NCBI GenBank assembly: GCA_947258845.1
Contig: CAMYJZ010000006.1
Span: 1 to 52,488 of the forward strand
DNA length: 52,488 nucleotides
Source: an uncultured Ectothiorhodospiraceae bacterium
GTDB lineage: Bacteria; Pseudomonadota; Gammaproteobacteria; UBA9214
Direction of reading: 5' to 3'
The notes beneath the pieces were generated by a model that did not search any database, was not told the origin of the DNA, and saw nothing but the letters and a program-made list of their open reading frames with translations. A program made the position numbers and the translations under genes. Of the stretch, positions 1-52,488 are shown piece after piece (position 1 is the first letter of the stretch; each line of letters starts with the position of its first letter).

Positions 1-192
1 CACCAGGTCCTTGTAGAAAGGCCGTTCCCTGTGCACGGCATAGAACCCCTCCGCCTGCTCCCGGGTCAGGTGCAGCATTTTCGCCGCCACGATGCGCAGA
101 CCGCCCTTTTCAAAGCGGCTGTAGATCTCACCGATGATGTTTTTTGCAACCGCATCCGGCTTGATAATGGAAAAGGTCTGTTCGATGGCCAT
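1..192 (-). CDS. ndk: Nucleoside diphosphate kinase, N-terminal part (runs off the window)
   Basis: Only the first 64 codons are present. The protein begins [15 protein letters not shown] and continues through [19 protein letters not shown] and [14 protein letters not shown], the standard start of Ndk, which balances NTP/NDP pools through a phosphohistidine intermediate. The catalytic histidine region lies outside the window. In many gammaproteobacteria ndk directly follows iscX; here the malyl-CoA module sits between them, so that module looks like an insertion into the ancestral isc-ndk order. Truncation is due only to the window edge. Confidence 0.95.
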
Positions 193-459
193 GCAGTACT
201 CCGTCTGTCTCTCTTGTCCATCAGGAAACCCGCCAGAAAACGGGAGCTTAGTGAAATTTGTTAAGGCGCGTAGTGTAACGCCGAAGGCCCGGGACAGGCA
301 ATGATGCCGTCAGGGTTCGGGAAACCCGCTGGAACCGGTATCGCCGGGCGAACCCGCGCGGCGCGGGCCGGCAGCCGCGCGCGCCGGAACAGATCGGGTC
401 ACGGTTGCGGCCCCGATCCTATCCGCTACCGGCAGCCGGCAACAGGCCGGCAAAGGCCG

Positions 460-1329
460 TCAGGAAAAGACCCGGTGGGCGGTCTCGCCGATGAGGGCCG
501 GGTTGCGCACCACGTGCACGCCCAGTTCTTCCATCAGGTCCATCTTGGCATTGGCGGTATCGGACTCCCCGCTGATGATGGCCCCGGCATGCCCCATGCG
601 CCGCCCGGGCGGCGCGGATATGCCGGCAACGAAGCCGACCACGGGCTTGCTCATATTTTCCCTGGCCCAGCGGGCCGCATCGACCTCCTGGGGCCCGCCG
701 ATTTCGCCGATCATGATGACGGCATCGGTTTCCGGGTCTTCCTCGAAGGCGCGCAGCACGGTGACGAAATCGGTGCCGTTGACGGGGTCGCCGCCGATGC
801 CGACCGAGGTCGACTGCCCCATCCCCAGGGCGCTCATCTGCTGCACCGCTTCGTAGTTCAGGGTGCCCGAACGGGACACCACGCCGATACGCCCGGGCTG
901 GTAGATGTGCGACGGCATAATGCCGACCTTGCAGGCCGCCGGTGTGATGATACCCGGGGTGTTGGGGCCGATGATGATGGCGTTGCGGTCACTGGCATAG
1001 CGCTTCACCCGCACCATGTCCTGCACCGGAATACCGTCGGCGATCACCACGACCACACCGATCCCGGCCTCCAGCGCCTCCATGATGGCATCCGCGGCAA
1101 ACGGCGGCGGCACGAAAATGCCGCTGACATCGGCACCGGTTTCCTCCACGGCCTGGGACACGGTATCGAATACCGGACGCTCGAGATGGATCTGGCCACC
1201 CTTGCCCGGGGTCACGCCGCCCACCACGTTGGTACCGTTGGCCATCGACTCCTCGGCGTGGAAGGTCGCGTGCTGGCCGGTAAAGCCCTGGATAATGACA
1301 CGGGAATGCTTGTGTACGAATACGCTCAT
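460..1329 (-). CDS. mtkB: Malate/succinate-CoA ligase, alpha subunit (MtkB-like, SucD family)
   Basis: This 289-residue protein is the CoA-binding, phosphohistidine-carrying alpha subunit of an ADP-forming acyl-CoA ligase. Visible are the N-terminal CoA-binding Rossmann region (VIIQGFTGQHATFHAEE, NVVGGVTPGKGG), the GPNTPGIITP segment and the phosphohistidine loop GRRMGHAGAIISG, with the histidine near residue 247. Its ATG overlaps the stop of the beta-subunit gene by 4 bp, so the two are translationally coupled. SucD of the TCA cycle is nearly the same fold, but the neighbouring malyl-CoA lyase gene favours malate thiokinase, which interconverts malate, CoA and ATP with malyl-CoA. That substrate assignment rests mainly on context and on beta-subunit motifs; succinate use is not excluded. 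Confidence 0.85.
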   Translation of the reverse strand: MSVFVHKHSRVIIQGFTGQHATFHAEESMANGTNVVGGVTPGKGGQIHLERPVFDTVSQAVEETGADVSGIFVPPPFAADAIMEALEAGIGVVVVIADGIPVQDMVRVKRYASDRNAIIIGPNTPGIITPAACKVGIMPSHIYQPGRIGVVSRSGTLNYEAVQQMSALGMGQSTSVGIGGDPVNGTDFVTVLRAFEEDPETDAVIMIGEIGGPQEVDAARWARENMSKPVVGFVAGISAPPGRRMGHAGAIISGESDTANAKMDLMEELGVHVVRNPALIGETAHRVFS

Positions 1330-2498
1330 GCGCCCTGCTCCCCGAGTGTGGCCATGACTTTGGTGGCGGCATCGTCCAGGTTGTCGGCCATGATGAAGTC
1401 CAGGCCGGAGGCGGCCAGCATCTGCGCGCCCTTCTCCACGTTGGTGCCGGCGAGGCGCACCACGATCGGCACCCCGATCTGCTGGTCCTGCATGGCCTTG
1501 ATCAGGCCCTCGGCGATCCAGTCACAGCGGTTGATGCCGGCGAAGATGTTCACCAGGATGATTTTTACATTCGGGTCGGCGAGCACGATACGGAAGGCGT
1601 TGCCGACCTTTTCCGGCGAGGCACCGCCGCCGACATCCAGGAAGTTGGCCGGCTTGCCCTGGTGGAAGCTGATCGCGTCCATGGTCGCCATGGCCAGCCC
1701 GGCACCGTTGACGATGCAGCCGACATTGCCGTCAAGGGCGATGTAGTTGAGGCCGTGACCGGTGGCCTCGACCTCCTTCGGGTCTTCCTCGTCGAAATCG
1801 CGCAACTCGGTGATCGCCGGCAGGCGATAGAGGGCATTGCCGTCGAAGGACATCTTGGCATCCAGCGCCATCAGCTGGCCACCGTTCACCTCCGCCAACG
1901 GGTTGATCTCCGCCATCAGGGCATCCTGGTCACGGAAACACCGGTACAGGGCACGCATCAGCTTGGTGGCTGCGTGGATCTGCTTGCCCTTGAGACCGAT
2001 ATTGGCCGCGATCTTGCGGCACTGGAATTCCCTCAGGCCGACGCCCGGATCCACCGGCTCACGCACGACCTTCTCGGGTGTGGTCTTCGCCACCTCTTCG
2101 ATATCCATGCCGCCGGATGCCGAGGCGATGACGGTGATGCGCTGGGAACCGCGATCGATGACCAGCCCGAGGTAATATTCCTTGTTGATGTCACAGGCCT
2201 GCTCCACCAGCACGCGCTGCACCAGCCTGCCGTCGGCGCCGGTCTGCGGCGTCACCAGGTTACTGCCGATCAGCTGATCGGTGATCTGCCGCACCTCGTC
2301 CAGCGAGGATGCAACCTTGACGCCGCCGCCCTTGCCGCGACCACCGGCATGGATCTGCGCCTTGACGACCCAGCGCTCGCCACCGAGCTCCTCGGCCACC
2401 GTGGCGGCGTTATCGACATTGTGTGCCACGCGCCCGTTCGGGACCGGCACGCCATAGCCCCTGAGCAGTTCTTTTGTCTGGTATTCGTGAATATTCAC
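1326..2498 (-). CDS. mtkA: Malate/succinate-CoA ligase, beta subunit (MtkA-like, SucC family)
   Basis: The 390-residue protein has the ATP-grasp N-terminal domain (MNIHEYQTKELLRGYGVPVP; VVKAQIHAGGRGKGGGVK) and the C-terminal ligase domain (ANFLDVGGGASPEKV; VNIFAGINRCDWIAEG). As recalled, malate thiokinase beta subunits carry ALDAKMSFDxNAL and NIFAGINRCDWxAEG, while TCA-cycle SucC typically has NIFGGIVRCD; this protein matches the former. It starts with GTG at 2496-2498 behind a GGAG ribosome site, 15 bp after the malyl-CoA lyase gene. The gene order mcl-mtkA-mtkB suggests one transcript that makes or consumes malyl-CoA. SucC is the alternative reading. Confidence 0.85.
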   Translation of the reverse strand: MNIHEYQTKELLRGYGVPVPNGRVAHNVDNAATVAEELGGERWVVKAQIHAGGRGKGGGVKVASSLDEVRQITDQLIGSNLVTPQTGADGRLVQRVLVEQACDINKEYYLGLVIDRGSQRITVIASASGGMDIEEVAKTTPEKVVREPVDPGVGLREFQCRKIAANIGLKGKQIHAATKLMRALYRCFRDQDALMAEINPLAEVNGGQLMALDAKMSFDGNALYRLPAITELRDFDEEDPKEVEATGHGLNYIALDGNVGCIVNGAGLAMATMDAISFHQGKPANFLDVGGGASPEKVGNAFRIVLADPNVKIILVNIFAGINRCDWIAEGLIKAMQDQQIGVPIVVRLAGTNVEKGAQMLAASGLDFIMADNLDDAATKVMATLGEQGA

Positions 2499-2513
2499 AA
2501 CCGATAACTCCGT

Positions 2514-3485
2514 TTAGTGTGCTGCCATTGAGCGCTCGATCTGGGCGGCCTTGTCGACCATGACCTGTGCCTGGCGGATGGAGGCGGCGTCGATCAGCCG
2601 GCCATCCAGGGCCACGGCACCGCGACCTTCTTTCGCCGCCTCGTCCATGGCAACCAGGATGCGGCGGGCGCGATCCACCTCGGCCTCCGGCGGGGTAAAC
2701 ACCTCGTTGGCGAGTGCAATCTGCGAGGGGTGAATGGCCCACTTGCCCTCGACACCCAGCGCGGCCACGCTACGGGCCACGGCCTTGTAGCCTTCCGGGT
2801 CCTGGATGTCGCCGAAGGGGCCATCGATGGGACGCAGCCCATAGGCACGGCAGGCCACCACCATGCGCGAGATGGCGAAGTGCCACTGGTCACCCCAGTG
2901 ACGCTCGCGCGAACCCTCGTTGTCGGGGTGGGTGAGCATGAAGTAGTCCGGGTTGGCACCGCCCATCTGGGTAGTGCGCGCCTGCGTGGATGCCGCATAG
3001 TCGGCCACGCCGAATACCATGGCCTCCAGCCGCTCCGGACAGGTCTGGGCGATACTCTCCACATTGGCCATGCCGAGCGCGGTTTCAATCAGGATATGAA
3101 TATTGATCGGCTTGATCTTCCTGGCCGCCTCGATCTGCTCGAGCAGGGTAGAGACGAACAGGATATCGGCGGGGGTACCGACCTTGGGAATCAGGATGGT
3201 ATCGAGCTTGTCGCCGGCCTGCTCGACCACGTCGACGATGTCGCGGTAGCAGTAGTGGGTATCCAGCCCGTTGATGCGCACCGATACCGCACAGCCCGAC
3301 CAGTCCAGGTCATTCAGGGCCTCGATGATATTCTTGCGTGCCTGCGCCTTGTCATCCGGCGCCACGGCATCCTCCAGGTCGAGGAACACGACATCGGCAC
3401 CGGAACTCGGGGCCTTTTCAAGCATGCGGGTGTTGCTGCCGGGTACGGCCAGCTCACTGCGGTGCAGACGATTTCTAACAGCCAT
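2514..3485 (-). CDS. mcl: L-malyl-CoA lyase (HpcH/HpaI-CitE family)
   Basis: This 323-residue TIM-barrel lyase reversibly splits malyl-CoA into acetyl-CoA and glyoxylate. Recognisable elements are SELAVPGSNTRMLEKAP near residue 12, FLDLEDAV at 34-41, the CoA/substrate arginine in SVRINGL (R70), the Mg-binding glutamate in LIETALGM (E134) and aspartate in FGVADYAAS (D162), and the WAIHPSQI loop near the C-terminus. The lyase is distinguished from citrate lyase CitE by the long insertion after D162 and the WAIHPSQ segment. A good Shine-Dalgarno (GAGGTAAT) precedes the ATG. It is the first gene of the module; the glc operon at 10061-13827 could supply its glyoxylate. Confidence 0.93.
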   Translation of the reverse strand: MAVRNRLHRSELAVPGSNTRMLEKAPSSGADVVFLDLEDAVAPDDKAQARKNIIEALNDLDWSGCAVSVRINGLDTHYCYRDIVDVVEQAGDKLDTILIPKVGTPADILFVSTLLEQIEAARKIKPINIHILIETALGMANVESIAQTCPERLEAMVFGVADYAASTQARTTQMGGANPDYFMLTHPDNEGSRERHWGDQWHFAISRMVVACRAYGLRPIDGPFGDIQDPEGYKAVARSVAALGVEGKWAIHPSQIALANEVFTPPEAEVDRARRILVAMDEAAKEGRGAVALDGRLIDAASIRQAQVMVDKAAQIERSMAAH

Positions 3486-3828
3486 GGATTACCTCAATAT
3501 GTCGATGTGAACGTTTTCGGTCCCCGCCCCGGCACAGGCACAGCGGGATCCCGGGACCGGCTGGTCAAGCGGGATACCCGGGCACCCTGGCAGGCCATCC
3601 GGGCTTGCAGCGACTGTCTGCCGTCTTCCAGCAGGGGCTTAACCGGTAAAAATCAAGGCCGCGTAATATACAAGGTTGGCGGGGTTAATGGAATCTGGAC
3701 GTCGCGATCAACCGCCGTCCGGAAAAACAGCCGGCCGCCTGCGATCCGCTGATGAGTCAATATATTATCTTTAAATACATGAAGCTACAGACAATACCCA
3801 AGACACCAGAGGGCGCCAGGACAGCGGC
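3486..3828. other. Gene-free spacer between iscX and mcl
   Basis: These 343 bases separate the end of the isc operon from the malyl-CoA module, both on the minus strand. Reading frames here are short and have no recognisable protein. The mcl promoter is expected here. An AT-rich patch at about 3660-3685 (minus strand TTGTATATTACG) could hold a -10 element, but no matching -35 is clear. No repeat of the families seen elsewhere was found. Confidence 0.5.
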
Positions 3829-4029
3829 CTACTGGCGCTCTTCGATCCAGGCCATCTGGATGGCCTCGAGGATGCGCTCGCCACTGTGCCCCGGATCGTC
3901 CTCGAAATCATCCAGCGCCAGCACCCATTCACGCAGGTCCACGAAATTCACATGCAGGGGGTCCACGTCGGGATGTGCCTCGTCCAGTTCAATGGCAATA
4001 TCCAGTGAATCCGTCCATTTCAGTCCCAT
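3829..4029 (-). CDS. iscX: Fe-S cluster assembly protein IscX
   Basis: A 66-residue acidic protein with the IscX pattern: MGLKWTDSLDIAIELDEAHPD, DPLHVNFVDLREWVLAL and FEDDPGHSGERILEAIQ ending MAWIEER. IscX binds IscS and iron and modulates cluster assembly; its length equals the family norm. It lies 48 bp after fdx as the last gene of the isc operon. In E. coli IscX competes with other partners for the same face of IscS, which makes its retention here, without iscU in the cluster, noteworthy. Confidence 0.96.
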   Translation of the reverse strand: MGLKWTDSLDIAIELDEAHPDVDPLHVNFVDLREWVLALDDFEDDPGHSGERILEAIQMAWIEERQ

Positions 4030-4077
4030 TGCCGGTCTCCTGCAGTTGACTTGGCAGAGTGCGGTGCACCCTCCCGG

Positions 4078-4416
4078 TTAGTGGTTTTCGCTCACCATGT
4101 TGATGGTGTACTTGGGTATCTCGATCACCAGGTCCTGGTCGGCAACCATGGTCTGGCAGCTCAGGCGTGAATCCGGTTCCAGTCCCCAGGCCTTGTCCAG
4201 CAGGTCGTCCTCGTCCTCATCGGATTCGTTGAGGGAATCACCGCCCTCGCGGATATAGACATGACAGGTGGTGCAGGCGCAGGACTTCTCGCAGGCGTGC
4301 TCGATCTCGATGCCGTGGCTCAACGCGGCATCGCAGACACTGGTACCGGCCTCGGCCTCGATCACGGCCCCTTCCGGGCATATTTCCTCATGCGGTAAAA
4401 AGATAAGCTGCGGCAT
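4078..4416 (-). CDS. fdx: ISC-type [2Fe-2S] ferredoxin
   Basis: The 112-residue adrenodoxin-type ferredoxin provides electrons for cluster assembly on the ISC scaffold. The cluster ligands are visible as C42, C48 and C51 in ACEKSCACTTCHVYI and C87 in LSCQTMV, the same positions as in E. coli Fdx. The remaining sequence (EICPEGAVIEAEAGTSVCDAALSHGI) fits the family throughout. It lies 39 bp after hscA and 48 bp before iscX, in the usual operon position. Confidence 0.97.
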   Translation of the reverse strand: MPQLIFLPHEEICPEGAVIEAEAGTSVCDAALSHGIEIEHACEKSCACTTCHVYIREGGDSLNESDEDEDDLLDKAWGLEPDSRLSCQTMVADQDLVIEIPKYTINMVSENH

Positions 4417-4455
4417 ATCGGTTACGGGTCCCTGGATAAACGTTGCTTGTGGTTG

Positions 4456-6336
4456 TCAGCTTGATTTGAATTCATCGACGCGGTGTCCGGCCATCGCCTC
4501 GCGGATACTGGTGTTCATGCGGCGAGCCACGTAGTCGCTGCTGGCCGCCTCCACGGCCTCGATGCCCTGCTTGATGGCCTGCGGGTCGCTGCCTGCACGC
4601 GCGCCGGCCAGCTGCCGGGCCGCATCATCGATTACGGCACGCTCCTGTGGGTTCAGGATCCGGTCGCCGTCATCGGCCAGTGCGGCCTGCAGCGCCTCCA
4701 GCACCCGGTCCGCTTCGACCTGCTGTTCACGCAGGCGGCGCACCTCCATGTCCTCCTGCGCATGCGCCATGGAATCCTTGAGCATGTGTTCGATCTCGCT
4801 GTCACTGAGCCCGTAGGACGGCTTGACCTCGATGCTGCTCTTCACGCCCCTGACCTGTTCCTCGGCGCTGACGCTGAGCAGCCCGTCGGCATCGACCTGG
4901 AAGGTCACCCGGATGCGTGCCGCACCCGCTGTCATGGGCGGGATATCGCGCAGTTCGAATTTCGCCAGGGAGCGGCAGTCGCTCACCAGCTCACGGTCGC
5001 CCTGGACCACGTGCAGGGACATGGCGGTCTGGCCGTCCTTGAAGGTGGTGAATTCCTGTGCACGTGCGGTCGGGATGGTGGTATTGCGCGGGATGATCTT
5101 TTCCGCCAGTCCGCCCATGGTCTCCAGGCCCAGGGACAGGGGGATCACGTCCAGCAGCAGCATCTCGTCCTCCGGCTTGTTGCCGGCGAGGATATCCGCC
5201 TGGATCGCCGCCCCGATCGCGACCACCTTGTCCGGATCGATGTCCGCCAGGGGTTCGCGCTCGAAGAACCCGGCGACCCGGTCGCGCACCAGCGGTACGC
5301 GGGTGGAACCGCCGACCATCACCACCGCCTGTACATCCGCGGCACGGATACCGGCATCGCGCAGGGCACGCCTGCAGGGACCCAAAGTCTTCTGCACCAG
5401 CGGTGCGCACAACTCGTCAAATGTCGTGCGTGTCAGCCTGCCGCTCCAGCGGGAGCCATCGTTGCGTTCGATCTTCACCTCCACTGAAGCGGCATCCGTC
5501 AGGGCCTCCTTCGCGCTGCGCGCCTCCTGCATCAGGCGCCGCATCTGGAAATGGCCTGCATCATCCGGAATCCCGGCCTGCTGCATGATCCACAGCGCCA
5601 CGCTGCGGTCGAAGTCATCACCGCCGAGGGCGGTATCACCCGCCGTGGACATGACCTCGAATACGCCCTTGTTGAGTCGCAGGATGGAGATATCGAAGGT
5701 GCCGCCACCCAGGTCATAGATGGCCGTGACGCCCTCCGAAGCCCGGTCCAGCCCGTAGGCCACGGCAGCGGCGGTGGGTTCATTGAGCAGGCGCAGCACG
5801 TGCAGGCCGGCCAGCCGCCCGGCATCCTTGGTCGCCTGGCGCTGGGCGTCGTCGAAATAGGCCGGCACGGTGATGACCACGCCCTTCAGCTCGCCACCCA
5901 GGGCCTCCTCGGCACGCGTCTTGAGGACCTTCAGGATCTCTGCCGAGACCTCGACCGGGCTGACATCCCCCCCGGCCGTGTGCAACAGCGGCATACCTCT
6001 GGCAGCGGGCACAAACTCGTAGGGCAGGTGCGTACCCAGCCTCCTGACATCCTCCACCCCGCGCCCCATCAGGCGCTTGACCGAAGCGATGGTATTCAGC
6101 GGATCCATGGTTGCAGCAGCCAGGGCCTCGCGTCCGACCAGCGTCCCCTCCTCTTCCCGGTAGCGCACCACCGAGGGCAACAGGTGCTCGCCCTGCTCAT
6201 CCGCCAGCGTCTCCGCCAGCCCGCTGCGCACACTGGCCACCAGCGAATTTGTCGTCCCGAGATCGATCCCCGCCGCCAGCCGGTGCTGGTGCGGCGCCGT
6301 GGATTCACCGGGTTCAGATATTTGTATAAGTGCCAT
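4456..6336 (-). CDS. hscA: Fe-S assembly chaperone HscA (Hsp70 family)
   Basis: The 626-residue specialised Hsp70 releases clusters from the scaffold protein IscU. The N-terminal ATPase begins [17 protein letters not shown] and contains [48 protein letters not shown] and the [14 protein letters not shown] phosphate loop; a beta-sandwich substrate domain and helical lid follow. Length is close to E. coli HscA (616). HscA normally recognises the LPPVK motif of IscU, so finding hscA and hscB without iscU in the operon is odd. The preceding 174-bp gap holds an inverted-repeat element, unlike the tight hscB-hscA junction usual in other genomes. Confidence 0.97.
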
Positions 6337-6347
6337 GATTTAATTAG

Positions 6348-6492
6348 TTCACCGCAGAGACGCAGAGGACGCAGAGTCAATGATTACTAAATCCCGGATT
6401 AATCAGCGCCACGTGATCAGCTGATCCAGTGGATAAATTCCGGCCCTTTGAATAATAGACATTCTCTGCGTCCTCTGCGTCTCTGCGGTGAA
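6348..6492. repeat. 145-bp inverted-repeat element between hscB and hscA
   Basis: The ends are near-perfect inverted copies: TTCACCGCAGAGACGCAGAG with extension GACGCAGAG at 6348-6376, and its reverse complement at 6464-6492. The interior is AT-richer and encodes nothing. The same terminal sequence occurs at 14680-15028, 18943-19203 and 52290-52451, so this is a dispersed repeat family rather than a local hairpin. It lies between two co-directional operon genes and would form a strong RNA hairpin within the transcript. Confidence 0.9.
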
Positions 6493-6510
6493 TGATGTTT
6501 TCAATGCGCC

Positions 6511-7059
6511 TCAGTCCAGTTCGTCTTCAAGGGCCGCTTCCAGTTCCTGCGCCTCTTCATGGAGGCGACGGAAGAATTGCATCTTCATCAGGGTTTCCGC
6601 CGCGGCCCCGTCCTTGCCGGCACTGCCGGCACTGCCCAGACGCTGCTGCAATTCGCCGGTCAGTGCATCGAAATCCGCTGCTATCCTGTCCATGATCCCG
6701 TTCAGCGCGCTGAACGGGTCGTCTGCTGCACGCACCTCTTCCAGGGCCTCGCGCAACTCCACCTGCTCCATCAGGAAACCGTTATCACTGGTGGTGTGTT
6801 GTTCGTCATCGAAGACATGACCGCCCAGTTCCAGCAGGTAGCGCCCGCGCCTCAGGGGATCCTTCAGGGTCCGGTAGCCCTCATTGATGCGGGTCGCCAG
6901 CTGCATCGACAGCCGGCGCTCCTGGTCCGTCGCGTTCACGAAGCGATCCGGGTGCACCGTGCGCTGCAGCTCGCGGTAGCGTTCGTCCAGCTGTCCTGTA
7001 TCCACCAGGAACGACTGCGGCAAACCGAACAGCTCGAAATAGGTTGAGGATAAATCCAC
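6511..7059 (-). CDS. hscB: Fe-S assembly co-chaperone HscB (J-domain protein)
   Basis: The protein has an N-terminal J domain with the HPD motif (RELQRTVHPDRF) and INEGYRTLKDPLRRGRYLLELGG, then a C-terminal three-helix domain that binds IscU (QVELREALEEVRAADD; LMKMQFFRRLHEEAQELEAALED). I prefer the GTG at 7057-7059 (182 residues, beginning MDLSSTYFELFGL), because the AGGA ribosome site is only one base from the next upstream GTG at 7065. HscB recruits IscU to HscA. It follows iscA by about 50 bp. Confidence 0.94.
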   Translation of the reverse strand: MDLSSTYFELFGLPQSFLVDTGQLDERYRELQRTVHPDRFVNATDQERRLSMQLATRINEGYRTLKDPLRRGRYLLELGGHVFDDEQHTTSDNGFLMEQVELREALEEVRAADDPFSALNGIMDRIAADFDALTGELQQRLGSAGSAGKDGAAAETLMKMQFFRRLHEEAQELEAALEDELD

Positions 7060-7110
7060 AGCCACGTCCTGAGAAAGGGATTTCAGAAACAGGGCCAGCC
7101 GGGCGCTGAC

Positions 7111-7434
7111 TCAGACGTTGAAACTCTCCCCGCAGCCACACATATCCTTGACGTTGGGATTGTTGAACTTGAAGCCCTCGTTCAGCCCTTCCCTGGCATA
7201 GTCGAGCTCGGTGCCATCGAGGTACACCAGACTCTTCGGATTGATGATCACCTTGATACCCTGGTCCTCGAACACCACGTCATCCGCTTCGACCGTGTCG
7301 GCGAATTCGACAATATAGGCCATCCCGGAGCAGCCCGTGGTCTTCACGCCCAGGCGCAGGCCGACACCTTTGCCACGGTTATCCAGAAACTCTTTCACGC
7401 GGCCCGCGGCCGCTGCAGTGAGGGTAATTGCCAT
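7111..7434 (-). CDS. iscA: A-type Fe-S carrier IscA
   Basis: The 107-residue protein carries the three conserved cysteines of A-type carriers: C35 in TTGCSGMAY and C99/C101 in DMCGCGESF. It starts [19 protein letters not shown]. It receives and delivers Fe-S clusters to client apoproteins. It begins only 33 bp after the iscS stop, exactly where iscU would be expected to lie between the two genes. The residues and length are ordinary, so nothing suggests it has fused with or replaced the scaffold. Confidence 0.96.
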
Positions 7435-7467
7435 CGTGTGCTACCTGAATATCTATCCGTACAAAAA

Positions 7468-8688
7468 CTAGTGTGCCGCCCACTGCACCGAATCGAGGTC
7501 GATGCCGTCCTTGTACATCTCCCACAGGGGCGATAACTCGCGCAGCTTGCTGACCTTTTCGGTGACACGCTCGATGATGTAATCGATCTCGTCCTGCGTG
7601 GTGTAGCGGCCGATGGAAAAGCGGATCGAACTGTGCGCCAGTTCGTCATTCCGCCCCAGGGCACGCAGTACGTAGGACGGCTCCAGGCTGGCGCTGGTAC
7701 AGGCGGAGCCCGAGGATACCGCCATGTCCTTGAGCGCCATGATCAGGCTCTCGCCCTCGACAAAGTTGAAACTCACGTTCAGGTTGCCGGGAATTCGGTG
7801 ATCCAGGTCACCGTTGAGGTAAACCTCTTCCATGTCCCTGAGACCATTCCACAGGCGGTCGCGCAGCATCCGGAAGCGCTCGCTTTCGGCGGCCATCTCC
7901 TCTTTGGCGATACGAAAGGCCTCGCCCATTCCGACGATCTGGTGGGTCGGCAGGGTACCGGAGCGCATGCCGCGCTCGTGCCCGCCGCCATGCATCTGGG
8001 CCTCGATGCGCACCCGCGGCTTGCGGCGCACGTACAGCGCACCGATCCCCTTCGGGCCGTAGATCTTGTGGGCCGAGAAGGACATCAGGTCGACCTTGAG
8101 GGCCTGCAGGTCAATGGGGATCTTGCCGGCACTCTGGGCGGCATCCACGTGGAAGATGATCTTGCGCGCGCGGCACAACTCTCCGATCGCAGCGATGTCC
8201 TGGATGACACCGATTTCGTTATTTACGTGCATCACCGACACCACGACGGTGTCGTCACGCATGGCCGCCTCGAGTTTCCCGATATCCAGCAAGCCGCTCG
8301 GCTCGGGCTCCAGGTAAGTCACCTCGTAGCCCTCACGCTCCAGCTGTCGACAGGTATCCAGGACGGCCTTGTGTTCCGTCTTCAGGGTAATGATGTGCTT
8401 TCCCTGCTTCTTGTAGAAGTGCGCGGCACCCTTGATGGCCAGGTTGTCCGACTCGGTTGCTCCCGAGGTCCAGACGATCTCCCTTGGATCGGCGTTGATC
8501 AGCGCTGCAACGTTTTTACGTGCCTCGGTAACGGCCACATCGGCATCCCAGCCGAACTGGTGCGAGCGCGACGCCGGGTTGCCGAACTTGCCCTGGCGGG
8601 TCAGGTAGGTACACATCTTATCGGCCACCCGCTCATCCACCGGGGTGGTTGCCGAATAATCCATGTAAATCGGGATACTAATATTCAT
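7468..8688 (-). CDS. iscS: Cysteine desulfurase IscS
   Basis: A full-length 406-residue PLP enzyme that takes sulphur from cysteine for Fe-S clusters and thiolated tRNAs. Visible are [14 protein letters not shown] at the N-terminus, the [14 protein letters not shown] phosphate-binding loop, the PLP lysine in [12 protein letters not shown], the catalytic cysteine C330 in [21 protein letters not shown]-type context, and the C-terminal [11 protein letters not shown] tail that contacts partner proteins. It follows iscR by 39 bp. Nothing in the sequence points to an SufS- or NifS-type substitution. Confidence 0.98.
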
Positions 8689-8727
8689 AACGTCAGTTCC
8701 TGCCTAAACGAACATAAGCGGTTGCAG

Positions 8728-9204
8728 TCAAGCGACTGTCTTGTTCAAGTTCGGTGCCATGACATTCAGCCCCTGCTGCTGTCGACGGATCACCTGGTTG
8801 ACATCATCGCGTTCAAGAAAACTGGCCAGCGTAATACCGTTCAAAAATTCGTAGATCTCCTTGCCAAGCCGGGTCCAGAGCACATGGGTGAGGCAGCGTT
8901 CGCCTTCCTGGCAATCCTCGCTGCCCCCGCACTGGGTGACATCAATGCCTTCACCGATGGCGGTGATCACCTCGGCCACCGAGATATCCTGGGGGTGGCG
9001 TGACAGGCGGTAGCCACCACCGGGGCCGCGCAGGCCCTCCACCAGACCGTGCTTTCTCAACCGGGCAAACAACTGCTCCAGGTAGGAAAGGGAAATGCCC
9101 TGGCTCTCGGATATTTCCGCCAGCGTCACCGGACCCTGCGCATAATGAATGGCAAGATCCAGCATGGCGGTAACTGCGTAGCGCCCCTTTGTCGATAACC
9201 GCAT
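8728..9204 (-). CDS. iscR: Fe-S-sensing transcription regulator IscR (Rrf2 family)
   Basis: A 158-residue Rrf2 winged-helix regulator beginning [18 protein letters not shown]. The [2Fe-2S] ligands C92, C98, C104 and H107 ([17 protein letters not shown]) are at the same positions as in E. coli IscR. The reading frame continues 14 codons upstream, but MRLSTKGRY is the family start and I use 9204. Holo-IscR represses its own operon, so all genes down to iscX are probably controlled by it. DNA-recognition residues ([28 protein letters not shown], in two overlapping parts) look intact. Confidence 0.96.
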
Positions 9205-9276
9205 GAGTTTTTCCCGTTGGTTGCCCGCACCGGGAACGGGGGGCAACGGCTAATAACCTACTAAAACGCTCAGGTA

Positions 9277-9307
9277 ATAGTATGCGTTACTCGGGTATAA
9301 CTATCAA
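9277..9307 (-). promoter_or_regulatory. Probable isc operon promoter / IscR site
   Basis: Reading the minus strand, TTGATA (9302-9307) and TACTAT (9277-9282) are a plausible -35/-10 pair with a somewhat long 19-bp gap, about 75 bp before iscR. The stretch between them (ATAGTTATACCCGAGTAACG) begins like the type 1 IscR consensus ATAGTTGAC, but the right half is weak. Autoregulation is known for the family; this site assignment is a guess from the sequence. Confidence 0.45.
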
Positions 9308-9355
9308 GTAGTTGGCACAGGGCCGGAGAGTCCGGGCGGCAGCCCGGAAAAAACT

Positions 9356-9877
9356 TCAGGATTCAGCGATAAGCAGCGAATTCTCGACTGTTTGTATGGT
9401 TTTATCCGCGGCCAGGGTGGTGATTTTCGGGTTAAAGCGGTGCCCCTGCATCAGGCAGTATCCCAGCCACTTCTGCAGGAATCGGTTCATGCGCCACTTC
9501 TCGTTCAGGCTGTAGTTGTGGTGCATGCGGTTGTACTGGGCATGGCGCAGGCCCCGGCGACGCCCGCAGGCGATCACCTCGCCAACCTGGGCATCGTGGT
9601 AGATGCGCAGCTGCAGGTCGGGGGCGGGAAACTCGCCCTCCTCGTCGCGGAAGTGATAGGTCAGGTTCAGGGTAGTGGTGAACTTGCAGCGTTCGATGAT
9701 ACGCAGGTGCAGATCGAGGGCGCCGGGCACCCGCGAGATCAGGGCATCCGGAATGGCATCGAGATCGGGCACCAGGTTTCTCAGCCTGATGTAATTGCAC
9801 TCGTACAACTCCATCAGGCCGGCAAAGCTGCGTGGCGGTATACCGCAATAATCAGGCTGTCGTAAACTGCATTTCAT
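9356..9877 (-). CDS. DUF1249 (YqiB-like) conserved protein
   Basis: This 173-residue protein resembles E. coli YqiB: FAGLMELYECNYIRLRNLVPDL at the N-terminus, LHLRIIERCKFTTTLNLTYHF in the middle and DLQLRIYHDAQVGEVIACG followed by NEKWRMNRFLQKWLGYCLMQGH. The function of DUF1249 is unknown; in enterobacteria yqiB sits between nudF and cpdA. I start at the ATG at 9877; the frame remains open a further 14 codons upstream. Here it stands alone between the isc operon and the divergent glc operon, sharing the 9878-10060 promoter region with glcD. Confidence 0.85.
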   Translation of the reverse strand: MKCSLRQPDYCGIPPRSFAGLMELYECNYIRLRNLVPDLDAIPDALISRVPGALDLHLRIIERCKFTTTLNLTYHFRDEEGEFPAPDLQLRIYHDAQVGEVIACGRRRGLRHAQYNRMHHNYSLNEKWRMNRFLQKWLGYCLMQGHRFNPKITTLAADKTIQTVENSLLIAES

Positions 9878-10060
9878 GTTTCGATCATACCATGATGTGT
9901 AATTAATCTGCCTGCACACTGTACAGATGTTTTATAGTATCGGGTAAATTTATCGGCGCAGAACGTCAATTCTTGATCGTGCCTTGCATGAGATGTTGGC
10001 ATGGTTATTGATACACCGGGCAGACCGCCGTAATGACTTTATACCGGGCAAGACCCCTGC

Positions 10061-11515
10061 ATGTCTGACACCACTATCATCGATCTCCTGCGGGAAAGGC
10101 TACCGACGGAATGCGTGCTTTCCGAGGCCGAGGATCTGCGTCCCTACGAGTGTGACGGCCTCTCCGCCTACCGCAGGCTGCCCATGGTGGTGGTCATACC
10201 GCAAACCCTCGAGCAGGTGCAGACGACGCTGAAACTCTGCGCGCAGAACGCCGTGGCCGTTGTGGCACGCGGTGCCGGCACCGGTCTGTCCGGCGGCGCC
10301 CTGCCCTTGTCCGATGGTGTGTTGCTGAGCATGGCACGGTTCAACCGCATCCTCGGGATCGACACCGCCAACCGCACCGCACGGGTGCAACCGGGCGTGA
10401 CCAATCTCTCGATCTCGAAGGCGGCCGCACCCCATGGTCTCTACTACGCACCCGATCCCTCTTCACAGATTGCCTGCTCGATCGGCGGCAATGTTGCGGA
10501 AAATGCCGGTGGCGTGCACTGCCTCAAGTACGGACTCACCGTGCACAATATCCAGCAGCTCGAGGTGCTGACCATCGATGGCGAACACCTGACCATCGGC
10601 AGCCAGGCGCTGGACAGTCCCGGTTATGACCTGCTGGCGCTGATGACGGGATCGGAAGGCCTGCTCGGGGTGATCACGGAAATCACGGTGAAACTGCTGC
10701 CCCTGCCGGAAACCGCACAGGTCGTGCTGGCCGCCTTCGCATCGGTCGAGGCGGCAGGTGCGGCCGTCACCGCCACCATCGCGAACGGCATTATTCCGGC
10801 CGGGCTGGAACTGCTGGACAATCCGGCGATACGCGCCGTTGAACAATTCGTCCACGCCGGTTACCCGGAGGACGCCGCCGCCATCCTGCTGTGCGAACTC
10901 GACGGCACCGGGGCCGATGTCGCCGCCCAGATCGAGCGTGTCGACCAGGTATTCAGGGCGGCCGGGGCAACCGAACTGCGCGTCTCCCGCGACGAACAGG
11001 AACGCCAGCGTTTCTGGGCCGGGCGCAAGGCGGCATTCCCGGCTATGGGCCGGCTGTCACCCGACTACTACTGCATGGACGGCACCATCCCGCGCAAGCA
11101 CCTGTCCCGGGTGCTCGCGGAGATCGACCGTATGTCGACAGAATACGGCCTGCCCATCTGCAATGTCTTCCATGCCGGCGACGGCAACCTGCACCCCCTC
11201 ATCCTGTACGACGCCAACCGGCCGGGCGAGCTGGAACGCACCGAGGAACTGGGCGGCAAGATACTCGAGCTGTGCGTGGCCGTGGGCGGCACCATCACCG
11301 GGGAACACGGCGTGGGCATGGAAAAGATCAACCAGATGTGTGTGCAGTTCAATACCGAGGAACTGACCCAGCTGCACGCCGTCAAGGCCGCCTTCGATCC
11401 GCAGGGTCTGCTGAATCCCGGCAAGGCCATCCCGACGCTGCACCGCTGCGCCGAGTTCGGCGCCATGCACGTCCACCACGGCCAGCTGCCGCACCCGGAA
11501 CTGGAACGTTTTTAG
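10061..11515 (+). CDS. glcD: Glycolate dehydrogenase, FAD subunit GlcD
   Basis: The 484-residue FAD-linked subunit belongs to the vanillyl-alcohol oxidase/PCMH superfamily. The FAD pyrophosphate loop is VARGAGTGLSGGALPLSDG near residue 70, followed by GGNVAENAGGVHCLKYGLT; the C-terminal substrate domain has FHAGDGNLHPLILYD and TGEHGVGMEKI. With GlcE and GlcF it oxidises glycolate to glyoxylate at the membrane and passes electrons to quinone. glcE follows by 18 bp and glcF by a further 8, so the three form one operon. The substrate could include D-lactate, but the complete GlcDEF set favours glycolate. Confidence 0.95.
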   Translation: MSDTTIIDLLRERLPTECVLSEAEDLRPYECDGLSAYRRLPMVVVIPQTLEQVQTTLKLCAQNAVAVVARGAGTGLSGGALPLSDGVLLSMARFNRILGIDTANRTARVQPGVTNLSISKAAAPHGLYYAPDPSSQIACSIGGNVAENAGGVHCLKYGLTVHNIQQLEVLTIDGEHLTIGSQALDSPGYDLLALMTGSEGLLGVITEITVKLLPLPETAQVVLAAFASVEAAGAAVTATIANGIIPAGLELLDNPAIRAVEQFVHAGYPEDAAAILLCELDGTGADVAAQIERVDQVFRAAGATELRVSRDEQERQRFWAGRKAAFPAMGRLSPDYYCMDGTIPRKHLSRVLAEIDRMSTEYGLPICNVFHAGDGNLHPLILYDANRPGELERTEELGGKILELCVAVGGTITGEHGVGMEKINQMCVQFNTEELTQLHAVKAAFDPQGLLNPGKAIPTLHRCAEFGAMHVHHGQLPHPELERF

Positions 11516-11533
11516 GCAGGCGATCCGTTCATC

Positions 11534-12586
11534 ATGTCACTTGTTGAATCCTTACAGGACACTCTGCGCGACGCCGCCGCAACCGGTACGCCGTTGTCGA
11601 TACATGCCGGCGGCAGCAAGTCCTTCTATGGCAGGCCGGTCACTGGCACCGGGTTCAGTGTCGCGGAATACACCGGCATCATCGACTACTCACCCACGGA
11701 ACTGGTGATCTCGGCACGCGCCGGCACCCCGCTGTCCGAACTGGAGTCCGCGCTGGCAAAGGAAAACCAGATGCTGCCGTTTGAACCGCCGCACTTCGGC
11801 CCGGGTGCCACCCTCGGCGGCACCATCGCCTGCGGATTCTCCGGACCACGCCGCCCCTATACAGGTGCGGCCCGCGATTTTGTCCTGGGGATCACCTGCC
11901 TGAACGGCCGGGGTGAACGGCTGCGTTTCGGCGGCCAGGTCATGAAGAACGTGGCCGGTTACGACCTCTCGCGCACCCTCACCGGCTCCCTGGGAACCCT
12001 GGCCGTGCTGCTGGATATCTCCCTCAAGGTCCTGCCGCGCCCGGAGACCGAACTCACCCTGTGCCACGAGGTGTCAGCCGAACAGGCCCTGCAGCAGCTG
12101 AACACCTGGGCGAGCCAACCGCTGCCCTTGTCCGGCGGCTGCTACAGCGAGGGACAGCTCAGGGTGCGCCTGTCGGGATTCGAACAGGGCGTGCAGGCGG
12201 CCGCCCGGCAGCTGGGGGGTGAGGAACTGGCCGACGCCGATGGCTTCTGGCGGGACCTGCGCGAGCAGCGCCTTGGGTTTTTCCAGGATGAGCGACCCCT
12301 GTGGCGTGTGTCGGTACCGCCCGCCGCCGCGGCACTCGCGCTGGAAGCCGGGGAACTGATCGACTGGGGTGGTGCACAGCGCTGGCTCAAGACCACCCTG
12401 CCGACGCAGACACTACGGGATGCCGCCGTGCGTGCCGGCGGGCATGCAACCTGTTTCCACGGCGGCAACCGCGAGGATGTATTCCATCCTCTGGACCCGG
12501 CAATAAAGGCACTGCATCAGCGCCTCAAGGCCAGTTTCGACCCGGCCGGCATCCTTAACCCCGGCCGCATGTACAGCGGGATCTGA
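11534..12586 (+). CDS. glcE: Glycolate dehydrogenase subunit GlcE
   Basis: A 350-residue second FAD-binding subunit, shorter than GlcD. The FAD motif is IHAGGSKSFYGRP near residue 25, with FEPPHFGPGATLGGTIACGFSGPRRP-type and GGQVMKNVAGYDLSRTLTGSLG segments typical of GlcE. The C-terminus ASFDPAGILNPGRMYSGI closes the PCMH fold. It has no separate catalytic domain and acts only in the GlcDEF complex. Position between glcD and glcF is canonical. Confidence 0.94.
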   Translation: MSLVESLQDTLRDAAATGTPLSIHAGGSKSFYGRPVTGTGFSVAEYTGIIDYSPTELVISARAGTPLSELESALAKENQMLPFEPPHFGPGATLGGTIACGFSGPRRPYTGAARDFVLGITCLNGRGERLRFGGQVMKNVAGYDLSRTLTGSLGTLAVLLDISLKVLPRPETELTLCHEVSAEQALQQLNTWASQPLPLSGGCYSEGQLRVRLSGFEQGVQAAARQLGGEELADADGFWRDLREQRLGFFQDERPLWRVSVPPAAAALALEAGELIDWGGAQRWLKTTLPTQTLRDAAVRAGGHATCFHGGNREDVFHPLDPAIKALHQRLKASFDPAGILNPGRMYSGI

Positions 12587-12594
12587 TTCAGTCC

Positions 12595-13827
12595 ATGCAA
12601 ACCTCACTGCCCGAAGCGTTTCTGCAAACGGCCACCGGGAAGGCCGCCGATAACATCCTGCGCAATTGCGTACACTGCGGCTTCTGCAACGCGACCTGTC
12701 CGACCTACCAGCTGACCGGGGATGAACTGGATGGTCCGCGCGGGCGCATCTACCTCATGAAACAGGCGCTGGAGGGCCAGCCACCGTCCACCCGCACCCA
12801 GCTGCACCTCGACCGCTGCCTGACTTGCCGCGCCTGCGAGACCACCTGTCCCTCCGGCGTCGATTACCACACCCTGCTGGACATCGGGCGCGAATACATC
12901 GAACCGCGTGTCAGGCGACCGCTGCTGCAACGGCTCCGGCGGCGCCTGCTGCGCCTGGTCCTGACCAGCCCGCGGCGCTTCACACCCCTGCTGCGCGTGG
13001 CGCAAGGCCTGCGTCCCGTACTGCCCGCCAGTCTCGGCAGGTCCATCCCCGCCCGGGTCCCTGGCGGACATGCCGTAAGCGGAAGAGCACTGCCGCGAAC
13101 CATGCTGCTGCTGGACGGTTGCGTGCAACCGGCACTGGCACCGCAGATCAACCGGGCGACCCGGCGCGTCCTGGCGGCACTCGGTATCAATGCCGTGATC
13201 CCGAAAGGCAGCGGTTGCTGTGGTGCACTTAGTCATCACCTGACGGCCACACAGGAAGCCCGGGGCTTCATGAAAACCAATATCGATGCCTGGTGGCCGG
13301 TCATCGAGGCCGGCGCGGAAGCGATCGTGATCAGCGCCAGCGGCTGCGCCCCCACGGTCAAGGATTACGGCCGCCTGCTGGCGGATGAACCCGCCTACGC
13401 GGACAGGGCCGCACGCGTGAGTGAACTGGCCCGCGATCTCAGCGAGGTCATCAGCGCGGAGCAGCCGGCGGCCTCCCTGAAACGTCGCGCCAGTGGCAAC
13501 AAGATCGCCTTCCATTCACCCTGCTCACTGCAGCATGGACAACAGATCACGGGCATCGTGGAAGAGCTGCTGGTACAGTCGGGTTATACCCTGGTACCGG
13601 TGGCCGATGCCCACCTGTGCTGCGGTTCGGCCGGCACCTACTCTATGCTGCAGCCGGCGCTGGCCGGACAACTGCGCAGCAACAAACTCAGGGCGCTGCA
13701 GGCGGAGCAGGCCTCCGCCATCGTCACCGCGAATATCGGCTGCCTGACGCACATGGCCGGCCACGCCCGGGTCCCCGTCCAACACTGGATCGAACTACTG
13801 GAACCATTATTCACCGAGGCACCATGA
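12595..13827 (+). CDS. glcF: Glycolate dehydrogenase iron-sulphur subunit GlcF
   Basis: The 410-residue protein carries two [4Fe-4S] ferredoxin motifs at the N-terminus, CVHCGFCNATCPT (about 23-35) and CLTCRACETTCPSGV (about 75-89), and two CCG domains in the C-terminal half (GSGCCGALSHH; LCCGSAGTYSM). It conducts electrons from the flavin subunits to the quinone pool. The last codons overlap the start of the rhodanese gene (ATGA), which suggests translational coupling to it. Sequence and length are normal for GlcF. Confidence 0.95.
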   Translation: MQTSLPEAFLQTATGKAADNILRNCVHCGFCNATCPTYQLTGDELDGPRGRIYLMKQALEGQPPSTRTQLHLDRCLTCRACETTCPSGVDYHTLLDIGREYIEPRVRRPLLQRLRRRLLRLVLTSPRRFTPLLRVAQGLRPVLPASLGRSIPARVPGGHAVSGRALPRTMLLLDGCVQPALAPQINRATRRVLAALGINAVIPKGSGCCGALSHHLTATQEARGFMKTNIDAWWPVIEAGAEAIVISASGCAPTVKDYGRLLADEPAYADRAARVSELARDLSEVISAEQPAASLKRRASGNKIAFHSPCSLQHGQQITGIVEELLVQSGYTLVPVADAHLCCGSAGTYSMLQPALAGQLRSNKLRALQAEQASAIVTANIGCLTHMAGHARVPVQHWIELLEPLFTEAP

Positions 13828-14639
13828 ACGAACTTCAACTCCCCTTGCTCATCGAACCTGATACCCTCGAAGTAACAATGGGTTACGACAGTGTCCTGAT
13901 TGTCGACCTGGGTAAGGCCGATACCTACCGGAAACTGCATGTCCCGGGTGCCGTGCATCTCGACTACGCCCGTATCGTGACCAGCAGAAGACCTGTCATG
14001 GGCCTGCTGCCGGACGATGACACCCTGGAGCAGGTCTTCTCCTCGGTTGGTATCAACGCCGATACCCATGTAATCGCCTACGATGATGAAGGCGGCGGCC
14101 GTGCCGCGCGCTTGCTATGGACCCTCGAGGTTGCCGGTCACCGGCACTATTCACTGGTAAACGGCGGACTGCATGCCTGGGCCAATGAGGGCAATCCCTG
14201 TGACAGCACGCCGGTCACCCCGACCCCGGGTGAATTCCGGGTGATACACGACGATGCACCCAGCGCCAGTAGCGACTACATCCTGGAACGGCTGGACTCG
14301 GCGGATACCCGCCTGCTGGACGTGCGCAGCCCGGAGGAATACAACGGCACCCGGAAATTCGCCGAGCGCGCCGGTCATATCCCCGGGGCCGTCAATTTCG
14401 AGTGGACCAGGGCCATGGCCCAGAGCCTCAACCTGCGCTTCAAACCCGATGTCGAGCTGAAGCAGCTGTTAGCGGACATCGGAATCACGCCGGACAAGGA
14501 GATCATCGTCTATTGCCAGAGCCATCACCGCTCGGCCCATACCTACATGGTGCTCAAGCACCTGGGCTTTCCGCGGGTCAAAGGCTATGCCGGGTCCTGG
14601 TCGGACTGGGGCAACAATCCCCGCCTGCCGATCGAGTAA
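13824..14639 (+). CDS. sseA: Two-domain rhodanese, thiosulfate/3-mercaptopyruvate sulfurtransferase
   Basis: A 271-residue protein with two rhodanese domains. The first is inactive (DLGKADTYRKLHVPGAVHLDY, no catalytic cysteine), the second holds the active loop IVYCQSHHRSAHTY with the cysteine at about residue 233, after LLDVRSPEEY and ERAGHIPGAVNFEW. The loop composition fits thiosulfate sulfurtransferases at least as well as mercaptopyruvate enzymes, so the substrate is open. It starts inside the glcF stop codon and is the last gene of the operon. Why a sulphur transferase is coupled to glycolate dehydrogenase is not evident; it may serve Fe-S repair in GlcF. Confidence 0.88.
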   Translation: MNELQLPLLIEPDTLEVTMGYDSVLIVDLGKADTYRKLHVPGAVHLDYARIVTSRRPVMGLLPDDDTLEQVFSSVGINADTHVIAYDDEGGGRAARLLWTLEVAGHRHYSLVNGGLHAWANEGNPCDSTPVTPTPGEFRVIHDDAPSASSDYILERLDSADTRLLDVRSPEEYNGTRKFAERAGHIPGAVNFEWTRAMAQSLNLRFKPDVELKQLLADIGITPDKEIIVYCQSHHRSAHTYMVLKHLGFPRVKGYAGSWSDWGNNPRLPIE

Positions 14640-14679
14640 CCGCAGAACAGACAGAATCGGCACGTTTAAAACAAAAAAC

Positions 14680-15028
14680 CTCACCGCAGAGACGCAAAGA
14701 GCGCAAAGAATCAATAATTCAAAAAACAGCTTCACCGCACGACTGCAGGGATGCAGGAGGTAGAGTAACGCATGGAGCAGTTACCGAGAGACGCAGAGAA
14801 CACCGAGGAAATCCATTAAAACTCTTTGGTCATCAACAATTCTTCGTCCATATGCATAACGAGAAATTCTGGGTTTTTTAAATTATTTTTGCTTTTTTCT
14901 CTGCGTCCTCCGCGTCTCTGCGGTTAGATTTGTTTGTTGAAATATTTTTGTTCTTTGCGCTCTTTGCGCCTTTGCGCTGAATCTTTATTTGCTGTTTTTC
15001 TCTGCGTCCTCCGCGACTCCGCGGTGAG
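14680..15028. repeat. Composite cluster of the CACCGCAGAGACGCAGAG repeat, downstream of sseA and orn
   Basis: This 350-bp gene-free interval contains repeat arms in both orientations: plus-strand copies at 14680-14708 and 14731-14800, and reverse copies at 14899-14925, 14949-14980 and 15000-15028. The stretch 14731-14790 includes a distinct block (GGAGGTAGAGTAACGCATGG) that recurs inverted at 19195-19253. The interval lies between convergent genes sseA and orn and has no coding potential. Variants CGCAAAGAGCGCAAAG and CGCAGAGGACGCGGAG alternate, as if several elements inserted into one another. Confidence 0.85.
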
Positions 15029-15037
15029 AAATGCGGG

Positions 15038-15583
15038 CTATAGCCTGAACAGTTTTTCACGATAGTACTGCAATTCGCGGATTGAATCTTTCACGTCGTC
15101 CATCGCAAGATGGGTCCCTCCCTTGGTGAATCCCCTGGCCACGTCCGGCGACCAGCGGCTTGCGAGTTCCTTGATGGTGCTGACATCCAGGTTGCGGTAG
15201 TGGAAATAGCGCTCCAGTTCGGGCATGCAGCGCGCCAGGAAGCGCCGGTCCTGGCAGATGCTGTTGCCGCACATCGGCGAGGCATTCTGCGGAACATGCT
15301 GCGCCAGGAATTCCAGCGTCTGGCGCTCGGCCGCCTCCTCGTTCAGCGTACTTTTGCGGACCCTCTCGGTCAGGCCGGATTTGCCGTGCTGCCGGGTATT
15401 CCACTCGTCCATGGCGTTCATGATCGCGTCCGCCTGATGGATCGCCAGCATCGGTCCTTCCGCCACGATGTTGAGCTTGCTGTCGGTGACGATGGTCGCG
15501 ATCTCGATGATATAATCCTTTGTGGTATCGAGGCCGGTCATTTCCAGATCGATCCAGATAAGGTTGTTTGCATCTTGCGTCAT
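15038..15583 (-). CDS. orn: Oligoribonuclease
   Basis: The 181-residue DEDDh exonuclease degrades two- to five-nucleotide RNAs, including pGpG from c-di-GMP turnover. Motifs are [12 protein letters not shown] (Exo I), [16 protein letters not shown] (Exo II) and [17 protein letters not shown] (Exo III); the C-terminus ends YYREKLFRL. The frame is open far upstream, but [17 protein letters not shown] is the family start and its ATG is at 15583. It is divergent from the M48 protease gene with 91 bp between starts. Confidence 0.96.
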
Positions 15584-15674
15584 ACGCTGCCTTCCCTTCC
15601 AATCAGTATGGTTGTCTCGCATTGTACCAGAGGCTAATCTCCCACAATCCCCTTGCGATAATGGAAAAATGTCG

Positions 15675-16943
15675 ATGAACCTGTTTACCGCCCTGTTTCT
15701 TGCCGCGCTGGCAGGATCTACACTGCTGCAACTCTGGCTGGCCAACCGGCAGCGGGCGCATGTACGCGCCCACCGCGGTGCCGTCCCGGGCGAATTTGCC
15801 GAGCGTATCGCGCTCGACGAGCATCACAAGGCCGCAGATTACACCGTCACCAAAACCGGCCTCGGTATGATCGAGTTGCTGTACGGCAGCCTGCTGCTGC
15901 TCGCCTGGACACTCGGCGGGGGGCTGGAGTGGCTCGACAGCAACTGGCGCAGTGCCGGTCTCGGCTCGCTAGCGACCGGTATCGGATTCATGCTCAGCGC
16001 CATGATCATCATGTCCCTGCTGGATCTCCCGTTCAGTCTCTATCACACCTTTGTCATCGAGGAGCGCTTCGGCTTCAACCGTTCCAGCCTGGGCGTATTC
16101 TTCAGCGACCTGCTCAAGCAGGGCATCCTGCTGGTGGTCATCGGCACACCGATGATCGCCCTGGCCCTGTGGATCATGGAGTCCTCCGGCGGTCTCTGGT
16201 GGCTCTATGTCTGGCTGGTGTGGATGGCCTTTTCACTGTTCATGTTCTGGGCCTACCCGGCGGTCATTGCGCCCCTGTTCAACAAATTCACCCCGCTGGA
16301 GAACGAGGCCCTCAAGATTCGCATCCAGGCGCTGCTCGATAAGTGCGGTTTCAGGAGCCAGGGCATCTATGTCATGGACGGCTCACGGCGCTCCGGTCAC
16401 GGCAACGCCTATTTCACCGGTTTCGGGCGCAACAAGCGGATTGTCTTCTTCGATACCCTGCTGGAAAGCCTTGACCCGCAGGAGGTCGAAGCGGTGCTGG
16501 CCCATGAACTGGGCCATTTCAAGCTCAGGCATATCCAGAAGCGCCTGCTGACGACTGCCGCACTCAGCCTCGCCGGCCTTGCCGTGCTCGGCTGGCTGGT
16601 GGGCCAGCCCTGGTTCTATCACGGCCTGGGCGTCAGCCAGCCATCCGCCTACATGGCCCTGATGCTGTTCATGATGGTCACCCCGGCGTTCACCTTTCTA
16701 CTGCAGCCGCTGATGGCACGACTCTCCCGCAAGCACGAGTTCGAGGCCGACGCCTACGCAGTGCAGCAATCCAGCGGCAGCGCCCTGGTGCAGGCCCTGG
16801 TCAAGATGTACAGGGAGAATGCCAGCACGCTGACACCGGACCCGCTGTACTCGGCATTCCACGACTCCCATCCACCCGCGCCGCTGCGGATATCGCACAT
16901 ATCCGGTAATATGGAGCAGATATCATCCGGAGGATATGCATGA
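15675..16943 (+). CDS. M48 family membrane metallopeptidase (Ste24-like)
   Basis: A roughly 422-residue integral membrane zinc protease. The catalytic motif is [14 protein letters not shown], with the third zinc ligand in [11 protein letters not shown]. Membrane segments are predicted at the N-terminus ([20 protein letters not shown]), around [50 protein letters not shown], and two after the catalytic helix. The long multi-spanning N-terminus and [13 protein letters not shown] resemble CAAX prenyl protease Ste24 rather than short HtpX. GGAAA at 15664-15668 favours the ATG at 15675 over the one at 15669. The stop overlaps the next gene by 4 bp. Bacterial substrates are unknown; quality control of membrane proteins is likely. 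Confidence 0.9.
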
Positions 16944-17215
16944 ACAGATTCATCAAAGCCGCCGCCCTGGTCCCGTTACTGGCGGCAAGCCCGGTGCTGC
17001 AGGCTGCCGATGCCGGCAAGGCCCTGGTCGACCGCAACTGTATGAGCTGTCACGGCGATGCCGTGTATACCCGGGAAAACCGCCGCATCACGACGCTGGA
17101 AGCCCTGAAGAAGCAGGTCACGCGCTGTGAACTGTCCCTGGGCCTCAAGTGGTTCGAAGATGACATCAACGCCGTGACCAGCTATCTGAACAAGAACTAC
17201 TACCACTTCGAGTAG
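16940..17215 (+). CDS. Small secreted monohaem cytochrome c
   Basis: A 91-residue precursor with a signal peptide ([22 protein letters not shown], cleavage expected after QAADA region) and one haem-attachment site CMSCH, giving a mature domain of under 70 residues. A methionine axial ligand is not obvious in the C-terminal part (LGLKWFEDDINAVTSYLNK), which matches the last helix of class I cytochromes. It has a GGAGG ribosome site and its ATG overlaps the protease stop. Its electron partner is unknown; similar small c-type cytochromes are common in respiratory gammaproteobacteria. Confidence 0.88.
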   Translation: MNRFIKAAALVPLLAASPVLQAADAGKALVDRNCMSCHGDAVYTRENRRITTLEALKKQVTRCELSLGLKWFEDDINAVTSYLNKNYYHFE

Positions 17216-17221
17216 CCCGGC

Positions 17222-17572
17222 ATGACAGCACTGGAGCTGAGGAACCGCCACTGCGCACCCTGCAGGCAAGGTGATCCGCCCCTGAGTGCGGAACAGGCCA
17301 CGGAGTACCTGCCCTCACTGCATACCGACTGGGCCCTTGAAAACAAGGCCTGCGCTATCAGCCGCAGTTTCCGCTTCGACAATTACTACCAGACCATCGC
17401 CTTCGTCAATGCACTGGCCTGGATAGCACACGCACAAGACCACCATCCGGATCTCGAGGTCTCGTATAACCGCTGCCGGGTTCACTACAGCACCCACTCG
17501 GTCGGCGGCCTTTCCGCCAATGACTTCATCTGCGCCGCCCGTATCGATGCGCTGCTCCCGGAGACAGACTAG
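17222..17572 (+). CDS. phhB: Pterin-4a-carbinolamine dehydratase
   Basis: A 116-residue PCD/DCoH protein. The active-site signature is seen in WIAHAQDHHPDLEVSYNRC and VHYSTHSVGGLSANDFICAARID. It dehydrates 4a-hydroxytetrahydropterin after aromatic amino acid hydroxylation and can also serve molybdopterin-related pathways. It follows the cytochrome gene by 6 bp, so it is probably co-transcribed with it. The N-terminal CAPCRQGDPPLSAEQATEYLPSL region is slightly extended and cysteine-containing, as in many bacterial homologues. No phenylalanine hydroxylase gene is in the window. Confidence 0.94.
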   Translation: MTALELRNRHCAPCRQGDPPLSAEQATEYLPSLHTDWALENKACAISRSFRFDNYYQTIAFVNALAWIAHAQDHHPDLEVSYNRCRVHYSTHSVGGLSANDFICAARIDALLPETD

Positions 17573-17589
17573 CCCCTCAATACCACGGC

Positions 17590-18549
17590 ATGTCAGCCAA
17601 ACGCGCCCCTCCTGATCCTGATCCCATCGAGACCTCACACAACAACCGTCCAGTGCAGCAAGTGAACGGGCTGGTGATCGTCAATTACGGCAAGGCCCTG
17701 CTGGTTGAAGACCGCCACGGGGAACTGCAGCGCTGCGTGGCGCGGCGAAACCTGGGCCAGATCGTCTGCGGTGACCGTGTCAACTGGGAATCTACTGGCA
17801 CCGGGGAAGGCGTCATCAGCGCGGTTGCGCCCCGCGGTACGGTCCTGATGCGCATGGACATCACCCGCAAGGCACGACCCCTGGCCGCCAACATAGACCA
17901 GATCGTGGTCGTCAGCGCACTGCAGCCCGCACTCGACGAATTTCTTATCGACAAGTACCTGATCGCAGCCGAACTCATCGGCACGATACCGGTACTGGTG
18001 ATCAACAAGTCCGACCTGCTCGATACAGAGACACACAAGGCACTGGATGCCAGGGTCAGGACCTATGCCGGCATTGGCTATCGTGTTCTTTATACCAGCG
18101 CACTCACCCGTGACGGTATCGACCCGCTGGCGGAGGTGCTGGCCGGCAAGACCAGCATACTGGTCGGGCAGTCGGGCGTCGGTAAATCATCGCTCATCAT
18201 GCGGCTGTTGCCGGACCTGGATATCGCGATCGGCAAACTGTCCGACGCCTCGGGCCAGGGTCGCCACACCACCACTGCCACCACGCTCTATCACCTGCCG
18301 CATGGTGGCAAGCTGATCGATTCGCCCGGGGTACGCGATTTCAGGCTGGAGCCGACAGTCGCCGCCGAACTTGCACAGGGTTTCCGCGAATTTCGCCCTT
18401 TCCTCGGACAGTGCAGGTTTCATAACTGCCGGCATGTGAATGAACCGGAATGCGCACTGTCTGCGGCAGCGAGCCACGGGGAGATCAGTGAGCGGCGCCT
18501 GGAAAGCTACCGGAACCTGCTGCAGTGGATGGATGATGCCGGGCCCTGA
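17590..18549 (+). CDS. rsgA: Ribosome small-subunit GTPase RsgA
   Basis: The 319-residue circularly permuted GTPase assists 30S maturation. It has an N-terminal OB domain (residues about 20-95), the G4 motif VINKSDLLD, the P-loop GQSGVGKSSLIMRLLPD, the G3 motif DSPGVRDF, and a C-terminal zinc finger CRFHNCRHVNEPECAL. The G4-G1-G3 order confirms the permuted family. It lies 17 bp after phhB and close to orn; the orn-rsgA neighbourhood is conserved in gammaproteobacteria, with the M48-cytochrome-PCD genes inserted between here. Confidence 0.96.
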   Translation: MSAKRAPPDPDPIETSHNNRPVQQVNGLVIVNYGKALLVEDRHGELQRCVARRNLGQIVCGDRVNWESTGTGEGVISAVAPRGTVLMRMDITRKARPLAANIDQIVVVSALQPALDEFLIDKYLIAAELIGTIPVLVINKSDLLDTETHKALDARVRTYAGIGYRVLYTSALTRDGIDPLAEVLAGKTSILVGQSGVGKSSLIMRLLPDLDIAIGKLSDASGQGRHTTTATTLYHLPHGGKLIDSPGVRDFRLEPTVAAELAQGFREFRPFLGQCRFHNCRHVNEPECALSAAASHGEISERRLESYRNLLQWMDDAGP

Positions 18550-18570
18550 TTCGGTCTGCCGCCGCGGCCG

Positions 18571-18915
18571 CTAACCCGGCGGCCAGTTCATTGGCCGTCC
18601 GCCGAGTACGTGCAGGTGGATGTGGTAGACCGACTGGCCTGCCTCGGGATTACAGTTCATCACCATGCGGTAGCCGCGCTCGGCGACACCTTCGGCAGTA
18701 GCCACGTGCCGGGCCGCCAGGTACAACTTGCCCACCAGCTCCGCATCACCGGGCTCCAGGTCGTTGGTGGTGGCAATGTGCCGCCTGGGAATCACCAGAA
18801 AATGCGTCGGGGCCTGGGGATTCATATCCCGGAAGGCAAGCACCTCGTCGTCTTCATAGACGATATCCGGTTTGATTTCACCCCGGGCCATCTTGCAGAA
18901 GATACAGTCTGCCAT
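18571..18915 (-). CDS. hinT: HIT-family purine nucleoside phosphoramidase (HinT-like)
   Basis: The 114-residue protein has the histidine-triad motif VYHIHLHVLGGRPMNWPPG at its C-terminus and the family start MADCIFCKMARGEIKPDIVYEDD. HinT hydrolyses AMP-lysine and aminoacyl-AMP-type conjugates. It is convergent with rsgA (21 bp between stops) and followed upstream by a repeat-filled region. Length and motif are entirely typical. Confidence 0.95.
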   Translation of the reverse strand: MADCIFCKMARGEIKPDIVYEDDEVLAFRDMNPQAPTHFLVIPRRHIATTNDLEPGDAELVGKLYLAARHVATAEGVAERGYRMVMNCNPEAGQSVYHIHLHVLGGRPMNWPPG

Positions 18916-18942
18916 CGGTCACTCCTGTGTATGAGAAAAATC

Positions 18943-19253
18943 GTTCACCGCAAAGACGCAAAAGGCGCAAAGGGCGCAAAGAACCGAAATTATTCCAAAA
19001 AATAATCTCACCGCAGAGACGCAGAGAACGCGGAGTAAATACTTCAAAATAATGTTATATCAACAACAATTTTCCGTGTAATTGCTTATAAACAGGTTCG
19101 GAGTTTTTTGAAATAATTATTTCTTTTTTCTCCGCGTTCTCGGCGTCTCCGCGGTGAGTATTTTGAATTTTTATTCTTTGCGCCCTTCGCGTCTTTCGGT
19201 AACTGCTCCATGCGTTACTCTACCTCCTGCGTCCCTGCAGTCGTGCGGTGAAA
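18943..19253. repeat. Composite cluster of the CACCGCAGAGACGCAGAG repeat, upstream of hinT
   Basis: Plus-orientation arms lie at 18943-18984 and 19007-19035 and reverse-orientation arms at 19130-19158 and 19176-19203; between them is AT-rich, non-coding sequence. Bases 19195-19253 are an inverted copy, with only a few mismatches, of 14731-14790, including TGCGTTACTCTACCTCC and GCAGTCGTGCGGTGAA. The region separates hinT from recR, both minus-strand. No open frame here is credible. Confidence 0.87.
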
Positions 19254-19274
19254 TTTGCGTCGTTTAATGCGCCA

Positions 19275-19871
19275 TTAAAGCTCGGTGCGGCCGGCGAAGG
19301 CATGCGACAGGGTATTGCCGTCGATATATTCCAGTTCGCCTCCCATGGGGACGCCGTGTGCGATCCGGGTGACGCGAATCCCGTGGGCATGAGCCATTTC
19401 GCCGATGTAGTGCGCGGTCGCCTCCCCTTCCACGGTGGGATTGGTGGCCAGGATCAGCTCCCGGACCTCTGCGTCCCGCAGGCGTGATTCCAGGTGGTCC
19501 AGGCCAAGTTCCTCAGGCCCTATGCCATCCAGCGGCGACAGGTGTCCCATCAATACAAAATACAGCCCCTGGTAACCAATGGACTGCTCCAGTGCCAGCA
19601 CGTCCGCCGGCGTCTCAACCACGCACAGCAGGCTGCGATCCCTGCGTCCGCTGGAACACAGGGCACAGCAGTCGTCCTCGCTCAGGGTGCGGCAGTCACG
19701 GCAGTGGCCGACCCGCTCCATCGACTCGGTCAGCACCCCGGCCAGCCGCCGACCACCCTCGCGGTCGTGTTCCAGCAGGTGATAGGCCATGCGCTGCGCG
19801 GATTTAGGGCCCACACCGGGCAGGCAGCGCAGTGATTCGATCAACTGCCCGATTAAACGGGAGGTACTCAC
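19275..19871 (-). CDS. recR: Recombination mediator RecR
   Basis: The 198-residue protein works with RecF/RecO in gap repair. It shows the helix-hairpin-helix segment [23 protein letters not shown], a C4 zinc motif ([18 protein letters not shown]) and a Toprim domain ([35 protein letters not shown]). It starts with GTG 5 bp after the ebfC stop. The dnaX-ebfC-recR order is classical. Confidence 0.97.
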
Positions 19872-19876
19872 GGGAA

Positions 19877-20200
19877 TCAGAAAGGCAACTTCATACCGGG
19901 CGGGAGATTGAGACCGCCGGTTACACCGGCAAGACGCTCCTGGCTAGTTGACTCAACCTTGTGCACCGCATCGTTAATGGCTGCGGCCACCAGGTCCTCG
20001 AGCATGTCCTTGTCATCGCCCAAAAGACTGTCATCAATGGTCACACGCCGGACCTCGTGCTTGCCGGTCATGACCACACTGACCAGACCGCCCCCGGATT
20101 CCCCACTGACTTCCAGCCTGGCAAGCTCCTCCTGGGCCTTTTGCATATTGGCCTGCATCTCCTGGGCCTGTTTCATCAAGTTACCTAGTCCACCTTTCAT
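19877..20200 (-). CDS. ebfC: Nucleoid-associated protein EbfC (YbaB family)
   Basis: The 107-residue protein starts [20 protein letters not shown], with the YbaB helical hairpin followed by [20 protein letters not shown] and [16 protein letters not shown]. The open frame extends 16 codons upstream, but the ATG at 20200 is the family start. YbaB dimers bind DNA and are almost always encoded between dnaX and recR, as here. Its role in DNA organisation is known only broadly. Confidence 0.96.
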
Positions 20201-20253
20201 TGTCTTTACCTCAATAGCCTGGTTTTCAAGATCGTGTTGCTGTTCCAATCATT

Positions 20254-21849
20254 CTAGTCTCGCGGGCGAATGGAATCGTAATTGACCGTCGCCCCGAAGG
20301 TATCCTGAAATGCCTTTATGTTCTCATCATCCTCGATCGACTTGACCGCCTGTTGCTGGCGGTTTTCCTGTTCCCGCGCCCGCCTGCGTGCCGGCGTCTC
20401 GTTTCCCGGGGATCCGTCCTCGAGGATCTTCAGCTTGACGTCGTGGCCATAATATCCGCACAGGGCCTTTTCGATCTGCTCGTTGCGTACCTTGCTGAGC
20501 AGGCGCGTGTGCGATGGGTCCACCGTCAGGATCACCGCAGACTCGGTAACCTCCTGCAAGGCACAATTGACGGCCAGTTGTTGCGTCAGACCCTTGAGTA
20601 CAAGCTTGTCAACGATCTGCGCCCACTCCCCCGATGCACCTCCGCTCTCCGCAACGGCATTCACGGACACCTCAGGGGCCGCCTTTTTCCCGGGTTTGGC
20701 GTGGCCTGCCTGCGCCCGTTTTTCTGCCGCCCTGCACGTGACGCTGTGTCCTGAACCGGCCGCATCCCCGGGACGGAAGGCCAGCATGCGCAGCATTACC
20801 ATCTCGAAGCCGCCGCGCGGCTCGGGGGAAAAGGAAAGATCGCGCCGGCCGATCAGGCCAATCTGGTAGTAAAGCTGCACATCCTCGGGAGAAAAGTGTT
20901 CGCCCAACCCGAGCACGGCATCCCTGTCCCCGAAGGTATCGTCGATGGCGTCCGGGAGGACCTGGGCCAGGGCGACACGCTGCAGAATGGACAGCATATC
21001 GGCCAGCAGGGCCTCGTAGTCCGGGGCGAATTCATCCGCGGCGCTTATCTCATCCAGCAGGCCGGCGGCATCGTTGTCTGCCAGACGATTCAGGATGCGG
21101 TAGACGGCATCCCGGTCAATGGTGCCGAGCATGGCGAGCACCTCGCCCTCCACAAGTGCGCCGCTACCGTAGGCGATGGCCTGGTCCAGCAGGCTCAGGG
21201 CATCACGCAGGCTGCCATCGGCAGCAAAGGCCAGCTGCCGGATGGCAGCCTCATCGGCCTCGACCTTCTCCTGCCTGAGGATTGATTCGAGTTGCCCGGT
21301 AATTTGCGGCACGCTCAGACTCTTGAGATTGAATTGCAGGCAGCGCGAGAGAATCGTGACCGGCAGTTTCTGCGGATCAGTCGTTGCCAGCAGGAATTTA
21401 ACGTGGGGCGGGGGTTCTTCCAGTGTCTTCAACAGCGCATTGAAGCTGTGACCTGAAAGCATGTGCACCTCGTCGATGAGGTAGACCTTGTAACGCCCCC
21501 GGGTTGGTGCGTACTGCACATTTTCAAGCAGTTCACGGGTATCCTCGACCTTGGTACGTGAGGCCGCGTCGACCTCCACCAGGTCGACAAAACGACCGCT
21601 ATCGATTTCCTCGCAGGCGCTGCATCTGCCACACGGTGTGGAACCGACACCTTCATCGCAGTTGAGGGACTTGGCGAAGATTCTGGCGATGGTCGTCTTG
21701 CCGACACCGCGCGTGCCGGTAAACAGGTAGGCATGGTGCAGACGGTCATGGTCCAGGGCGTTGACCAGGGCCCGACGGACATGTTCCTGCCCGATCAGTT
21801 CACTGAAATTGCGCGGACGCCACTTGCGCGCGAGGACCTGATAACTCAT
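20254..21849 (-). CDS. dnaX: DNA polymerase III subunits tau/gamma
   Basis: A 531-residue clamp-loader ATPase. Walker A is FTGTRGVGKTTIARIFAKSL, the zinc module is CDEGVGSTPCGRCSACEEI, Walker B is VYLIDEVHMLS and sensor 1 is FLLATTDPQKLPVTILSRC. Domain III and a short tau-specific C-terminal region (from about residue 370) follow. Codons 387-389 are GGG AAA AAG, and a -1 shift there would end after three codons at a TGA (20672-20674), giving a gamma-like 392-residue product; see findings. ebfC and recR follow in the same direction. Confidence 0.96.
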   Translation of the reverse strand: MSYQVLARKWRPRNFSELIGQEHVRRALVNALDHDRLHHAYLFTGTRGVGKTTIARIFAKSLNCDEGVGSTPCGRCSACEEIDSGRFVDLVEVDAASRTKVEDTRELLENVQYAPTRGRYKVYLIDEVHMLSGHSFNALLKTLEEPPPHVKFLLATTDPQKLPVTILSRCLQFNLKSLSVPQITGQLESILRQEKVEADEAAIRQLAFAADGSLRDALSLLDQAIAYGSGALVEGEVLAMLGTIDRDAVYRILNRLADNDAAGLLDEISAADEFAPDYEALLADMLSILQRVALAQVLPDAIDDTFGDRDAVLGLGEHFSPEDVQLYYQIGLIGRRDLSFSPEPRGGFEMVMLRMLAFRPGDAAGSGHSVTCRAAEKRAQAGHAKPGKKAAPEVSVNAVAESGGASGEWAQIVDKLVLKGLTQQLAVNCALQEVTESAVILTVDPSHTRLLSKVRNEQIEKALCGYYGHDVKLKILEDGSPGNETPARRRAREQENRQQQAVKSIEDDENIKAFQDTFGATVNYDSIRPRD

Positions 21850-21906
21850 TGACGAATGTGCCTTCGTATATTACCCACGGTTGTCGTGGAAATAAGCAGG
21901 ACGGGA

Positions 21907-22018
21907 GGCGACCTGTACCAGCCACACCCCGGCGCCCGAGTTCGCTGCTGCCGCTGCTCCCTTCCGGGCCTGACGGGGTTCACAGCTTATCGTCGCGAGG
22001 GGACCGGCACAAGCCGCC
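21907..22018 (-). ncRNA. ffs: Signal recognition particle RNA (4.5S RNA)
   Basis: On the minus strand the conserved apical domain GTCAGGCCCGGAAGGGAGCA followed by GCAGC is unmistakable: it contains the GGAA tetraloop and the symmetric and asymmetric loops bound by Ffh. The ends GGCGGCTTGTGCC (5') and GGTACAGGTCGCC (3') pair through the long closing helix. The length of about 112 nt fits the gammaproteobacterial short form. Location just upstream of dnaX is common in Pseudomonas-like genomes. The exact ends were set from pairing and may be off by a few bases. Confidence 0.93.
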
Positions 22019-22302
22019 ATAAACAGTCACAGAGAACCAAATATCATGCTGACCAGTGAGTTATCTTTCACTTCGCTCGGGATTAATCGGCGTCTTGACT
22101 GCAGTGGGCCTGATCTGCAGGAACTCACCGGAACACGACGGTCAACTATTAAACAACCCCAACGGGACATCACCGATGGCGGGATTCAGGAGCGGATAAT
22201 AGCACAAGAAATTGCCCTGATGGGCGCATGCCTGCCGGGCGTACAGGCATTTCAGGCGGGTCAATTGGGTGCCATCCCTGGCCATTACTACTCCACAGGT
22301 GA

Positions 22303-22554
22303 TCACGGTGTCCTGGCGACAATTCCCGTAACGGCGCCATCTGGGTGTGCGGTGCCGGGGCGCGGTAATAATGCCGCGGGTTCATCCCCGGAACGCGGGA
22401 CGTCCGGGCGTGCCTCCATTGAATAACTCCGGCCTGCCGCCTCGGTGAGGATACAGTCCTCCAGTTGCGACATAGGCAGCGATGTCAGGCATTCTGCCGC
22501 CAGCGGCACCGTGAGACCGAGGCAGACAATGCACAATACCGGGCGCGTTACCAT
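22303..22554 (-). CDS. Small putative secreted protein, 83 residues
   Basis: I do not recognise this protein. It begins MVTRPVLCIVCLGLTVPLAAECL, which looks like a signal peptide cut after LAA, and has a strong ribosome site (AGGGAGG, 9 bases before the ATG). The mature part has two early cysteines (ECLTSLPMSQLEDCI) that could form a disulphide, then a proline-rich, low-complexity tail (DVPRSGDEPAALLPRPG). It stands alone between ffs and the kinase gene, on the kinase strand but after it is not co-transcribed with it. The Shine-Dalgarno and signal peptide are the only support; it may be spurious. Confidence 0.45.
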   Translation of the reverse strand: MVTRPVLCIVCLGLTVPLAAECLTSLPMSQLEDCILTEAAGRSYSMEARPDVPRSGDEPAALLPRPGTAHPDGAVTGIVARTP

Positions 22555-22719
22555 CGCGGCTGGACCTCCCTGTAAAAAGCGAACCTGAACAAAGGATGGA
22601 CCGCGAACAGCGCTGCGTAAATCATGCACATGGGCTAATACAAAAGCACTAGACCACCCGGTACGGGGGGAGCCTTCAGATCAGAACGCCGGAGCGGCCA
22701 CTTGCCGGCAGGAGGGCGG

Positions 22720-25491
22720 CTATTCCCCGGATACAGCCTGGTTTTTCATGATGTCGTTCGCCATGGCCTCGAGTTCACCGAGAATGGCATCGATCCGGGC
22801 CTGCTCACTGGCAGTGACCGCTTGCTGAAACAGGCCGGTCTTTTCGTGGAATTCGCTCAGGCCGAAATACCCCGCCAGGCCCTTGAGTTGATGCGCATGG
22901 TCGCGCATTCGATCGACATCCCGGTCACTACAGGCACTGCGCAAGCCTTGCAACTGCACGCCCAACTCCTCATGCAGCAGGCGCCGCAAGTCGCCGGGTA
23001 TCCCGCCATTGCGGTCTTCATGACTTGCACCGGCCTCCTCGGGCGGGTTCACCCCGGGCAGGCTGCCGAGCCGGGTCACACTCCGGCGTCTGTTGACCCA
23101 CTTGTGCAGAACGGCACTCAATTTGTCATCGTTGACCGGCTTGTAAATGCAGTCATCGATGCCGGTTGCATCCAGGCACTGATCACGATCGGCAAAGACA
23201 TCTGCCGTCAGGGCTACGATCGGTGTCTGCCTGTTCAAGCCCGCACGGATGAGCTGTGCCGCGTGTACACCACCCATCTCCGGCATGTGGATATCCATCA
23301 GGATAAGGTCAAACAGCTCCTGCACGGCACACTGCACGGCCTCACGACCATCCACTGCCATCTGTACAGAGACACCCATATCAGTCAGCAGCTTGATGAT
23401 CAGCTCACGGTTGAAACGGTTGTCCTCTGCGACCAGCACCCGCATCCCCTGCAAATCGCTACCGGTGACCGCGCCGCCGGGTGCAGACGATGTACGGCCA
23501 TCGCCAGCCGGTCCCTGAGGCAATTCGAGCACATTACGCACCGCTCTCAACAGGGTATTACTCAACACGGGCTTGGACAATATCTGGATGCTGCGATCAT
23601 CCGGGAGTGTGACCTCAAACCCGGCGGTATCATTACCCACAAGAATCAGGACCGGCAGATCGGGCCACGCTGCCGTTGCTTCCAGAAGATTGCCGATGAT
23701 GGTATTGTCACCCTCCCGGGAAGGCAGCCCGAGCACCAGCAGCTGGCAGGGTTCATTGCCGGCTTGCGAGACGTGCAGAAAATCGTGCGCCCTGCTCCAT
23801 TCACCCATATTGAAAACGCTGGCGCCCCAGCCGATAAAACGATTCCGCAGTGACCTCCGCGAGTAGTCATTGCTATCGTAAACCAGCACCTTGACGCCTT
23901 CCAGATGTCGTGGCATCCGCTGGTCTGCTGTTTCGGACATCCTTGCAGGTAGCGTAAACCAGAAAGTCGAACCCTGCCCTGGCGTGCTTTTCACTCCCAT
24001 ATCGCCACCGAGCAGATCAACGACCTTCCTGCTGATCGAAAGCCCCAGACCCGTTCCGCCATACCGACGGCTGATCGCCGAACTTGCCTGCCGGAATGGT
24101 TGAAACACAGACTTGGCCTCTTTGTCACCCAGGCCAATCCCCGTATCGCTTACTTCGATACATATGGTCAGCTGCCGCCCGTCAAGCTCCACCACGGACA
24201 CCTCCACTACCACGTGTCCGCTCTCGGTGAACTTGATGGCATTGTTCAACAGATTGGTCACGACCTGATTGATACGGCTGCCGTCTGCAAAGATCCTGGC
24301 GGGTACGTCAGAATGCAGTAACAGTACCAGCTCGAGACCTTTCTCATGGGCTGCTGCACTCAGCATGGTGACAACATTCTCAAGCGAGTCATGCAAGTCA
24401 AACAGCGCCGGCTCGATGACCAGTGCGCCTGACTCCAGCCTGGAAATATTGAGAATATCGTCTATCACAGAGAGCAATGAAGTCGCTGCCTGTGACACGG
24501 TACGGGTATATTCGTACTGCTGATCCGTTTGCCGGGTTTTTTCGAGCAGGTTGGCAAATCCGATAACTGCATTCAATGGAGTGCGGATCTCATGACTCAT
24601 TTTTGCCAGGAATTCAGCTTTCGCCTCTCCCGCCTGCAAGGCCACCCGGCGTGCCTCATCGAGCTCACGGTTCCTGTTTTCCAGGCTTTTTACCGTACTT
24701 CTCAGGTCCGATGTCGCCTGACTGACTTCAGCCGTTAACCGCTCTTGCGCATTCCCGATAGTCACCGCCATCGTGTTGATGCCCTCTGCGAGGGTGGCAA
24801 GTTCACCTCCGAACCCGACCGGCACCCTTGCCCCAAGCTGCCCCCTGCGCAAGCGTTCAACCGTCTTGATGATATGGCCGATCGGGCCGGTGACACTGCG
24901 CCCGATGAACAGCGCCATCAGGGCGCTCAGTAGAAGACCGGCAAGTACCATCAGGATACTGTTACGCAATATCTCCACCTGTCGGGCATCACTCGCCTCC
25001 CGGGACAGGCTCAGCTCCACCCAGCCGAGGATACGCCCATCCGCCCCCATGACAATCTCCTCATCCGAATCGGGATAATCGCTAATGGATATCTGGCTGG
25101 ATCGAATTGGCGCTGTAAATAACAGGCTGGACTCCTGCAAGTACGTAGTCCCGATGCTATTACTCGTTGCGGACTCCAGGTCGCGGTTGCGATGCAGCAG
25201 CACATTCTTGTCGGGATCCAGAATGGCCACGGTTTGCACATCCGGCTCAGCCAGGGCGCCCCGCAGCACCGGCTCCAGCATGTCACGGTTATCTGCAAAC
25301 ATTCCGAATTCACTCAAGGGCGCCAGGTAATGGACGAGCGCGGTCCCGCGCTGCATCAGTTGCTGATCGACATCACGCAAGCGCGCTACTGTCATGTAAT
25401 AACCCAGCGTGGCTGTGACAATCACCAGCGGCACAAGAACGCTGATCAATACGCGTGTCCTGATGCTTCGGCTATCAAACCAGCGAATCAT
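22720..25491 (-). CDS. BarA-like tripartite hybrid sensor histidine kinase
   Basis: The 923-residue inner-membrane kinase has the BarA domain order. TM1 lies at 13-33, a periplasmic sCache-like sensor at about 35-170 (QRGTALVHYLAPLSEFGMF as in BarA), TM2 at 177-197, and HAMP at about 200-250. HisKA contains H300 (AKMSHEIRTPLNAVIGF), and the ATPase has LLNNAIKF, DTGIGLG and GGTGLGLSIS. A degenerate first receiver follows (LLVLGLPSREG, with glycine in place of the phospho-aspartate), then an intact receiver (D733 in LILMDIHMPEMGG) and an HPt domain (H867 in DHAHQLKGLAG). Its ATG overlaps the upstream binding-protein gene by 4 bp, suggesting that the two sense together. It is BarA/GacS-like in architecture but not necessarily the orthologue. 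Confidence 0.92.
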   Translation of the reverse strand: MIRWFDSRSIRTRVLISVLVPLVIVTATLGYYMTVARLRDVDQQLMQRGTALVHYLAPLSEFGMFADNRDMLEPVLRGALAEPDVQTVAILDPDKNVLLHRNRDLESATSNSIGTTYLQESSLLFTAPIRSSQISISDYPDSDEEIVMGADGRILGWVELSLSREASDARQVEILRNSILMVLAGLLLSALMALFIGRSVTGPIGHIIKTVERLRRGQLGARVPVGFGGELATLAEGINTMAVTIGNAQERLTAEVSQATSDLRSTVKSLENRNRELDEARRVALQAGEAKAEFLAKMSHEIRTPLNAVIGFANLLEKTRQTDQQYEYTRTVSQAATSLLSVIDDILNISRLESGALVIEPALFDLHDSLENVVTMLSAAAHEKGLELVLLLHSDVPARIFADGSRINQVVTNLLNNAIKFTESGHVVVEVSVVELDGRQLTICIEVSDTGIGLGDKEAKSVFQPFRQASSAISRRYGGTGLGLSISRKVVDLLGGDMGVKSTPGQGSTFWFTLPARMSETADQRMPRHLEGVKVLVYDSNDYSRRSLRNRFIGWGASVFNMGEWSRAHDFLHVSQAGNEPCQLLVLGLPSREGDNTIIGNLLEATAAWPDLPVLILVGNDTAGFEVTLPDDRSIQILSKPVLSNTLLRAVRNVLELPQGPAGDGRTSSAPGGAVTGSDLQGMRVLVAEDNRFNRELIIKLLTDMGVSVQMAVDGREAVQCAVQELFDLILMDIHMPEMGGVHAAQLIRAGLNRQTPIVALTADVFADRDQCLDATGIDDCIYKPVNDDKLSAVLHKWVNRRRSVTRLGSLPGVNPPEEAGASHEDRNGGIPGDLRRLLHEELGVQLQGLRSACSDRDVDRMRDHAHQLKGLAGYFGLSEFHEKTGLFQQAVTASEQARIDAILGELEAMANDIMKNQAVSGE

Positions 25492-26480
25492 TGCGCTTGC
25501 CTGCCTTCTTCGGCCTGCATCAGCTGCTGCAACAACAGGTCCTCGTCCGGCAGCGAAAGACCGATCGAACGTGCAACGGAGCGGTTCAGGCCCAGACTGA
25601 AATATTTAGGATATATCTGCCGGGGCAGGTTGACGGAATTGCCCTCGATATAGTCGTAGACAATTTCTGCCGCCTGCCTGCCGATCTGCTCCGGGGTGGA
25701 ATAGACGGCTGCCAGCGCACCGGCATCCACATAGGCCCTGGAGAAACCGATGACCGGCACCCTGTGCTGATAGGCAAGATACAGCAACCACTTGGATATA
25801 TTCGGATTGAGGGCAACACTGTCGTACACCGCCAGCAAGGCCTTATTGTCCTTGATCAGATCTTCAATTATCGGAACCGGGTTCGCGTCTTCATCGACCA
25901 CCGCTTCATTCAATTCCACTCCGGCTGCGCTGGCTGCTGCACGGTATTCAGCAGCTTCCTGGCGTGAAGTAGGCCCCCACAGAACGCCAACACTGCGCGA
26001 ACCGGCAAGTATGCTCCTGGCCAGTCGTATACGCCGTAACGGTGGCTGGTCAAGGACAATGCCAGCGAACTTTCCGGACCGGTGCCGCTTGCCTGCGGAT
26101 TCCGAAGTGTTCATCAGGGTGCTGAAGGTCACTTTCGGCGTCACGATACTCAGTGCCGGCGTATCAATATCCGCATCGACCAGCTTGCGGGTTGCGCGGC
26201 TGCCGATGGCGATAATCAGGTCGGAGTCGGATGCACCGATATCGATACTGTCTTCAGTTTTGTCATCGATCAGTTTCCTGACGTCAAGTGCGACCGTGAT
26301 ATCCCCATATTCATCGAGACGTTGCTTGAAGCCACGCATCGTCTGCAAGTGGACCTCCGCCTTGCCGCTCAGTAACAGCGTGATACGGGGATTCTTCTCG
26401 GCCGAGTGCGCAGGAAAAACTGTCGCCGTAAAGGCGAGCAGCAACAGGCACAGAAACCTTGTTGTCATGATCGGCTTCAT
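25488..26480 (-). CDS. Periplasmic ABC-type substrate-binding protein (PF04392-like), no transporter genes
   Basis: A 330-residue secreted protein with a signal peptide (MTTRFLCLLLLAFTATVFPAHSA region) and a two-lobed type I periplasmic-binding fold: ITLLLSGKAEVHLQTMRGFKQ, SDLIIAIGSRATRKLVDADIDTPAL-type and VGVLWGPTSRQEAAEYRAAA segments, LLAVYDSVALNPNISKWLL and the C-terminal GRQAAEIVYDYIEGNSV. These match the ABC_sub_bind family often annotated as ABC transporter substrate-binding. No permease or ATPase is nearby; instead the stop overlaps the kinase start by 4 bp, and a TonB receptor gene lies 56 bp upstream. A sensory role, handing ligand state to the kinase, is more likely than uptake. 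Confidence 0.85.
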   Translation of the reverse strand: MKPIMTTRFLCLLLLAFTATVFPAHSAEKNPRITLLLSGKAEVHLQTMRGFKQRLDEYGDITVALDVRKLIDDKTEDSIDIGASDSDLIIAIGSRATRKLVDADIDTPALSIVTPKVTFSTLMNTSESAGKRHRSGKFAGIVLDQPPLRRIRLARSILAGSRSVGVLWGPTSRQEAAEYRAAASAAGVELNEAVVDEDANPVPIIEDLIKDNKALLAVYDSVALNPNISKWLLYLAYQHRVPVIGFSRAYVDAGALAAVYSTPEQIGRQAAEIVYDYIEGNSVNLPRQIYPKYFSLGLNRSVARSIGLSLPDEDLLLQQLMQAEEGRQAQ

Positions 26481-26536
26481 TATTTCGTCAGCACTGGCAA
26501 TCCTGTCTTCCGCTCCGGTCTGGTTCGCTACTTATC

Positions 26537-28606
26537 TCACGGCAATGACAGGCTGAACTGGAGATAGGCCCGGGTATCGAAGACATTTTCTTTGCGGAAC
26601 TCCTGGTAGTCTCCGCCCAGGTTCTGCATCACCAGGGCGACGTCGCCTTTCGATTGACCCAGCTTGAATTTCCTCGCAATGCGACCATCGACGCGCGTAT
26701 AGCTCGGCACTGCATCCCCGTCACCCAGCCAGGTCATGGCGCTCATGCCATAGATACCCAGGCTGGCCTCCCAGCCGGAATCAAAGGCATAGCTGCCCAG
26801 CAGGCCATAGGTCTGCGTGGGAACATAATTACTATAATTTTTGCACTTTTCGCTAAAACCCTCTGCATCCGGAATTTGAGGACATTCAGAAGGCCGAACA
26901 TTGAACAGTGTGTTCTCGCTGACAAATACACCTGATGGATCTGCATAGGCATAGTGCAACGTCAGGAAGCTTGCAGGGCCTGGCCGGTAGGTCAGCGCCA
27001 GTTCGATACCGTTGATATCCAGGTCGCCCACGTCGGGTGTCGTGACGGCATGGGATAATTCAAGTGGAGGGTCTGTCAGATTGAACGGATCGAATTCATT
27101 ATCTCTGCGGTCCTTGACCTTGCCAATGATGTCCCTGATTTCCTCGCGATAGAGCTTAATATCCAGCGTCAGCGCCTGCCTGGGCCAGTGTCCTACATAG
27201 CCGAGTTCGTAGGAGGTGATCTCCTCGGGATCATCCAGGCCGTTGCTGAAACGGGCCCCGAACAGCAGTTCCCCGTCATTGAAGCGGTAGGCGTGGAACT
27301 CGTGCTCCTCGAACAGGGATGGAATCCGGTAGGCCCTTGCCACACTGGCTCGCACGGTATGGTTCGGTATGAGGCGATAGTTCAGACCCAGGCGGGGCGA
27401 GTACTGGGTGTCAACGATATCACCGGCTTCGACCATGGCACCTGCATTAACCAATAAACGCTCCGTCAGCTGCCCTTCGACGTTGACGAACAGGCGTTTG
27501 ACCAAGTCGTCCTCTGCCTGACTGAACCAGTAACGCCCATCAACCGTGTCATGGCGCAGGCTCCCGCCCCAGGCAAGCCGCAGGCCATCCCGGGGCTGCA
27601 GGGTATGCTGAAACTCGAGATCAAACCGCTCGGTATGGGTGTTGTAGATACCGTGATTGATCGTCTGGCCGAAGTCAGGCAGGGGGATCTGAAAGGTGTC
27701 CTCCATATCGAGGTAGTTGTAGTAGAACTGGACATAAAACGATTCCGCCGGGGACAGGGCCCGGTTCCAGCGCAGGTAACCGAAACTGGTTGCAACCTCG
27801 CGGTCGCGTGCCGGATCCAGGGGATCATCGATCTCCGCAATACCGTAATCACCGCCCGCAGCACCGAACTGCAGATCCAGCTGGTCCCTTGTATTCAGCT
27901 GGTAGTTGCCCCGGAATGAAAGCTTGCCGACCTCGGCATCGTCACTGATCATGGGGTCGTCGAAACCGCTGTCCTCACGGTAACTGCCGCTGACCCGGTA
28001 CTCGAAGTCCCCGCTCCTGCCGCCGTAGCGGAACATGCCGATGCCGGTGTCCCGGCTACCCCCGGTGGCCTTCAGGTAGCTGCCCTGGTCCTGGAAGGGC
28101 TGCCGTGTGAAGATATTAATGACCCCATCAAAGGCATTGGACCCGTGGCTGGTAACATTCGGTCCACGGGCAACCTCGATACGATCAATATCTTCTATCT
28201 CGAGCGGGAGGGTGAGCCAGTCGACACTGGAGAAAACCGGTGTGTATACCGAACGCCCGTCGATCATCACCAGCAGGCGGCGCGGGAAATTGCCGGCCAC
28301 GCCATGCGAAGTCACGGCGAACTGGTTGCCGGAGATGTGGGCCACCTGAAAGCCCGGCACCAGTCGGAACAGGTCGGCCAGGTTGATGGCCCCGGACGCC
28401 CGGATCATGTCCCGGTCGATCACCGTCACTGACGCCGGGGCGTCCTCCGGGCGCTGGGCCAGCCGCGTAACCGAGCTGACCAGCGGGATGTCGGCCAGCA
28501 CATCAACCTCCGTCGGCAGATCCGCTGCACCCAATCCTCCCGAGACAAGAAAACCTAACAGGTACACAGAATAGGCCTGTCGGTAGTTCAGGTGGTTTAT
28601 ATTCAT
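26537..28606 (-). CDS. TonB-dependent outer-membrane receptor
   Basis: The 689-residue protein has a signal peptide ending near SGGLGAADLP, a plug domain (APASVTVIDRDMIRASGAINLADLF; RLLVMIDGRSVYTP; IDRIEVARGPNVTSHGSNAFDGVINIFT in separate parts), and a 22-strand-type barrel ending in the aromatic-terminated strand AYLQFSLSLP. Barrel turns such as LGLNYRLIPNHTVRASVARAYRIPSLFEE are typical. The ligand cannot be read from the sequence; plug and barrel resemble siderophore or cobalamin-type receptors only in a general way. It is followed by the binding protein and the kinase in the same direction, so they probably share a transcript. Confidence 0.93.
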   Translation of the reverse strand: MNINHLNYRQAYSVYLLGFLVSGGLGAADLPTEVDVLADIPLVSSVTRLAQRPEDAPASVTVIDRDMIRASGAINLADLFRLVPGFQVAHISGNQFAVTSHGVAGNFPRRLLVMIDGRSVYTPVFSSVDWLTLPLEIEDIDRIEVARGPNVTSHGSNAFDGVINIFTRQPFQDQGSYLKATGGSRDTGIGMFRYGGRSGDFEYRVSGSYREDSGFDDPMISDDAEVGKLSFRGNYQLNTRDQLDLQFGAAGGDYGIAEIDDPLDPARDREVATSFGYLRWNRALSPAESFYVQFYYNYLDMEDTFQIPLPDFGQTINHGIYNTHTERFDLEFQHTLQPRDGLRLAWGGSLRHDTVDGRYWFSQAEDDLVKRLFVNVEGQLTERLLVNAGAMVEAGDIVDTQYSPRLGLNYRLIPNHTVRASVARAYRIPSLFEEHEFHAYRFNDGELLFGARFSNGLDDPEEITSYELGYVGHWPRQALTLDIKLYREEIRDIIGKVKDRRDNEFDPFNLTDPPLELSHAVTTPDVGDLDINGIELALTYRPGPASFLTLHYAYADPSGVFVSENTLFNVRPSECPQIPDAEGFSEKCKNYSNYVPTQTYGLLGSYAFDSGWEASLGIYGMSAMTWLGDGDAVPSYTRVDGRIARKFKLGQSKGDVALVMQNLGGDYQEFRKENVFDTRAYLQFSLSLP

Positions 28607-28681
28607 TTGGTATTCCCTCGAAAATTTAATGCTGGTGAATCTCTTTCGATGATTATGGAAGGCCAGATTTACTCATCTTGC

Positions 28682-28769
28682 GTCATTCCGGCGAAGGCCG
28701 GAATCCAGACACGGCCTGATGACCCACTCCTGGATTCCGGGTCGCCACTACGCTCCGCCCGGAATGACA
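28682..28769. repeat. Inverted-repeat element of the GTCATTCCGG...GGAATCCAG type
   Basis: The 88-bp unit has outer ends GTCATTCCGGCG and CCCGGAATGAC and inner copies of GGAATCCAG / CTGGATTCC, forming nested palindromes. A second copy of the family is at 33991-34080 with a different loop. It lies in the 245-bp gap between the response-regulator gene and the TonB-receptor gene. Elements of this sequence are widespread in proteobacteria as short non-autonomous repeats; no transposase is in the window. Confidence 0.85.
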
Positions 28770-28851
28770 GCTTGAGCCGACTTTCCTTATTTGTTTTGTA
28801 ATTGTGTTACCTGTTTTGCAATTCTGCCTGTGCAGGTCAGCACCACCCCCT

Positions 28852-29499
28852 TCAGTCGGATTGCAACCTGTCCAGCCCCCTGGACGCGACCGCGGCCTCG
28901 GTCCGGTTGTTTACTCCCAGCACCTTGAAGATGGCCGTGACATGGATTTTGACGGTATGGGCCGACAGGCCCAGTTGCCGGGCAATGGTCTTGTTGGACT
29001 TGCCCTCACCCAGCAGTTTGAGCACTTCAAGCTGCCGGGGTGTGAGGTCAGATTGTGATGCAGGCGTCATCCTGGCTGGTACGTCAGCGGCACCCGCGTC
29101 TGGCTGATGCAGCATGGCCGGCGGTATATAGACGCCACCGGACAAGACCAGCTGGATAGCGCTGCTCATCACCGCATGAGCGGCACTTTTCTGTATAAAC
29201 CCGGCGGCCCCGCGGTCGATGACGCGCTGCATGACACGGGCGTCATCGGTTGCTGACAAAATAATGACAGGGATATGCGAATAACCGTTGCAGACCTCTG
29301 TCAGCAAGCCCAGGTCTGTGACCCCCGGCATATACAGGTCGAGCAGGATCAGATCGATATCGGGATTGTTTGAAAGACTTTCCAGGACCTGACTGCGATC
29401 CGCGGCCTCCACCACAGAGAGGTCCTCTGAAAGATCGGACAGCAGAAGCTTTATACCATCCCGGACAATTTCATGATCATCGGCAATGAGTATCTTCAT
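28852..29499 (-). CDS. NarL/FixJ-family response regulator
   Basis: The 215-residue protein has a receiver domain with the acidic pocket (ILIADDHEIVRDG), the phospho-aspartate D54 in LILLDLYMPGV, and the conserved lysine in GFIQKSAAHAV, then a LuxR-type helix-turn-helix (LTPRQLEVLKLLGEGKSNKT; LGLSAHTVKIHVTAIFKVLGV). It lies upstream of, and co-directional with, the TonB receptor, binding protein and BarA-like kinase, so it is the obvious candidate output regulator of that kinase; BarA and GacS in other bacteria also signal to NarL-type regulators. The 245-bp gap downstream suggests it may be a separate transcript. Confidence 0.93.
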   Translation of the reverse strand: MKILIADDHEIVRDGIKLLLSDLSEDLSVVEAADRSQVLESLSNNPDIDLILLDLYMPGVTDLGLLTEVCNGYSHIPVIILSATDDARVMQRVIDRGAAGFIQKSAAHAVMSSAIQLVLSGGVYIPPAMLHQPDAGAADVPARMTPASQSDLTPRQLEVLKLLGEGKSNKTIARQLGLSAHTVKIHVTAIFKVLGVNNRTEAAVASRGLDRLQSD

Positions 29500-29741
29500 A
29501 ACTCAACCGTGCACCTCCATTCGATACTATTGTACTTGTTTAACAACAGGATACTGTTAGCAGTCCGGCAAACGCAAATAACCCGAAAATGCACACCCGG
29601 GCCGGTCGATCCACACAGATGCTGAAAACAGTGATTTGCCCCTTCTAGAGGGTCAATCCAGCGAACACCGATAAAAAGCGGCAGAAGCACCCGGTGGATC
29701 AGCTGGCTGACCTGGGGGTACAGTGAGTCGACCACGCAACC

Positions 29742-30023
29742 CTAGGCGGTATCGACGCCCTGGTCGGCTGGGGGCCGACTGACAAACACAGTCCTCAGTA
29801 CAGCAGCCTGGTTGATTTCCGTGATGTGTTGGTGGAGCTCGGTGGGCGAGGTGACATAGGGATCATACTCGATAACCACCATATTCCCCTGGGTCGCACT
29901 GAAGTCGGCACTGATCACGCCTGTTGCCCCGGCAATGCCCCGCTCGATGAGCTTGCGGTGTTCTTCTTCCAGCGGCTCGCAGACTTCCAGGACCATCCCT
30001 ACTTTATGTGTCAGTACAGCCAT
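29742..30023 (-). CDS. Small HMA-like protein lacking the metal-binding motif, unknown function
   Basis: A 93-residue soluble protein. The pattern of GMVLEVCEPLEEEHRKLIERGIAGATGVISADF followed by MVVIEYDPYVTSPTELHQHI (both shortened in quotation elsewhere) suggests a beta-alpha-beta-beta-alpha-beta ferredoxin-like fold, as in heavy-metal-associated domains, but there is no CxxC metal site. The ribosome site AAGGGGG lies about 10 bases before the ATG. It is divergent from sdaA and may share its control region. I do not recognise a named family; the fold assignment is by eye. Confidence 0.6.
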   Translation of the reverse strand: MAVLTHKVGMVLEVCEPLEEEHRKLIERGIAGATGVISADFSATQGNMVVIEYDPYVTSPTELHQHITEINQAAVLRTVFVSRPPADQGVDTA

Positions 30024-30111
30024 GCTATGAATGACCCCCTTGTCCGTGTCCAGTGACTTTCAGAATGTTCCGTGATTGACTATAGGATCAGCCATTTAAT
30101 TCATACATAGG

Positions 30112-30143
30112 ACAAATGGGTTAGGCATGAATAACCCATTTGT
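30112..30143. repeat. 12-bp-stem hairpin upstream of sdaA
   Basis: ACAAATGGGTTA (30112-30123) and TAACCCATTTGT (30132-30143) are perfect inverted copies around an 8-base loop, 60 bp before the sdaA start. No T-run follows on either strand, so it is less likely to be a classical terminator and more likely an operator for a dimeric regulator or a transcript hairpin. Both sdaA and the divergent gene at 29742-30023 could be affected. Confidence 0.7.
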
Positions 30144-30203
30144 ATTATTGTTCCAATGACATTGCGGCCAGGATGCGCCGCACCAGCAGCTACCGGGAGC
30201 AGC

Positions 30204-31580
30204 ATGGCAATAAGCGTATTCGATCTGTTCAAGATCGGCATTGGCCCTTCCAGTTCCCATACAGTGGGACCCATGCGGGCAGCCGGCCGGTTCATTGACG
30301 ACCTGGTGGCGCGGGGTACGCTCGATGCGGTTGCGCGGATCCAGGTCCAGCTGTTCGGGTCGCTGGGTGCCACCGGCAAGGGGCACGGCACCGACAAGGC
30401 CGTCATCCTGGGCCTGGAGGGTGAACTCCCCGAGACGGTCGATACCGACGCCATACCCGCGCACCTGGAAACCCTGCGTCAACAGCAACGCCTCCAGTTA
30501 CCGAATGGGCCGGCAATCGAATTCAACCCGGACCGTGACCTGGAATTCCATCGCCGCAAGACCCTGCCCTACCACCCCAACGGCATGAAGTTCCAGGCCT
30601 GCGGCGCGGACGGAACCCTGCTGCACGAACGGGTCTATTACTCGGTCGGCGGTGGATTCGTTGTCAACGAGGACGCCGCCGGGGCCGACCGCATCGTCGA
30701 GGACCGCACCCCGCTGCCCTATGCCTTCAGCAGTGCCGCCGGCCTGCTTGAGCTGTGTGCCGAACACAGTCTCTCCATGAGCCAGGTCATGCTGTGCAAC
30801 GAGATGGCCTGGTGCACAGAGTCTGAGATCCGCAGCGGTCTGCTGGAGATCTGGAGTGTGATGCAGGCCTGTGTCGAACGCGGCTGCCATACCGAAGGAA
30901 TTCTGCCCGGCGGTCTGAAGGTCAAACGCCGTGCTGCCCGGCTGTACCGCCAGCTCACCAATGATCGTGAACTGGAAAAGGTACCCCTGGGGACCATGGA
31001 CTGGGTCAACCTGTATGCCCTGGCCGTGAACGAGGAAAACGCCGCCGGCGGACGGGTGGTCACCGCGCCTACCAACGGGGCGGCCGGTATCATTCCGGCC
31101 GTGCTGCACTATTACTGGCGCTTCTCACCCGGTCACAGCGATGACGGCATGGTACGCTTCCTGCTCACAGCCGGCGCCATCGGCATTCTCTACAAGCTCA
31201 ATGCCTCGATTTCCGGTGCCGAGGTCGGCTGCCAGGGCGAGGTCGGCACGGCCTGCTCCATGGCCGCGGCGGGGCTCACCGAGGTGCTCGGCGGCACGCC
31301 CGAGCAGGTCGAAAACGCCGCCGAGATCGCCATGGAACACAACCTGGGACTGACCTGCGATCCGATCGGCGGCCTGGTGCAGGTGCCCTGTATCGAACGC
31401 AACGCCATGGGTGCCGTCAAGGCCATCAATGCCTCGCGCATGGCGCTGCGCGGCGACGGCACCCACTTTGTCTCACTCGACAAGGTCATCAGGACCATGC
31501 GCGAGACCGGCGCGGACATGAAGACGAAATACAAGGAGACCGCACGCGGCGGCCTGGCCGTCAACGTGATCGAATGCTGA
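30204..31580 (+). CDS. sdaA: L-serine ammonia-lyase (L-serine dehydratase), single-chain Fe-S type
   Basis: The 458-residue enzyme deaminates L-serine to pyruvate using a [4Fe-4S] cluster. The beta domain begins [20 protein letters not shown] and contains [17 protein letters not shown]; the alpha domain has [17 protein letters not shown] and the cluster cysteines in [11 protein letters not shown] and [18 protein letters not shown]. The joined alpha-beta form is the usual proteobacterial SdaA. I use the ATG at 30204, because [10 protein letters not shown] is the family start. If this organism makes serine from C1 or photorespiratory carbon, SdaA would drain it to pyruvate. Confidence 0.96.
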
Positions 31581-31660
31581 CTGAGGCGGACTCCCGTCGT
31601 CAGGCCTTTTCCGCAAGCCGTTATTTGCACAGGTCCGCTTCAACACCAGGATGGCTACCC

Positions 31661-32872
31661 ATGCAACGACCTGACAGGCCGTGTTGTCCCCGCTGGCTGA
31701 TTCCCTTCCTGCTCATGATGGCGCTGCTTGACGGCTGCACCAGACCGCTACCGGGTGACTCGGAGGCGGCACTGGCCCTGGAAGACCTCGCCTCCGGCCT
31801 GGGTGGCAGCCGTCTGTCTGAACAAACACCAACCCCCGTGCGCCGCACGGTCAGCTACCCGACATCATTGGGCGAGCGCTCGGCGGACCTCTACCTGTCG
31901 CCGCAGGGGACACGCGCCGGTATCGTGCTGGTACCCGGCGTGGTGGCCCAGGGCGGCCGGGACCCGCGCCTGGTGGTCCTTGCCCGCACCCTGGCGCGGC
32001 TGCAATTTGCGGTGCTGGTGCCCGACATGCCGGAGGTGCGCCGCTTCCGGCTGCGCGCGACCGACGCCGACGAGGTCGCCGCCGCCTTTGCCTGGCTGGT
32101 GTCACGCTCCGAACTGACTCCGCAGGGCGCTGCTGGTGTTGCCGGCTTCAGTTACGGTGCCGGTCCGGTGCTGCTGGCAGCGATGCAGCCCGGGATCCGT
32201 GACCGGGTGCGCTTTGTGATGAGCGTCGGCGGCTATTACTCATTGCAGAACGTGATTGCCTATCTCACCACCGGTTATCCGGCCACTACCCTGTCAACCG
32301 GAAGGGAGGCTGGCGCAGACATCCGGCCGGGCCCACCGCACCCCTACGGTGTGGCCGTGTTTATCCGCTCGAACCTGGACCTGCTGGAACGCTCCGTCGA
32401 CCGGGGTTTTATGCGCAGCTACGCGGATTACCTCGTCGGCGAAAACGGGGGCGAGGACGAACCCGTGCCCGGCACGCTGGCCCGCGATGCCCGCGCCTTT
32501 TACGAACTGCTGACCAATCCGGACCCGACCCGGGTACCGGCACTGGTCGAGCGCCTGCCGGAACGGATCCGTGTACAGCTCGAGGGCATCGATCCCTTCG
32601 GTCAGGAACTCGCACAGCTGAAGGCCCGAGTCATCCTGTTGCACGGCCGCGGCGATACCCTGGTCCCCTACACCGAGAGCATCACCCTGGCGAACGCCCT
32701 GCCGAAGGGTCAGGCACAACTGCATCTGATCGACGGCCTCGCCCACGTGGACCTCAAGCCGGCGACCCATGACATCCCGCAACTGCTCGCCGCTCTGGAG
32801 GCCCTGCTGGCGGTGCGCACTGACCTGCCGCAGGCTGCCGGGACCGGACTGCAACCGGCCCCGGGGCCGTGA
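31661..32872 (+). CDS. Putative lipoprotein alpha/beta hydrolase
   Basis: With the start at 31661 the 403-residue protein has a signal peptide ending in a lipobox, MMALLDGC, followed by a mature alpha/beta hydrolase domain. Visible are [13 protein letters not shown] (oxyanion strand), the nucleophile elbow [16 protein letters not shown] with serine in GFSYGAG, and the late acid/histidine region [15 protein letters not shown] and DGLAHVDLK. It resembles dienelactone-hydrolase-type or acylpeptidase-like esterases. The substrate is unknown. The frame is open from 31574, but the lipobox and a nearby AGGA favour the later ATG. It probably sits in the inner leaflet of the outer membrane. Confidence 0.8.
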
Positions 32873-32945
32873 AAATCGGTTATAGTTATTCTTACCCGAG
32901 AAAAATAAATGCCGCCCCACGGGCGCGGCAAAAACGGAGGTTCCC

Positions 32946-33887
32946 ATGAAAATACTGAAACGCACATTTCACCCTATGGCACTGACCTTGGGTGCGCTTG
33001 CCGTTTTCTTCACCAGCGCCGCCCAGGGGGCGCAACCCTTTTCCGACCTGGTCTTCTTCGGTGACAGCCTGTCCGACCCGGGAAACGGCTTCGTCCTGGG
33101 CGGCGATATCAGTCAGCGTCCCTTTGAACTGATTCCCGACGGGCCCTATGCCCGCGGCGGCCTGCACCTGAGCAATGGCAGCACCTGGGCCGAGCAGTTC
33201 GCGCGGGGCCTGCACATGCGCACCGGCCCGGCCTTCCGCAACCCGCGGGTGTTCTCCAACTACGCCGTCGGCGCCTCGCGCGCCCGCGATGATCTCGCCA
33301 CCCAGGTCAACTTTTACCTTTCGCTCCGGGGTGGTGATAAGGCAGACGGTGGGGCCCTGCATGTGCTGTTCATCACGGGCAATGACCTGCGCGATGCCCT
33401 CGCGGCCCTGGCCGGCGATCCGAGCGGCGCCACCAGCGCGGCTATCATTACCGATTCCATCACGGCCCTGACCGACAACATCGCCACCCTGGCCAGTGCC
33501 GGGGCGAGCGAATTACTGGTGTTCAATGGGCCGGACCTGTCACTGGTTCCGGCGGTACGCCTGCAGGGTCCCCTCGCCATCGCGGCCGGGGGCCAGCTCT
33601 CCGCACAATACAACCTGGCGCTGGAGGCGGCGCTGGATCTAGTCGAATTTGGGCTACCACCCTGGGTCAACCTGACCCGCTTTGATATCGCTGCTTTGTT
33701 CAACGAGGTCGTGGCCGCCCCTGCCGATTTCGGCTTCAGCGAGGTGAAAGCGAGCTGCATCAATCCCGGTGTCATCGTGAAGGCTACCTGCACGAACCCG
33801 CAGGACTACCTGTTCTGGGACGGCATCCACCCGACCGAAGCCGCGCACGGCATGATCGCTGAGCGGGTGCTCGATCTGTACAGGTAA
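32946..33887 (+). CDS. Secreted GDSL/SGNH esterase
   Basis: A 313-residue secreted lipase/esterase with a signal peptide ending near SAAQGA. Block I is LVFFGDSLSDPGN with the nucleophilic serine, block II has the glycine in YAVGASRARDD, block III the asparagine in ITGNDLRDAL, and block V the Asp-His dyad in DGIHPTEAAHG. The family often carries a C-terminal autotransporter barrel, but the protein ends right after block V, so it is a free periplasmic or secreted enzyme. A CGGAGG ribosome site lies at 32935-32940. Two other secreted hydrolases are encoded nearby. Confidence 0.9.
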   Translation: MKILKRTFHPMALTLGALAVFFTSAAQGAQPFSDLVFFGDSLSDPGNGFVLGGDISQRPFELIPDGPYARGGLHLSNGSTWAEQFARGLHMRTGPAFRNPRVFSNYAVGASRARDDLATQVNFYLSLRGGDKADGGALHVLFITGNDLRDALAALAGDPSGATSAAIITDSITALTDNIATLASAGASELLVFNGPDLSLVPAVRLQGPLAIAAGGQLSAQYNLALEAALDLVEFGLPPWVNLTRFDIAALFNEVVAAPADFGFSEVKASCINPGVIVKATCTNPQDYLFWDGIHPTEAAHGMIAERVLDLYR

Positions 33888-33990
33888 CCCGGCCCTGTCC
33901 GCGGGTATTGCCGGTACAACGCTGTGTCATAATAGCCCCCTGCGCGCGGTGTCAGCGCGGGGGCTCTAATTAAGGAAACTCTGATAAAGT

Positions 33991-34080
33991 CGTCATTCCG
34001 GGCGGAGCGAAGCGGAAACCCGGAATCCAGTTGTTGCTGATCAGCTGGTTACTGGATTCCGGCTTGCGCCGGAATGACGA
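33991..34080. repeat. Second inverted-repeat element of the GTCATTCCGG type
   Basis: The 90-bp unit has the outer ends CGTCATTCCGGGCGGAGCGA and CTTGCGCCGGAATGACGA and the inner pair GGAATCCAG / CTGGATTCCGG. It shares ends and inner boxes with 28682-28769 but in a different arrangement. It fills most of the gap between the GDSL esterase gene and the sterol desaturase gene; nothing else is visible there. Confidence 0.85.
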
Positions 34081-34160
34081 AAGCAGAGTTGATCAGGCCA
34101 TCCCTAAATAGGTAAACCCCGTGCCAGGCCGGCTCCGCAACAAACCCAGGAACCGTCGAC

Positions 34161-35024
34161 GTGGACTGGAACGAATTTCTATTAAACTGGGAAGTCCCCA
34201 TCCGCCTGGGCTTCTTCTTCGGTATCTTCGCCATCATGGCGCTGTGGGAGCTGATGGCACCACGGCGCGCGTTGAGCGTCTCGAAGGCTATCCGCTGGAC
34301 CAACAACCTGGGGCTGGTATTCCTCAACAGCTTCCTGTTGCGGCTCCTGTTCCCCGCGGCGGCCGTGGGCATGGCCGCCTTTGCACAAGCGCAGGGCTGG
34401 GGGCTGTTCAACTATATCGAGTCACCCCTGCCGCTGGCAGTAGTGACCTCGGTACTGGTCCTGGATTTCATCATCTACCTCCAGCACGTCATGGTGCATG
34501 CCATCCCGGTACTGTGGCGACTTCACCGGGTACACCATGCCGACCTGGATTTCGACGTCACCACCGGTGCACGCTTCCACCCACTGGAGATCATCCTCTC
34601 CATGGTGATCAAGTTCGCCGTTATCCTGCTGCTCGGCCCCCCGCTGGTCGCCGTGGTGATCTTCGAGGTCATCCTCAACGCCACCTCCATGTTCAACCAC
34701 AGCAATGTCCGCATCCCTCGCCCGGTCGATGCGCTGCTGCGGCTGGTCGTCGTGACGCCTGACATGCACCGCGTGCATCACTCCGTCGAGGATGACGAGA
34801 CCAACAGCAACTTCGGTTTCAACCTGCCCTGGTGGGATCGCCTGTTCGGCACCTACCGCGACCAGCCGCGCGCCGGTCACACGGACATGACCATCGGCAT
34901 CCGCACCTTCCGCGAGGCCCGCTGGTGCAGCTGGCTGCCGGGCATGCTGGCCATCCCGTTCGTGGGCAAGGTGCAGGACTATGCCATCAACCGGCGCCGC
35001 TGGAGTGAGCCCCGTGAACGCTAA
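34161..35024 (+). CDS. Sterol desaturase / fatty acid hydroxylase superfamily membrane protein
   Basis: The 287-residue membrane di-iron enzyme has hydrophobic segments at about 12-32, 52-75, 85-105 and 140-165 and the histidine boxes HVMVH, HRVHH (WRLHRVHHADLDFD), and MHRVHHSVEDD. NFGFNLPWWDRLFGTYRDQP after the last box is characteristic of this superfamily. Bacterial members hydroxylate or desaturate lipids such as hopanoids, sphingolipid-like or fatty alcohol substrates, but the actual substrate is open. It starts with GTG behind AGGA. The following DedA-like gene overlaps its end by 11 bp, so the pair may act on membrane lipids together. Confidence 0.87.
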   Translation: MDWNEFLLNWEVPIRLGFFFGIFAIMALWELMAPRRALSVSKAIRWTNNLGLVFLNSFLLRLLFPAAAVGMAAFAQAQGWGLFNYIESPLPLAVVTSVLVLDFIIYLQHVMVHAIPVLWRLHRVHHADLDFDVTTGARFHPLEIILSMVIKFAVILLLGPPLVAVVIFEVILNATSMFNHSNVRIPRPVDALLRLVVVTPDMHRVHHSVEDDETNSNFGFNLPWWDRLFGTYRDQPRAGHTDMTIGIRTFREARWCSWLPGMLAIPFVGKVQDYAINRRRWSEPRER

Positions 35025-36033
35025 CCGGCACTGGCTGCGCATTCTGCTGTTGCTCGGCCTCGTGGCCGGCATTGCGCTGGCCGTTGCCTGGCGCAACCAC
35101 TTCGATGCCGCGGCACTGGAGACCTGGATCCACGAGGCCGGGATCATTGCACCGCTGCTGTTCATCCTGATCTACGCCGTAGCGGCCGTGCTGTTTCTCC
35201 CCGGCACGGTGGCGACCCTGGCGGGCGGCGCGCTGTTCGGGCCGGTACTCGGCACCCTCTACAACCTGATCGGCGCCACTCTCGGCGCCACCCTGGCCTT
35301 CCTGATCGCGCGCTACCTGGCATCGGACTGGATCACACGCAAGGCCGGTGGCCGCGTGAAACAGCTCATCAGCGGCGTCGAGCACGAAGGCTGGCGCTTC
35401 GTCGCCTTTGTACGCCTGGTGCCGCTGTTCCCCTTCAACCTGCTGAATTACGCCCTCGGCGTCACCCGCCTGCGGCTCTCCCACTACGTCATTGCCAGTT
35501 TCATCTGCATGTTACCGGGTGCGGCGGCCTATACCTGGCTCGGTTATGCCGGGCGGGAGGCACTCGCCGGCGGCGAGGGCATCATCCGCAAGGCACTCGT
35601 CGCCCTCGCCCTGCTGGCACTGGTCGCGTTCCTGCCACGCCTGATCGGCCATCTGCGTCACGGCCCCATGCTCGAGGTACAGGACTTGGTGAGATTGCGC
35701 GACAACGGCGGCGAATTGTGTATCCTTGATGTTCGCACAGCGGCTGATTTTGCGGGTGACCAGGGCCATATCCCGGGATCCCGCAACATCCCCGTCGAAG
35801 ACCTGCCGGCGCGCATGGGCGAACTGGCTGATTACGCCGACCTTCCGGTCGCCATCGTCTGCCGCACCGACAGGCGGTCCGCCAAGGCCGCGCTGCTGCT
35901 GACCAGGGGCGGGTTCAGCGATGTACACGTGGTACGCGGCGGTATAACCCGCTGGCATGAACTGGACCTGCCGGTGACGTACCAGCCGGACAACCACCAT
36001 TCAGCACCGGGGAAGGCTGTTAAACAGATATAA
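35014..36033 (+). CDS. TVP38/TMEM64 (VTT-domain) membrane protein fused to a rhodanese domain
   Basis: The N-terminal part (about 1-215) is a VTT/SNARE-associated-type protein: LFILIYAVAAVLFLPGTVATLAGGALFGP, in shorter pieces, then FVRLVPLFPFNLLNYALGVTRL and a final membrane span at LALLALVAFLPRL. The C-terminal part (about 230-330) is a rhodanese domain with ILDVRTAADFAG, GHIPGSRNIPVEDL, the catalytic loop IVCRTDRRSAKAA and VVRGGITRWHEL. The fusion has an active cysteine. Translation probably starts at the GTG at 35014 behind GGAG. Roles for the DedA/VTT superfamily include lipid scramblase-like activity; the rhodanese may sense or carry sulphur. Fused forms exist in proteobacteria. Confidence 0.88.
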   Translation: MNANRHWLRILLLLGLVAGIALAVAWRNHFDAAALETWIHEAGIIAPLLFILIYAVAAVLFLPGTVATLAGGALFGPVLGTLYNLIGATLGATLAFLIARYLASDWITRKAGGRVKQLISGVEHEGWRFVAFVRLVPLFPFNLLNYALGVTRLRLSHYVIASFICMLPGAAAYTWLGYAGREALAGGEGIIRKALVALALLALVAFLPRLIGHLRHGPMLEVQDLVRLRDNGGELCILDVRTAADFAGDQGHIPGSRNIPVEDLPARMGELADYADLPVAIVCRTDRRSAKAALLLTRGGFSDVHVVRGGITRWHELDLPVTYQPDNHHSAPGKAVKQI

Positions 36034-36099
36034 TAGGCAGATACTGTCAAACTGATTGCCTGTCATGTCTTCACTATCAACTATTCGGGAGTCATTCCA

Positions 36100-37008
36100 A
36101 TGAAAACAACATTCTTTTCACCATTCCTGCTGATGCTGCTGATACTGGCCTTGACGGGACAGGTCAGCCACGCGGACGAGGTCACCCTGGACCATGGTGA
36201 TATCACCCTCAACGCGCAGCTTGGCCTGGCGGATGGCAAGACCCTCAAGGACGGCGTGATCCTGATGACCCACGGGACACTGGCACACAACGGCATGGAG
36301 ATCATCCAGACCCTGCAGGACCTGCTGAATGACAACGGCCTGAACACCCTGGCCATCAACCTGGGCCTCGGGATCAGCGAGCGCCATGGCATGTACCCCT
36401 GCGAGACGCTGCACACCCACAAACACACCGACGCCCTGGACGAGATCGGCGCCTGGATCGGCTGGCTCAAGGGCCAGGGTGCCGACAACATCGTACTGCT
36501 CGGTCACTCGCGCGGCGGCAACCAGGCGGCCTGGTTTGCGAGCGAGCGCAAGGAGCCGGTGGTGAAGGCCGCGGTGCTGGTGGCACCCCAGACCTGGGAC
36601 GAGACCAGTGCCGCACAAGATTACGAATCACGTTACGGCAAACCGCTGGTACCGCTACTGGAAAAGGCCCAGGCCCGGGTCAAGGCCGGCAAGCCCGACA
36701 GCAAACTCGAGCACACGGACTTCGTCTACTGTGCCGATACCGAGGTGACAGCAGGCAGCTTCGCCGCCTACTACACGCCGGATGCGCGTTTCGACACGCC
36801 TTCCCTGCTGCCCGGGATCGGCATGCCGGTACTGGTATTCAGCGCCACCGAGGACACGGCCGTGACCGGACTGCCCGAAAAGCTTGCACAGCTGGAGAAC
36901 GCCGACCACGTCGAGCATGTCGCCATCGACGGCGCAGATCACTTCTTCCGGGACCTGTATGCCGAGGACCTGGTGGACGCCATGGTCGACTTTATCGGCC
37001 GGCTCTAA
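36100..37008 (+). CDS. Secreted alpha/beta hydrolase
   Basis: A 302-residue exported protein with a signal peptide ending at QVSHA, then an alpha/beta hydrolase fold. GVILMTHGTLAHNGM is the first strand and oxyanion loop, VLLGHSRGGNQAAWFAS carries the serine nucleophile, MPVLVFSATEDTAVTG the acid and DGADHFFRDLY the histidine. The family resembles DUF3530-like or short-chain esterases; substrate not known. A GGGAG ribosome site precedes the ATG. The gene is followed after 9 bp by a REP-like sequence. It is not overlapped with its neighbours, so it may be monocistronic. Confidence 0.82.
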   Translation: MKTTFFSPFLLMLLILALTGQVSHADEVTLDHGDITLNAQLGLADGKTLKDGVILMTHGTLAHNGMEIIQTLQDLLNDNGLNTLAINLGLGISERHGMYPCETLHTHKHTDALDEIGAWIGWLKGQGADNIVLLGHSRGGNQAAWFASERKEPVVKAAVLVAPQTWDETSAAQDYESRYGKPLVPLLEKAQARVKAGKPDSKLEHTDFVYCADTEVTAGSFAAYYTPDARFDTPSLLPGIGMPVLVFSATEDTAVTGLPEKLAQLENADHVEHVAIDGADHFFRDLYAEDLVDAMVDFIGRL

Positions 37009-37016
37009 TAATGGGG

Positions 37017-37040
37017 AAAAGGGGACATTCTGCTTTTTTA
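37017..37040 (+). repeat. GGGGACATTCTGCTTTTT repeat, copy 1
   Basis: AAAAGGGGACATTCTGCTTT starts 9 bp after the hydrolase stop. Related copies are at 39083-39108 (plus), 39354-39376 (plus, degenerate) and 39396-39417 (minus). Sequences of this kind usually accompany REP-associated (Y1) transposases, but no such gene is in the window. Confidence 0.8.
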
Positions 37041-37094
37041 TTTCGATCAGAAAATACAGCATGCATGTCGAATCAGCGATAGCCTGATCCGACG

Positions 37095-37718
37095 CTAGTC
37101 GCTGAAACCCTTGTCGCGCAGGATTGCCTCGATCCGGGCATGGTGCGCCGCCTCCCATTCATCCAGGGTCCGGGCGGCATCACTGGCGGCGCTTGCCTGC
37201 GCGGCCTCGAGGACCGTGTCCTGGCGGTCGGCCGGGACCACCACGATGCCCTCCTCGTCCGCTACCACGACATCTCCCGACACCACCTCCACCCCGCCGC
37301 AGTGCACGATCCCGTTCAACTTCCGGATTACCTGTTTTTCCCCGGGTATGGGAATCACACCGCGCGCAAACACCGGAAAGCCGGCCTCCCGTACCTCGGC
37401 GATGTCACGAATCACACCGTCGATGACGAAGCCGGCGATACCGCGGCGCTGGGCCACGGCGCACACGTTGCCGCCCGAAACGGCGTAATCGATATCCCCC
37501 GCCTCCACCACGATGACCGAACCGGGCGGGGCACGGTAGATCGCGGCATGCAGCATCAGGTTGTCACCTGGCGCACACTCCACCGGGTAGGCCGGTCCGG
37601 CTATGCGCGGGATCGGCTGCCACATCGGCCGGATGCCGATGTCCATGACGCGCTCGCGACCCATCGCGTCGGCAAGCGTTGTGGGTGAAAGGGTCTTGAA
37701 GGCGGTATAATCTGTCAT
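37095..37718 (-). CDS. RraA-like protein / HMG-CHA aldolase family
   Basis: The 207-residue protein belongs to the RraA/dimethylmenaquinone methyltransferase-like fold. The conserved segment is GIAGFVIDGVIRDIAEVREAGFPVF (given in parts), with the Arg-Asp pair of the RraA-type aldolases in GVIRD and the metal-binding acidic residue nearby, after GNVCAVAQRRG. Class II 4-hydroxy-4-methyl-2-oxoglutarate/4-carboxy-4-hydroxy-2-oxoadipate aldolases share these features. The GIIPIPGEKQV-like loop here reads ARGVIPIPGEKQVIR. No aromatic-degradation genes lie nearby, so the reaction is uncertain; RNase E inhibition (true RraA) is less likely because the protein is longer than RraA and has a helical C-terminal tail. 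Confidence 0.82.
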   Translation of the reverse strand: MTDYTAFKTLSPTTLADAMGRERVMDIGIRPMWQPIPRIAGPAYPVECAPGDNLMLHAAIYRAPPGSVIVVEAGDIDYAVSGGNVCAVAQRRGIAGFVIDGVIRDIAEVREAGFPVFARGVIPIPGEKQVIRKLNGIVHCGGVEVVSGDVVVADEEGIVVVPADRQDTVLEAAQASAASDAARTLDEWEAAHHARIEAILRDKGFSD

Positions 37719-37842
37719 GGTTGCTTACTCCGAGTTTTAACCGGTCATACAAATAACGTGCAACTTTTATACCGCACTAGTGTCTGGTCTTGAAGACGGG
37801 AAACCATAACATACTATGGCATGCACCCATGAGAGAAACGAC

Positions 37843-38154
37843 ATGACAATCCTTGGACAGGACCGCAACCCCGGGACCGAAGAAGACCACACCGGTCTCA
37901 TCCGGGTTGAGTGCTATGCCGGTCAGCGCGCGGCGGAGTCACCACGCCGCTTCTTTCTGGGCCGGCGTGAAGTCAAGGTAATGGAGATTATCGATCGCTG
38001 GCTCGATCCGGATTACAGCTACTTCAAACTGCGTGGCGATGACGCTGGTATCTACATCCTGCGCCATGATCGCACCACTGATACCTGGGAGATGACCCTG
38101 TACGACAGTGGCACACACGAGGGAAGCAGGCTCTCCACAACACGCGAGGCATAA
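37843..38154 (+). CDS. Conserved hypothetical protein, 103 residues
   Basis: The protein is not assigned to a named family. It begins MTILGQDRNPG and has a compact, probably all-beta core: GLIRVECYAGQRAAESPRRF, LGRREVKVMEIIDRWLDPD, SYFKLRGDDAGIYILRHD and TDTWEMTLYDS. The repeating antiparallel pattern and conserved RRF/GDDAGIY look like a real protein, and I recall similar short uncharacterised proteins in other proteobacteria. The start at 37843 is behind GAGA; an in-frame ATG lies at 37816. It stands between RraA-like and CheR-like genes and is followed by the latter after 71 bp. Confidence 0.65.
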   Translation: MTILGQDRNPGTEEDHTGLIRVECYAGQRAAESPRRFFLGRREVKVMEIIDRWLDPDYSYFKLRGDDAGIYILRHDRTTDTWEMTLYDSGTHEGSRLSTTREA

Positions 38155-38225
38155 AGCGTCGCCAGGGACTGTCAAACCGGTAATCGGCATGGCGGCCGGC
38201 TGCACACCTGTCCCATAATGCAGGC

Positions 38226-39059
38226 GTGAGCCTTGATCCTGACTGGATAGACTTTATCAAGTGGGCCCTGCCGCAGTTGCGCCTGCGCTGGGCCGGTTTT
38301 CGAAAGGTGAGTGATCAGGTGCAGAGGCGGCTCTACCGGCGCCTGCAAGCCCTCGACCTGACAGGCCCCGGGGCCTACCGCGACTACCTGCGGCAATATC
38401 CCGGGGAATGGCAGGTACTCGATACGCTGTGCCGCATCACTATCTCGCGGTTTTACCGGGACCAGGGGGTTTATGCGCTGCTTGCCGGACAAATCATGCC
38501 GGATCTCGCGCAACAGGCCACACGGGACAGGCAGGCACAGCTGCGCATCTGGAGCGCCGGCTGTGCCTCCGGCGAGGAACCCTATTCACTTTCAATCCTG
38601 TGGACACTGCAACTCGAACAGCGTTTTCCGGACGTGGCATTGGCCATCCTGGCAAGCGATGTCGATCGACACCTCCTCGGGCGTGCCCGCAGGGCCTGCT
38701 ACCCCTGGAGCAGTCTCAAGGATCTGCCGACCGCATGGCTCGAGGTGGCCTTCACGGAGTCCACCGCCGGTTACTGCCTGAAGGACAGATTCAGGCCGCC
38801 GGTGCTGTTGGTTGAACATGATGTACGCACGCCGGCGCCGGCCACGTCACTGCACCTGATCCTGTGCAGAAACCTGGTCTACACCTATTATGAACGGGAC
38901 CTGCAGCAGGAGATCACGGCACGGCTGCACGCCGCCCTGCGGCCCGGCGGCATACTGGTGCTCGGCAGCCACGAGACCCTGCCGGCCGGGGTGACCGGAT
39001 TTACGCCTCTGCCAGACAGGCACTGGATCTATACAAAAGCGCTCACCCGTTCACACTGA
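38226..39059 (+). CDS. CheR-type methyltransferase, orphan
   Basis: The 277-residue protein has an N-terminal CheR helical domain (about 1-90, ending TLCRITISRFYRDQGVYALL) and a SAM-binding domain with the glycine motif LRIWSAGCASGEEPYSLSIL, DVDRHLLGRARRACYP, and LILCRNLVYTYYERDLQQEI. CheR normally methylates glutamates of chemoreceptors, and has TxFFR in the N-terminal motif and NVLIYF in the late one; here they read ISRFYRD and NLVYTYY, so it is a divergent member. No chemoreceptor, CheA or CheB is in the window. GTG start. The target is unknown. Confidence 0.8.
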   Translation: MSLDPDWIDFIKWALPQLRLRWAGFRKVSDQVQRRLYRRLQALDLTGPGAYRDYLRQYPGEWQVLDTLCRITISRFYRDQGVYALLAGQIMPDLAQQATRDRQAQLRIWSAGCASGEEPYSLSILWTLQLEQRFPDVALAILASDVDRHLLGRARRACYPWSSLKDLPTAWLEVAFTESTAGYCLKDRFRPPVLLVEHDVRTPAPATSLHLILCRNLVYTYYERDLQQEITARLHAALRPGGILVLGSHETLPAGVTGFTPLPDRHWIYTKALTRSH

Positions 39060-39082
39060 AACAGCATCCCGCACCAAGCCAT

Positions 39083-39108
39083 AAAAAGGGGACATTCTGT
39101 TTTTTTCA
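39083..39108 (+). repeat. GGGGACATTCTGTTTTTT repeat, copy 2
   Basis: AAAAAGGGGACATTCTGTTT follows the CheR-like gene by 24 bp and precedes the CapA-like pseudogene. Together with the inverted copy at 39396-39417 it brackets the remnant. Same family as 37017-37040. Confidence 0.78.
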
Positions 39109-39137
39109 CGCTGCCTCGACCAAAGTACGGGAACCCG

Positions 39138-39350
39138 ATGAAACGCAGGGACTTCATCAAGTATTCCACGCTCGCGCCCCTGGCCGCGGCGCTGCCGCGA
39201 TCGACTGCTGCGTACTGGCCAACAACCACGTCCTGGACTGGGGCTATGCGGGACTCGAGGAGACCCTCTCGAGCCTGACCGGGTCGGAAATGACGTCCGT
39301 GAGCGCGGGTCGAACTGGCGGAAAATGCCGCACTGCAGCTGCGCTGGTAA
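39138..39350 (+). pseudogene. Decayed CapA-family (poly-gamma-glutamate capsule synthesis-like) gene remnant
   Basis: The remnant opens with a Tat-like signal, MKRRDFIKYSTLAPLAAALP (39138 onward). Thirty bases later, in another frame, comes VLANNHVLDWGYAGLEETL (from about 39212), the very recognisable CapA/PGA_cap segment, and then in the first frame RVELAENAALQLRW followed by a TAA at 39348-39350. An intact CapA-like protein would be over 350 residues; here about 70 codons in two frames remain, so large internal deletions occurred. The metallophosphatase-like core is missing. It cannot be functional. A GGGGACATTCTG-type repeat lies on each side. Confidence 0.8.
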
Positions 39351-39353
39351 ATA

Positions 39354-39417
39354 GAAGACAATCTGCTTTTTTCAGTCAGGAGCGCTGCAAGGGATAAAAA
39401 GCAGAATGTCCCCATTT
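39354..39417. repeat. Paired GGGGACATTCTGC repeats in inverted orientation (copies 3 and 4)
   Basis: AGAAGACAATCTGCTTTTTT at 39354-39373 is a degenerate plus-oriented copy, and AAAAAGCAGAATGTCCCCAT at 39396-39415 is the intact minus-oriented copy. Together they form a 64-bp palindromic unit, as in REP doublets, immediately upstream of the end of the Old Yellow Enzyme gene. Confidence 0.75.
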
Positions 39418-39425
39418 CCCCGGGA

Positions 39426-40499
39426 TTATTGCCCCAGAAAGGGATAATCGGTGTAGCCGTGTTCATCGCCGCCGTAGAAGGTATCCGGGTCCGGGGTATT
39501 GAGCGCGGCACCGCTGCTGAAGCGTTCGACCAGGTCCGGGTTGGCGATGTACAGGGTACCGAATGACACCATGTCCGCCGCGCCGGACTGAACGGCCTGC
39601 TGCGCCCGTGCCAGGTCGTATTTGCAGTTCGCCATGTAGTGACCCCCGAAGGCGGTGCGGACCTGGCTGTAATCGATGGAACTGGAACCCGTGATCATGT
39701 CGCTCTCCACGACGTGCAGGTAGGCCAGGTCGAATCCGCTCAATACACCGGCGGCATGATTAAACGTCGTCTGGGGGTCGCTGTCGTGCATGTCGTTAAA
39801 ATTGTTTTCCGGGGAAAGCCGCACCCCGACCCGGTCCGCCCCGATCTCTGCACAGACGGCTGTAGTTACCTCCTGCAGGAAGCGTGCACGGTTCTCAAGG
39901 GTACCGCCATAGGCGTCCGTCCGCTGGTTGCTACCATCGCGCAGAAACTGGTCAATGAGATAACCGTTCGCGGCGTGGATCTCGACACCGTCAAATCCAG
40001 CCTGCTGCGCGTTGCGCGCGGCCTGCACATATTGTTCCACGATGCCCGGGATTTCATCCCGATCCAGGGCCCTGGGCATCACGAAGGCCTGCATGCCCTC
40101 GTAGGTGACGGCCTCTCCGGCCGGCCGGATGGCGGAAGGCGCCAGCGGCAAGGCCCCGTCAGGCTGCAGCGAGGGATGGGAGATGCGGCCGACATGCCAG
40201 AGTTGCAGGAAGATGCGGCCCCCGGCTTCATGCACGGCCCGGGTGATGGCCTGCCAGCCTGCGACCTGCGCCGCGCTGTGGATGCCCGGCGTCGCCGGGT
40301 AGCCCACGCCCTGCGGTGAAATCTGGGTGGCCTCCGTGATAATGAGCCCGGCCGTGACCCGCTGCCGGTAGTACGCCACGTTCATGGCCTGCGGCACATT
40401 ACCTGCGGCCGCGCGATTACGGGTCAGTGGCGCCATGACAATACGGTTCGGCAAGGCCAGCCGGCCCACCGTAATCGGTGAGAAAAGGTCCGTACTCAT
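39426..40499 (-). CDS. Old Yellow Enzyme-type alkene reductase (NemA-like)
   Basis: The 357-residue FMN-dependent oxidoreductase begins STDLFSPITVGRLALPNRIVMAPL and contains RISHPSLQPDGALPLAPSAI, the substrate-binding HAANGYLIDQFL with His and Asn, and YGGTLENRARFLQEV. The late FMN motif is seen in SGAADMVSFGTLYIANPDLVERF (given for orientation) and the end YGGDEHGYTDYPFLGQ. These match NemA/XenA-class ene-reductases, which reduce activated alkenes, nitroesters or N-ethylmaleimide. The open frame continues 50 codons upstream, but MSTDLFSP is the family start. NAD(P)H-dependent stress detoxification is the likely role. Confidence 0.93.
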   Translation of the reverse strand: MSTDLFSPITVGRLALPNRIVMAPLTRNRAAAGNVPQAMNVAYYRQRVTAGLIITEATQISPQGVGYPATPGIHSAAQVAGWQAITRAVHEAGGRIFLQLWHVGRISHPSLQPDGALPLAPSAIRPAGEAVTYEGMQAFVMPRALDRDEIPGIVEQYVQAARNAQQAGFDGVEIHAANGYLIDQFLRDGSNQRTDAYGGTLENRARFLQEVTTAVCAEIGADRVGVRLSPENNFNDMHDSDPQTTFNHAAGVLSGFDLAYLHVVESDMITGSSSIDYSQVRTAFGGHYMANCKYDLARAQQAVQSGAADMVSFGTLYIANPDLVERFSSGAALNTPDPDTFYGGDEHGYTDYPFLGQ

Positions 40500-40688
40500 A
40501 TCCGGCAAACCTCCAATGGCTGCGTTTGATGCAGTCCGTCTTATCAACGGATTGACCAATACAGCAATACAGCTTTCCTGTATGAACGTGGTTAATCGTC
40601 GCACGTCAACTAGACTATCCATGCAGATACAGACCGCAGTATGGCACACGCCGGTCTGCTCACTCTACTCTGACAGGCGGAGGTCGCC

Positions 40689-41165
40689 ATGAGCATGAAA
40701 ATCGTATCTACGGCATTCGATCACAACGGTGAGATACCCGCCCCCTGCACCTGTGACGACCGGGATAGCTCGCCGCAGCTCTCCTGGTCGGGATTGCCGG
40801 CAGGCACGCAAAGCCTGGCACTGATCGTGGATGACCCGGACGCACCGGATCCTGCCGCACCCCGAATGACCTGGGTGCACTGGGTGCTGTACAACATTCC
40901 TCCCGAAACAACCGGACTGGAACAGGCGACGGACCGCGACACCCTGCCGACCGGCACACGGGAAGGCATCAACGACTGGGGTCGAACCGGCTACGGTGGC
41001 CCCTGCCCGCCAACCGGCCGGCACCGCTACTTCTTCAAGCTGTACGCCCTGGATAGCCTGTTGCCGGATCTCGGCAAACCTGAAAAGCCGGACCTCCTGC
41101 ACGCCATGGAGGGACATATCCTGGAACAGGCCGAACTCATTGGCACCTACCAGCGCGGCGGCTAA
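40689..41165 (+). CDS. YbhB/YbcL family phosphatidylethanolamine-binding-like protein
   Basis: The 158-residue PEBP-family protein starts MSMKIVSTAFDHNGEIPAPCTCD and shows the ligand-binding pocket strands SLALIVDDPDAPD, MTWVHWVLYNIPP and the signature GINDWGRTGYGGPCPPTG-HRY. The archetypes E. coli YbhB and YbcL have no assigned enzymatic activity; some homologues are described as Raf kinase inhibitor-like. No signal peptide is seen, so it is cytoplasmic. It diverges from the ene-reductase gene with 189 bp between starts. Confidence 0.9.
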   Translation: MSMKIVSTAFDHNGEIPAPCTCDDRDSSPQLSWSGLPAGTQSLALIVDDPDAPDPAAPRMTWVHWVLYNIPPETTGLEQATDRDTLPTGTREGINDWGRTGYGGPCPPTGRHRYFFKLYALDSLLPDLGKPEKPDLLHAMEGHILEQAELIGTYQRGG

Positions 41166-41273
41166 CCGTCTCAAGAACTCGTTAAGGAGTTTGTATCCAG
41201 TCTTGTATGCGGCCTCAACTGACCCTCGACCGGAAGCTGCACATACACAGTAAGTGAAGGCCTAAAATTATGA

Positions 41274-41588
41274 CTGGATCAGCACACTCCCATAACAGTC
41301 ACGCTTGATCCAGGTGAGTCGACAAACATACGATTTGATACGGACTGGATGGAAGGCCCCGACTCAACCTGCACGATCTCATGGGAATTCTCGGTCCGGG
41401 ATATATCGCTCGTGGACCCCGTAACACCGAACACCGTATCCGGCTCCTTCACGGGAGAGGTCAAACGCAGCAGCGGTGGATGTTCAATCACGGCTGAAGC
41501 CGCCATCGATCCCGTCTGGCTGTTACTGCCGGTTTTGATTGTCTTGTGTGGCCTCAGACTCCGTTACAAGAAAGTGGTTACTGGATGA
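41274..41588 (+). pseudogene. C-terminal remnant with JDVT-CTERM-like sorting tail
   Basis: From a TGA at 41271 an open frame runs without any plausible start: PITVTLDPGESTNIRFDTDW, then a Cys-containing beta region and VSGSFTGEVKRSS, ending in GGCSITAEAAIDP, a hydrophobic stretch (VWLLLPVLIVLCGL) and basic RLRYKK. The GGCS/T-x-DP-hydrophobic-basic tail is that of JDVT-CTERM proteins, which are processed by a dedicated membrane protease. The main body of the protein is missing, so this is a fossil or the displaced 3' end of a rearranged gene. The internal ATG at 41349 would yield only a 79-residue piece. Confidence 0.7.
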
Positions 41589-41614
41589 TAGATTCTCGAG
41601 GCACAACTCTCTAA

Positions 41615-42937
41615 TTACGGACCCGTAGCAATTTTAATCGTTTCATTTGTACGATCCAGATATACAATATTCACAATACCGGCAGCATCAACGGCGACTG
41701 AAGGGTCAGCACCCACATCACCGATGCTGTCAATGAAATACTGCCTCCATAATCCGTCCACATTGGTGATATATTTGAGATCGTAGTTCTGGTCCCTATA
41801 GGCAATATGAAGACGGTCTGCATTATCAATAGCCAACCCTACCTCTTCACCACCGATCCAGCTAAAACTGTCCAGCTGCTCTGCCTGCCAGAAGTCACCT
41901 GCTTTACGGGTCAGCATCAAGCCGAACTTCGTGGAATAGGCAATATAAATATTGCCAGCAGAATCCAGCGCAGGCGCTGCACCACAATTGCTGTCTTCTG
42001 CAACAATCTCATTCTGCCAGTTACCCCCCTGATTATTCATAAGGTGGATGTAGCATTTGATACCTCTTGTTACAAAGACGATATGCACCACTCCTGGCCC
42101 ATCGATCAGCATATCGATATCGCTGATTGATCCACTGGAGTATCCGACCAGGAACTCAATCTGCCAGTCGCCAGAAAGATTAGTTGCGTAATTCAACACT
42201 GTACCTGTTGAATCGTGGTAACTCTCGTAGGCAACATGCGCATAACCATTCGCATCGAGTTCAAGGGCATTGGTTCCGCCTACCCTGTCGGAAGAAATAT
42301 CAGTAATCCACACACCGGTCAGATCACTTGCATACATAAGGCGGTCATTGATGCCGTCGATATAACTGATGCTGTTGGCACCGGCCGAATCAATTTCGAT
42401 ATCAGTATCACCATAAATTCCAGCACCCTCATCAACTATTGAATACTTCCAGTCTGACGCATCCTTGTATGCCAGCATGACACCACTGGCGTTACGGTAG
42501 CTGATACGGGGCAGATTGCCGTTATCAAGAACCAGTGCAGGTTCTCTTCCGGAATCGATGGTATCAATACTCCAAGCTTCAACGCCTGGCGTAGTGACGC
42601 AAGCCTCATTGCTTTTACCCACACTACCGAGTGGGATTCTTATCGCATATACGACATAACAATACCGGGTGAGCGGCTCAAGCATCCTGTTCCTGCCACT
42701 GGTACTGCCAAGGTAATACACAACAGTGTCTTCACCATTGCGCACAAAACTGTAATTGGAGATTGTTTCCGGATGCGGTGTCCAGTCCAGGGATACTTCA
42801 CTTGGAGTGATTGCGCTGACACTCAGCGTCATAGTTTGCGGTGCTGCACTACCCCCGCCGCCACAGGCAACAACATATATCACGCCGATACCAGCAATCA
42901 TCAGGATGATGGGGCGTATCCATAGCTTCCTGCTCAT
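41615..42937 (-). CDS. Lipoprotein with fibronectin-like domain and beta-propeller-type repeats
   Basis: The 440-residue protein has a lipobox signal (IYVVACGGGGS, Cys at about 25), an FnIII-like domain (about 32-118: ITPSEVSLDWTPHPETISN; YCYVVYAIRI), and then seven or so repeats of a DSxGxPxIAY type: ALVLDNGNLPRISYR, IEIDSAGANSISYI, LELDANGYAHVAYE, MLIDGPGVVHIVFV, PALDSAGNIYIAYS, LAIDNADRLHIAYRD and VAVDAAGIVNIVYLD. Such repeats form propellers and are often surface-exposed. The function is not known. The gene is visibly AT-richer than its neighbours, which suggests acquisition. It ends 26 bp from the JDVT-CTERM remnant on the opposite strand. Confidence 0.82.
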   Translation of the reverse strand: MSRKLWIRPIILMIAGIGVIYVVACGGGGSAAPQTMTLSVSAITPSEVSLDWTPHPETISNYSFVRNGEDTVVYYLGSTSGRNRMLEPLTRYCYVVYAIRIPLGSVGKSNEACVTTPGVEAWSIDTIDSGREPALVLDNGNLPRISYRNASGVMLAYKDASDWKYSIVDEGAGIYGDTDIEIDSAGANSISYIDGINDRLMYASDLTGVWITDISSDRVGGTNALELDANGYAHVAYESYHDSTGTVLNYATNLSGDWQIEFLVGYSSGSISDIDMLIDGPGVVHIVFVTRGIKCYIHLMNNQGGNWQNEIVAEDSNCGAAPALDSAGNIYIAYSTKFGLMLTRKAGDFWQAEQLDSFSWIGGEEVGLAIDNADRLHIAYRDQNYDLKYITNVDGLWRQYFIDSIGDVGADPSVAVDAAGIVNIVYLDRTNETIKIATGP

Positions 42938-43164
42938 AACACACGTCCAAGATGCCCTAGGTCTAATAAAATTATAGTTCGCATTTGCACACCAGTTCCG
43001 GATCTGACGACCCGGTACAGGTGAAATGTCTCGGGTATTTAGTTTGAATCAATCGGTAGCAAGCTGGCCTGGCGATCTGGATGTGCCCACTGATTCTACG
43101 CAACTAACTGTTTTAAAATACATTAGTTTATCCTGCAGAGACGCAGGACAGAGATCAGACTGTA
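42938..43164. other. Gene-free stretch upstream of the lipoprotein gene
   Basis: This segment contains no credible gene. It should hold the promoter of the lipoprotein gene. Towards its right end, from about 43132, TCCTGCAGAGACGCAGGACA carries a short piece resembling the dispersed CGCAGAGACGCAG repeat. Confidence 0.5.
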
Positions 43165-43179
43165 TGGCGGAGAGGGAGG
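43165..43179 (-). repeat. tRNA-Ser 3'-end fragment
   Basis: TGGCGGAGAGGGAGG equals the 3' terminal 15 bases of tRNA-Ser(GGA) including the CCA, read on the minus strand, but the sequence to the right departs at once from the gene. It is the leftmost of three tRNA-Ser 3' ends in the array. Confidence 0.7.
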
Positions 43180-43323
43180 CCGCTCACGCACATCCTTGTG
43201 CATTAGGATTACTCGGGCTCGCGCCCTCGCCCTTCGGGCCGCCGGCAGAGCCGGCGTTCTGCGCGGCTACGCCGCTTGTCGAACCGACCATTTTATTATC
43301 GAGGGTCCGAACCCTCTTTACTA

Positions 43324-43369
43324 CCAACAATAGAAAAGGGGCCTCAAGGGCCCCCTTTTCTATTGTTGG
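43324..43369 (-). terminator. Terminator-like hairpin, upstream repeat unit
   Basis: CCAACAATAGAAAAGGGGCC and its complement GGCCCCCTTTTCTATTGTTGG-type arm form a stem of about 20 bp with a TCAAG loop; it is a duplicate of the hairpin at 43499-43544. The right arm includes the CCA end of a tRNA-Ser fragment. Confidence 0.75.
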
Positions 43370-43498
43370 CGGAGAGGGAGGGATTACTCGGGCTCCCGCA
43401 CTCGCCCTTCGGGCCGCCGGCAGAGCCGGCGTTCTGCGCGGCTACGCCGCTTGTCGAACCAACTGATTGATTATCGAGGGTCCGAACCCTCTTTACTA

Positions 43499-43544
43499 CC
43501 AACAATAGAAAAGGGGCCTCAAGGGCCCCCTTTTCTATTGTTGG
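43499..43544 (-). terminator. Transcription terminator of tRNA-Ser(GGA)
   Basis: The palindrome runs from CCAACAATAGAAAAGGGGCC through the TCAAG loop to the matching arm and is directly fused to the tRNA 3' end (TTGG includes the complement of CCA). Read from the tRNA, the descending arm contains CCCCTTTTCTATTG, a stem followed by a short T-run, as expected of an intrinsic terminator. Confidence 0.75.
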
Positions 43545-43632
43545 CGGAGAGGGAGGGATTCGAACCCTCGATACGGGGTTACCGTATACACACTTTCCAG
43601 GCGTGCTCCTTCAACCACTCGGACACCTCTCC
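43542..43632 (-). tRNA. tRNA-Ser (anticodon GGA)
   Basis: The 91-nt gene on the minus strand begins GGAGAGGTGTCCGAGTGGTT and ends with the encoded CCA. The anticodon loop is CTGGAAA, so the anticodon is GGA; the long variable arm (GTATACGGTAACCCCGTAT) is that of a class II serine tRNA, and the T arm is GAGGGTTCGAATCCCTC. The acceptor stem GGAGAGG pairs with CCTCTCC. Fragments of this gene occur on both sides. Confidence 0.97.
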
Positions 43633-43785
43633 GGATATTTACATGGATCAGCCAGCCGGCCATCCGACAAGTCCTTTTTGAACGGAGCACGCTTGCGTGC
43701 ACGTTATTCCGGGCATCCTGCCCTCCACCCCTTCGGGGCCAGTGCCGCTACGCGCCACTGTTCCAGATCGTTCCAGACGATCTGG

Positions 43786-43811
43786 TCAACCACTCGGACA
43801 CCTCTCCGGAT
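43786..43811 (-). repeat. tRNA-Ser 5'-half fragment
   Basis: The 26 bases TCAACCACTCGGACACCTCT plus CCGGAT are identical to 43611-43636, which is the acceptor-D-arm part of tRNA-Ser(GGA) and its upstream bases. The offset is exactly 175 bp, the period of the tandem units on the other side of the gene. Read on the minus strand the sequence then departs into GACCAGATCGTCTGGAACGA, so no complete tRNA can fold. Confidence 0.85.
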
Positions 43812-43885
43812 CGATCAAGCGCGCAAGGGTAAACCAGAACCGGCAGCTGTTCAAATTCCCGCCATAAACAGGCAGGATAGTTTAG

Positions 43886-43978
43886 TGGCGGAGAGGGTGG
43901 GATTCGAACCCACGCAGGGCGGTAAAGCCCTCAACCGATTTCGAGTCGGTGCCGTTATGACCACTTCGGTACCTCTCC
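43886..43978 (-). tRNA. tRNA-Ser (anticodon CGA)
   Basis: The 93-nt gene on the minus strand begins GGAGAGGTACCGAAGTGGTC, with anticodon loop CTCGAAA (anticodon CGA, reading UCG), a class II long variable arm (GAGGGCTTTACCGCCCTGC), T arm GTGGGTTCGAATCCCAC and encoded CCA. It lies about 75 bp upstream of the tRNA-Ser 5' fragment and 106 bp from the mltF start on the other strand. Confidence 0.97.
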
Positions 43979-44084
43979 AGTCTTTCCAAATTGTCTACCG
44001 GCCTGCTGGATCTATCCGCCGGTGCAGTATGATAACCTCCGAACCAGCATCGAAACCAATAAGGCCCAGGCCGAAAAAACACTC

Positions 44085-45557
44085 ATGGGATTTGAATCTA
44101 CCGGGGCAAGATTCCAGCCAGCCAGTCAGGCGGCATATTCTAGCGTATGCGGGGCACCTGTCGCCACGGTCCATATCGCCCTGGGGCTGTTTTTCGCGCT
44201 TCTGCTTGGCGCCTGTGGCAAGCCGCCTTCCCTCATCGAGCAGATCCAGTCCCGGAATGAACTGATCGTAATTACCCGCAACAGCCCAACCACCTATTAT
44301 GAGGGTAGCGACGGACCGACCGGGTTTGAATACGAACTCGCCAGTCGCTTCGCGGCACATCTGGGCGTTGAACTGCGTATCGTGGTACCGGCTAACTTCA
44401 AGGACATCCTGCCCCTGGTAGCGCGTGGCGATGCGCACCTGGCAGCGGCCGGCCTGACAGTGACAGACAGGCGTAAACAGACCGTTCGCTTCGGCCCGGT
44501 CTACCAGGAGATCACGCCCCAGCTGATCTACCGCCGGGGCTCCGGCCGGCCCAGGTCATTCGAGAATCTCAATGGCCACCTCGAGGTCGTCGCCGGCAGC
44601 AGCCACGTGGAACGCCTGGAGGCCGTGCTCGATGAACACCCCGACCTCAGCTGGCAGGAAAATGAGGAATTGGAGAGCGAGGACCTGCTCTCCATGGTCT
44701 GGCAACAACTGATTGACTACACCATCGCCGACTCCAACGAATTGTCCATCAACCGGCACTTCTATCCCGAGCTGCATCCGGCCTTTGATATAAGCCCGCC
44801 GGAACCGCTGGCCTGGGCAATGGCGCGCAGCGATGATGACAGCCTGTATAACGCAACCGTGGACTTCTTTGCCGGTATTCGGGAAGACGGCTCGCTGGAC
44901 CAGCTGATCGAGCGCTACTACGGCCATATCAGCGACTTCGACTATGTCGGCACCCGCCGCTACCAGGCACACATCGAACAACGCCTGCCCCCCTACCTGG
45001 ATGTCTTCAAGCAGGCCGCCGGGCTGGTGAACATGGACTGGCGGTTGATTGCGGCCATCGGCTATCAGGAGTCTCACTGGGACGAGGATGCGGTTTCTCC
45101 AACAGGGGTACGCGGATTGATGATGCTGACCCAGGCGGCGGCCAAGGACCTGGGCATCGAAGACCGGCTGGACCCTGTGCAGAGCATCCTTGGCGGTGCC
45201 AGGTACATCGAACGCATGCGGGCGAAAATCCCGGAGCGGATAGCCGAACCCGACCGCACCTGGCTGGCCCTGGCGGCCTACAACGTCGGCTACGGACACC
45301 TCGAGGATGCCAGGATCCTGACCCAGAAAAACGGCGGCGACGCAGACAAGTGGATCGACGTGAAAAAGAACCTGCCGCTACTGAGTCAGAAGAAATGGTT
45401 CAAGCAAACCCGCTATGGCTATGCGCGCGGACGCGAGCCGGTTCGCTATGTGGAGAATATCCGCTCTTACTACGACATCCTGATCTGGTACACAGACCGC
45501 GAGATCGTCGAAGTCGAGATACCGAAACCGCTGATGCTGGACTCCCCCGCCCTGTAG
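44085..45557 (+). CDS. mltF: Membrane-bound lytic murein transglycosylase MltF
   Basis: The 490-residue protein joins a periplasmic solute-binding-like regulatory domain (about 60-285: LIVITRNSPTTYYEGSDGPTGFEYE) to a C-terminal transglycosylase domain with the catalytic Glu in IAAIGYQESHWDEDAVSPTG, then RGLMMLTQAAAKDLGI and LALAAYNVGYGHLEDAR. A lipobox, FALLLGACG, places it as an outer-membrane lipoprotein, but the n-region of the signal is unusually long (about 28 residues) from the ATG at 44085, so the true start is uncertain. It cleaves peptidoglycan. mltF next to tadA is typical of gammaproteobacteria. Confidence 0.92.
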   Translation: MGFESTGARFQPASQAAYSSVCGAPVATVHIALGLFFALLLGACGKPPSLIEQIQSRNELIVITRNSPTTYYEGSDGPTGFEYELASRFAAHLGVELRIVVPANFKDILPLVARGDAHLAAAGLTVTDRRKQTVRFGPVYQEITPQLIYRRGSGRPRSFENLNGHLEVVAGSSHVERLEAVLDEHPDLSWQENEELESEDLLSMVWQQLIDYTIADSNELSINRHFYPELHPAFDISPPEPLAWAMARSDDDSLYNATVDFFAGIREDGSLDQLIERYYGHISDFDYVGTRRYQAHIEQRLPPYLDVFKQAAGLVNMDWRLIAAIGYQESHWDEDAVSPTGVRGLMMLTQAAAKDLGIEDRLDPVQSILGGARYIERMRAKIPERIAEPDRTWLALAAYNVGYGHLEDARILTQKNGGDADKWIDVKKNLPLLSQKKWFKQTRYGYARGREPVRYVENIRSYYDILIWYTDREIVEVEIPKPLMLDSPAL

Positions 45558-45567
45558 CACCGGCCGC

Positions 45568-46551
45568 TCATTGCCCGAGCAGTTCCGCCTCCAGTGACAG
45601 GTAGACCTGGTAGGCGTTGCGGCGGTTCGCCTCGGCGAAGGCCGGCAGGTCTTCGAATTCCGACCAGTCGATAGCCTCGTAGGCCTCGTTGAAGGGCACA
45701 AACTCGCTGACCGCCTGTGCCAGGTTGTTCCGCAAGTGAGCGAGGTAAGTCCGGGTCAGACCGATCGCCTCGTTAGGCTTGTCGGCCGCGGCGCCATGAC
45801 CGGGTACCAGGGCCACCAGCTGCTCCTTTTCCATGCGCTCCAGCACCTTGAGCCAGTGCCGGGTATTGGCATCACCGAGGAACGGAACCCGCCCCTCGAA
45901 GATGACATCGCCGGAGAACAGCACCCGGTCCGGCGCCACGTACAGGGTCAGGTCGCCATCCGAGTGGGCGGCACCCACAGTGGTGACGATGAACTCCGCA
46001 TCCCCGAGCCGGAAATGCCGGCCCTCACTCAGGTACTGGTCGGGATAGACCAGCCGCGTGTTGTCATCGACCCAGGGGTCGAGGGTAAAGCGGCGCTCCT
46101 CGAGACGCTCCCGCGCATTCTCGGATTCCAGGTATTTCCCGGCGCCAGCCGGGGCCAGGATTTCGGCATCCAGGTCCTCGAACACCTGCAACCCGTAGAT
46201 ATGGTCGGCGTGGTAGTGGCTGAGAATCACCCGGACAACGGGCTCATCGGTGATGGTGCGGATCTTCTCCAGCAGCATCTGCCCCAGCGAGGGGGTACCG
46301 AGGGCATCAAACACCACCACACCGGCACCGGTCACGACAAAGCCGGCATTGGATATGAAACCCTCATTGTCGGTCGCCACCCCGGGTGCGCCCTCGACAT
46401 AGTAGACATGCTCGGAAACCTGCCTGACCTTCATGTCGACACTGGCCGGTGCATAGACGCTGCCGTTTTCCGGCAGCTGTTGTTCGCCGGCACCCGCAAC
46501 CAGGGTCCAGGCCATTAACAGCAAAACAGGAATTGTGCGACTTAACTGCAT
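45568..46551 (-). CDS. Secreted metallo-beta-lactamase-fold hydrolase
   Basis: The 327-residue exported protein has a signal peptide (VLLLMAWTLVAGAGE) and an MBL domain with the metal motif HYHADHIYG (HxHxDH), AAHSDGDLTLYVAPDRVLFSGD and VPGHGAAADKP. Metal ligands are therefore largely conserved. It resembles quinoprotein relay system zinc metallohydrolase or SoxH-like proteins; those are found in sulphur or methanol/lanthanide-related contexts. The substrate is not known. It is convergent with mltF (10 bp between stops), which it separates from tadA. Confidence 0.9.
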   Translation of the reverse strand: MQLSRTIPVLLLMAWTLVAGAGEQQLPENGSVYAPASVDMKVRQVSEHVYYVEGAPGVATDNEGFISNAGFVVTGAGVVVFDALGTPSLGQMLLEKIRTITDEPVVRVILSHYHADHIYGLQVFEDLDAEILAPAGAGKYLESENARERLEERRFTLDPWVDDNTRLVYPDQYLSEGRHFRLGDAEFIVTTVGAAHSDGDLTLYVAPDRVLFSGDVIFEGRVPFLGDANTRHWLKVLERMEKEQLVALVPGHGAAADKPNEAIGLTRTYLAHLRNNLAQAVSEFVPFNEAYEAIDWSEFEDLPAFAEANRRNAYQVYLSLEAELLGQ

Positions 46552-46608
46552 TAATTAATCATACAACGATCTGCCGGATAGTTCCCGCGAGGTGCTGCCC
46601 GGCAGCCT

Positions 46609-47738
<1,130 letters not shown>

Positions 47739-48233
47739 ATGAGCAAGAAACCTGTCGTTGGCGTGGTCATGGGCAGTGACAGTGACTGGAAAGTCATGTG
47801 CCAGGCCTGTGAAATCCTCAAAGAATTTGGTGTCCCCCACGAAGCAAAAGTCGTATCCGCGCACCGTACACCCGATGCCATGTTTGACTATGCAGAAACC
47901 GCGGCTGAACGGGGTATCCAGGTGATTATTGCCGGTGCCGGTGGTGCTGCGCATTTACCGGGCATGATTGCCTCGAAAACGATCGTGCCTGTACTCGGTG
48001 TACCGGTTACATCACGTGCCCTCAAGGGGCTGGACTCACTGCTTTCCATCGCACAAATGCCAAAAGGTATTCCGGTCGCGACCTTTGCGATAGGCGAACC
48101 GGGGGCGGCCAATGCCGGCTTGTTTGCTATCTCCATACTGGCCAACAACGATGAAAAATATGCCAGGAAAATGCATGCCTTCAGAAAGAAACAACGCGCC
48201 AAAGTGCGCGCAATGAAATTGCCCCAAGTATGA
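47739..48233 (+). CDS. purE: N5-carboxyaminoimidazole ribonucleotide mutase, catalytic subunit PurE
   Basis: The 164-residue class I PurE shows the family start [17 protein letters not shown] (Ser-Asp-Ser-Asp motif), [20 protein letters not shown] and [16 protein letters not shown], and moves the carboxylate of N5-CAIR to C4 in purine synthesis. The ATG at 47739 gives the family start. It overlaps purK by 4 bp. Its base composition is lower in GC than that of flanking guaA and tadA, consistent with the view that the purEK segment was inserted at this place. Confidence 0.96.
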
Positions 48234-49384
48234 AGGTCCTCCCTGGCAGCACAATCGGCATGCTCGGTGGTGGCCAGTTAGGGCGCATGTTTACCGTTGC
48301 AGCACGCACGATGGGATATGAGGTTATCGTACTGGATCCGGACGAAGAGAGCCCAGCAGGCAAACTGGCCACCGATCATGTCTGCGCCAGTTATGAAGAT
48401 CAAACTGCGCTGGACTATATGGCCAAAACCTGCGATGCCGTCACCACCGAATTTGAAAACGTCCCTGCTTCAACATTAGAAACATTGGCCGCAACATGCC
48501 CGGTTCGCCCTGCCGCCTACGCTGTCACTATCACCCAGGATCGCATTCATGAAAAAACTTTTTTAAGGGAAAAGGGTTTTCCGACGGTACCGTTTGCAGT
48601 GATTCGTTCACTGCAGGACTTGCAACAAGGCATTGCGCAAGTCGGTACACCGGCGAATCTGAAAGTATCGCGATTTGGTTATGACGGCAAAGGACAGCTC
48701 GGTCTTGACTCAGTGGATGATATTGATGCGGCATGGAAGTCATTGAACGGTGAGGACTGTGTACTGGAACAACGCATACCTCTGGACATCGAAGTATCTG
48801 TCGTGCTCGCACGTGGTATTGATGGAGAAGTCAGGACCTTTCCCGTTGCTGAAAACGTGCATAAAGGTGGCATACTGGATGTCAGTATTGTCCCGGCGCG
48901 AATAGATGATTCTATCGCTGAAAAGGTTATCGCGATGGCAAAAGATATTGCCACGGCACTGGACTATATCGGCGTCATGGCTGTCGAGTTTTTCATTTCC
49001 AATGGCGGGCTCATGGTAAACGAAATCGCGCCGCGTCCACACAACAGTGGACATTACACCCTGGACGCCTGCGTGACAGATCAGTTTGAACAACAGGTGC
49101 GTGCCGTATGTGGCATACCACTGGGGAACACCATGCAATTAACCCCGGTGGTGATGGTTAACATGTTGGGCGATATCTGGCATAACGGTCATAGCCCGGA
49201 CTGGAACAAACTTCTGGACCACCCCAATATCAAGTTACATCTCTACGGAAAACGTGAAGCACGCCCCGGCAGAAAAATGGGTCACTATAACGTCGTTGCC
49301 AGCACCATTGACGAAGCTTTACAGCTGGCCAAATCAACCCGACAGGCACTCAGCAAACCTCAGGAATTACTGGAATTTTTCTGA
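48230..49384 (+). CDS. purK: N5-carboxyaminoimidazole ribonucleotide synthetase PurK
   Basis: The 384-residue ATP-grasp enzyme makes N5-CAIR from AIR, bicarbonate and ATP. Recognisable are [19 protein letters not shown] at the N-terminus, [18 protein letters not shown] (the ATP-grasp loop), [16 protein letters not shown]-like [20 protein letters not shown], and [18 protein letters not shown] with the metal ligands. purE-purK is a standard operon. Purine synthesis genes at the door of guaA (GMP synthase) may be by chance or may have aided retention of the inserted segment. Confidence 0.96.
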
Positions 49385-49657
49385 ACCAGGTCCTGTTGTC
49401 AAATCTGCAAATGCAAACGTAATTATTTCACCACTGACCCCATGACTGGCTTCATGACCCGGCACTGCCTCGTCCTGGCGCATGGCGTTTAACAACCCCG
49501 TACTAACAGTAAGCAGGGCGTTGTTACGCGATATACCCTGGTAATGCAAAAGCTGCCATCTTTGTCAATCTGCAACATACCTGCCACAAAGGCCGCCATA
49601 CAAGTCGGATCGTATCGATTAGCTGCAAGCCAGCTGGATACACCCCGGTTCGCCGGC
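49385..49657. other. Gene-free region after purK with an attC-like hairpin
   Basis: No gene is visible in this stretch. GCGTTTAACAACCCC (49485-49499) and GGGCGTTGTTACGC (49516-49529) are imperfect inverted copies with a 16-base loop. The AAC/GTT ends and mismatched stem recall integron attC sites but the unit is short. It could instead be part of the purK terminator, though it has no T-run. Confidence 0.45.
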
Positions 49658-49674
49658 TACTCTCACTCGATTGT
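49658..49674. repeat. guaA 3'-end-like site, middle junction
   Basis: TACTCTCACTCGATTGT matches 14 of 17 bases of 47062-47078, and 12 of 15 bases of the guaA end. On the minus strand it reads ACAATCGAGTGAGAGTAG, which is the codon series T-I-E-(stop)-E-stop, that is a GuaA-like TIEWE tail with the Trp codon changed to TGA. It divides the interval into a purEK segment and a toxin-antitoxin segment. Confidence 0.6.
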
Positions 49675-49844
49675 AAACGAGCTATTTTTACGATTGATTT
49701 TCAATAGGTTACTTGTTAGCTCAGTCCATTAAAAATAGCATATTCAGTTGCCTGTCTTCGGTAACAACACCTGTTTCACATTGCATCAACCAGATGCAGC
49801 CACAGCTAGACATGACGTGCTGTAAAGACTAGAATTTAGTCAAC

Positions 49845-49870
49845 TTAATTAAGTTAATTAAGTTAATTAA
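49845..49870 (+). promoter_or_regulatory. Operator/promoter of the toxin-antitoxin pair
   Basis: The sequence TTAATTAAG is repeated at a 9-bp period (49845, 49854 and a last partial unit at 49863); each unit is self-complementary, so a dimeric regulator could bind side by side. It ends 12 bp before the antitoxin ATG and overlaps a likely -10 region (TAATAT near 49866-49872). Autorepression by an antitoxin-toxin complex is the normal control for this family. Confidence 0.65.
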
Positions 49871-49882
49871 TATAGGTGCGCT

Positions 49883-50143
49883 ATGAAAATACTCAACGCC
49901 AGTGACGCCAAACGCGAATTCGGTGAGGTTCTTATCAACGCACAACACGGTCCTGTTGGCATCAACCGCAACGGCAAACCCGTTGCCGTGGTGATCTCAG
50001 CGTCTGAATATGCGCAGCTTGAAGCGCTGAAAGAGGCTCATCTGAAGCAGTCTATCGAAGAAGGTATCGCCGACTTGCAGGCCGGAAAAATCAGCGATGG
50101 CAAATCCGTCATCGACAAAGTACGCAAACGGGTGAATGGCTAA
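49883..50143 (+). CDS. Phd/YefM-family antitoxin
   Basis: The 86-residue protein starts MKILNASDAKREFGEVLINA and continues GPVGINRNGKPVAVVISASEYAQLEALK, the N-terminal DNA-binding fold of Phd/YefM, and ends with a flexible charged helix (DLQAGKISDGKSVIDKVRKRV) that should wrap the toxin. It is followed by a ParE/RelE toxin gene after 3 bp. The pair lies inside the middle and guaA-proximal junctions of the island. The operator upstream consists of three 9-bp repeats. Confidence 0.92.
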   Translation: MKILNASDAKREFGEVLINAQHGPVGINRNGKPVAVVISASEYAQLEALKEAHLKQSIEEGIADLQAGKISDGKSVIDKVRKRVNG

Positions 50144-50146
50144 GCC

Positions 50147-50449
50147 GTGGCGAGGCGCAGCCCCCGCTACCAATTAACGGACAAAGCGGAACGTGATCTT
50201 GAAGGTATTATCGACTATACCGTCCAGGAGTGGGGAGTCTCTCAAGCCAATACTTACCTTGACGGCCTGGAAACGCGCGCGCTGATCCTTGCTGAAAATC
50301 CTGACCTTGGAACGACACGCGAGACACTCTCTGAGGGGCTACTCAGCTTCCCTTACGAAAGCCATATTCTATATTACAAAAAACACGCCCGCGACATTGT
50401 GATTGTACGAGTACTCCATCAGCATATGGATCCGGTGAAGCACCTTTGA
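50147..50449 (+). CDS. ParE/RelE-superfamily toxin
   Basis: The 100-residue basic protein begins at GTG 50147 and shows the ParE pattern YQLTDKAERDLEGIIDYT, WGVSQANTYLDGLETRALIL and a C-terminal HILYYKKHARDIVIVRVLHQH that matches ParE more closely than RelE (no clear catalytic Arg/Tyr ribonuclease set was assigned by eye). ParE toxins inhibit DNA gyrase; RelE toxins cut mRNA on ribosomes. Pairing of ParE-type toxins with Phd/YefM-type antitoxins is known. Such a module on a small integrated segment could help its retention. Confidence 0.9.
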   Translation: MARRSPRYQLTDKAERDLEGIIDYTVQEWGVSQANTYLDGLETRALILAENPDLGTTRETLSEGLLSFPYESHILYYKKHARDIVIVRVLHQHMDPVKHL

Positions 50450-50684
50450 TTCTTCCAGTCAGCCGAACTTCTGAGAGCGAACTGCTATACATTGCTGCTT
50501 TCCCGCTGACTGCACATGATGTGCATACGCAAAGTCACAACAGCATAGGAACAACAGTCCTGGGGCAACCCCCCTCCTGATACACGTCAGCGTCAAACCC
50601 ACGGTGTTTCTTATATGAAGCCGGGTTTAGTCATGGCAGCCCTTCACATATAAAACCCGCCGTTCCAGTGCCAGCCAGTGCCGG

Positions 50685-50702
50685 TCACTCCCACTCAATG
50701 GT
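50685..50702. repeat. guaA 3' end, third (guaA-proximal) site
   Basis: TCACTCCCACTCAATGGT is the reverse complement of the last codons of guaA (ACCATTGAGTGGGAGTGA, T-I-E-W-E-stop). It is the native site of which 47061-47078 and 49658-49674 appear to be copies. The core CCCACTC is shared by this site and the tadA-side site. Confidence 0.6.
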
Positions 50703-52271
50703 CGCGGGCGGTTTGCCGGAGATGTCGTAGGCGACGCGGGAAATGCCCGGCACCTCGTTGATGATGCGGCGCGAGACCAGGTCGAGGAATTCATACGGCA
50801 GGTGTGCCCAGCGTGCAGTCATGAAGTCGATGGTTTCCACGGCGCGCAGTGCCACCACGTAGGAGTAGCGGCGGCCGTCACCTGTCACCCCGACCGACTT
50901 CACCGGCAAAAAGACCGTGAAGGCCTGGCTGACACCGTCATACAGGTCGTGCTTGCGCAGTTCCTCGATGAAGATATGGTCGGCCAGGCGCAGGGTATCG
51001 GCGTATTGTTTCCTGACCTCACCGAGGATACGCACGCCCAGGCCGGGGCCCGGGAAGGGATGCCGGTACACCATATCGAACGGCAGTCCGAGTTCCACAC
51101 CCAGCTTGCGCACCTCGTCCTTGAACAGCTCGCGCAATGGCTCCAGCAGCTTGAGGTTCATCTCCTCGGGCAGGCCACCGACATTGTGGTGGGACTTGAT
51201 CAGGTGGGCCTTGCCGGTCTTGGCACCGGCCGATTCGATCACATCCGGGTAGATGGTGCCCTGCGCCAGCCACTGGGTGTCTTCGCTCAGCCTGTCGGCC
51301 TCTTCCTCGAACACCTCGATAAACAGGTTGCCGATGATCTTGCGCTTCTGCTCCGGATCCTCGACCCCCTCGAGGGCGGCCAGAAAGCGCTGCTCGGCGT
51401 CCACACGGATGACGTGCACCCCCATGTGCTCGGCGAAGGTGGCCATCACCTGGTCCCCTTCCTGGTAACGCAACAGGCCGTTGTCCACGAACACGCACAC
51501 CAGCTGCTCGCCGATAGCCTTGTGCAACAGGGCGGCGACCACGGAGGAATCCACGCCACCCGACAGGCCCAGCAGGACATTTTCTTCGCCCACCTGGTCA
51601 CGGATGGCCTGCAGGCTGCTCTCGATGATGTGGTCTGCCGTCCACAGGGCATCACAGTCGCACAGGTCAATGACAAAGCGATTGAGAATACGCTCGCCCT
51701 GACGGGTATGCGTGACCTCGGGATGGAACTGCAGTCCGTAGTAACCGCGCTCATCGTCCGCCATGGCGGCGATCGGCGCGCTCCCGGTAGAGGCAATCAC
51801 CTTGAAGCCGTCCGGCAGCCCGGTGACGTGATCGCCGTGGCTCATCCAGACATCCAGCAGGCCATAGCCCTCGGGGCTGGTGTGGTCCTCGATATCCGTC
51901 AGCAGGCGCGAATGGCCATGAGCGCGCACCTGGGCGTAACCGTATTCGTGGTGAGTCGCGGTCTCCACCTTGCCGCCCAGTTGCATGGCCATGGCCTGCA
52001 TGCCATAGCAGATGCCCAGCACCGGAATGCCCAGCTCGAACACCAGCGACGGGACCTGCGGGGCATAGTCCCCGGTAACGGTCTCCGGACCGCCCGACAG
52101 GATGACACCCCGGGGATGGAAGACGCGGATCGCCTCCGCCTCCATGTCATAGGGGTGGATTTCGCAATAGACCCCGGCCTCGCGCACGCGTCGGGCAATC
52201 AACTGGGTGTACTGGGAACCGAAATCCAGTATCAGGATCCGGTGTGCATGTATGTCGTTTGTGGCAGTCAA
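50685..52271 (-). CDS. guaA: GMP synthase (glutamine-hydrolysing)
   Basis: The 528-residue enzyme converts XMP to GMP. The glutaminase domain (1-205) has [18 protein letters not shown], the nucleophile Cys88 in [12 protein letters not shown] and [12 protein letters not shown]; the ATP pyrophosphatase domain has [20 protein letters not shown]; the dimerisation domain ends in KPPATIEWE. The frame starts at a TTG (52269-52271) behind a GAGG site 7 bases away; no ATG or GTG gives the normal N-terminus ([15 protein letters not shown]), so TTG is the likely start. Its 3' end is a known hot spot of genomic-island insertion in bacteria. Confidence 0.97.
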
Positions 52272-52289
52272 GGTTCGGCCTCAAAGCAG

Positions 52290-52451
52290 TTCACCGCAGA
52301 GACGCAGAGGACGCGGAGAAAAATGTTAAAAAGCAATAATGCAGAATTGCAGACAATGGAAACGGTTTATCAGAGAAAGCTGTTCACAAGCAGACTGCCG
52401 ATGAGCTATTTTCTTTGAACTTCTTCGCGTCCTCTGCGCCTCTGCGGTGAA
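52290..52451. repeat. 162-bp inverted-repeat element upstream of guaA
   Basis: Ends are TTCACCGCAGAGACGCAGAG (52290-52309, extending to 52318) and, in reverse, TCCTCTGCGCCTCTGCGGTG with flanking bases (52424-52451). The interior, from 52320 to 52423, is AT-rich and non-coding. It has the same size and end sequence as 6348-6492. It lies immediately before the guaA start, where it probably affects or contributes to guaA transcription. Confidence 0.88.
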
Positions 52452-52488
52452 TACGCCGTAAATAATCCAGCTCGATCAATCCACCCGG

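Follow-up and report, generated by a model that had tools for sequence, protein, structure and literature searches.

A candidate trans-envelope sensory module joining a TonB-dependent receptor and an orphan binding protein to a BarA/GacS-type kinase in an uncultured Ectothiorhodospiraceae bacterium

Introduction

What are an outer-membrane receptor gene and the gene of a periplasmic binding protein without a transporter doing between a response regulator gene and a hybrid kinase gene? Here we report a computational analysis of such a locus from an uncultured Ectothiorhodospiraceae bacterium (GenBank assembly GCA_947258845.1), a 2.35-Mb draft genome that is 94% complete. The window, that is, the whole stretch of 52,488 nucleotides that was analysed, is a 52-kb contig of this genome (CAMYJZ010000006.1). 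The original prediction, made from the letters alone, had read the four genes as a relay from an imported ligand to gene control. On the comparisons given below, the locus is probably a trans-envelope sensory module that leads from the receptor through the binding protein and a BarA/GacS-type kinase to a NarL-type regulator; its gene content and order, their co-conservation, the lack of a permease, the phospho-residues, the co-variation of the proteins and the association of one kinase residue, D138, with the module support this reading.

Results

On the minus strand the genes run, 5' to 3', from the NarL-type regulator through the TonB-dependent receptor and the PF04392 binding protein to a kinase of the architecture sCache_4-HAMP-HisKA-HATPase-REC-Hpt. 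In the window the flanking genes are dnaX and recR at one end of the module and the L-serine dehydratase gene (sdaA) at the other. Its features are as follows.

28852..29499, minus strand: NarL/LuxR-type response regulator, 215 aa (Pfam Response_reg and GerE)
29338-29340, minus strand: phospho-acceptor D54 of the regulator, invariant in 16
28681..28767, no strand assigned: REP-like inverted element between the regulator and receptor genes (sequence and pattern searches)
26537..28606, minus strand: TonB-dependent receptor, 689 aa, plug and barrel (Pfam)
25488..26480, minus strand: orphan periplasmic binding protein, 330 aa, PF04392 type-I fold, Sec-type N-terminal signal sequence (Pfam, AlphaFold, Foldseek)
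25488..25491, minus strand: ATGA overlap of the binding-protein stop and the kinase start (sequence)
22720..25491, minus strand: BarA/GacS-type tripartite hybrid kinase, 923 aa (Pfam; BarA model match)
24592-24594, 23293-23295 and 22891-22893, minus strand: phosphorelay residues H300, D733 and H867 of the kinase, conserved among relatives
24988..25386, minus strand: sCache_4 periplasmic sensor domain of the kinase, aa 36-168 (Pfam; model; Foldseek)
25075..25092, minus strand: ISISDY motif of the kinase, aa 134-139 including D138, a candidate docking element (frequency of D in module versus non-module kinases)

The four same-direction genes of the original prediction are present at this place with the support of Pfam, and the overlap that it had noticed is visible in the sequence: the kinase ATG is embedded in the junction ...GCG CAA TGA, so that 4 bases are shared, and the same gap of -4 between the two genes is common in related loci (many). 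The regulator and receptor genes are 245 bases apart, a gap partly occupied by the REP-like repeat. Promoter-like sites showed no excess over chance.

A contig scan of genomes with the binding-protein sequence yielded only one close relative, and the survey was therefore based on whole-genome profile searches. The binding protein is encoded in 76 of 369 genomes of the class (E <= 1e-10), and 67 loci were read for neighbourhood counts. Two further congeneric genomes have the same four genes in the same order (RR-TBDT-SBP-HK), and so does a second genus of the family, with different flanks and a binding-protein identity of only 33%. Across the 67 loci the binding protein stands mostly beside the receptor (52) and the kinase (49), and not mainly beside permeases, an arrangement that would have spoken against the original prediction; an adjacent NarL-type regulator is present in 16, and some related loci are without receptor or regulator. 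The unit of receptor, binding protein and kinase recurs in dozens of gammaproteobacterial families. The survey of gene order that had been proposed as a check thus found the order in several genera and families and between differing flanks, and a chance neighbourhood was ruled out by it. A related set on a Massilia plasmid consists of a regulator, a CPBP protease, a TonB receptor, a binding-protein match and a kinase.

All of the 46 kinases scanned have the HisKA, HATPase and receiver domains, 41 have sCache_4 and 40 have Hpt. A narrow pattern had indicated that Hpt was missing in most relatives, which was overturned by inspection and Pfam, both of which show Hpt with a relaxed motif. In 4 of the 67 loci the place of the kinase is taken by a sCache_4-HAMP-PAS-GGDEF-EAL protein alongside receptor and binding protein; the pairing of the same two proteins with GGDEF-EAL proteins indicates that the output is exchangeable.

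The window kinase has the domain architecture of BarA/GacS, with sCache_4, HAMP, HisKA, HATPase_c, Response_reg and Hpt all above the Pfam cut-offs, and matches the BarA equivalog model NF008318 over almost its whole length with 611.7 bits, short of the cut-off of 890, which two module kinases from other genomes exceed (919.6 and 907.5 bits). A Foldseek search with the sCache domain model found the periplasmic domains of WalK, LapD and CitA type among its matches. In most genomes tested, the best match to the BarA model is the module kinase, and among 68 sampled full-length BarA-like kinases (those whose match begins at the start of the model and reaches 500 bits or more) the binding protein is encoded beside the kinase in 41 cases and directly upstream of it in 39. 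The neighbourhoods point in the same direction: cysM, rlmD, acpS, pdxJ or recO lie near the unit in 30 of the 67 loci, and one further regulator-linked locus has a relA match. The E. coli barA gene adjoins rlmD and then relA, and gacS of Pseudomonas lies near cysM. The window module itself is not beside rlmD or cysM.

In a kinase tree all regulator-linked kinases fall into one clade (14 rows, SH-aLRT 100), which includes one extra kinase whose contig stops short of the regulator position, and E. coli BarA is placed among the module kinases of the gac locus in a clade of 39 rows (SH-aLRT 95; from a short search without bootstrap). Resolution is lower in the tree of binding proteins, where most of the regulator-linked proteins, but not all, group together. 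Decayed remnants of the binding-protein gene were looked for next to non-module BarA kinases, and none was found. The tree clades, the gac-locus positions and the BarA-model matches together identify the window module, as judged by sequence comparison, as a relocated branch of the BarA/GacS-type family that carries its own regulator, in a family whose kinases often have an outer-membrane and periplasmic input. The description of the kinase as BarA-like is confirmed in its layout; its relation to BarA/GacS by descent had been missed. With BarA/UvrY and GacS/GacA the locus shares the kinase architecture and the near whole-length model match, and relatives of the unit lie at the barA/gacS locus; it differs from them in a kinase below the equivalog cut-off, in its dnaX/sdaA flanks and in the neighbouring regulator, which is distinct from GacA.

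The kinase might be the BarA/GacS of this genome and signal mainly to an unlinked GacA/UvrY, with the adjacent regulator serving another partner, an alternative that we consider unlikely. The window regulator scores 89.8 bits against the GacA/UvrY model NF007018 (cut-off 280), and a separate GacA is encoded elsewhere in the genome (296.7 bits); since no other BarA-type kinase with a sCache domain was found there, the window kinase could signal to this GacA, and its match to almost the entire BarA model fits such a role. About half of the relatives have the kinase at the barA/gacS locus and no adjacent regulator, and these kinases most likely signal to a distant GacA. In the window's own clade the evidence runs the other way. 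The regulator is adjacent across the whole kinase clade, and the module regulators form a strongly supported clade of their own apart from GacA/UvrY. A profile of them scores 313-322 bits where the regulator is adjacent to the kinase, with best matches elsewhere mostly of 125-165 and a few of 190-250 bits. Regulator and kinase distances are correlated (rho 0.74; 0 of 1000 permutations as high), although shared species history inflates such values. In a complete genome of the genus GacA is present and such a kinase is absent, and two genomes carry both a regulator-linked module and a second BarA-like kinase. The phospho-acceptors of a His-Asp-His-Asp relay are conserved (H300, D733 and H867 of the kinase, D54 of the regulator). 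Conservation next to the kinase, the separate clade and the co-variation favour the adjacent regulator as the probable partner in the window, with GacA as that of the gac-locus relatives. Phosphorylation of only a distant GacA/UvrY, which had been named as a finding that would contradict the relay, is accordingly not what the window's clade suggests, but probably holds for about half of the relatives.

The binding protein matches ABC_sub_bind (PF04392) with 61.6 bits (cut-off 25.9), and its AlphaFold model (pLDDT 93) resembles type-I periplasmic binding proteins; the top Foldseek matches include 6hnj, 3lkv and 3lft, the best superposition among the top matches being that on 6hnj, the open form of CD0873 (TM 0.69/0.76). 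The PDB relatives include a complex with Trp (3lft), which we do not take as an assignment of the ligand. The protein thus has the family match and the fold of a transporter's binding protein, and neither a cognate permease nor a cognate ATPase was found for it. Its gene is the only PF04392 gene of the genome, and the original prediction that it lacks an ABC transporter agrees with the absence of a BPD_transp_2 permease from this 94% complete genome (such permeases are present in 12 of 14 control genomes) and of an ABC ATPase motif from the window.

Distances of the binding protein track the periplasmic domain of the kinase (rho 0.69) and the receptor (0.72) more closely than the kinase core (0.54), again with inflation by shared history; with the core controlled for, the partial correlation with the periplasmic domain is 0.58. 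Within the N-terminal 300 residues of the kinase the most discriminating position is D138, with D in 33 of 46 module kinases versus none of 14 non-module BarA-type kinases, an association subject to shared descent and to alignment gaps in what is a gappy loop. On newly fetched loci held out for a prediction fixed beforehand, D was present in 9 of 11 versus 3 of 15 kinases (Fisher p 0.004, relatedness ignored). One of the three hold-out kinases that have the aligned D without a binding protein (locus L284) adjoins a TonB receptor and may represent a decaying module. The ISISDY motif lies in a low-confidence stretch of the kinase model, as might be the case for a loop that binds a partner. The region around D138 is a candidate site for docking of the binding protein.

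These observations bear on a second alternative, in which the binding protein has a role in transport or scavenging, or works with an ABC transporter encoded elsewhere, and the kinase detects a small ligand by itself, through its Cache domain. The PF04392 family takes its name from ABC transport, and E. coli BarA senses protonated acetate and formate via its Cache domain (PMC8639471). The positions of that acetate pocket are unconserved in module kinases, the window kinase included, and in non-module kinases alike, in a part where the alignment is weak, and small acids may bind the Cache domain of the window kinase itself. Nevertheless, there is no BPD_transp_2 permease in the genome, none of the neighbourhoods of the 67 surveyed loci has a co-directional ABC ATPase (by motif), and the binding protein co-varies with the kinase periplasmic domain, where Asp138 is associated with its presence. 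An ABC-transporter role was rejected in view of the survey, which revealed no ABC partners, and we regard the alternative as a whole as quite improbable.

The nearest named family of the receptor is TOL_0244 (NF053590), to which it scores 250.8 bits, below the cut-off of 645. Pfam found no STN domain in it, and its PDB matches, which are mostly short and confined to the plug region, are receptors for siderophores, colicins, haem and B12 and give no clue to the ligand. The three TonB_C matches in the genome imply that the receptor can be energised. Hardly credible is the last alternative, that the kinase system regulates receptor and binding protein as an uptake operon and that sensing bypasses them: regulated uptake operons are common and the regulator is first in the gene group, but no permease is present to carry the ligand onward, the kinase stands at the gacS locus, the position of a global regulator, in 30 loci, and the same receptor and binding protein are also paired with GGDEF-EAL proteins.

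Discussion

In the sensory module that we favour, the TonB-dependent receptor would carry a ligand that is scarce or large through the outer membrane to the periplasm, where the orphan type-I binding protein would capture it and, in one of its conformations, contact the Cache domain of the kinase around Asp138. This contact would switch the phosphorelay His300 -> Asp733 -> His867, from which the phosphoryl group would pass to Asp54 of the adjacent NarL-type regulator and alter transcription. Ligand import, docking, the direction of the switch and the phosphotransfer partner are the steps that we infer. The relay from an imported ligand to gene control is still the best reading of the gene order and the co-variation, although the picture for the partner is mixed, with GacA likely in the gac-locus relatives.

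TorT/TorS and LuxP/LuxQ pair a periplasmic binding protein with a hybrid kinase, and in the window, too, the two genes are neighbours. We know of no outer-membrane receptor in either of these systems, and the window kinase is far below the NCBIfam cut-offs for TorS (363 vs 676.5) and LuxQ (306 vs 1200). FecA/FecR and SusCD/HTCS couple a TonB receptor to gene control, as the window module would; unlike them, it has no STN domain, anti-sigma factor or SusD, and has a soluble binding protein between receptor and kinase. Among named receptor families the nearest is that of the OmpS/TOL_0244 receptors of alkane degraders, of which OmpS is reported to be necessary for alkane detection (PMC6304351); the window receptor is under the cut-off, and nothing here points to alkanes.

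The closest described system, by its published description and by gene order, is VpvABC of V. cholerae, a three-component module of a porin, a periplasmic binding protein and a diguanylate cyclase (PMC12456836; see also PMC8754643). It was missed by the original prediction, which had named TorT/TorS and BarA/GacS as parallels. VpvA likely imports a signal that is sensed by VpvB and VpvC, and vpvAB occurs without vpvC in many gamma- and betaproteobacteria, where it has been suggested to be a conserved sensing unit (PMC12456836). In both loci the gene for an outer-membrane protein directly precedes that for a periplasmic binding protein, and a gene for a signalling enzyme of the inner membrane comes next; the window differs in its TonB receptor in place of the porin VpvA and in its output, which is a BarA-type phosphorelay with its own regulator and not a diguanylate cyclase. 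The module would thus work like VpvAB with a kinase as its signalling enzyme.

The main text of the VpvABC paper (PMC12456836) does not mention kinases, BarA or GacS, and no report of the unit beside BarA/GacS was found in the open-access literature searched. What is new is the joining of a VpvAB-like sensing unit to BarA/GacS, and with it a testable idea on the BarA/GacS signal. The ligands of GacS have been called unknown or without consensus (PMC7695008, PMC13390462), and TonB and cysM are absent from the text of a review of GacS signals (PMC7695008). Tentatively, the TonB receptor and its dedicated binding protein may have been the original input of BarA/GacS, the global-regulator kinase having arisen as the innermost component of a three-component sensor gated at the outer membrane. 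Enterobacterial BarA would then be one of several lineages in which the outer components were lost, and the window module a branch that acquired a private regulator; we hold this to be possible, if somewhat doubtful.

In many bacteria biofilm formation, tolerance of stress and secondary metabolism are all governed through the Gac pathway. If the tentative reading of the original input were true, the elusive GacS/BarA signal of many bacteria would be the ligand of the binding protein. Should a dedicated receptor and a soluble binding protein accompany many BarA-type kinases, the signal could be searched for by ordinary ligand screening of a small soluble protein, and the specificity of the receptor would provide a second clue to the signal of the BarA/GacS family. 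The loci also show one outer-membrane sensing unit connected to two outputs, a phosphorelay and cyclic-di-GMP enzymes.

A REP-like inverted element occurs twice in the window, and one of the copies separates the regulator gene from the receptor gene.

28681-28767 and 33993-34079, REP-like inverted element, two copies, sequence TCATTCCGGGCGGAGC ... CGCCGGAATGACG

Elsewhere in the window (1326-13827), genes for a CoA-ligase (ATP-grasp) subunit, an HpcH/HpaI aldolase and a class-V aminotransferase are followed by glcDEF-like FAD oxidase and iron-sulfur genes, a set that possibly represents serine-cycle/glycolate genes. Another contig of the same genome (locus L158; G000:C68, 432-1337 and 1348-3927) carries convergent genes for an RpfC-like hybrid kinase and an RpfF-like enoyl-CoA hydratase, probably a DSF quorum-sensing pair.

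At locus L284 (G154:C1:2330300-2337300), a BarA-like kinase adjoins a TonB receptor and the binding protein is absent; the kinase has a stop codon within the matched frame but carries the ISDY motif. This locus is possibly a decaying module. A related set is borne by the mobilizable plasmid NZ_CP103372.1 of Massilia sp. H6 (L169), with a shorter HAMP kinase and a CPBP protease gene next after the regulator.

Further PF04392 proteins of the Gammaproteobacteria immediately precede kinase-like or GGDEF-motif proteins (loci L134, L135, L140, L143, L144, L146, L147, L148, L150 and L151), and this family, named 'ABC transporter', may therefore often be sensory.
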